Virus record (IMG/VR): IMGVR_UViG_3300042430_000588
Coordinates: 1-23,768 of that record
Length of the DNA stretch: 23,768 bases
Direction: 5' to 3' (one strand)
Source of the DNA: a virus
Shown: positions 1 through 23,768 of the stretch, piece after piece
How the letters are laid out: each line of letters begins with the position of its first letter
Position numbering within the stretch: the stretch's first letter is position 1
The notes under the pieces: model-generated
The model's input: the letters and a program-made list of their open reading frames with translations, nothing else
What the model was told of the DNA's origin: nothing
The model's database searches: none
Made by a program: the position numbers and the translations under genes

Positions 1-39
1 TCATACCCTCTTAAAACAATAACAGGCTTCAGTGTACCT

Positions 40-56
40 AAGCTAGAAGCTTTTTT
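40..56 (+). promoter_or_regulatory. Short hairpin (5-bp stem, 3-nt loop) followed by T-run
   Basis: A perfect 5-bp stem (AAGCT/AGCTT, 40-44 with 48-52) closes a 3-base loop (AGA), and six T's run from 51 to 56. It could be a weak intrinsic terminator for a gene left of the window. It also has the geometry known for N4 virion RNA polymerase promoters (5-7 bp stem, 3-nt loop), which matters because a polymerase-like virion protein is encoded at 1801-5970. The sequence alone does not decide between the two. Confidence 0.3.
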
Positions 57-94
57 GAAGATCTGACTAGCCGGTTCCTAATAGTAAAAGTTTT

Positions 95-170
95 TGGCAT
101 ATAGCTCAGTTGGTAGAGCATTCGATTGATAATCGAAAGGTCACAGGTTCGAATCCTGTTCTTGAGACCA
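95..170 (+). tRNA. tRNA-Ile (GAT), acceptor stem mismatched
   Basis: D arm (104-119, GCTC/GAGC), anticodon arm (121-137, TTCGA/TCGAA, loop TTGATAA, anticodon GAT at 128-130) and T arm (143-159, ACAGG/CCTGT with a TTCGAAT loop) are all perfect, and CCA is encoded at 168-170. The anomaly is the acceptor stem: the 5' strand TGGCATA (95-101) cannot pair properly with the 3' strand TCTTGAG (160-166), with about three of seven positions able to pair. Either the gene is decayed, or only its 3' portion was acquired, or the true 5' end is different. The Ile call follows from the anticodon. Confidence 0.7.
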
Positions 171-177
171 AAACAAT

Positions 178-251
178 AGCGGATAAGGTGGTCACTACTG
201 CAGTCCCATAAGCTCGCAGCATCACTGGTTCGAATCCAGTACCCGCTTCCA
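178..251 (+). tRNA. tRNA with CAT anticodon (Met or Ile2), atypical structure
   Basis: The acceptor stem AGCGGAT/ACCCGCT pairs at six of seven positions, the T arm (ACTGG, TTCGAAT, CCAGT) is perfect and CCA is encoded at 249-251. The anticodon arm reads GCAGT, loop CCCATAA, GCT-C-GC: five pairs with one bulged C, anticodon CAT at 207-209, and C instead of the near-universal U at position 33. The D-arm region is short and forms no convincing stem. It may be a decaying or unusual elongator Met or Ile2 tRNA; a CAT anticodon alone cannot tell these apart. Confidence 0.55.
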
Positions 252-301
252 GTCACCCTACCTTAGGTGCCGTTGATGTCACGGAACAGGCGTCCTATGT
301 A

Positions 302-328
302 GCTCCCGCATAGTAAAATAAAGGGAGC
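302..328 (+). other. Possible stem-loop between tRNA genes
   Basis: GCTCCC (302-307) can pair with GGGAGC (323-328) across a 15-base loop. It sits in the 84-base spacer between the second and third tRNA, which otherwise shows no T-arm signature and no ORF. No T-run follows, so a processing signal or chance is as likely as a terminator. Confidence 0.25.
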
Positions 329-335
329 AACTTAC

Positions 336-410
336 GGGTGGTTCGTATAACGGATAATACAAAGTGCTTCTACCGCTTGAATAGGGGTTCGATTCCTCTA
401 CTACCCTCCA
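336..410 (+). tRNA. tRNA-Arg (TCT)
   Basis: This is a fully formed cloverleaf. The acceptor GGGTGGT/ACTACCC has seven pairs including one G-U. The D stem is GTAT/ATAC (345-348 and 357-360). The anticodon stem AAGTG/CGCTT holds loop CTTCTAC with anticodon TCT at 369-371. The variable loop is 4 nt, the T arm is AGGGG/CCTCT with loop TTCGATT, and CCA is encoded at 408-410. It would read AGA, a codon favoured in AT-rich phage genes, which is the usual explanation for a phage-borne Arg-TCT tRNA. Confidence 0.93.
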
Positions 411-428
411 ACTAACCTAAGGTAATAT

Positions 429-755
429 ATGAGTAAAAAGAAATATCATGTAAGGAAATTCCTTAATAAAACAACTGGTACAGCTGCTATTGAGATTCAA
501 TCCAGCTACACTGCCTGGAACTTTGATTGTGGAGTTTCATTATCGGACTGTAATCGTAAGATTGATTTGGATTTCCATATGTGGAACCCCAAACAAGTAA
601 AAAATAAAATGGATAAGTTAAATCTTTTAATTGACGAGCTTGTCAAACTACGAAACTATTTAGAACCTGCCACCCAAGACTTTATTAATCTGAATAAGAA
701 CAAAAAGAAAGGGGATGGTCTTCTGAGTATCTTAAACGAGGATGAAGATGATTAA
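429..755 (+). CDS. Hypothetical protein, 108 aa
   Basis: This is the first protein gene after the tRNAs, with an AAGG ribosome site at 419-422, seven bases before the ATG. The product is basic at the N terminus (MSKKKYHVRK) and in a lysine patch near residues 90-95, and it ends in a very acidic tail (NEDEDD). The middle mixes aromatic and Asp/Cys residues, followed by a Lys/Leu-rich stretch (about residues 55-80) likely to be helical. No catalytic motif is visible and I do not recognise a family. It overlaps the next gene by 8 bases, so the two are probably translated together. The position in the small-gene block suggests an early or middle accessory protein. Confidence 0.75.
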   Translation: MSKKKYHVRKFLNKTTGTAAIEIQSSYTAWNFDCGVSLSDCNRKIDLDFHMWNPKQVKNKMDKLNLLIDELVKLRNYLEPATQDFINLNKNKKKGDGLLSILNEDEDD

Positions 756-924
756 CGAATTTGATATCCAAGATATGAACCCAAACTATAACCTAACTCC
801 TGAAGAAATTCTTCATGATGATAGGGCGTATCTATTAGACTTAGAACTAGAGGCATTGTCTGTAGAGATGGGATGGGGTAGCTATCAGTCACCTGAATTT
901 AAAGCCTCTATGAAATTAAAATAA
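748..924 (+). CDS. Small hypothetical protein, 58 aa
   Basis: Two in-frame ATGs exist at 742 and 748. The second is preferred because GAGG (738-741) is six bases upstream of it but would touch the first. The start overlaps the end of the previous gene (ATGATTAA), a typical coupling arrangement. The product is acidic (MINEFDIQDM, then a run with several D/E residues) and has no recognisable domain, hydrophobic segment or cysteine pair. It is probably a small early phage protein; function unknown. Confidence 0.6.
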   Translation: MINEFDIQDMNPNYNLTPEEILHDDRAYLLDLELEALSVEMGWGSYQSPEFKASMKLK

Positions 925-937
925 CATAAAGGACTAT

Positions 938-1093
938 ATGAGTGGTAAAGGAAGCGGTCGCAGGCCGTGTGATGAAGATAAAGTTCGCAGTAACTGGGAC
1001 ACTATCTTCAGTAAGAAAGTAAAAGAAATAGAACAGCTGGAGCTGTTTGATAAAGAAAAGGAAGAAGATGAGTTGCCAAACAAAACTAAGTAA
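938..1093 (+). CDS. Small basic phage protein, 51 aa (GKGSxRRP...NWDxIF type)
   Basis: A short gene with an AAAGGA ribosome site at 928-933 and ATG at 938. The product starts MSGKGSGRRP, continues with an acidic stretch and the segment SNWDTIFSKK, and ends in a charged tail rich in Lys and Glu. The pattern of a basic GKGS-RRP start followed by NWD-IF is one I recall from many small uncharacterised phage proteins, including those of marine and freshwater podoviruses and myoviruses. No function is known to me. Its 3' end overlaps the Dps gene by 26 bases, so it belongs to the same transcript and is probably translationally coupled to it. Confidence 0.75.
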   Translation: MSGKGSGRRPCDEDKVRSNWDTIFSKKVKEIEQLELFDKEKEEDELPNKTK

Positions 1094-1499
1094 CCTTATT
1101 GCAGATAATTTTCTGGCATATTTTAATGCACACGTATATCATTTTAACGTAGTTGGCCCTGACTTTGTTCAGTATCACGATCTGTTCAGTGAGGTGTATG
1201 AGTATTTGTTTGAAAATCATGATACGTTAAGCGAGCAGCTTAGGCAAATGAAGGTTAAAGTTCCCGGTGATCTTAAAGATTATTTAGATAATAGTGTTGT
1301 TTGCCCTTGTGCTAAGGAGTCTGCTGTTAAAGGTATGCTGGTAAATACAAGCAAAGACTTAGATGTTATTCTAACCAGTAGTCAAAAGCTATACGAAGAA
1401 GCAGGTACCGAAGGACATGGTGCCCTTGAAACCTATATTGGAGACTATATGACTGGTGTCTCTAAACTTAAATGGAAGGTAGACTCATGTCTGAGTTAA
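1068..1499 (+). CDS. dps: Dps-like ferritin (DNA-protection / iron-storage protein)
   Basis: The 143-residue product matches the Dps family, whose members form 12-subunit shells that oxidise Fe(II) and limit peroxide damage to DNA. The ferroxidase ligands are present with the spacing of E. coli Dps: His25 (YHFN), His37 (QYHD), Asp52 and Glu56 (HDTLSEQL), matching H51, H63, D78 and E82; the D67 equivalent is Ser41. The start at 1068 is chosen over 1047 because AAGGA (1058-1062) is five bases upstream and the N terminus then begins just before the first helix. The protein is slightly shorter than bacterial Dps (about 160) and lacks a long Lys-rich N-terminal DNA-binding tail. It lies between small early-type genes, overlapping both neighbours. 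A host-derived stress gene is the likely origin. Confidence 0.88.
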   Translation: MSCQTKLSNLIADNFLAYFNAHVYHFNVVGPDFVQYHDLFSEVYEYLFENHDTLSEQLRQMKVKVPGDLKDYLDNSVVCPCAKESAVKGMLVNTSKDLDVILTSSQKLYEEAGTEGHGALETYIGDYMTGVSKLKWKVDSCLS

Positions 1500-1750
1500 A
1501 AAATTATAATATTTTTGCCCTTGAGGGTGATAAACAAACCAATGATATGGAAGTGTGTGAGACTTTAGGTTTAGATCCTAAAGTAGCTTTTACACCTGCC
1601 ATTAATGAAGCTGCTATTAATAAAATGCACAAAGAAAATTACAATGAGTATATTAATCGTGGAGTTTCTGAATTAAAAGCTGCACAACTAGCCGACTCGT
1701 TAGCTGCTACTGCTCGATTAAGAGTTAAACAAGCCTTAAAAGGCCAGTAA
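1487..1750 (+). CDS. Hypothetical protein, 87 aa
   Basis: The ATG at 1487 is preferred over 1472 because a GGAAGG ribosome site (1474-1479) lies just upstream of it. The gene overlaps the end of dps by 13 bases. The product is hydrophilic: the N-terminal half contains LEGDKQTNDMEV, and the C-terminal half is Ala/Leu/Arg/Lys-rich and probably one long helix (about residues 62-85). No recognised domain. It is the last gene before the strong hairpin at 1760-1794, hence the end of the rightward operon. Confidence 0.7.
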   Translation: MSELKNYNIFALEGDKQTNDMEVCETLGLDPKVAFTPAINEAAINKMHKENYNEYINRGVSELKAAQLADSLAATARLRVKQALKGQ

Positions 1751-1759
1751 AAAAAAAAT

Positions 1760-1794
1760 AACCCCTATTAGGAATAATCCTAGTAGGGGTTTTT
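1760..1794. terminator. Bidirectional intrinsic terminator between convergent operons
   Basis: A 12-bp stem (1761-1772 with 1779-1790, one G-U pair, GC-rich at the base: ACCCC/GGGGT) closes a 6-base AATAAT loop. It is followed by a T-run on the + strand and preceded by A's at 1751-1758, which form a T-run on the - strand. It lies between the end of the rightward small genes and the end of the leftward late operon, so it can terminate both. Confidence 0.9.
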
Positions 1795-1800
1795 ATTTGG

Positions 1801-4800
1801 TTAGTATCCGACTAATTTACTTAGCTTAGTAACTTCTTCTTTAATAGAGTTAAATTTATTAATATCAGTATTTCTATCGGCAGGTGATCTGTCAATACTA
1901 CTGTTATTATCTAATAACTTTACTAAGTCTTTAAATGAATTTAAACTTAAGGTATCGTTACCATTAATTTTCTTTAGGTATTTCATAGCACCAGTTATAT
2001 TTGAAATATTAGGGTAAGAGGATTCTAATTGAACATCTCTTGATGTTTTCTCATTGCTTATTTCAAATGCACCTTTTACTTTACCTTTGTTGGGATTCTC
2101 TCTCATCTGAAATGAGGGAATAAACCCAGTACCTGACTCAGGCTTTGGTACATCCATCATAGGTTTGCCAACAATAAAGTCATCTCCAAAAGATTTTTCA
2201 TAAGCAGATACAAAGGATTCATCACGAGCAATATCTTTAGCTTCTTGTTGAGCTTTATAGTTTGAGATATCTGCTTTGGGGTTACCACCGCCGTAAGTCA
2301 TTTGAGCAATTCGGTTAGGACCAGCTGATCTTAATAAGTGCTCAAAAGTTTCTTTAACTGATCTGGGTGCTTCAGAAGCCCACCTAGATAAGTCATTATT
2401 AACACCATCAAGCTTTAGTTCTCTCTTAGCTAAGTTAGCTAGCTGTTTAAACTGGCTAACCTTAACTACTAATTGCTTATGTAACTCGGCTGCTTGTCTA
2501 ATAGAACCGTCTTTACCAATGGTGTTGGTAAACAATGCAGAAGGTTTCCAACCATACTTATTAGCTTCATCTAAAACTTCTTGCATATTTGCTTTACGTT
2601 TCTGCCATTGAGCATCAGTGTAGCCTGATAGATAGTACTGTTCATAACTACCACCGGGCTTTAGCTTGTCAAAAATTTCATCAAAGTAAGCACCCAATGC
2701 AGGGAACTCACCCATCTCACCAATACCTACATAATCATTCATAGAAGCTTTACGCATTACTGCGTCTTCAGCTCGTTTGAGATAGTCATCTAGCATCTTG
2801 GGGAACTTAGAAATATAGTCAACAGAGCTTGGGATAGCTATGTTGTTATAAGCGTTACGGTAAATTAAAGAAGATCCAGCGTTAGAGATAATAGAGTCAT
2901 GTACCCAGGCTGCAGGGTATGGTGCTTTTCTTTCACGACCTTTATTAACAAATAACGTAGTCATCTTAACTAAATCACCGTCTAAAGATTGGATAGGCAT
3001 AACAACCATAAAGCGTTGTTGAGCTGTACCAATAGCATTATCAAAGTAATCGTACTTTTGTTTATATCTGTCAAAGAAAACTTGTTGACCTTTGGTTGCA
3101 GTAGGTTTTAAACCTCTTTGAGTTTGTACAAGATTAAAATCTTGATCGCCGGAACTAATACTTTCAGTCTCATAGTTAGGGGCTCGAATAGCTACCCTGG
3201 AACCGTCTTCTAATGTATGTTCCCACACTACACCGGGATCACCTTTACTAACAACAGGTGTGACACCCGCAGGAGTAAGAATCCAATGGTCACCTGTAGG
3301 TCCGGGGACAATAACACTGGTATTAAGAATAGCAGTATACCGACCAAAACTTTTCAGAATATTAGCATAGTTACTTTGAACAACTTTTCTTAAAGTAGAT
3401 TCTAAGGCTTTAGTTAATTGTTTATTAGCAAAATTACTAGACTCAGAGCCAGTAGAGTCCATCAAGTTCCTACGTAAATCGCCGGGCAAACTATCCATAA
3501 ACTCAGTGACTTGAGCGCCAAACATACTGGCATCTTTACCGTAAGACGTTTGCATTAGAGGGGCTTTCATAAAGTCTTTTGCAACTTTAGCAAGGCCATT
3601 ATCCTTAATTAGCTTATTGAACACACTATCAAAAGCATTAGCTAACTCAGGATTGTCAGTACGCAGATCGTCTAACAAAATTTTCTTTAGCTCTTTGAAA
3701 GCATATTCACGCATGTCAGCTAACTTAGGATTAAACGTACCTAGACGATCTGCGTTTTTAAAGCTACCAAAGAAAAGAGACTGTAAAAAAATACCGTTCT
3801 GATTACCGTCATCAAAGCTGTTATGAGATAAATAAATTGTTTTACCCTTGTTTAGAGGATTAACTATTTCTGCCATATCAGCCCACAAGTTTGTGTTACC
3901 TGTAGCTTCTCCGGGTTCAATAGCCGCCATTAAACCTACAATATTATCATGCTGACCTTCAGGATTTTGTAACCAAGCTTTATATTCATTACCAACATCA
4001 GCTAGTTTACGAGCAATAGCTGGAGTATATCTTTGAATAATATCTGCAGGAGCATACTTAATAATATTAGGCTCAGGGTTAGCCGACACGGCCGTATAAT
4101 AATTAATAGTAGCATTAACCATTGTACCAATAGCAGCTAATTCTTCAGGCTTTAAAGCCAATAAAGCCGCATGCTGTTCTGGACCTGCTTTTTGAAAGAT
4201 CTTAACTGCACGAGCAATAAGCTCTTCAGATTTAGTATCATCGAGAAGCAAGTTAGTGTCTTTGATAAAATCTTTATCAGCAAAAGTAAGCATATCACGA
4301 GTACCTGTTTTGGAACCCATATAGTCTACACCAGCACTTGCCGGGAAGAATCGTTGATTTGCTAAAGCGTGTTTCCACTCACTGTAATTACTACGACCCA
4401 TTAAAGTATTAGCATTTAAAATGTCAAACTGAAGAGCTTTAATTTTAGTGTCAATAACATCTACAGCTTGTTCTACCTGAGCCTCTTTATATTTCTGTAG
4501 TGAACCGGGAACGTTAGCATCAAAGCCTTGATCTGGATCTGTGTTATCGTGTACTGCTTGATAGTCACTCTCACTTACTTTATGTCTTTTAGCGTATACA
4601 GATGTAGACCATTTGATACGACCCTTATCATCTTTAACTGCATTAGCAATAATATCATCTAACCATAACTGTTTGGCTTTAACGTTGTCTGCTAAGAAAG
4701 CAAAGTTCATAGAGCCCATGTAAGTCTTAGTTAGCTCAGCAGCATCAGTCACAATGTCTAAACCCTTAGGTGAGTTTTCAGATACTTGTGGAGTACCCTT

Positions 4801-5970
4801 AATAAAAGATGTGCCACCTGGGTTAGGAGTTCTTGAAGGAAGTCTGTAAGATAATGTTTGACTTACAGCATCTGCCAACCTTTGTAAACCTCTTGCAGCT
4901 TCCTTAGCTTTTGGATTACCAAAGAAATGGATCTTACTAGACTTAGGATCCATGTAAGGAATAATACTACCATCATTAATAGCAGAAGCAACTTGGCCTC
5001 TTGCAATAGTAGATGCCGCTTCTTTACTTAGAGGGATACCACTCTTTTGAGCGTTATCTGAAATAAAGTGATCAACACTGTCTATCAAAGTACTTAACGC
5101 ATTCATATCATCAATAGATGAACCGTTAAGAGATGTGGGTGTATAGCTAGCACTTGCTATACCATCCTGTCTAATTTGATTAAGTGACTGAGACAACGCT
5201 AAACCAGAAAGAGTGGCTAATGGTATACCATACTTTTCAATATAAGGTTGATAGCCTTCTTCGCCTTCTTGATTAACAATAGCAGCAACACCAGCGGGTA
5301 CTTTTTCACCGTTAACCTTAACAGTTGCTGTAGCCTTATCAAAGTCAAACAAGTTATCCATTGCATTGTAAGCTAATTTTTTAAAGTCAGCTTGAGATTG
5401 ATCAGCGTAAGAAGCAATATCCTCTTGGGAACTAAAACCAGAAAGCAATTTACTTTGCTCTCTGGCAGGAGTATTAATAGTAGCTCTTTCAGAAGTTAGA
5501 TTAAGAACACCTTCAATAGCCCCTTGAGTATCTAAAACACCGTTCTCTTGAATATCACCAAAAGCTTCTTGGAAGTTAGGTGCAGCAGCAAGTTGCTGAG
5601 TCTGCTCCATTTGATAATCTTCGGGAGTAAGTTGCCGATATTGCTTTTGACCCATTTCATCTACAATAGGGTTACCATTAGCATCCAACATTACTTCGGC
5701 ACCCGGTACAAATCTAGAACCAGTAGCTCTAGATACATCAGCCATAGAAGCTACAGGTGCTGTGTCTAAAGCCTCGGTTAAGCCACCACGTTTAGGTACA
5801 TCAATATTAAAAACATTAGGTACACTGTTTTGAATAGCTTGGTTAATATCTGAGGCGGGATTAGGCACCTCTGCCTGAGGTACAGTTAAGCCAACATTAC
5901 GGTTAATGTCAGCAAACCTATCTCTTAAAGATAATGGGCCTCCAGAGGAGGTACTTGAGGTAGTAGCCAT
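1801..5970 (-). CDS. Giant late protein with T7-fold single-subunit RNA polymerase motifs (candidate virion RNA polymerase)
   Basis: 1389 aa, last gene of the leftward late operon, with AAGGA eight bases before the ATG. The catalytic signature of T7-type polymerases can be read along it. A motif-A-like segment at 720-730 (DDGNQNGIFLQ) gives Asp721 for T7 D537. Motif B at 798-811 (KDFMKAPLMQTSYG) gives Lys802 and Tyr810, spaced exactly as T7 K631 and Y639. Motif C at 1022-1026 (WVHDS) gives Asp1025 for D812. Upstream, QRFFP (539-543) may be a worn-down form of the DxxGR-V-Y element. The N-terminal ~400 and C-terminal ~300 residues match nothing I know. N4 carries a T7-fold polymerase of about 3500 aa in the virion, also encoded at the end of its late genes; the position after two ejection-type giants suggests the same role here at less than half the size. 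Activity is inferred, not shown: the Arg of motif B is Lys, and the DxxGR Asp and Gly are absent. Confidence 0.72.
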   Translation of the reverse strand: MATTSSTSSGGPLSLRDRFADINRNVGLTVPQAEVPNPASDINQAIQNSVPNVFNIDVPKRGGLTEALDTAPVASMADVSRATGSRFVPGAEVMLDANGNPIVDEMGQKQYRQLTPEDYQMEQTQQLAAAPNFQEAFGDIQENGVLDTQGAIEGVLNLTSERATINTPAREQSKLLSGFSSQEDIASYADQSQADFKKLAYNAMDNLFDFDKATATVKVNGEKVPAGVAAIVNQEGEEGYQPYIEKYGIPLATLSGLALSQSLNQIRQDGIASASYTPTSLNGSSIDDMNALSTLIDSVDHFISDNAQKSGIPLSKEAASTIARGQVASAINDGSIIPYMDPKSSKIHFFGNPKAKEAARGLQRLADAVSQTLSYRLPSRTPNPGGTSFIKGTPQVSENSPKGLDIVTDAAELTKTYMGSMNFAFLADNVKAKQLWLDDIIANAVKDDKGRIKWSTSVYAKRHKVSESDYQAVHDNTDPDQGFDANVPGSLQKYKEAQVEQAVDVIDTKIKALQFDILNANTLMGRSNYSEWKHALANQRFFPASAGVDYMGSKTGTRDMLTFADKDFIKDTNLLLDDTKSEELIARAVKIFQKAGPEQHAALLALKPEELAAIGTMVNATINYYTAVSANPEPNIIKYAPADIIQRYTPAIARKLADVGNEYKAWLQNPEGQHDNIVGLMAAIEPGEATGNTNLWADMAEIVNPLNKGKTIYLSHNSFDDGNQNGIFLQSLFFGSFKNADRLGTFNPKLADMREYAFKELKKILLDDLRTDNPELANAFDSVFNKLIKDNGLAKVAKDFMKAPLMQTSYGKDASMFGAQVTEFMDSLPGDLRRNLMDSTGSESSNFANKQLTKALESTLRKVVQSNYANILKSFGRYTAILNTSVIVPGPTGDHWILTPAGVTPVVSKGDPGVVWEHTLEDGSRVAIRAPNYETESISSGDQDFNLVQTQRGLKPTATKGQQVFFDRYKQKYDYFDNAIGTAQQRFMVVMPIQSLDGDLVKMTTLFVNKGRERKAPYPAAWVHDSIISNAGSSLIYRNAYNNIAIPSSVDYISKFPKMLDDYLKRAEDAVMRKASMNDYVGIGEMGEFPALGAYFDEIFDKLKPGGSYEQYYLSGYTDAQWQKRKANMQEVLDEANKYGWKPSALFTNTIGKDGSIRQAAELHKQLVVKVSQFKQLANLAKRELKLDGVNNDLSRWASEAPRSVKETFEHLLRSAGPNRIAQMTYGGGNPKADISNYKAQQEAKDIARDESFVSAYEKSFGDDFIVGKPMMDVPKPESGTGFIPSFQMRENPNKGKVKGAFEISNEKTSRDVQLESSYPNISNITGAMKYLKKINGNDTLSLNSFKDLVKLLDNNSSIDRSPADRNTDINKFNSIKEEVTKLSKLVGY

Positions 5971-5982
5971 TGTTATTATTCC

Positions 5983-8900
5983 TTACTTAAATTTTGATGA
6001 TGCAACATCAGAGACTATAGGGAAGCTTCCTACAACAGGGGCTGCTCTTACAAGCTGCTTAACTGCTTCGGGTACTTTGTCTTGTGAAAGGTTATAGGCT
6101 GCTGAAATGGGTTTTGAAGCCCAATTAATAGCAGGAGAATTGTCTTTAGCAGTTTCTATTGACCACTTAAAAGGATCTTTAAAAGGTGAAGGTTTATTTT
6201 CAGGATACAAAGGTGATAATGTATCGACTACTCTTTCGTATTGACCTAATAAACCTGACCCATAAATATTACGTTGAATTTCTTTTTTGTAACCTTTAAT
6301 ATAAGGGTTCTTACCGTCTTCATAGGCAAGTTCATCTTTAATAGCATTACCAATCATAGAAGCTAGTATCATACCCATAACAACAGCAAAAGCTTGGTAA
6401 CGCATTCCAACGTTACCGTCTTTAATGTATTGTTTATACAAAGTAGGTAGTAATGTACTATGAGCAGTTGCCATAAAACGAGTCATTGCAGTAATTAAAC
6501 GTAAACGGGGGTCATGGTAAAACCTAGGTAAATTGTGTACTTGAGGGTTAACAACCTTACTGTCAACAAAGTTAGAGATACCTGTATAAATATTATCTAC
6601 AAACGCTTGGTAGTCAGGGTGAATATTACCTTTATCATCTATCATTTCTTTATGATTTCTTCCAAAGATATTTGAATCATTACCTGTATTATGAAGATTA
6701 TCCATAACGTACAGGGTACGATTAACATCAATACCATACTCTACTAAATCTTTAAGGTCATATGCTTGTTGCACAGTTAAACCTTTAGCAGTGTTAAATC
6801 TAGTTTCCCTTTCAACAGCTGGAATGTTTCTTAAGTTATTAAGTTTACCCATAACAGTATCAGCAGCAGCAGATAAAGCGGAGATACGAGTACTATCAGT
6901 TAAAGCTCTTAAACCAATAAGGTGAGCCATAGTGTTCATAGCCTCACGATGTCGGTGATCTGCGTATTCGTATTTAGTTTGAGTAGCATACCCAGAATCT
7001 GAATAACCTAATACATCTAACAACTTACGACCAGTAGTTCTGTATATTAAATTGTTTACTTTATCTTCAAGCTTCTTATACTCTTTAGTATTAGAAGTTT
7101 TGGGGTCTGATGTAGCTAAATTATCCATTTCTTTTTGTAAAGCTTCAAGCTCTTCATTCATTCTGAATGCCGGAGAATTTCTCATATAGGAAATACCACG
7201 GGTACTTAATGCCCAAGAAGTTCCTTTGTTAAGGTCATTACGAATTTCAGTAAACAAGTTACGCACGTTGTCATATAGTTGACCAGTGACTTTATCACCA
7301 CGAGTCCCTAAAATAGCAGCTACTGATTCGGGTAATGAACTAAAAGCAGCTTTACCCAATGAGGATAACATAGCCATAGTAGTACCCCAAGCAACTACAC
7401 CTCTATAAAGCTCATTATCAATTTCTTTATAATTACCGTTAGCAATTAAATAAAAAGCTTTTACCTGAGTAGATACATGTTTAAATTCCTCATCACTATC
7501 AAACTCACCGTTTTCTTTTGCTTTTTGTAATAGCTGAACAAGCTTTTGTCCGTCCTTACCAAAGTATTTATCGTTAGCAACTTTAGATACAGTGTGTTGT
7601 TTTAAATTTCCTAAGTTAGAAAAGAAGCTTGATTTAAATAGGTCAGCTAGTTCTGGATCTTTAATAATTCCTTTTTGTGAAAGAAAATTCTTAGCGTTTT
7701 CTACTAGAGTAGGGTTTTTACCAACAAGTTGATCAATAGTTTTATTAGCTTCCCTACGAGTAACACCTGTAAAAATTAATTTATTAATTAAGCGTTCTTT
7801 GTTTGCAACAATAATATCGGGGTCAATTTGAGAAGCTTCAAATATAGAACTTAGATTATCAAAGAAGCTATCATTAGTCATGTCACTTAAGGCTTGTCTT
7901 AAATTATCAGCATCACGAACAAAGTCATCTAATATTTTATTACCTGACCATTCATTTTTACTCCAATAATTATTGTAAGCATCTTGAATCATGGCTTCTG
8001 TTTCTAATTTACTTTTACCTAAAGCGGTAGACAAGTCATCAGCGTTAGGAAGTAAACTATTTAAAGAACCAATAGTCTTTTGTTTGTATCGAGCGTAGTG
8101 ATCCCCTGATAAAATACCATGACCACCAACAACAGCTTTTAACATAGCTCTATATGGTTTAAATTGACCTTTATCATTAAATAATTTAGGTGCAATCTGA
8201 TGAGACAGTTGACCGTTACCCATTAGCTGAGAAGGTCTTGTAATTAAACTTTTAATAGTGTCCCATGTACCTTTTGTTTCGGGTAAATCAACTGCTTTGT
8301 TTGATTTAAATGTATCATCTGTTTTAAAGTCAGTTGCTTTAGATTCATCAAACAATACATCGTCAATGCTTTTATCTAATCTAACTATTTCACCATCACG
8401 AGTAACTACTTCTTTACGCATTTCAGGCTGTTGACGGGCTAGCTGTGCTTCAGACAACATGCCCTTAAATTCTTCTTGGCTATTAGCAGCTGAATGCCAC
8501 TGCATTGCATCTAACGCAGCAAAAGAACTACCTAAAGAAACACCCATTACCTTACCACCAACAGCAGCATCTATAATATTGTTCCAAAAATCTTTTTCGT
8601 ATTGGATATCTGTATTCCATACCCCACGAGTAGCCATCATCTCAGCGTACTGTTGAGCACTCTCAGTAAATGCTTCCCCAAGACCCTTACCTTCAACAGA
8701 AGCAATACCTCTTAAAGCTGCTTCAGCAGATCTGTATTGTTGATTAGCAAATTTACTACCAAGCTCTGTTAAGGATACTAACTCTTTCTTAGTACTTTCT
8801 TCTAAAAGTTTTTTAGCTTCAGGCATAGTCATACGCTTACTAAGTTCTTTTAATGCAGCTTCTTTACCTGCCATAGTAAACAAGTTACCACCAACCATAC

Positions 8901-10146
8901 CTTCAAGACCTAGCTTGTCAAATACAGTAGCTGATAAACCTAAAGCCGATGCTAATGATGCATTCTTTTTGTCTTCAGGCTGATCAGCATAAAATTTACC
9001 AATGTACATAGGAGAAGCTAAAACAGTAGACGCAGCAAAACCAGCTACACCAGTTAACCCAGCTAAGCCTACTGCGCCACCTGTTGCAACTAATACCGCT
9101 AATTGAGGTACAGTACCTGCAATAAGGTTACCTACATAAGTAGCTGTATCTTGGATAGCACTCCAAGAATCATTAGTATTAATATCTTTATAACTAGATA
9201 AGGTTTGAGGTAATGATCTTTGTTCTGCTTTTAATTCACGAGTTTTAGCTCTAGAAATGTCTGATAAATATTCCCATTTAGTAGTGTCACCAACCATTTC
9301 ACCCATACCTGAAAACAACTTCATTAAGTCTAAAGAAGAATTCTTAATAGTTGTTGCTATTTGAGCCTTAGCCTTGTTAAGACGAGTTCTATCTGGATTC
9401 CTTACGGCAGTGCCCTCAACATAATCAGGTAACACAGAAGAAATAAACAGATCTCTTTTTTGTTCTTCTATTTGTGCCTTAAACTTTTCTTTTAAATCAG
9501 GACGAATAGAGGGGTCATTAATTAAACTTTCTAATCGGGTGATCTCATCTACAATAGCCGCCTGAGCTTTAGGGCCAACTAAGTTTTTAAAAGCAGCTAA
9601 TTCAGCTTCATCAAACGCGTTTTGTTTGGCCTCAAATAAAGACTTACCATAAGACCTTACTTCAGCTATATTCTCTTGTTTACGCTTAGCTGCTAAGTTA
9701 AGCATGGGATCCACAAAAGCTGCATCAGGGAACAAAGTACTTGCCGCAGCAGTGGACATACGATCTCGTACAACTTCTGGCGCTGTGTTATAACCCATCC
9801 GTTGTAAACCTAAAGTAACTAAAGTGTTACCTAAGTCACGGCCCTCAGGTGTTTCCTGTGTAGCTAATGTTCTACCGTAATAATCTTTACCTTCTGTTTT
9901 TAAGTTAGTAAAACCACCCATACGGGCTACAGCAGCAGCATCTTCTTCGGATGTATCTGAAAGAATAGCATCAGGAGTAAATACACCTTTACGGTCTTTA
10001 GCCGTTTCGGGTGCATTAAAGTTTTTAACACGATACTTTTCACCGTTTAATCCGGTTAAGGTATCTGCATCATATTGCTCTAAAGGTGTTTCTACGGGCT
10101 TACCGTTGATAGTTTTAATAGGGTACTTGTCGTTTAATAAGTCCAT
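5983..10146 (-). CDS. Giant internal/ejection protein with N-terminal staphylococcal-nuclease-like domain
   Basis: 1387 aa. Residues ~15-118 read as an SNase fold: DADTL (26-30), YRVKNFNAPE (38-47) and DYYGRTLA (88-95), followed by a GRDLGNTLVTLGLQ segment. Compared with Staphylococcus nuclease, Asp28, Arg39, Glu47 and Arg92 match D21, R35, E43 and R87, while Asn44 replaces D40, one of the calcium ligands. Long charged helical regions follow, then hydrophobic stretches at about 337-382, 530-547, 918-946 and 1252-1268 that could insert into membranes, as in T7 gp15/gp16-type ejection proteins. AAGGAG lies five bases before the ATG. It sits between the transglycosylase giant and the polymerase-like giant with gaps of 12-13 bases. 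Likely a virion protein that enters the host; the nuclease may act in the periplasm or on host DNA, or be only structural. Confidence 0.75.
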   Translation of the reverse strand: MDLLNDKYPIKTINGKPVETPLEQYDADTLTGLNGEKYRVKNFNAPETAKDRKGVFTPDAILSDTSEEDAAAVARMGGFTNLKTEGKDYYGRTLATQETPEGRDLGNTLVTLGLQRMGYNTAPEVVRDRMSTAAASTLFPDAAFVDPMLNLAAKRKQENIAEVRSYGKSLFEAKQNAFDEAELAAFKNLVGPKAQAAIVDEITRLESLINDPSIRPDLKEKFKAQIEEQKRDLFISSVLPDYVEGTAVRNPDRTRLNKAKAQIATTIKNSSLDLMKLFSGMGEMVGDTTKWEYLSDISRAKTRELKAEQRSLPQTLSSYKDINTNDSWSAIQDTATYVGNLIAGTVPQLAVLVATGGAVGLAGLTGVAGFAASTVLASPMYIGKFYADQPEDKKNASLASALGLSATVFDKLGLEGMVGGNLFTMAGKEAALKELSKRMTMPEAKKLLEESTKKELVSLTELGSKFANQQYRSAEAALRGIASVEGKGLGEAFTESAQQYAEMMATRGVWNTDIQYEKDFWNNIIDAAVGGKVMGVSLGSSFAALDAMQWHSAANSQEEFKGMLSEAQLARQQPEMRKEVVTRDGEIVRLDKSIDDVLFDESKATDFKTDDTFKSNKAVDLPETKGTWDTIKSLITRPSQLMGNGQLSHQIAPKLFNDKGQFKPYRAMLKAVVGGHGILSGDHYARYKQKTIGSLNSLLPNADDLSTALGKSKLETEAMIQDAYNNYWSKNEWSGNKILDDFVRDADNLRQALSDMTNDSFFDNLSSIFEASQIDPDIIVANKERLINKLIFTGVTRREANKTIDQLVGKNPTLVENAKNFLSQKGIIKDPELADLFKSSFFSNLGNLKQHTVSKVANDKYFGKDGQKLVQLLQKAKENGEFDSDEEFKHVSTQVKAFYLIANGNYKEIDNELYRGVVAWGTTMAMLSSLGKAAFSSLPESVAAILGTRGDKVTGQLYDNVRNLFTEIRNDLNKGTSWALSTRGISYMRNSPAFRMNEELEALQKEMDNLATSDPKTSNTKEYKKLEDKVNNLIYRTTGRKLLDVLGYSDSGYATQTKYEYADHRHREAMNTMAHLIGLRALTDSTRISALSAAADTVMGKLNNLRNIPAVERETRFNTAKGLTVQQAYDLKDLVEYGIDVNRTLYVMDNLHNTGNDSNIFGRNHKEMIDDKGNIHPDYQAFVDNIYTGISNFVDSKVVNPQVHNLPRFYHDPRLRLITAMTRFMATAHSTLLPTLYKQYIKDGNVGMRYQAFAVVMGMILASMIGNAIKDELAYEDGKNPYIKGYKKEIQRNIYGSGLLGQYERVVDTLSPLYPENKPSPFKDPFKWSIETAKDNSPAINWASKPISAAYNLSQDKVPEAVKQLVRAAPVVGSFPIVSDVASSKFK

Positions 10147-10159
10147 AGAGACTCCTTAT

Positions 10160-13100
10160 TTAAGGTTTTTGTTTTCCACCGTCTGCAATCCATTTAATAA
10201 ATGAAGATTCTTTAGCTCCGTAAGAGTCTTCATAGAACTTACGAATAGCTTTGTATTCAGGTGATTTCCATTTGTTAGAGTAATCTTTAATTAGTTCTGA
10301 TTTAGCTTTTACTTTAGCACCACTACTTAATTGATTGTTAACTCTGCTATCTAGTACTGAGCTTAACTGTGTTAAGTTTTCGGCTGAAGGTAATTTACCT
10401 TCTTTAGAAGCAAACAATTCACGGTTAGTTGCAGATAAAGTATATAGAGCAGAAGCTTCAATTAAGGCTGGTAATTGGTTAATGTCAGTTTTAGAATCAG
10501 CTTGATATTGGAAAGCTGTTCTTAAAATCTGATTAGCCTGTTTAGAATCCATAACTCCCATATTACGCATAGCAACAACAGCGTCTCGGCTTGACCTTTC
10601 AGCTAGAGCTTTAGCTTCAGCTTCCGAATAATTTTTACCTCTAAGTGCTCTTAACTTTTCTTGAAGAACAGGTAGGGCCATTACTGTAGCATCTTTTTCT
10701 ACATCACGGTCAATCTCTTGTTGAATCTTAAGCGGAGTAGGTCTGTAATTAGGTTTAAACCATTTACCACTGACGTCATCATACAGTTGCATATTATCAG
10801 AATCTGAACCTATAAACTTACTTTGATAAACTTTACCATTATAAAAGTGGTAGTCTTCATTTACCTTAGAAGCAGCTGGATCACGTTTAACTGCATAAGT
10901 ATTTAATTGCTGCAATAATTGAGATGTGTATTCTGCACGTTGAGCATCATTCTTTAAGGTAGGTAGTACCTCATTTAATTTTGCGCGAGCTTGATTTCTA
11001 ATGGGTTGATCAATTTCAGAATCACCAAAGGCTTTAGCTAAAGCAGAAGTATTAGACTCAAATCTTTCACGATCATTTTTAAGAGCTTCATAAGTACGAG
11101 TATCTTTAGCTTTTACATCTGCTCTTTTTTCAGCGTCTAAACGGCTGGCTTCTTGCATTGCTGCTTGGGTTAACAACGATTTATCTTGTCTTGCGTTTTG
11201 AGCATCAATAGTTTTCTGTTGTCTCTCAGCAGCAATACGCTCACGGTTTCTTGCATCAGACTGCATTAATGCGTCTCTTGAAGCATATCTCAAAGAACCA
11301 GCAGCAGAGCCACCAGTAAGCATACCGCCAGCAGCAGTAATAGCAAATCTAATTAGGTCACCTTGATTAAAAATACCTTTATCACCGTATATCTTTTCAA
11401 TTAAAGTTGCAGCTTCTTGCTGTTTAACTTCAGGAGTAGCATTAGAAGCTTTAATAGCAGTAATTAATTTGTCAAGGTTAGTGCTCTCCTGTTTGGCAAC
11501 AGTAGCAATAGCATCATTTGCTGCTTTAGGGTTTGAATCAAGCATAGAAACAGAAGAAGTTTCAAATACAGGAATTGGTGGTTGACCTTGGAATTCAGTA
11601 GGAGTGCCAACCTCTACCGCAGCAGGTTGTGATTTATCAGGATTAATTGGTGTTGGAGTAATAGTAGAACTATCACGACCAATACCTACTGACCGCTTTA
11701 AATGACCTTCAGCCCAATCAATATAATCTTGATTAGTTTTAAATTTAGCGTATACAGGGTTTTGTTTGATAATTAAATCAGCATTTCCTTTACGGGAGCT
11801 TTGATCTAAAGTTTCTCTAAAGTCACCTTGTAGATTAGATAATACTCTGGCACCATCACCTGAACCAAGACCATGCATTACGTATCTGTTAACATTAGTT
11901 AATGGAATACGTTGCTTATTTAGTACAGCTTCATTCTGTTTATTAGTATGCTCAAAAGCCATACGTTGTGCTTCATCAGTGTAAAACTCTTTAGATCCAT
12001 ACTGAACACCGGCTAACTCCGGTACTTGCTTACGGATGCTGTTCCATGTACCCTCTGTAAATTGAACTGGTCCAGATGCAGAAGATAAAGGATTCTTAGC
12101 TGTGTTTTTATTACCTGACTCTGCGCCTTTAAATAAAGTGTAAGCGTCAATAGCTTCAATATCATTAATAGGTTTATAAGTAGTTGTTTGGTTAGCAGGT
12201 ACAGCAACTACAACAGGTGCTACAGGTACATTAGCCGCTTGTAATCTTGGAGCATATTGGTCTAAAGGTACAACAGGAGCTACATTACCCATGCGATTAA
12301 AGCCGGGTACTGGTTTTGCTACAGGTGCTTTATCTTTTACTGCATCATAGGCATCTGCACGAGCATTCTGAATTCCAGGATCAGAACTTGCAACCTGTAC
12401 TGCAGGATAATCTACCTGAGGCACTTCTAAATTAACATCTAATGGCCCATAACCTGTGTCACCGTACATAGCATTAGTAGTACCATCAAAATAACCAGCA
12501 GCTTGTTGTACTTGTTGAGGAACTTCTGTAGTACCGTTGTTATAATTAGCTTGTGGTGCAGATCCACGGTTAAATGAAGGAATACCAACAGTACCGTCTA
12601 CAAATGCAGAACCGGGAACATCAGGATGTTCGTAAGCTAATGACGGTACAACCTGTGTGGTACCTTGTGAATGGTATTTGGCTTGACCGGGTGCATCTGA
12701 GTAGCGTACATCTACAGTACCATCTCTTAGTGCGTTCTTTTCACGACCTTCTTCAACCAGCTTTTTAATAATAGCTTTGTTCTTAGGGTTCTGAGCAGCT
12801 GGTTCTGGAATAACAGCCTCACCGGGTGTAAGCATAGCAGGTACAGTATCGGTACCTTGTGCGTATAGTTTCTTTTGACCCTGACCTAATACTCCAGTAT
12901 CAGCCAAAGGATTTTGAGTAGGTATACCTAATTTTTGTCTATTCATTCTAGGTGCTTTACCTAGTGGAGAACCTAACTCTTTTAACTTAGCTACATGAAG
13001 GTCTTCTTTATGACCAATACCTTGGTTAGCCTTTGCAGCAGCTTCTTTGAGCTTAATTTGATGCAGTTGTTCTTTACGTTTTTGTTCTGCTTGCATCTTA

Positions 13101-13177
13101 GCTACTTCTCTTTGTTCTTGGGATTGTAGCTTAAGATACTCGCGATGCTGCTTGGCAGACATAGATAGTGGTCCCAT
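10160..13177 (-). CDS. Internal virion protein with lytic transglycosylase-like domain
   Basis: 1005 aa. Residues ~1-65 are strongly charged with many Lys, Glu and Gln and are probably coiled coil. Residues 105-122 carry GTDTVPAMLTPGEAVIP, a motif seen in many phage tail proteins, followed by GT-containing repeats to residue 235. A lysozyme/SLT-like domain spans ~340-450: AESGNKNTAKNPLSSASG gives catalytic Glu353, then GPVQFTEGTW, a later NVNRYVMHGLGSGDG and an Ala/Leu segment. Such domains cut peptidoglycan locally during DNA ejection (compare T7 gp16). Residues ~600-1005 are mostly helical. AAGGAG precedes the ATG by five bases, the same AAGGAGTC pattern as the next giant gene. An alternative start is Met6. 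Confidence 0.82.
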   Translation of the reverse strand: MGPLSMSAKQHREYLKLQSQEQREVAKMQAEQKRKEQLHQIKLKEAAAKANQGIGHKEDLHVAKLKELGSPLGKAPRMNRQKLGIPTQNPLADTGVLGQGQKKLYAQGTDTVPAMLTPGEAVIPEPAAQNPKNKAIIKKLVEEGREKNALRDGTVDVRYSDAPGQAKYHSQGTTQVVPSLAYEHPDVPGSAFVDGTVGIPSFNRGSAPQANYNNGTTEVPQQVQQAAGYFDGTTNAMYGDTGYGPLDVNLEVPQVDYPAVQVASSDPGIQNARADAYDAVKDKAPVAKPVPGFNRMGNVAPVVPLDQYAPRLQAANVPVAPVVVAVPANQTTTYKPINDIEAIDAYTLFKGAESGNKNTAKNPLSSASGPVQFTEGTWNSIRKQVPELAGVQYGSKEFYTDEAQRMAFEHTNKQNEAVLNKQRIPLTNVNRYVMHGLGSGDGARVLSNLQGDFRETLDQSSRKGNADLIIKQNPVYAKFKTNQDYIDWAEGHLKRSVGIGRDSSTITPTPINPDKSQPAAVEVGTPTEFQGQPPIPVFETSSVSMLDSNPKAANDAIATVAKQESTNLDKLITAIKASNATPEVKQQEAATLIEKIYGDKGIFNQGDLIRFAITAAGGMLTGGSAAGSLRYASRDALMQSDARNRERIAAERQQKTIDAQNARQDKSLLTQAAMQEASRLDAEKRADVKAKDTRTYEALKNDRERFESNTSALAKAFGDSEIDQPIRNQARAKLNEVLPTLKNDAQRAEYTSQLLQQLNTYAVKRDPAASKVNEDYHFYNGKVYQSKFIGSDSDNMQLYDDVSGKWFKPNYRPTPLKIQQEIDRDVEKDATVMALPVLQEKLRALRGKNYSEAEAKALAERSSRDAVVAMRNMGVMDSKQANQILRTAFQYQADSKTDINQLPALIEASALYTLSATNRELFASKEGKLPSAENLTQLSSVLDSRVNNQLSSGAKVKAKSELIKDYSNKWKSPEYKAIRKFYEDSYGAKESSFIKWIADGGKQKP
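12473..12865 (-). repeat. Degenerate GT[T/V]x(V)P peptide repeats within the transglycosylase protein
   Basis: Six short related units lie at residues 105-235 of the 1005-aa protein: YAQGTDTVP, RDGTVDV, SQGTTQVVP, VDGTVGIP, NNGTTEVP and FDGTTNA. Their GT dipeptides are at residues 108, 153, 172, 195, 215 and 232, so the last five recur every 17-23 residues. The DNA has diverged, so the repeat is visible mainly in the protein. Confidence 0.6.
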
Positions 13178-13186
13178 AGTGACTCC

Positions 13187-13720
13187 TTAAAAAATTCCTA
13201 ATTTCTTTGCCAGTAAACCAGCACCTATTGCCCAACCTACTGGTCCCATGGCGGCTAATGCGGTTTCACCACCTAATGCGGCCCCTGCTCCGGCGGCTGT
13301 AGCCCCTGCACCACCTGCAGCTGCAGTTGTTCCTGCTGCAGTTAATGGTGCTGTAATAGAACCAACAGTTGCACCAGCACCTGTTAACGCAGCATCTTGT
13401 GCGGCAAGCATAGCTGCTTGGGATCCAGCCCCTGTTAAAGCACCGGTACCTAAGTTATAAGTAGCTGCAGCAGCTTCTGGGGCCACACCTAAGGGTGCAG
13501 CACTAGCAACTGCTTTGCCTAACTGATAACCCTTATAACCAGCTTCTAAACCTTTTGCAGTAGCATTTACAGCACCTAATGCGGCCATTTGCATTAATGG
13601 GTCATTAGGTTGTTGCATTGGTGGTGGGGTTTGTTCTTGTAAAGCTTGAATATTAGCTGACAAAGGTGCTACGGGTTTTTGTTCGTTAACCCATGACCAA
13701 GGATCGTTTTCGTTATACAT
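13187..13720 (-). CDS. Ala/Gly-rich internal virion protein, 177 aa
   Basis: The N terminus is hydrophilic (MYNENDPWSWVNEQKP) and rich in Pro and Gln to about residue 45. The rest is almost entirely Ala, Gly, Thr and Leu, ending in MGPVGWAIGAGLLAKKLGIF, a likely membrane-active helix with a basic end. This composition fits small ejection proteins such as T7 gp14, which insert into the host envelope. GGAGGA precedes the ATG by five bases, and TAATG overlaps the stop of the previous gene by one base. Sequence too low in complexity for a family call; the structural role is inferred from position. Confidence 0.7.
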   Translation of the reverse strand: MYNENDPWSWVNEQKPVAPLSANIQALQEQTPPPMQQPNDPLMQMAALGAVNATAKGLEAGYKGYQLGKAVASAAPLGVAPEAAAATYNLGTGALTGAGSQAAMLAAQDAALTGAGATVGSITAPLTAAGTTAAAGGAGATAAGAGAALGGETALAAMGPVGWAIGAGLLAKKLGIF

Positions 13721-14127
13721 TATTTTCCTCCTGATCCACCACCAGCAGAAGATGCGGCACCTGTTCCACCATCCCCACTATCTCCAGTAGCTTCACCACC
13801 TGTACCAATACCCACACCAATACTACCAATACCCATACCATCAGCACCTACCCCGTCTGCAGCAGCTACACCCGGTGAGGAAGCAGATAGACCACCGCCA
13901 GTATCACCTAAGCCGCCAGGGGATTGCATATTAATCTCTTGATTAAAACGGTCAACTACGGCGCTACTTAATGGGGGGTTGCTGCTTAAACTTGATTGTG
14001 GTAAATATGTTTTACCGTAAATAATGGGTGTACCCATAGATGTTTGTGACGGTTGTCCTGTACCTTTGTCACCACCACCTGTTTGTGCAAAGTCTGTAGG
14101 TATTGATTGTCCCGAACCTCCTGCCAT
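13720..14127 (-). CDS. Gly/Ser-rich low-complexity protein, 135 aa
   Basis: The product starts MAGGSGQSIPTDFAQTGGG, has one ordinary segment near residues 33-70 (GTPIIYGKTYLPQSSL, then VDRFNQEINMQSPGG), and is otherwise Gly, Ser, Ala and Asp. It has few charges apart from Asp, no cysteine and no transmembrane segment. Lying inside the block of small internal-protein genes and coupled to both neighbours, it is probably a minor virion component. Function unknown. Confidence 0.65.
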   Translation of the reverse strand: MAGGSGQSIPTDFAQTGGGDKGTGQPSQTSMGTPIIYGKTYLPQSSLSSNPPLSSAVVDRFNQEINMQSPGGLGDTGGGLSASSPGVAAADGVGADGMGIGSIGVGIGTGGEATGDSGDGGTGAASSAGGGSGGK

Positions 14128-14129
14128 TT

Positions 14130-14792
14130 TTATTTACCCCCTGATGTAGCTTGCTGTCTTGCAGGATTACCATAAATAGTGCTTGCATAACGCTGTAAAC
14201 CCTGCCATGTTGCGTCTAGACCTTGTTGATCAATACCACGTTGTTGGTTACCTAAGTTGGCTAACGATGAAGTAGTTTTATCTGCAACGTTAAATTGCCC
14301 GGTAGAAGCTTCGTTCATCTGCTTTTCAGCATTTATTTTATTATTAATAACTTGTTGAGCGTACTTGGCTTTGGCAGCGGAATCTGCAGCAGAAGTAGCT
14401 AAAGCATGTCTGGTAGAACCGAGTACCCCTGTAGAGCCAAATTGGTTGTTTAAATTTGCAGTAGACATTCCAATATCTAACTTAAGAGCATCTTGCAATT
14501 CATTGGCACCGCCTGTATTGGCCAGTGTGCTCATTCTCTTTTGAGTATCATCTAGGCTTTTTATAGCATTAGCGGCCCTATTTACTGTGGCATCAGATCC
14601 CATACCAAAAGCCTTTTGTTGTAATTGAGAAGCACCAGCTACTTTACCTAACTCCCCGGCAGCATAAGCAGATTCAGTTGCGTTACCTACGTTTTTAAGA
14701 TAAGGTTGTGCCCACTCAGGAATAGTAGATACTGTACCTCCACCTCCACCACTATAGTTCTTCTTAATAGAACTTCTTTTATTAAATCTCAT
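14130..14792 (-). CDS. Putative internal/structural virion protein, 220 aa
   Basis: It has a basic start (MRFNKRSSIKKNYSGGGGG), then a largely helical protein rich in Ala, Gln and Asn with few hydrophobic runs. The segment FGSTGVLGSTRHALATSAAD (residues ~119-138) resembles a GxLGSSR-type motif that I recall from T7 gp14-like and other phage internal proteins. Its start overlaps the gp13-like gene in an ATGA arrangement, with AAAGGA upstream. Together with the two following small genes it occupies the position of T7 gene 14. Assignment by context; the sequence alone is not decisive. Confidence 0.65.
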   Translation of the reverse strand: MRFNKRSSIKKNYSGGGGGTVSTIPEWAQPYLKNVGNATESAYAAGELGKVAGASQLQQKAFGMGSDATVNRAANAIKSLDDTQKRMSTLANTGGANELQDALKLDIGMSTANLNNQFGSTGVLGSTRHALATSAADSAAKAKYAQQVINNKINAEKQMNEASTGQFNVADKTTSSLANLGNQQRGIDQQGLDATWQGLQRYASTIYGNPARQQATSGGK

Positions 14793-15208
14793 TGTAAATC
14801 CTTTCGCATTACCACATAGGCTTGCTTAAATCCTGGTACATATTTAGGTAGTACTTTAGCCCACCCTTCACGACCCCATTGTTCTATGGCTTTACAACCT
14901 GTGTCCTTAGCAAACTGCTCTACGGTTGGAAATACTTTAGATTGTTCTTCAAAGTTACTGCCACTGAAAGCAATAATATGAAGTGTTTTATGTTGTTTAT
15001 ACTGCATAAATTCAGTTAAACCGGCACCAATAATATTATATTCTTCATCAACTACAACCCAACATTGAGCGTAATTATTAAGAATCTTTTGCATATAATC
15101 AGTTAAGGTTGATTCTCCTTGGCCATGTTCTAATACTTTAAAAAGTAATTCAGAAATCTGAGGCCAATGTTTTAATGCTTCTGAGGGTTGTAGTTGGATT
15201 ATTTTCAT
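14789..15208 (-). CDS. T7 gp13-like protein, GNAT acetyltransferase-like fold
   Basis: 139 aa, with the layout of small GNAT-like phage proteins: an N-terminal helix pair, then WVVVDEEYNIIGAGLTEF (about residues 50-67, two strands), LHIIAFSG, and a C-terminal GCKAIEQWGREGWAKVLPKY with final strand AYVVMRKDL. The GRxGW...L...GF pattern is typical of the T7 gp13 family (DUF2833). T7 gp13 is needed for virion morphogenesis and is not known to acetylate anything. The gene starts two bases past the stop of the tail fibre-like gene (CAGGA four bases upstream) and lies directly before the small internal-protein genes, as in T7. Confidence 0.78.
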   Translation of the reverse strand: MKIIQLQPSEALKHWPQISELLFKVLEHGQGESTLTDYMQKILNNYAQCWVVVDEEYNIIGAGLTEFMQYKQHKTLHIIAFSGSNFEEQSKVFPTVEQFAKDTGCKAIEQWGREGWAKVLPKYVPGFKQAYVVMRKDLQ

Positions 15209-15209
15209 G

Positions 15210-17330
15210 TTATCCTGCTAAGTAAATACAAGCTATTTGTTTAACTTCTGCTAATGAAGAAAAAGTTACATCTTCACGACTTCGGGCTACGGTAATTGAT
15301 CTGACAATATTATCATTTTGTTTCATACCTTTACCGGGAATAGAACTGGTTACAATTAAATCTCCGGATTGAATGTTACCGTTCTCACCACATACGTTTA
15401 TTAAACCTTCACCTACACCGTTAACCAGTACTAAAGTATTTTCTTCTAGTAAAGTTTCGTATTGAGGATCAAGCTCAGTAATAACTTCATGCTGAATTAC
15501 ACCATGCTCTAGGTAAGGTTTCTTTACCTTTATTTCCATATAGTTTGGTGTTGTTGCTTCTGACATATTAGTATATACACCAATTGCACCTTTCATCTCA
15601 GGAGAATCAGAAACATCAATAAAGGATAAAGTATCGTTAACGTTAGGTTTTAAATAAATAGAAGTGTCTACACAGATATCACCGGGTTGTAATGCAACAG
15701 TATTTGGTTTTAAACAAACGTGCATTCCGGTAAACGGAGTAAATCCAACGGTAGAAACACCAGCGCCTAATACATATAAACCATTAGTAGAACCACCAAC
15801 AATAATACCACGTAAATCTGTTGATCCGCTACTAGTCATAAACTTAGCACCAAAGTTATCACTACCCTGTAAGTAAGCTATACGACCGTAGGCTACAGTT
15901 TGTGCATCAGGGTTACCTTCGCTTGCAGAGCCAGCATAAGTACCTCTACGTTGAAGGTAAGCCGCTTGCTGAAACCCACCACTATTATTACCAAAAGTTG
16001 CCCCAAGAATTACAAAGGTAGGATTAACAGAATCAACGCCAAGAGTGTTGCTAATTAATGCAGTAGAAGCACTTGCACCTACAGCAGCAAATGCAATATT
16101 ATTTACACCTGAACATGCAAGAGCAGCTGTACCTGAGTTTGTGCTTCTAAAGAAACCGGACGTAGCAATGCCATAAATAGTTGTACCACTACCAAAACCA
16201 AAAGTGTTGCCACCCTGGGTTGTAGTTGTTCCGGAAGCAATAGAATTAACAGATAAACTGTTTGTTGTTATCTTACCACCATCAATAAAGGTTACGTTGT
16301 TCTCAATACCAAACTCAAGGTTACTAAAGGTAATTAATCCATTATAGTTTTGCCAGTTAAATGGTGCAGAAAAAGATATTGTTTGGGTACCACCAAAAGT
16401 AGCTTCAGATACCGAGTATCTTGATGCCCAATACTTACCGGCATTTGATGCGGCAATAGTAAAGGAAGAAGACCAGTTAGTAGTTAAAGATGCAAATGAG
16501 TTATCAATAAAGTTAAAGCCTGAGCCTGAAGGTGTTCCCGGTTGAGAGTCACTTGCTAATTGGTAGTACACATAACCACTGGTACTTCTTGGACCAGTAC
16601 CGCCTATTGTACCGTTAGTACCGTTATAACCAATACTTCGAATAGGGTAGCTGACATTATTCCAAGGAATAAGAGTGCTTGATGTACCTGATGGAACAGT
16701 TAATGGTACATTTAATGACCATAAATAGTTTCCCGGAGTTGTATTTTCAGGGATAGTAGTTGACCATCCTGCAGGAGCAGTGTATGCGCCTGTGCTCCAA
16801 GTATAAGTTGTTTGAGTAGAAGGTCTTGCTGGTGGTGTAATGTTAGGAGTCCAAATATAAATACTTGGATTAGCATTCAAAAAAGAAGATGTTACAATGT
16901 CAAGGTCAATAGCAGAACCTGTATCTTGAACCCACTGAAAGCTAGGTGATGCCGTGTTTACTTGGAATTGAAATTGACGACCACCGTTAGTTACATAAAA
17001 CAAAAACTTAGTGGTACCAAAACCACCCGTAGCAATATACCATGTATAGTCAGCAGGGTTAAGTGATTCAGTAGACGAGTTAGTGTTGTATAAACCAAAA
17101 TAACCTTTGTTAGTCGGGCTGTCAGATATATTCAAACCTGTATTACTATCAGCATACTTAACATGCATGTACTTGTAAAGGTATCCAATAACAATACCAG
17201 ATCCAATATCTATAATTTGGCCAGTACTATTGTTAATAGTAACACCTGTTGTTGCATTATCACCTTCTAAAGCCAGCTGTGATAGGTAAGCGTCAAGCTC
17301 ATCATTACCTGTAATAGGTGGATTAAACAT
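15210..17330 (-). CDS. Large tail fibre / tail-tip-like protein, 706 aa
   Basis: Residues ~45-145 form a beta-rich domain (GYLYKYMHVKYAD, then YTWYIATGGFGTTK, FYVTNGGRQF, AIDLDIV) of a type found in many phage tail proteins. Residues 160-330 are Ser/Thr/Gly-rich with strand character. At 340-365 comes FIDGGKITTNSLSVNSI, typical of tail-tip and fibre shafts. The last ~175 residues (TPFTGMHV, ALQPGDICV, IQSGDLIVTSSIPGKGM) resemble the beta domain often found at the C terminus of fibres, here without a peptidase S74 chaperone. GGAGG lies four bases before the ATG, one base after the preceding stop. Probably receptor-contacting or tail-tip; exact place in the virion unknown. Confidence 0.75.
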   Translation of the reverse strand: MFNPPITGNDELDAYLSQLALEGDNATTGVTINNSTGQIIDIGSGIVIGYLYKYMHVKYADSNTGLNISDSPTNKGYFGLYNTNSSTESLNPADYTWYIATGGFGTTKFLFYVTNGGRQFQFQVNTASPSFQWVQDTGSAIDLDIVTSSFLNANPSIYIWTPNITPPARPSTQTTYTWSTGAYTAPAGWSTTIPENTTPGNYLWSLNVPLTVPSGTSSTLIPWNNVSYPIRSIGYNGTNGTIGGTGPRSTSGYVYYQLASDSQPGTPSGSGFNFIDNSFASLTTNWSSSFTIAASNAGKYWASRYSVSEATFGGTQTISFSAPFNWQNYNGLITFSNLEFGIENNVTFIDGGKITTNSLSVNSIASGTTTTQGGNTFGFGSGTTIYGIATSGFFRSTNSGTAALACSGVNNIAFAAVGASASTALISNTLGVDSVNPTFVILGATFGNNSGGFQQAAYLQRRGTYAGSASEGNPDAQTVAYGRIAYLQGSDNFGAKFMTSSGSTDLRGIIVGGSTNGLYVLGAGVSTVGFTPFTGMHVCLKPNTVALQPGDICVDTSIYLKPNVNDTLSFIDVSDSPEMKGAIGVYTNMSEATTPNYMEIKVKKPYLEHGVIQHEVITELDPQYETLLEENTLVLVNGVGEGLINVCGENGNIQSGDLIVTSSIPGKGMKQNDNIVRSITVARSREDVTFSSLAEVKQIACIYLAG

Positions 17331-17331
17331 C

Positions 17332-18858
17332 TTACCTCCGATCTGCTGGTCTTGCGTCTAATGCAAATGTAGCCATACGCCAATAACCTGTTGAAGAAAT
17401 TCTGTAGTTAAGTACTCGACCGTTTACTCTTGGATCTACTTTATAACCTTGTGCTTTTTGATTATTAGGCAAGAAGGTAAATAAATCATTTGAAGTAAAT
17501 GTTACTGTGTCAACAAAGTTGTTTTGACCTAATACCGAGATACTTATATTAGCATCAGAAGGTACCTTATCAAACACAGGATAAATAGAGCTAATTAAAG
17601 AACTACCAGTTGTATCACCGGTATTTAATTTAAGTTTTTCAATATAAGAAGTAAAGGTAGTTAGTGCAGAACCGTTCCACATTAAATAATTAGCATCTGT
17701 CTTTAAGGTCTGTGTACTGTTAGTTGCCATGTAAATAATTTCTTTACCATATTGGAAGGCATTACTCTCATTAGCTGGTCCTGTGAAAGAGTAATTAATA
17801 TTTGGTAATACTCTTTTAGTCCATGTTTTATTTTTATAATTATAAATAAGAGCTTCATTACAAACAGTAGATGCACCTTTAGGGTAGTTAATCCATATTT
17901 CTTTATAAAAGGAATTCTTAACTAAGTGTACTTTATCAATAGCATTTTGATTTAAGTTGTTAAAGAAATATTTTTTAATTCTGAAGTCAGCTAAAGACTG
18001 AATACTACCAGAACCATTGTGAATATAAATATCATTACGATCAACAACAAAGTGATTACCATCAAACTCACATACACAATCTGTGCTTAAGATACCATAT
18101 GATTTAGAGTATGCAGCTACTCTTGTTTGCGCACCAATAGTTAATATATTAATACTATCAGAAGAATAAACAAACATGTTACCCCTGAGTTCCATCATAT
18201 CTAATACAGGTGAGGTAGAGCTTAATTCAAACTCGTCAGCTGTGTCTGTTGTTAAACCCGGTTGCCATATTGTAGGAATAGCGCCTGTAGCTGCCTGAAC
18301 GGATACTCTAATAGTTCCCGGAGCAGATGTGGTAATGCCACTTTGTACTAAGGTAAGGTTGGCTGCAACTAATGAATAATTAAGTGACCGAATAACTTTA
18401 GCTGTTACTGTTAGCCCTGCTACATAATTCCAATTAGGTAATGGTTGAAATGTGTTACCTGCTACAGGATCGTTATATAAACAATATAGTGGAGTTGATT
18501 TACTGTTATTTAGGATAACAGCATAACCACCGTTAAAATAAGTACCTTGCCAATCACTGTTAGTATAACCAGCACCTGAACCACTAAACATGGTAGACTG
18601 GTTACCCGCCGAATCTACTCGGATAATACTACCATCTTGTGCAAAGATATTATAACCTTGATCTGGTCGTCTCCAGTGAATACCGTATGTAGGTGTAATA
18701 GATAATACTCTGGAAGTTGTCTCACCTGTTATAGTCTGTACTGCGTTGTCGTCAAACCGTACATTGAGAACATCTGTAAAAGTATTCATAGGTACGATCA
18801 TTGGTGGCAAATCAGTGTTTAATCCACCTTCTCCAAGACCTTGTATTTGTTCTGCCAT
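17332..18858 (-). CDS. Tail tube/hub protein, beta-propeller-like (T7 gp12 / P22 gp10 analogue)
   Basis: 508 aa from the ATG at 18858. The frame stays open two codons further to a TTG, but AGGAG at 18867-18871 is eight bases from this ATG. The product is rich in beta strands, with repeated short hydrophobic/aromatic segments (FDGNHFVVDRNDIYIH, FYKEIWINYP, ALIYNYKNKTWTKR) recalling the blades of podovirus tail hub and nozzle proteins. The start (GGLNTDLPP, then LNVRFDDNAVQTITGE) is typical of these proteins. It is the first gene of the tail/ejection group after the gap at 18859-19064. Family assignment by pattern and position only. Confidence 0.68.
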   Translation of the reverse strand: MAEQIQGLGEGGLNTDLPPMIVPMNTFTDVLNVRFDDNAVQTITGETTSRVLSITPTYGIHWRRPDQGYNIFAQDGSIIRVDSAGNQSTMFSGSGAGYTNSDWQGTYFNGGYAVILNNSKSTPLYCLYNDPVAGNTFQPLPNWNYVAGLTVTAKVIRSLNYSLVAANLTLVQSGITTSAPGTIRVSVQAATGAIPTIWQPGLTTDTADEFELSSTSPVLDMMELRGNMFVYSSDSINILTIGAQTRVAAYSKSYGILSTDCVCEFDGNHFVVDRNDIYIHNGSGSIQSLADFRIKKYFFNNLNQNAIDKVHLVKNSFYKEIWINYPKGASTVCNEALIYNYKNKTWTKRVLPNINYSFTGPANESNAFQYGKEIIYMATNSTQTLKTDANYLMWNGSALTTFTSYIEKLKLNTGDTTGSSLISSIYPVFDKVPSDANISISVLGQNNFVDTVTFTSNDLFTFLPNNQKAQGYKVDPRVNGRVLNYRISSTGYWRMATFALDARPADRR

Positions 18859-19013
18859 GTACAATTCTCCTCTTTAAATTTTTCTTTAATAAATACCCTT
18901 ACCAATTGACCAACAATATTATCTACTGTAAATTGTACAATAGGAATTTCAATATTATGTTTCTCACAGATCTTACGGAATTCAATAATGTTAGACCCGT
19001 TATTAATATCATT
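18819..19013 (-). pseudogene. Possible gene remnant: open frame without a start codon
   Basis: On the - strand 64 codons stay open with protein-like composition (segments NIIEFRKICEKHNIEIPIVQ and VDNIVGQLVRVFIKEKF). A TGA closes the frame upstream and no ATG or GTG lies near its beginning. Its last ~12 codons overlap the tail-tube gene out of frame. Immediately upstream a second frame reads AKEHNIE, resembling EKHNIE in the main frame, which suggests a frameshift or duplication. I do not recognise the family; chance coding-like sequence in AT-rich DNA is possible. Confidence 0.3.
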
Positions 19014-19039
19014 TCAATGTTATGTTCTTTTGCTTAATC

Positions 19040-19068
19040 CTAATAGGTACCGCCTAAGCGATAGTTAA
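19040..19068 (-). promoter_or_regulatory. Candidate sigma70-type promoter for the tail/ejection operon
   Basis: Read on the - strand, TTAACT (19063-19068) and TATTAG (19040-19045) match the -35 and -10 consensus at four of six positions each and are exactly 17 bases apart. The stretch from here to the tail-tube gene is the only sizeable non-coding gap in the leftward genes. It would let tail and ejection genes be expressed apart from the lysis genes. A phage-specific promoter is equally possible. Confidence 0.35.
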
Positions 19069-19520
19069 TTTTTTCGGCACTCAATAAGAGACTGTTTTAA
19101 TACCTCTGCTAGTTGAGCCTGCCTGATAAGAAATTCTGCATCTTCTCTAAAAAGTTGTTGTCCAGTGCTTCCATTTCCAGTGCAGATAATGGGATCAGCT
19201 TTTGTGTTTGTATTACTATCTGGGGTTCTTTCGGGGCGGTTCCGCAAGCTGTTAAGAGTAGCAGTGTACTTACGATTAAGATCAAAGATTTGTTCTTCTT
19301 TTTCTTTTCTGAATTTAAATTGTTCATTATTTAATCTTTCAATTTCTTTATTATAATCAGAGAGTTTACTATTTAAATCTTTAAGTTCTTTATTATGTTT
19401 TTCTAACATTTTAGTTTTAATAACGCCTACTTTAATTTCACCTTTGTTATGCCCATAATCATAAGCAAAGAAACAAAACAAAATACAGGAAAGTACATAA
19501 GCAATAATATATTTAACCAT
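19065..19520 (-). CDS. Rz: Rz-like i-spanin (inner-membrane lysis subunit)
   Basis: 151 aa: a short Lys, then a transmembrane segment at about 4-20 (YIIAYVLSCILFCFFAY), a long charged coiled coil (about 25-95), and a C-terminal domain with GQQLFREDAEFLIRQAQLAE, the usual end of Rz proteins in many proteobacterial phages. I-spanins span the periplasm and join Rz1 to disrupt the outer membrane after the endolysin has cut the wall. The ATG overlaps the lysozyme stop by 8 bases (ATGGTTAA). A second gene, Rz1, is embedded in another frame. Confidence 0.88.
   Translation of the reverse strand: MVKYIIAYVLSCILFCFFAYDYGHNKGEIKVGVIKTKMLEKHNKELKDLNSKLSDYNKEIERLNNEQFKFRKEKEEQIFDLNRKYTATLNSLRNRPERTPDSNTNTKADPIICTGNGSTGQQLFREDAEFLIRQAQLAEVLKQSLIECRKN
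19109..19327 (-). CDS. Rz1: Rz1-like o-spanin lipoprotein, embedded in Rz
   Basis: 72 aa, entirely inside Rz in a different reading frame, as in phage lambda and many others. It has a Lys-rich N terminus (SEKKKKNKS), a hydrophobic signal (LILIVSTLLLL) and a lipobox LTAC with Cys28 as lipidation site. The mature part is short and contains KEPQIV and IPLSALEMEALDN, typical of o-spanins. It would sit in the inner leaflet of the outer membrane and bind Rz. The ribosome site is weak (GAAAGA upstream), common for nested Rz1 genes. Confidence 0.87.
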   Translation of the reverse strand: MNNLNSEKKKKNKSLILIVSTLLLLTACGTAPKEPQIVIQTQKLIPLSALEMEALDNNFLEKMQNFLSGRLN

Positions 19521-19971
19521 TAATACATGTCCTATATTCTTCTTGTCTACGTTTAGTTAATCCAGGTGAAGTATTACCTTTGAATTTATCCCATTTAAGT
19601 ATTTCTTTACATGCCGAATCATAATTATAATTATTTAATTCTTTCACTAATGTTGATTTACAAAAAGCATTTGAACCAATATTATAGGATAAAGATATAT
19701 AAGCACTATATTCGTAAGTAGTTAAAGGAACCTTAACACATTGTTTTAATGCTGCTTCAAACTTATTAGCATCGTTAAGTAATTTTACTAATGCTCTTTC
19801 AGGTGTTATTTTATCACCTAATTTTACATTTTCAGTAGTTCCAAAACCTATTGTGGGGACATCTCCGGGTACGGGTATATAAGCTGTTGATCTAAATCCT
19901 TCGTGTATTGCAATGTTTATTAATGTAGATGCAGTTAAAGAAAGGGAAACTAACTTCATTCTTTCAATCAT
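19513..19971 (-). CDS. Endolysin, glycoside hydrolase family 24 lysozyme
   Basis: 152 aa, typical size for T4/P21-type muramidases that cut the MurNAc-GlcNAc bond. Catalytic Glu24 lies in HEGFRSTAY, followed by PVPGDVPTIGFGTT. In the usual motif an Asp stands nine residues after the Glu; here that position is Pro33, and Asp37 in PGD is the likely functional acid, a variant I recall from other phage lysozymes. A moderately hydrophobic Ser/Thr/Leu-rich stretch (residues 7-22) directly before Glu24 could be a signal-arrest-release segment, but may simply be the first helix. AAGGA lies six bases before the ATG. It overlaps Rz and is preceded by the holin gene. Confidence 0.88.
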   Translation of the reverse strand: MIERMKLVSLSLTASTLINIAIHEGFRSTAYIPVPGDVPTIGFGTTENVKLGDKITPERALVKLLNDANKFEAALKQCVKVPLTTYEYSAYISLSYNIGSNAFCKSTLVKELNNYNYDSACKEILKWDKFKGNTSPGLTKRRQEEYRTCING

Positions 19972-19990
19972 TTAATTTCCTTCTCAATAA

Positions 19991-20194
19991 TTATTTATTC
20001 TTATTTGTAACATCTTTATAAATAGAATATAATTTATGACCAATCATTAATATTGTATAAATTAAAGTAGTCCAAAGAAGTATTTCGGATACTTGGTAAC
20101 CAGCAACTGTTGCTAGTGAAACAGTTACGGGTGCAGCAGACTTAGTTACCATACCCATACCAGTTTCAGTTGTTTGTTGTAGAGTTGTCGACAC
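19991..20194 (-). CDS. Holin, 67 aa
   Basis: A small protein starting at GTG (20192-20194) with AAGGA eight bases upstream. A weak hydrophobic stretch at about 19-33 (SAAPVTVSLATVAGY) and a clear transmembrane segment at about 37-54 (EILLWTTLIYTILMIGHK) are followed by a basic tail (KDVTNKNK). This fits small class II-type phage holins (compare T7 gp17.5), which form the lesion that releases or activates the endolysin. Position directly before the lysozyme and spanins supports the call. It marks the left edge of the GC-rich fibre cassette. Confidence 0.82.
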   Translation of the reverse strand: MSTTLQQTTETGMGMVTKSAAPVTVSLATVAGYQVSEILLWTTLIYTILMIGHKLYSIYKDVTNKNK

Positions 20195-20216
20195 GGTATT
20201 TTTTCCTTATATTAGT

Positions 20217-20603
20217 TTAGTTAGACCAAGACAATGTATCTTCGTCCCAATCATAGTGTGGCGGGTTGTTCGGCACTGGCATCGGCACGGGCGCTTCCCA
20301 CAGATACGAAAAACTGTTCAACACCCATGAAGGATAAGGTTTTGGAGGAACAAATCCTGCACCCTCTGGACCATCGGGCAGCCATGTAAAACCAATCCCA
20401 GCAAAGTTCTTGCGGAATGCTTTGGACTGATCCGGGTCAGGCGTGTTGGTGTTGGGGATGTAGTAGATACCACCCCGTGTGTTGTAGCTAGTCTGCACAA
20501 AGCTGGCTGGATCGCCCCAGATGCCCGTGTCAATTTCAGCTTGGTCAATGACCAGCACACGCTGGACAATATTGTTTTCATCAATTTGGGCAAACTGGCT
20601 CAT
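20217..20603 (-). CDS. Tail-fibre-associated protein, 128 aa
   Basis: It starts MSQFAQIDENNIVQRVLVID and carries IYYIPNTNTPDPDQSKAFRK, FAGIGFTWLP, FVPPKPYPSWVLN, LWEAPVPMP and a final YDWDEDTLSW. This chain of motifs is one I recall from small proteins next to fibre genes in many aquatic phages; its function is not established. The start overlaps the stop of the glycine-rich protein (ATGA), so the two are coupled and may work as tip protein and partner. It is distinctly richer in GC than the holin gene that follows only 22 bases later. Confidence 0.7.
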   Translation of the reverse strand: MSQFAQIDENNIVQRVLVIDQAEIDTGIWGDPASFVQTSYNTRGGIYYIPNTNTPDPDQSKAFRKNFAGIGFTWLPDGPEGAGFVPPKPYPSWVLNSFSYLWEAPVPMPVPNNPPHYDWDEDTLSWSN

Positions 20604-21406
20604 GCTGTGTACGTCCCAGAAGATGTGAAAGTGTGGATGGTAAACCCACCAGATGACGTGACTGTGCCCCCAGTACCCCGCTGAGCACCTGCGTAGCGGA
20701 TGATCACAATGCCGGAGCCACCGTTTGCACCAGCCGTACCACTGCCATCGAGATTGGCCCCGCCGCCGCCACCAGTATTTTCAGAGCCGCTGGTAGCATT
20801 CGTGCTGCCACCATTGCCGCCACCACCAGCGCCACCAGACCCACCCCCATACTGACCGGAGCCGCCGCCACCGCCAGCACGGGTTACAGACGATCCGTTA
20901 ATGCTTGAAGCACTGCCAGAGCCACCATTCCCGCCAAAATTAACGCCTGCTGTACCGCCAGATGCACCTGCACCACCGCCACCTCCGCCAGCAAAGCCGC
21001 CAGTGGTTCCTCCTCCAGCATTACCCTGCCCAGATGTGCCTGCGGCACCGGCCCAACCATATGTACTGCCGCCGCCGCCAGAGCCACCTGTTGCCGCAGA
21101 ACCCGGAACGTAACCAGAAGCACCCTTTCCCCCGCCAGTAGATGTGATTGAACTAAATACTGAATTTGATCCAGAAGTGCCTTCTGCATAACCTCCGCCC
21201 GCTCCGCCACTGCCAACGGTTGCGGTGTATGCAGTCCCGGGGGTCAAAGTAAATCCTGTTGCAGTGCGATAGCCGCCTGCGCCACCGCCACCCCCATAGT
21301 TGGAGCCACCCGATCCCCCGCCAGCGACAACCAGATACTCGATGTCGTAGGTTGGCGGGATAAAGGACCGCTGGTTCTGAAACACCGCTTGAAGTGCGCC
21401 GCTCAT
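20600..21406 (-). CDS. Glycine-rich tail adhesin, 268 aa
   Basis: The start at 21406 is chosen because it overlaps the previous stop as ATGA and GGGAG lies nine bases upstream; a longer form from 21433 is possible. A short N-terminal part (MSGALQAVFQNQRSF, then IEYLVVAGGGSGG) leads into about 200 residues dominated by Gly, with repeated GGGG and GGSGS segments split by short Ser/Thr/Ala/Tyr pieces, ending GIVIIRYAG and FTIHTFTSSGTYTA. The design resembles glycine-rich adhesins of T-even-type phages (gp38 of S16), where glycine-rich strands pack as polyglycine-II helices and exposed loops bind receptors. Strongly GC-rich. Host-range determinant by inference. Confidence 0.8.
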   Translation of the reverse strand: MSGALQAVFQNQRSFIPPTYDIEYLVVAGGGSGGSNYGGGGGAGGYRTATGFTLTPGTAYTATVGSGGAGGGYAEGTSGSNSVFSSITSTGGGKGASGYVPGSAATGGSGGGGSTYGWAGAAGTSGQGNAGGGTTGGFAGGGGGGAGASGGTAGVNFGGNGGSGSASSINGSSVTRAGGGGGSGQYGGGSGGAGGGGNGGSTNATSGSENTGGGGGANLDGSGTAGANGGSGIVIIRYAGAQRGTGGTVTSSGGFTIHTFTSSGTYTA

Positions 21407-22278
21407 GTCAAACCACTCCCAGAGATGAGCCACTGCGTAGACCCAATCTTCAGCGCCGTTGCAGAACCGTACTGCGCCAAGCTGCGTGAGCCGGAAGTGC
21501 CTGCGGGGCTGAGTGTCAACGTGTCTGAAGTGATGGCAATTGTCACCACTTGGCTGGTCATGTTCACAAACGTAACTGCCGTACCGATTGGGAAAGCCAC
21601 GCTGCTGTTTGCAGGAATAGTGAACGTCCGAGCGTTGGCATCGGTGGATGGGTGAAGAATATGCTTGCCAGCATCGGTCAACACCAGCGTATAGGCTGCG
21701 CTTTGGCTGTTCTGTGGGATGTTGCGAAAGCCCACGGCGTTGGTGCCGTCAACAGTCAGCGTGTTGTCCGCGCCGCTGATTGTCTTGTTGGTCAGAGTCT
21801 GGGTGTCACTTGTACCGACCACATTACCTGCTGGGGTAGTTTTCGAGGTGCCCCACGCCGTTCCAGTGGAAACAGCCATGCCAGCGCCGGGGTAGACCTG
21901 TGATGGGGGTGTTGCAGGTGTAGCCGAAGCCCAAGTTGTACCGTTGGACGTAAGCACGTTACCCGCCGTACCCGGAGCCACGACTTGCACAGCAGAGGTG
22001 CCGTTGCCCAGCAAGACGTTATTGGCCGTCAGGGTAGCCGCACCTGTGCCGCCGTTAGCAACGGCCACGGTCCCACTCACGTTAGCTGCAATGCCGCTGC
22101 TCGTGATGTAGCCCGAAGGATTGTTTACGTTGTAGGGCGTAAAGCCGAGAGCCGTTGTAACGTCCCCGGAGGTGAGCGACACTGGCTTGAGCGCCCAGCC
22201 AACACCATTCCACACCCATGTGCGGTTGTTGTAAATGTATTCTTCGTTAAGCGTTGGTGATGATGGAAAATTCAGCAT
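21403..22278 (-). CDS. Tail fibre protein, 291 aa
   Basis: The N terminus (MLNFPSSPTLNEEYIYNNRT, VWNGVGWAL) is a common fibre cap segment. Then VANGGTGAATLTANNVLLG and GTAGNVLTSNGTTW give short repeats known from many phage fibres, DTQTLTNKTISGADNTL follows, and the C-terminal ~90 residues (AYTLVLTDAGKHILHPS, ARTFTIPANSSVAFPIG, SAPAGTSGSRSL-like end) form a conserved beta domain widespread in phage fibres. The start overlaps the preceding gene by 32 bases; GGCAGG just upstream can serve as ribosome site. GC-rich like its neighbours. Likely trimeric and part of the receptor-binding apparatus. Confidence 0.82.
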   Translation of the reverse strand: MLNFPSSPTLNEEYIYNNRTWVWNGVGWALKPVSLTSGDVTTALGFTPYNVNNPSGYITSSGIAANVSGTVAVANGGTGAATLTANNVLLGNGTSAVQVVAPGTAGNVLTSNGTTWASATPATPPSQVYPGAGMAVSTGTAWGTSKTTPAGNVVGTSDTQTLTNKTISGADNTLTVDGTNAVGFRNIPQNSQSAAYTLVLTDAGKHILHPSTDANARTFTIPANSSVAFPIGTAVTFVNMTSQVVTIAITSDTLTLSPAGTSGSRSLAQYGSATALKIGSTQWLISGSGLT

Positions 22279-22780
22279 TATACCTGCCCTTTCTGTTATA
22301 CAACTGCGATGCCGTAGTAGGCACCTTGGTAATTTCTAAAAGTAAAATTTCTGCCGTAATTCTCGCAGTTGGTTTGCGCCCGGTTTTCATGCGGTAGCAC
22401 AACTCAAAACAGTAGTGCATCCATGAAACCTGAACGCTGGGGCCGACAAAAGCTAAAAGGCTGAAAACGTCATAACCCTTGGTGATTTTCCACCAAAATT
22501 TGCGCCACCAGCCTTCTGGCGGCGTGCAAGCGGCTTCAAATGCGGCAATAGCTTGTGCATCGTCGCCGCCGTAATTGATCAAATCCCACTTGTCGGGATT
22601 CCATTCCCCCGGTTGCATCTTGTGGGGGCCACGGGCAAAGTTAGAATGATAGAGCACACCATCAATGACAATGCCGCCGTGACAAAAAAGGCTGACTAGT
22701 CGCGTCTTTATTACCCACGAAAAAAATCGGCCCAGCAGGTTAGCGTTAGAAGGTGGGTCTCTGCGTAAAGCTAAAATCAT
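22247..22780 (-). CDS. Permuted NlpC/P60-like (YiiX/LRAT-type) putative cysteine peptidase or amidase
   Basis: 177 aa. CHGGIVIDGVLYHS (33-46) holds a histidine before a strand pair, YDVFSLLAF (103-111) follows, and WMHYCFELCYRM (120-131) supplies Cys124 followed by Glu126. In permuted papain-like NlpC/P60 proteins the His precedes the Cys and the latter lies in a CxE context, as here. Such enzymes hydrolyse amide or thioester bonds; in a phage, cell-wall peptide or surface substrates are possible. Its start forms an ATGA overlap with the preceding gene and it lies among fibre genes, so it may be a virion-associated enzyme. Function inferred. Confidence 0.65.
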   Translation of the reverse strand: MILALRRDPPSNANLLGRFFSWVIKTRLVSLFCHGGIVIDGVLYHSNFARGPHKMQPGEWNPDKWDLINYGGDDAQAIAAFEAACTPPEGWWRKFWWKITKGYDVFSLLAFVGPSVQVSWMHYCFELCYRMKTGRKPTARITAEILLLEITKVPTTASQLYNRKGRYNAEFSIITNA

Positions 22781-23163
22781 AGTACGGTGCTTTCAGGTAT
22801 TGGTAAATATCCAGCCGCTACCGGGTCAGCCACTTCGATCATTTGCAGCTTCATCTCTGGCATTGCCACCACCAGCGGCGCGTGGGTCAGAATACCGGTA
22901 AGCGGTTCCGAACCAAACATTTGATCCGCTATCTTGCGGCCGTGGTCGCCAATGTTGGCGTATAATGAGTTGTAGTCCAACCACCACAGCCCATCCGTGG
23001 TGGTGTGTTCTTTCCAAATGCCCAGGTCAAATGGCGCGGTGGTGTATTCGGGATCATTGGCTAGCCATTGCAAGCGTGACCACGTGTTAATTTGCTCAAG
23101 CATAATTACCTTGAGATGTCCGGATAGTGGTTTTGTAGGACAAAGAAATTGTAGTATTTTCAT
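22777..23163 (-). CDS. Hypothetical protein in fibre cassette, 128 aa
   Basis: The start at 23163 is chosen because AAAGGA lies close upstream; the frame remains open further and a longer product from 23220 is possible but would overlap the LamG gene. The product begins MKILQFLCPTKPLSG, contains Trp-rich segments (NTWSRLQWL, DGLWWLDYNSLY) and ends with Ala/Pro/Val-rich sequence. No signal peptide, membrane helix or catalytic motif is clear. It is ATGA-coupled to the NlpC/P60-like gene, so the two may function together. Family not recognised. Confidence 0.65.
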   Translation of the reverse strand: MKILQFLCPTKPLSGHLKVIMLEQINTWSRLQWLANDPEYTTAPFDLGIWKEHTTTDGLWWLDYNSLYANIGDHGRKIADQMFGSEPLTGILTHAPLVVAMPEMKLQMIEVADPVAAGYLPIPESTVL

Positions 23164-23176
23164 GATTTTTTTTCCT

Positions 23177-23768
23177 TTATGCAACGGTGATGCCGTAGTA
23201 TTGCCCTTCATTACGCTCAAGGGTTTGGCGGTTGGTGGTGGAAAGGACGGAGGGGAACGAAATCAATTCTGATACAGTGCCTTCAAATGGGAACAATGAT
23301 GCAGTTCCATTCAACGAACCTATAGCACTATTAACCCCCGTATAGAGGCTCGTAATTGTTGCGCTATCCCATTGCGCGCCGTTCTTAAACAATTTCCACT
23401 GCTCACTTCCGGTGGTTGATATAGATGTGATTAAAGTGGGTGTATTTGAAATAGCAACATCTGCGGCTAAACCGTTGGTTCCATTGCCTCCCAAAGCTGT
23501 AGTGTTGGCTACGTTTAAGCGCCCAACCGAAATAGGCCCAGCCGATTCTTGGTTTGCAATAATGTAAAAACGGCCAGTTTGCCCAGAAGACCACTGCCCA
23601 AAAACAGTCCCGAATTCATTTTCAATCTTCGGTGTGAACAGAATAAACAAACTGTGCGTTGTGCCAATAAGCGGAGAAGCGGCAGCTAAATAATCATTTA
23701 CGCCATCAAAACGCAGCGCGGGCCGTCCGTTTTGCGTCTCAATCACCCCATTGCTGACAATGCGCGGC
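23177..23768 (-). CDS. LamG/concanavalin-like carbohydrate-binding protein, N terminus outside window
   Basis: The frame is open to the right edge (a GTG at 23744-23746 is internal: in-frame codons before it read PRIVSNG), so only the C-terminal ~196 residues are seen. GRPALRFDGVNDYL, then a jelly-roll-like alternation of strands (THSLFILFTP, GRFYIIANQE, WKLFKNGAQWDSA), and the end EGTVSELISFPSVLSTTNRQ followed by NEGQYYGI are the signature of LamG-type domains, which bind glycans. As part of a fibre or decoration protein it probably contacts host surface sugars. Moderately GC-rich. Confidence 0.78.
   Translation of the reverse strand, partial: PRIVSNGVIETQNGRPALRFDGVNDYLAAASPLIGTTHSLFILFTPKIENEFGTVFGQWSSGQTGRFYIIANQESAGPISVGRLNVANTTALGGNGTNGLAADVAISNTPTLITSISTTGSEQWKLFKNGAQWDSATITSLYTGVNSAIGSLNGTASLFPFEGTVSELISFPSVLSTTNRQTLERNEGQYYGITVA

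Follow-up and report, generated by a model that had tools for sequence, protein, structure and literature searches.

What does the long open reading frame at one end of this phage fragment encode, and is its product, as originally predicted from motifs and gene position, a virion RNA polymerase (RNAP) of a distinct class? The window (the whole 23,768-nucleotide stretch analysed here, from IMG/VR record IMGVR_UViG_3300042430_000588) contains an uninterrupted frame on the minus strand, a strand that the prediction had left unnamed; it starts with ATG, while stops occur throughout the plus strand across 1801-5970. Nine minus-strand genes run from 18864 to 1801 with spacings of -4 to +13 bp, the tail protein gene being the first of this transcription unit and the putative polymerase gene the last, and a bidirectional hairpin terminator lies just past the stop codon of the latter. 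Both features agree with the prediction that the gene closes the late operon, and the two giant ejection-type proteins said to precede it were indeed found in the same unit (Table 1). The order tail, ejection proteins, polymerase was conserved in the seven genomes or fragments compared. So were the immediate neighbours: a homologue of the adjacent ejection-type protein, which is hydrophobic over residues 341-377 and 1251-1270, occupies the same position in 7/7 of these, and a homologue of the small convergent gene adjoins the polymerase gene in 7/7.

Table 1. Coordinates of features in the window, with predicted or proposed identities and the basis for each.
Feature	Position	Strand	Details
Phage-type promoter candidate TAGCCGGTTCCTAATAGT	68..85	+	Upstream of plus-strand block (tRNA-Arg, Dps, small genes)
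Small conserved gene	1472..1750	+	92 aa; convergent with polymerase gene; end of replication-side operon
Bidirectional intrinsic terminator	1760..1791	.	14-bp stem, T run on both strands; between convergent late and replication-side operons
Proposed compact virion-type single-subunit RNA polymerase	1801..5970	-	1389 aa, 0 Cys; translation, conservation, AlphaFold with Foldseek/VIA-align, profile alignments
Predicted motifs in 1801..5970 product			DxxGR-type Arg R540 with K554, R558; motif A D721; motif B K802..Y810; Q994/D997; motif C H1024-D1025
Giant ejection-type protein	5983..10146	-	1387 aa, 0 Cys; CRP-7 gp34 homologue
Ejection-type protein, transglycosylase domain (residues 348-583)	10160..13177	-	1005 aa, 0 Cys; phrog_4067 E 1.3e-14; synteny
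Small Ala/Gly-rich virion-block protein	13187..13720	-	177 aa, 0 Cys; homologues at this position in 3 further genomes compared
Virion-block protein	14130..14792	-	220 aa, 0 Cys; conserved upstream of ejection proteins
Virion structural/tail protein	17332..18864	-	510 aa; phrog_3287 E 5.5e-55; operon spacing
Phage-type promoter candidate TAGGCGGTACCTATTAGG	19039..19056	-	Upstream of tail/ejection/polymerase unit

Relatives of the protein were not readily found. Scans of viral and genome contigs with the single protein returned none, and it was a two-sequence alignment with gp33 of Roseobacter phage CRP-7 (MK613349), the only cultured relative and annotated as a hypothetical protein, that then revealed the family. 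Its 39 complete relatives span 1196-1474 residues, and scans of 84,980 bacterial and archaeal genomes turned up no member. The family represents a widespread but almost uncultured phage group related to the marine phage CRP-7, which infects RCA roseobacters, bacteria abundant in the sea.

The residues on which the polymerase assignment was originally based, D721-G-N-Q-N-G726-I, K798-D-F-M-K802, Y810-G811 and H1024-D1025-S1026, are all present at the predicted positions, and their conservation in the family places them beyond chance. Among 44 aligned members, with identities down to about 17%, D721 and Y810 are each found in 44/44 and D1025 in 43/43. Position 1024 is His in 41 members and Tyr in two, and position 802 is Lys in 34 and Arg in 10 (Lys or Arg in 44/44). 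Four further residues absent from the initial list, R540, K554, R558 and D997, are conserved in 43/43. In the CRP-7 clade Arg replaces K802 and Ala replaces G722, substitutions that could mean altered catalysis there.

Searches of Pfam, PHROGs and the PDB with the sequence of the window protein gave no matches, nor did a 29-row HMMER family profile match anything in the PDB; PF00940 is absent from the window and from the 29 members searched, and the family goes unseen by any Pfam RNAP or PHROG model. Only profile-profile and structure comparison revealed the remote kinship. An AlphaFold model of residues 190-1389 (pLDDT 77.7, pTM 0.74) was submitted to Foldseek, where the 50 matches listed were without exception RNAPs of mitochondria or T7, the best at E 3e-13. 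With VIA-align, 524 residues superposed on T7 RNAP at Z 25.3 and 712 residues on the N4 mini-vRNAP at Z 18.6. Modelling of a relative from the CRP-7 clade led to the same result (Z 21.4 and 17.1, respectively). The main structural check proposed at the outset was passed, the predicted structure having the right-hand, T7-type fold of single-subunit RNAPs. The profile match to such enzymes that had also been sought is present by hhalign, and it aligns the catalytic residues with their counterparts in T7 RNAP as well as in N4 vRNAP. The family scored P 2.6e-5 against N4 vRNAP (2.6e-6 with the roles swapped) and P 9.7e-6 against a profile of T7-like plus partner RNAPs (0.0035 for T7-like alone). 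For comparison, 18 unrelated protein families from the same phages gave P values of at least 0.2 and the reversed family profile P 0.47. In these profile alignments, made from sequence alone, R540, D721, K802, Y810, D997, H1024 and D1025 pair with R425, D537, K631, Y639, D787, H811 and D812 of T7 RNAP and with R424, D559, K670, Y678, D929, F950 and D951 of N4 vRNAP. The motif-block bootstrap for N4-type versus T7-type placement was 0.35. By computation, then, the modelled product of the gene has the fold and catalytic register of the T7/N4 single-subunit RNA polymerase superfamily; that it synthesises RNA is an inference.

The relatives commonly have another RNAP. A T7-like enzyme is encoded near the polymerase gene at 32 loci (29 distinct records); in most relatives this second RNAP, a single chain of 732-829 residues, is encoded in the replication module, on the other strand and a few kb farther downstream. 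PF00940 matched once each, elsewhere, in seven of the eight larger relatives' records, and the relatives' genomes encode their own DNA polymerase and primase. The window being a fragment, any second RNAP of its own is outside view, and we infer that the genome carries one beyond the left edge. It had been suggested that a virion role would be refuted if the genome also encoded a conventional T7-like RNAP and the present protein were missing from virions. The first half of this is met in relatives, yet it fits such a role rather than refuting it, because N4 also has a second RNAP.

Cysteine is entirely lacking from the 3781 residues of the polymerase and its two giant ejection-type neighbours, as it is from each of N4 gp50, gp51 and gp52. 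Some relatives of the polymerase have one or two Cys residues, and the second RNAP of the relatives has 9-16.

The promoter candidate TAGGCGGTACCTATTAGG differs by one mismatch from the family consensus TAGNCGGTACCTAATAGG, which is matched twice in the window against 0.08 expected and is also found upstream of the tail/ejection/polymerase unit in relatives. Which polymerase uses the conserved TAGTCGGTACCTAATAGG motif can only be inferred, but its T7-like form and its occurrence at many operons, late ones included, fit the second RNAP better than a virion enzyme. The early promoters of N4 vRNAP are hairpins with a 3-base loop. No conserved N4-style hairpins were seen in the intergenic DNA of six genomes and the window, although short or imperfect ones could escape. 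That none were seen was counted against a virion RNAP, as were the lack of virion proteomics or transcription data, the missing giant flanking regions of N4, the CRP-7-clade substitutions and the second RNAP being out of view in this fragment.

Fold and motifs indicate a polymerase, not its packaging, and an active single-subunit RNAP that is made late but stays unpackaged, working in the cell on late transcription beside the T7-like enzyme, has to be considered. Late expression is compatible with both roles, and a phage-type promoter does lie upstream of late units. We nevertheless think this unlikely: the protein lacks Cys, like the two giant ejection proteins encoded ahead of it and unlike the Cys-containing second RNAP; the gene order is kept in all seven genomes or fragments; and a polymerase that is itself the final product of the late unit would appear too late to drive that unit.

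Two other identities question catalysis or its substrate. A descendant of an RNAP that is now catalytically dead, and purely a structural or ejection protein, might be read from the K802R and G722A changes of the CRP-7 clade, the strong sequence divergence and the want of a Pfam RNAP match; it seems very improbable to us, as both metal-binding aspartates, Y810, R540, K554, R558 and D997 are invariant in 43-44 members despite that divergence, and a dead enzyme would hardly be expected to retain them. A family A DNA polymerase or primase sharing the common palm fold finds support only in weak matches of four members to PF00476 (DNA_pol_A; best E 0.0019) and is scarcely credible in view of the RNAP-like motif A (D-G-x-x-N-G), a motif C of H-D-S/A and a motif B ending in Y-G, of PDB matches listed by Foldseek and VIA-align that are all RNAPs, over 500-700 residues, and of the separate DNA polymerase and primase that these genomes already encode.

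We consider it very probable, instead, that the protein is a late-made RNAP that is packaged, injected and used to start early transcription; packaging, injection, RNA synthesis and early-gene targets are all inferred. Such a virion role fits the late position, the ejection-protein neighbours, the lack of Cys and the second T7-like RNAP in relatives. The enzyme would be made late, from the block of tail and ejection genes, be packaged into the capsid together with the two giant ejection proteins and reach the cell with the phage DNA. There it would transcribe the earliest phage genes, among them the replication module encoding the separate T7-like RNAP, which may then transcribe the remaining genes from phage-type promoters. 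The forecast of a distinct class is borne out to the extent that the family constitutes a class of virion-type RNA polymerase that is both new and compact, with packaging and injection again inferential. It is likely, though with somewhat less assurance, that this is a second class of virion-packaged single-subunit RNAP outside the Schitoviridae: compact, stand-alone, of 1.2-1.5 kaa and paired with a one-chain T7-like RNAP.

If this is true, packaging or injection would require neither the giant N4 chain nor its protease, and the compact enzyme may be similar to the ancestor of N4 vRNAP. As a stand-alone enzyme it would allow what transcription requires to be told apart from what packaging and injection require, and it would be much simpler to express and study than the 3500-residue N4 protein. 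It would also explain how infection starts in a phage group known almost only from uncultured members, CRP-7 being the one cultured phage in which the idea can be examined. Annotation is corrected for family genes that are now 'hypothetical' or unmatched.

Among known systems, N4 gp50 (Schitoviridae) shares with the present family the single-subunit RNAP fold with catalytic residues in register, a K-x-P-L..Y-G motif B, an H-D-A motif C in some Schitoviridae, the absence of Cys seen in the window protein, a gene that is the last of the ejection unit and convergent with the replication side, and a second RNAP in the genome. However, gp50 is 3500 residues long, more than twice the size of the window protein, with giant N- and C-terminal regions around its RNAP domain that the family does not have, and its HExxH metallopeptidase motif (HELVH at 2228) occurs in neither the window protein nor any aligned relative. 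The partner RNAP is the gp15/gp16 heterodimer in N4 and a single chain in the relatives. In a 2017 survey, virion RNAPs of the N4 kind were confined to N4-like phages and prophages and nearly always came fused with a metallopeptidase (PMC5512222).

T7 RNAP (gp1, Autographiviridae) is similar in fold and catalytic residues, but the window protein is some 500 residues longer, Cys-free and without a PF00940 match. T7-type enzymes are encoded with early or replication genes, whereas here the gene ends the tail/ejection unit and relatives have a separate T7-like RNAP. The virion RNAP of phage P23-45 is fused to the tape measure protein and transcribes pre-early genes, including that of a second RNAP (PMC10770324); it is virion-borne, as proposed here, but is a homologue of cellular RNAP, not of the T7 kind. 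The CRP-7 paper did not recognise gp33 as a polymerase (PMC6918029). This family member is about 25% identical to the window protein and has Arg, not Lys, at the motif B position, and CRP-7 has the same gene order, a second RNAP (gp30) and the same tRNA-Arg(TCT) (PMC6918029).

Searches of Pfam, PHROGs and the PDB with the polymerase sequence gave no match. The motifs that the original prediction had read in this protein (motif A at D721, motif B from K798 through K802 to Y810, motif C at H1024-D1025) were all found at those residues. In an AlphaFold model of residues 190-1389 (pLDDT 77.7, pTM 0.74) D721 ends a β-strand, H1024-D1025 lies at a β-hairpin turn and a long helix ends in K802-Y810, positions as expected of palm and fingers. 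The anticipated resemblance to known single-subunit RNA polymerases (RNAPs) was borne out by Foldseek against the PDB, where all 50 matches listed were mitochondrial or T7 RNAPs (best E 3e-13), and by VIA-align, which gave Z values of 25.3 against T7 RNAP (524 residues, 4.8 Å) and 18.6 against the apo N4 mini-virion RNAP (712 residues, 7.8 Å). Matches among viral models include T7-like RNAPs and annotated virion RNAPs (vRNAPs). A second model, of a relative from the CRP-7 clade (pLDDT 69.3), yielded Z values of 21.4 and 17.1 against the same two enzymes. With hhalign the family matched T7-like RNAPs at P 9.7e-6 across 563 columns and N4 vRNAPs at P 2.6e-5, compared with P values of at least 0.2 for 18 unrelated control families from the same phages; these profiles, built from sequence alone, agree with the structure comparison on RNAP identity. 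The protein is a single-subunit RNA polymerase, RNA synthesis being untested, and meets all testable features of that superfamily.

D721 and Y810 are invariant in 44 aligned family sequences and D1025 in 43 of 43, as are R540, K554, R558 and D997; position 802 is occupied by Lys (34) or Arg (10) and position 1024 by His (41) or Tyr (2). In profile alignments R540, D721, K798, K802, Y810, D997, H1024 and D1025 pair, respectively, with R425, D537, R627, K631, Y639, D787, H811 and D812 of T7 and with R424, D559, R666, K670, Y678, D929, F950 and D951 of N4, a residue map that is, on these alignments, exact for the catalytic residues. K554 and R558 pair with N4 K437 and R440, which were shown at the initiating nucleotide (PMC4496689). 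The CRP-7 clade (gp33 of CRP-7, L036 and related loci) has Arg at the motif B Lys position (T7 K631), an unusual substitution among single-subunit RNAPs.

The sole tblastn match among 50,697 phage records was gp33 of Roseobacter phage CRP-7, the only cultured relative (1235 aa, annotated as hypothetical; pairwise E 2e-14), and the adjoining 1387-aa protein matches CRP-7 gp34. An alignment of polymerase and gp33 used as query found 34 IMG/VR loci, with more from later scans; scanning 84,980 genomes of bacteria and archaea yielded no family member. The 39 complete relatives of a non-redundant set span 1196-1474 aa.

Nine minus-strand genes, spaced by -4 to +13 bp, end with the polymerase gene, which is directly followed by a bidirectional terminator; five large relatives and CRP-7 share the gene order at the locus. 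The 1387-aa and 1005-aa neighbours have hydrophobic segments and a transglycosylase domain, respectively, traits that fit ejection proteins by analogy with T7 gp14-16 and N4 gp51-52. These two and the polymerase contain no Cys in 3781 residues; thirteen other window proteins contain 31 in 3028. CRP-7 gp33-35 and N4 gp50-52 likewise have none, a mark used by other authors for virion RNAPs (PMC10747016). The polymerase looks like a virion enzyme, in the absence of virion proteomics or activity data.

Features of the polymerase locus in the window
Feature	Position	Strand	Remarks
Phage-type promoter motif	68-85	+	motif search
tRNA-Arg(TCT)	336-410	+	
Dps/ferritin-like protein	1047-1499	+	PF00210, E 9e-10
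Polymerase	1801-5970	-	1389 aa
Ejection-type protein, 1387 aa	gene just before polymerase gene	-	hydrophobic segments
Ejection-type protein, 1005 aa	before 1387-aa gene	-	transglycosylase domain
Phage-type promoter motif	19039-19056	-	upstream of unit ending with polymerase
Rz-like spanin gene	19065-19520	-	
Lipoprotein, Rz1-like	19109-19327	-	lipobox LLTAC; nested in Rz-like gene, different frame
Phage lysozyme	19513-19971		next to Rz-like spanin gene

Most polymerase loci with sufficient flank also encode a T7-like RNAP (732-829 aa, 9-16 Cys), its gene being part of the replication module and lying downstream of the polymerase gene on the other strand; PF00940 is matched once each in seven of the eight larger records. 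In CRP-7 this second enzyme is gp30, its annotated RNAP. N4 follows the same plan, a virion RNAP plus a second enzyme (PMC4496689). The replication side of the window breaks off after 1.75 kb, and since the second RNAP gene of G004, a related genome, ends about 5.6 kb past the end of the polymerase gene, its counterpart here would fall off the left edge. The window (23,768 bases) stops a few hundred bases past the convergent tRNA/Dps block and so holds only a partial genome; those of relatives are about 58-64 kb. Its tRNA is the same single tRNA as reported for CRP-7. Of five large uncultured relatives that were mapped, four also have the conserved Dps/ferritin-like gene close to that of the polymerase. 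CRP-7 carries ribonucleotide reductase genes gp44 and gp46, with another ORF between, within its late block (35552-38170, minus strand); uncultured relatives, unlike CRP-7, have one ribonucleotide reductase-like gene adjoining that of the second RNAP.

The motif TAGTCGGTACCTAATAGG is common to the relatives, upstream of operons on both strands, and takes the form TATAGTCCNNTATTAAAAGG in CRP-7, where it also lies immediately upstream of gp30. Two matches occur in the window against 0.08 expected. The motif resembles a promoter of the T7 type; its probable, though not settled, owner is the second RNAP. The phage-type promoter motif TAGNCGGTACCTAATAGG is conserved in several uncultured relatives, on both strands, that of CRP-7 having diverged. 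Intergenic DNA of six genomes and the window showed no conserved N4-type hairpin promoters; short or imperfect ones could escape.

A survey found N4-like virion RNAPs confined to N4-like phages and prophages (PMC5512222), the T7-like enzyme is the only RNAP reported for CRP-7 (PMC6918029), and our searches of openly licensed papers turned up no description of a similar compact virion RNAP. For the vRNAPs proposed in StenR_269 and Zobellviridae, the only grounds are protein size, helical content and the absence of Cys (PMC10747016). The present proposal of a compact virion-type RNAP, made without virion proteomics or activity data, rests on fold, motifs and conservation.

Whether the family is nearer the N4 or the T7 type is not settled by sequence: a bootstrap across motif columns was indecisive (0.35), and, as in the family, K-x-P-L..Y-G serves as motif B and H-D-A as motif C in some Schitoviridae vRNAPs. 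In the strict sense the polymerase is not of the gp50 type: N4's giant chain and HExxH metallopeptidase motif are absent, as is a heterodimeric partner of the gp15/gp16 kind. It is like gp50 in position, composition and partner RNAP and, with packaging and activity inferred, may by that analogy work like it.

Follow-up and report, generated by a model that had tools for sequence, protein, structure and literature searches.

Does a podophage outside the N4 family bring its own RNA polymerase into the host cell, and in the company of which other proteins? The question is raised by a 23,768-base IMG/VR virus record, analysed at its full length and called here the window, in which the initial annotation read three giant consecutive genes as a three-part ejection set of a wall hydrolase, a nuclease and a polymerase. 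According to a study of 2025, only the N4 family has the giant encapsidated RNA polymerase (PMC12633501), although claims of N4-like polymerases outside this family do exist. If the reading is true, there would be a second, N4-like route of polymerase entry outside the N4 family.

Arrangement and conservation of the three genes

The three tightly spaced ORFs were recovered at the annotated positions and lie on the minus strand (Table 1), separated by gaps of 13 and 12 bases. They are transcribed in the order protein 1 (1005 aa), protein 2 (1387 aa), protein 3 (1389 aa) and close a tight operon, which starts with a virion structural protein (17332-18864; PHROG 3287, E=5.5e-55) and continues through a gene for a tail-fibre-like protein and a number of small genes. 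Convergent with the trio lies a plus-strand gene for a DNA-binding/Dps-like protein (1047-1499; PHROG 3636, E=3e-25).

Table 1. Features of the window, with strand and the evidence behind each call.
Feature	Position	Strand	Evidence
Second promoter-like copy TAGCCGGTTCCTAATAGT, ahead of tRNA and plus-strand genes	68..85	+	motif search
Single-subunit RNA polymerase, putative virion type (1389 aa)	1801..5970	-	ORF, fold, motifs, zero Cys
Polymerase core, residues 372-1225	2296..4857	-	alignment, VIA-align
Ejection protein candidate 2 (1387 aa): SNase domain, hydrophobic segments, long helical body	5983..10146	-	ORF, profile, model, zero Cys
Hydrophobic segment 2, residues 1251-1270	6337..6396	-	19-residue Kyte-Doolittle >1.5
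Hydrophobic segment 1, residues 341-377	9016..9126	-	19-residue Kyte-Doolittle >1.5
Staphylococcal-nuclease-like domain, residues 20-125; D26, D28, T29, R39, E47, R92 invariant	9772..10089	-	alignment, profile
Ejection protein candidate 1 (1005 aa)	10160..13177	-	ORF, PHROG 4067, family alignment, zero Cys
Lytic-transglycosylase (SLT-type) cassette, residues 345-505, E353 in FKGAESGNK	11663..12145	-	PHROG 4067 E=1.3e-14, motif
Most conserved part of protein 1, residues 105-140 around TDTVPAMLTPGEAVIPEPAAQNPKNKAIIKKLVEEG	12758..12865	-	family alignment, CRP-7 gp36
Small cysteine-free protein (177 aa), Ala/Gly-rich hydrophobic C-terminus	13187..13720	-	composition, operon position
Small cysteine-free Gly/Ser-rich protein (135 aa), same operon	13720..14127	-	composition
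Conserved cysteine-free protein (220 aa), CRP-7 gp37 homologue	14130..14792	-	homology
T7-type promoter-like element TAGGCGGTACCTATTAGG, ahead of tail/ejection operon	19039..19056	-	motif search

The trio is a real unit, as had been proposed. Among 57 distinct IMG/VR contigs with relatives of protein 2 or protein 3, it is contiguous and in the same order in 43 and cut by the contig end in 13; the remaining contig, L086, has a very divergent polymerase. The third protein of L086 is linked to the family only by a maximum-sensitivity search (1.7e-9, against the one sequence) and retains the motifs DGKTNG, KKTTMVFGYG and YDA.

The same order is found in an isolate, Roseobacter phage CRP-7; of 50,697 phage records, no other isolate was found to carry the polymerase. 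It is a short-tailed, non-N4-like roseophage, seen as a podovirus by electron microscopy (PMC6918029). Its direct homologues gp33, gp34 and gp35/gp36, as well as gp37, the homologue of the 220-aa protein, are annotated as hypothetical. CRP-7 and the window also have tRNA-Arg(TCT) in common, whereas in CRP-7 protein 1 is split into two genes (gp35 and gp36), the hydrolase is of another type and the motif B lysine of the polymerase is an arginine. The tRNA-Arg(TCT) of the window is one of two plus-strand tRNA-like genes (101-160 and 336-410), the first of which was found by Rfam and missed by ARAGORN. A group I intron (Rfam RF00028, E=8.7e-20) was observed at L001 26987-27197 (minus strand), between the ribonucleotide reductase pieces gp44 and gp46 of CRP-7; the CRP-7 record has no intron feature at this gene.

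Protein 3 has the predicted fold of a single-subunit RNA polymerase

The RNAP-like call on protein 3 holds by its predicted fold and catalytic residues, without any sequence-level database match. As a single sequence, protein 3 gave nothing useful except CRP-7 against Pfam, PHROGs, PDB sequences and phage genomes; its profile had no significant profile-profile match to the second RNAP family of these genomes, and hhalign of the family against the single N4 gp50 sequence returned a probability of 1.3%, while the fold is shared by VIA-align. The identity is settled only by predicted structure. The AlphaFold2 model of residues 130-1262 (pLDDT 82, pTM 0.80) had only single-subunit RNA polymerases as top Foldseek matches: yeast mitochondrial RNAP (6.6e-14), T7 RNAP (3.2e-12) and N4 mini-vRNAP (3.3e-10). 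Against predicted viral proteins, Foldseek led to DNA-directed RNA polymerases and N4-type virion polymerases. With VIA-align 2 the model was superposed on T7 RNAP with Z=25.3 (rmsd 4.7, 528 aligned residues) and on N4 mini-vRNAP with Z=19.0 over 754 residues. A DNA polymerase A identity was also considered, on four weak matches of family members (best 0.0019), and was rejected, being outranked by RNA polymerases in both Foldseek and VIA-align. The model thus identifies protein 3 as a predicted single-subunit RNA polymerase of the T7/mitochondrial/N4 type. Complete members of the family range from 1161 aa (the divergent L086) to 1498 aa.

The core motifs of such polymerases can be located in protein 3: R558, motif A with D721 (DDGNQNG), motif B with K802 and, eight residues on, Y810 (KAPLMQTSYG) and motif C with H1024-D1025 (HDS). 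The corresponding N4 polymerase motifs, as read from its sequence, are ADGVTNG, KNPLTITIYG and TRVGR. In an alignment of 27 sequences, built with IMG/VR relatives and reaching down to 15% identity, 18 positions are invariant, among them R558, D721, Y810, D997 and D1025. We take R558 to be the arginine of the TxxGR/DxxGR element and D997 the aspartate of the HSQDG-like element of the T7 and N4 polymerases; D721, Y810 and D1025 correspond to their motif A aspartate, motif B tyrosine and motif C aspartate. The motif B lysine K802 is not invariant. It is kept in the subgroup of the window, along with HDS/HDA; in the CRP-7 subgroup it is replaced by arginine and the motif A glycine by alanine, and in L089 the lysine is replaced by glycine. 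Because of these replacements, polymerase activity appears less sure in the CRP-7 subgroup and in L089.

One would argue from the same replacements that protein 3 descends from a polymerase and is now a purely structural ejection protein like T7 gp16, which no longer transcribes; T7 itself copes with a non-polymerase gp16 and the host RNAP (PMC8954989, PMC12633501). However, a structural role leaves unexplained why both catalytic aspartates, the motif B tyrosine and the arginine are invariant in all 27 sequences, and the subgroup of the window retains the lysine and HDS/HDA as well. Thus we regard a purely structural protein 3 as unlikely.

Protein 2 combines a nuclease domain with hydrophobic segments

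The SNase-like call on protein 2 was borne out at the level of the family. A profile built from 17 sequences matched solved thermonucleases, including 4k14, with E=1.3e-7; PF00565 was matched by one family member (0.0019) and not by the window protein as a single sequence. In 26 sequences only 21 positions are invariant over 1,200 aligned residues, and six of these are the nuclease-domain residues given in Table 1, the catalytic ones included. We take D28, R39, E47 and R92 to be equivalent to the catalytic D21, R35, E43 and R87 of SNase. The position of SNase D40, the second Ca ligand, is occupied by N44 in the window and by aspartate in CRP-7 and some relatives. Judging from these residues, SNase-type nuclease activity of protein 2 is likely but not certain, the latter because the D40 equivalent is asparagine in the window. 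The simplest guess for the target of such a nuclease is host DNA.

The hydrophobic segments that had been noticed in protein 2 are both present by the criterion used (Table 1). The rest of the protein body is predicted to consist of long helices, with modest confidence (model pLDDT 66), and had no reliable match among structures; a T7 core protein came up at E=0.33, which is not significant.

Protein 1 carries an exchangeable wall hydrolase

In the window, the transglycosylase-like call on protein 1 is well founded: the PHROG 4067 'transglycosylase' family matches residues 348-583, and the protein has both the domain match and the catalytic-type glutamate (in the ESG motif) of SLT lytic transglycosylases. 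The family alignment reveals a conserved N-terminus with the TDTVPAMLTPGEAVIP motif, a variable middle and a conserved glycine-rich C-terminal region; the most conserved part has 56% identity in CRP-7 gp36. The middle is where the relatives differ. It holds other endolysin or transglycosylase types in L003, L017, L022 and L047, the hydrolase of CRP-7 gp35 is a pesticin-type lysozyme, and L088 and L090 have the SLT domain at the N-terminus instead. In protein 1 of L005, L007, L012 and L019 a hydrolase was looked for and none was recognisable. The transglycosylase as a fixed part of the trio was therefore rejected, as the hydrolase differs or goes unrecognised in relatives; by comparison of the sequences, it is a swappable cassette. 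The wall hydrolase thus stands as a member of the set in the window, and some relatives are seemingly without one. Since the hydrolase type varies among relatives, wall opening is probably a common function that is served by exchangeable enzymes.

A second polymerase and promoter-like elements

The same genomes encode a second, ordinary T7-like RNA polymerase, whose gene was found in 47 contigs; it lies past the trio at a distance of 0.5-5.6 kb and is encoded on the other strand. In CRP-7 this is gp30 (PF00940 at E=7e-57), which closes the plus-strand module near 15 kb.

Elements resembling T7-type promoters accompany these genes. The TAGNCGGTACCTAATAGG form has two sites in the window (Table 1), against 0.08 expected by chance, and relatives have elements akin to it on both strands. 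The CRP-7 form TATAGTCCNYTATTAAAAGGR was sought in the window and nothing close to it was found; the window carries the TAGNCGGTACCTAATAGG form. The promoter-like elements took the forms TAGNCGGTACCTAATAGG, TCCCCTAATAGGGA and, in CRP-7, TATAGTCCNYTATTAAAAGGR. Early promoters of the N4 virion RNAP are hairpins with a 3-nt loop; some of the elements here have short inverted repeats, but their resemblance is to promoters of the T7 type. The CRP-7 genome (MK613349) contains exactly five copies of the 21-base TATAGTCCNYTATTAAAAGGR, one with a single mismatch, at 2025, 7146 and 14763 on the plus strand (these three in L093) and at 38281 and 57231 on the minus strand. All five lie in or at intergenic gaps in sense orientation, one of them just before gp30. 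Given this position of gp30, behind such an element at the end of its module, another polymerase has to be active earlier. An entering polymerase would suit this role, but the host RNAP could also fill it.

Absence of cysteine, the location of the proteins and the extent of the set

There is not a single cysteine in the 3,781 residues of the three window proteins, whereas the rate in other ORFs of the related loci, 11.7 per 1000 residues, would predict about 44. Family-wide, cysteines per 1000 residues amount to 0.19 in the polymerase (protein 3), 0.03 in the SNase protein (protein 2) and 0.52 in protein 1, whereas the second, T7-like RNAP of these genomes reaches 15.4. Cysteine content thereby separates the two polymerases of one genome sharply: in CRP-7, one has zero cysteines and the other fourteen. 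T7 gp15 and gp16 and N4 gp50, gp51 and gp52 are likewise free of cysteine (95% of the gp50 sequence covered). Some tail, scaffold and capsid proteins are also low in cysteine (CRP-7 gp51 and gp56; the N4 capsid). The idea that cysteine absence is a mark of ejection alone was therefore softened: it seems to mark virion proteins in general, and supports virion association more than ejection itself.

These data bear on where the proteins reside. The operon of the trio also encodes a tail-fibre-like protein and a virion structural protein, so that the products of the trio could belong to an outer tail or adsorption apparatus and never be ejected. Yet it is hard to see what a polymerase and a nuclease would do outside the cell, and the absence of cysteine is as in the internal proteins of T7 and N4; we consider an outer-tail location very improbable. 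Single-subunit RNA polymerases are usually non-virion enzymes, and one could also suppose that protein 3 is a late-expressed intracellular enzyme that is never packaged and sits at the end of a structural operon fortuitously. Against this speak its near-zero cysteine content, unlike that of the second RNAP, its fixed place beside two other giant cysteine-free proteins, and its position, which matches that of the polymerase in the N4-type ejection operon. An unpackaged polymerase is thus improbable too, marginally more so than the purely structural protein 3 discussed above.

We find it quite probable that these three genes make up the distal portion of an operon for podophage ejection, and that its last protein is an entering polymerase. 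Ejection is the best reading because the operon is late and lies beside tail genes, the proteins are cysteine-free like those of T7 and N4, and a separate non-virion polymerase is present. The three parts that were originally proposed keep their enzyme identities, but the set itself is probably of five or six genes, not three, because the three small neighbours directly upstream (13187-14792) are cysteine-free and two relatives of the 220-aa protein weakly match a 'DNA ejection protein' family (PHROG 4287, E 0.005 and 0.04). The 177-aa protein may possibly be a part of the pore.

Proposed course of ejection and comparison with known systems

By analogy with T7 and N4, the trio proteins would be stored inside the head and pass out through the short tail, either before the DNA or together with it. 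The small proteins would form an outer-membrane pore (PMC8954989, PMC10925440, PMC12633501). Protein 1 would open the peptidoglycan with its hydrolase cassette and probably form part of a periplasmic conduit, protein 2 would span or anchor in the inner membrane, bringing the SNase-type nuclease, and protein 3 would enter the cytoplasm and transcribe the first phage genes, leading directly or indirectly to expression of the second, non-virion T7-like polymerase gene. For N4 and DEV it has been proposed that transcription pulls the DNA in; here both the order of action and any such pulling are inferences. Among the observations against the ejection reading are that the nuclease would sit near the phage's own DNA, for which the reading has no explanation, and that protein 1 of some relatives is without a recognisable hydrolase. 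In its most general form, the proposal is that podophages outside Schitoviridae eject their own single-subunit RNAP of about 1,200-1,500 aa along with a SNase-type nuclease that is active and a wall hydrolase that can be exchanged, while also encoding a second T7-like polymerase. A complete ejectosome, able to start transcription and to cut DNA, would thus be in the cell ahead of all phage gene expression. We hold this as a whole to have an even chance of being correct.

The initial annotation saw in the set a union of two ideas, the ejection channel of T7 and the ejected polymerase of N4. These ideas are not separate: a three-gene ejection operon with a virion polymerase is already known in N4-type phages, as in DEV (PMC10925440). 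The phages of this type (Schitoviridae; gp50-gp52 of N4, gp71-gp73 of DEV) resemble the set proposed for the window in having three neighbouring ejection genes, a single-subunit virion RNAP and membrane-active partners. In N4, moreover, the vRNAP gene is the last in transcription order on the N4 map, the ejection proteins are cysteine-free and the genome has a second phage RNAP. The N4 vRNAP, however, is a chain of about 3,500 aa in which large domains flank the polymerase on its N- and C-terminal sides, whereas the window polymerase, at 1389 aa, is no giant chain of that kind. The N4 ejection proteins appear to be without a wall hydrolase (PMC12633501), in contrast to the cassette of the window, and the SNase domain of the window is not described for N4.

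T7 gp14/gp15/gp16 are similarly a late three-gene ejection set with a wall transglycosylase in one member and cysteine-free gp15 and gp16, but T7 ejects neither polymerase nor nuclease, and its third protein carries the transglycosylase N-terminally. Gp96 of Thermus phage P23-45 is a tape measure with a virion RNAP, which transcribes the gene of a second RNAP (PMC10770324). It delivers a wall peptidase, membrane segments and virion RNAP together, but as one 5,002-aa chain, in a long-tailed phage and with a two-barrel RNAP of the cellular type. In polyvalent phage proteins an N4-like RNAP is joined to lysozyme/transglycosylase and RNase domains (PMC5512222); these are single giant fusions with metallopeptidase domains, and SNase is absent from the text of that paper. 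What appears new here is the compact polymerase, the SNase domain and the exchangeable hydrolase cassette in a separate gene, in a lineage that lies outside Schitoviridae and is itself undescribed.

A widespread group of aquatic phages, with CRP-7 as a cultured member, would thus have a polymerase that shares the fold of the N4 enzyme but is compact and is encoded in a set of three ejection genes. With 1,389 residues this polymerase is far easier to handle than the 3,500 of N4, and the threading of a polymerase and the drawing in of DNA would become directly testable. The polymerase pair of CRP-7 offers an internal control for the demands that tail entry makes on a protein.

Beyond the operon, the stretch 20000-23768 of the window has a GC content of 0.43-0.59, compared with about 0.30-0.42 in the adjoining stretches, and encodes Gly-rich and fibre-like genes. 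The jump in GC content could stem from a chimeric assembly or mean that an adhesion module has been acquired.

Follow-up and report, generated by a model that had tools for sequence, protein, structure and literature searches.

A staphylococcal nuclease domain with a conserved active site at the N terminus of a giant, predicted ejection-type protein of a short-tailed phage

Introduction

What does a nuclease-like domain do at the N terminus of a giant phage protein that is probably ejected into the host, and how can a nuclease and a genome be kept together in one capsid? These questions are raised by a 23,768-nt sequence of an uncultured short-tailed phage (IMG/VR record IMGVR_UViG_3300042430_000588), referred to here in its full length as the window. 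In a sequence-only reading, a staphylococcal nuclease (SNase)-like domain had been assigned to positions 9793-10104, which fall within a minus-strand ORF of 1387 aa and cover its residues 15-118, and the product had been described as a giant ejection protein with a secreted or ejected nuclease. Enzymatic domains on the ejection proteins of podoviruses are known to cut peptidoglycan (T7 gp16) or to synthesize RNA (N4 gp50). Ejection proteins exit the capsid ahead of the genome and form a channel that spans the envelope (PMC8954989, PMC12633501), and their enzymatic domains have been swapped among different phages (PMC8954989). In the open-access literature that we searched, there was no report of an SNase, thermonuclease or nuclease domain on such a protein. 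Here we ask whether the domain is an SNase, whether its active site is intact and what kind of protein carries it.

Results

Gene neighbourhood

The coordinates of the gene, of its neighbours and of the features discussed below are collected in Table 1. Judged by eye, the N terminus of the giant protein, MDLLNDKYPIKT, has no apparent signal peptide, and a secreted nuclease finds no support. In the maps of the window, Roseobacter phage CRP-7 and LUZ24, the gene follows the tail genes within the virion gene cluster, and several large genes in series at this place are the usual arrangement of ejection proteins. The flanking products include a protein with a transglycosylase-type domain, a third giant protein and a tail or virion structural protein of the LUZ24 gp56 type, which marks a LUZ24-like order of the virion genes. 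For this last protein the listed start codon is TTG, and an ATG two codons further on (MAEQIQG..., window 18858) is the likelier start. Between a tail-fibre-like gene and small virion genes, window 14789-15208 encodes a 139-aa protein that matches PHROGs of unknown function (phrog_25629, E 3e-5; phrog_7642, E 1.4e-4). A Kyte-Doolittle scan of the giant protein picked out a hydrophobic stretch that is also found in CRP-7 and in the relatives L070 and L076, and that falls below the threshold in L078 and L082.

Table 1. Positions in the window of the giant protein, its domains and active-site residues, and neighbouring genes
Feature	Position	Strand	Evidence
Giant internal-virion or ejection-type protein (predicted), N-terminal SNase domain	5983..10146	-	1387-aa ORF, ATG start
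SNase-fold domain, residues 12-137	9736..10113	-	profile vs PDB, E 3e-9; AlphaFold2 models matched to SNase
D26-A-D28-T29 (SNase D19/D21/T22), metal-site strand	10060..10071	-	D26, D28 and T29 in 45/45
R39 (SNase R35)	10030..10032	-	45/45; six synonymous codons
N44 (SNase D40), Ca2+ ligand position	10015..10017	-	family: N 35, D 8, S 2
E47 (SNase E43, general base)	10006..10008	-	45/45; GAA 21 / GAG 16 among 37 sequences
R92 (SNase R87)	9871..9873	-	Arg in 42/43 sequences reaching the column
Possible membrane-inserting segment (residues 338-378), hydrophobic and Gly/Ala-rich	9013..9135	-	Kyte-Doolittle scan
Body, residues 262-1278, homologous to LUZ24 gp50 and UFV-P2 structural protein	6313..9363	-	hhalign; tblastn and phrog_6958 of relatives
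Neighbour of 1005 aa; residues 348-583 (window 11429-12136) form a transglycosylase-type domain	10160..13177	-	phrog_4067 transglycosylase, E 1.3e-14
Third giant of the cluster, 1389 aa, similar to CRP-7 gp33	1801..5970	-	tblastn E 4e-5; same gene order
Tail/virion structural protein, LUZ24 gp56 type	17332..18864	-	phrog_3287, E 6e-55; tblastn to LUZ24-like phages

Identification of the SNase fold

The possibility that the resemblance to SNases is due to chance, or that an unrelated fold has been misread, has to be considered, since the window sequence alone scores 14.9 bits (E 0.039) with the Pfam SNase family (PF00565), for which the curated cut-off is 21 bits, and since phmmer with the window protein alone gave no SNase match in the PDB. 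The family as a whole gives a different answer. A profile built from 18 N-termini matched the S. aureus thermonuclease in the PDB with an E of 3e-9, and among the matches listed 60 of 60 were SNases; with a larger profile of 41 sequences an SNase was found at E 2e-9. In addition, the relative L025 exceeds the Pfam cut-off by itself (24.7 bits); a Pfam search had been put forward as a check in the sequence-only reading. AlphaFold2 models of the domain, made without templates (mean pLDDT 76.6 and 74.8), led to the same fold: Foldseek matched SNase structures with a best E of 5e-4, and among the matches listed in the structure comparison 50 of 50 were SNases. When the models were aligned to SNase with VIA, Z was 7.2-7.5 with an rmsd of 3.4-4.0 over 113-114 residues; a Z of about 7 also occurs for models without clear relatives, which leaves some room for the chance explanation and is not decisive alone, although the value agrees with the sequence result. 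Taken with the coincidence of the invariant columns and the SNase active site described below, the profile result and the Pfam score of L025 already contradict a chance or misread resemblance, which we consider highly improbable, and the assignment of residues ~12-137 of the 1387-aa protein to an SNase domain is firmly supported. A profile of the whole protein produced only noise against the PDB because the SNase signal is diluted, and the domain therefore needs to be searched alone. Matches of the window protein to the Pfam families PTS_EIIC, COX16, 5_3_exonuc and DKNYY were below the cut-off and were taken as chance.

Conservation of the active site

Conservation was assessed in 45 distinct sequences, namely 44 giant proteins and the stand-alone SNase of phage vB_DshS-R4C (L063). 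Across the complete sequences the sole invariant columns are D26, D28, T29, R39 and E47, which correspond to D19, D21, T22, R35 and E43 of SNase. The motifs DADTL (residues 26-30), YRVKNFNAPE (38-47) and DYYGR (88-92) lie where the sequence-only reading had placed them, and the loss of Arg39, Glu47 and Arg92 in homologues, which would have spoken against that reading, is not what was found (45/45, 45/45 and 42/43, respectively); D26 and T29 had been missed. As had also been pointed out, the distance from R39 to E47 is eight residues, the same as between R35 and E43 in SNase, while E47 and R92 are 45 residues apart as against 44 in SNase, and D28 and R39 are separated by 11 residues as against 14, the hairpin being shorter. 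How often would such a coincidence arise by chance? For all five invariant columns to fall on eight active-site positions of SNase among 99 columns, the chance probability is about 8e-7, with a set of eight positions that includes T22 and was picked after the data were seen; when restricted to the five textbook SNase residues, three of the five coincide and the probability is 6e-4.

In the first set of 37 of the 45 sequences, pairwise identity in the domain has a median of 30% and a minimum of 15%, and synonymous codons differ at every invariant site. Since the codons vary silently at these sites, the conservation of the residues reflects selection at the protein level rather than recent ancestry. 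Consistent with purifying selection, dN/dS in the SNase domain was 0.05-0.36 in the six close pairs tested. In one relative (L050, N terminus, L050:12539 onwards) a Gly is found at the R87 position (ESFGGDLIDLE) and the Asp at the D40 position is kept; it is possible that this enzyme is inactive or altered.

The canonical metal ligand D40 is absent from the window protein, where Asn44 takes its place as the sequence-only reading had noticed. How well this Asn is conserved was a point left to be checked, and in the family the position is Asn in 35, Asp in eight and Ser in two of the 45 sequences, so that it is widespread among the relatives but not universal. A quick tree with some long branches, computed from the protein without the SNase domain, requires three changes between the Asn, Asp and Ser states, so that Asn44 is a feature of clades; the clade of CRP-7 retains the Asp. 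We have treated D40 as variable and did not count it as defining the SNase fold family. The Asn present in most members should weaken the canonical metal site. It has been reported for S. aureus Nuc2 that the enzyme is Ca2+-dependent and active although two of its nine active-site residues are changed (PMC3994088).

Carriers of the domain and the LUZ24-type body

A direct search of viral contigs with the window protein gave no close relatives, and the homologues were found by way of the neighbouring tail gene and afterwards with family alignments. They are about 1230-1440 aa long and are encoded on viral contigs, and they include gp34 of the cultured Roseobacter phage CRP-7 (QBQ72827.1, 1368 aa), which is annotated 'hypothetical protein'; CRP-7 is a podovirus (PMC6918029). 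By the patterns used, no relative was found in bacterial or archaeal genomes. The domain was matched in 71 sources, a number that includes the window and some sources overlapping on the same contig, and in all of them it is N-terminal on a long frame, save for the stand-alone protein L063. Weak tblastn matches to a Pectobacterium T7-like gp16 and to a microvirus VP2 were not accepted as homologues, as they showed no significant match to the domain profile, and a weak tblastn match of the domain to a faecal phage was likewise not accepted.

Downstream of the domain, hhalign (probability 99.1, E 4e-19) aligns residues 262-1278 of the window protein with residues 65-952 of LUZ24 gp50, which carries the annotation 'phage particle protein'. 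A relative also gave a tblastn match to the UFV-P2 structural protein, and PHROG phrog_6958 was matched by a relative. A search with the domain profile gave no significant SNase-domain match in the LUZ24, JB8 or UFV-P2 loci. As the domain is absent from these LUZ24-type loci, the SNase represents an additional module at the N terminus of an internal virion protein of known type, and either this lineage has acquired it or the other has lost it. On the basis of the homology to LUZ24 gp50, the synteny and the transglycosylase neighbour, the classification of the giant protein as a predicted ejection-type protein is well supported; to this extent the earlier term 'giant ejection protein' can be retained, with packaging and ejection being predicted steps for this phage.

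Divergence of the domain among close relatives

The relatives L074 and L075 share about 97% identity in the body but 63% in the SNase domain. At the DNA level (L074:4880-5600 and L075:4880-5600) identity is high to about codon 75, after which a strongly divergent patch covers the domain's second half; both proteins keep R87 and the catalytic residues. The nuclease domain seems to have recombined locally or to have diversified fast. A milder form of the same divergence is seen between L077 and L079. The pattern is not general, since in other clades the domain is more conserved than the body.

Discussion

In this study, we revisited the N terminus of a giant phage protein and found an SNase domain with conserved catalytic residues, fused to a body that is homologous to a phage particle protein and encoded among virion genes. 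From these observations we infer, with moderate confidence, an ejected, Ca2+-switched nuclease that acts in the envelope as part of a LUZ24 gp50-type internal virion protein. SNases require Ca2+, and Ca2+ is scarce in the cytoplasm. The metal could thus serve as the switch: during virion assembly in the cytoplasm the nuclease would be off and the packaged genome spared, and in the periplasm, outside the inner membrane, where Ca2+ is available, it would be on. The giant protein would be packaged in the capsid, travel through the tail upon infection and join the trans-envelope DNA channel, and the SNase domain would come to lie in or beside the envelope, where it would cut nucleic acid. The envelope orientation rests on the analogy with T7 gp16, whose N-terminal enzymatic domain, a lytic transglycosylase, finishes in the periplasm (PMC8954989). 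The likeliest use of such an enzyme would be the cutting of host or competitor nucleic acid outside the channel. Taken further, this would mean that the DNA-entry channel of a widespread lineage of short-tailed phages carries an active nuclease, switched by Ca2+, which acts as an exclusion weapon borne by the virion: as soon as infection begins it would destroy nucleic acid of competitor phages, or that of the host, in the envelope, the genome of the phage itself being spared because it is inside the channel; we offer this last proposal tentatively and regard it as rather doubtful.

A nuclease that is packed with a genome is hazardous, and this calls either for tight control or for a role that is not catalytic. 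In the latter case the SNase fold would have been kept as a nucleic-acid-binding or structural module, which might hold the leading end of the genome or organize the ejection channel. The replacement of D40 by Asn in most members and the harm that cutting within a DNA-filled capsid would do are both in line with such a role, and there are other proteins in which the SNase (OB) fold has a binding function. However, the general base E43 as well as R35 and R87 are conserved while the remaining domain drifts to 15-30% identity, and this strict conservation makes a non-catalytic role, the main rival, unlikely in our opinion. It might also be argued that the nuclease is active but has a different substrate, namely the end of the phage's own entering genome, which would be trimmed or nicked, or, once the nuclease has been translocated completely, nucleic acid of the host in the cytoplasm. 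An SNase acting there would face the low Ca2+ of the cytoplasm, and SNase-type enzymes are expected to have no sequence specificity; in addition, the N-terminal enzymatic domain of T7 gp16 remains periplasmic. We therefore consider these substrates quite unlikely, although ejection proteins go in with the genome and the largest ejection protein of T7 and of N4 reaches the inner membrane or the cytoplasm (PMC8954989, PMC12633501). An envelope-acting, Ca2+-switched nuclease is hence the reading that we prefer, and the retention of the active site across dozens of very different relatives suggests that phages with this protein may deliver a DNA- or RNA-cutting enzyme at the moment of infection.

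Compared with the SNase/thermonuclease family (PF00565), the domain has the same fold and the same order of D19, D21, T22, R35, E43 and R87 with near-identical spacing, but D40 is mostly Asn and the domain is not a free or secreted enzyme, being the N-terminal part of a phage virion-type protein of ~1390 aa. LUZ24 gp50 (1055 aa) and the UFV-P2 structural protein (phrog_6958) share nearly the full length of the body and the position in the virion gene cluster; however, LUZ24 gp50 is without the N-terminal extension of ~200 residues that holds the SNase domain. CRP-7 gp34 has the SNase-first layout and the same gene order, but it carries Asp at the D40 position and its overall identity to the window protein is about 20%. 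The layout is that of T7 gp16 (internal virion protein D), in which a short-tailed phage has an enzymatic domain at the N terminus of a giant ejection protein (PMC8954989). In T7 gp16 that domain is a lytic transglycosylase; the window protein has an SNase at this place, with the transglycosylase on the neighbouring protein, and the searches run detected no sequence similarity between T7 gp16 and the window protein. The product of gene 030 of vB_DshS-R4C has an SNase domain with all active-site residues, including D40, and scores 28 bits, above the Pfam cut-off, but it is a small stand-alone protein encoded beside an integrase gene (L063:962-1303; Dinoroseobacter phage vB_DshS-R4C, MK882925.1 23702-24043, annotated hypothetical protein).

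The SNase fold and the ejection machine are each known; their combination, a seemingly catalytically intact SNase on a podovirus protein of the predicted ejection type, did not turn up in the open-access literature searched. A conserved nuclease at the N terminus of an ejection protein would add an activity that is new to the DNA-entry machine, and a likely function can now be assigned to proteins that are presently annotated 'hypothetical'. Because the gene is carried by a cultured pair, CRP-7 and its Roseobacter host, packaging, activity and role are directly testable.

A relation of the region after the SNase domain to the N-terminal domain of the N4 virion RNA polymerase (vRNAP, gp50), which is described as likely to be membrane-spanning (PMC12633501), may be taken as a lead only. 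It comes from a PHROG match of relatives (in L072, residues 338-602 match positions 208-471 of the vRNAP PHROG, E 1.7e-6); hhalign of the region, with an E of 0.25-0.31, did not confirm it, and Pfam and PHROGs scans of the window protein gave no RNA polymerase match. Finally, weak matches to the SNase-like domain were seen in BFVD entry A7KUR9_2 by fold (Foldseek E 0.022, prob 0.85) and in PHROG phrog_8809 by profile (positions 1105-1205 of 2317), which suggests that further giant phage proteins may have a domain of this kind embedded in them.
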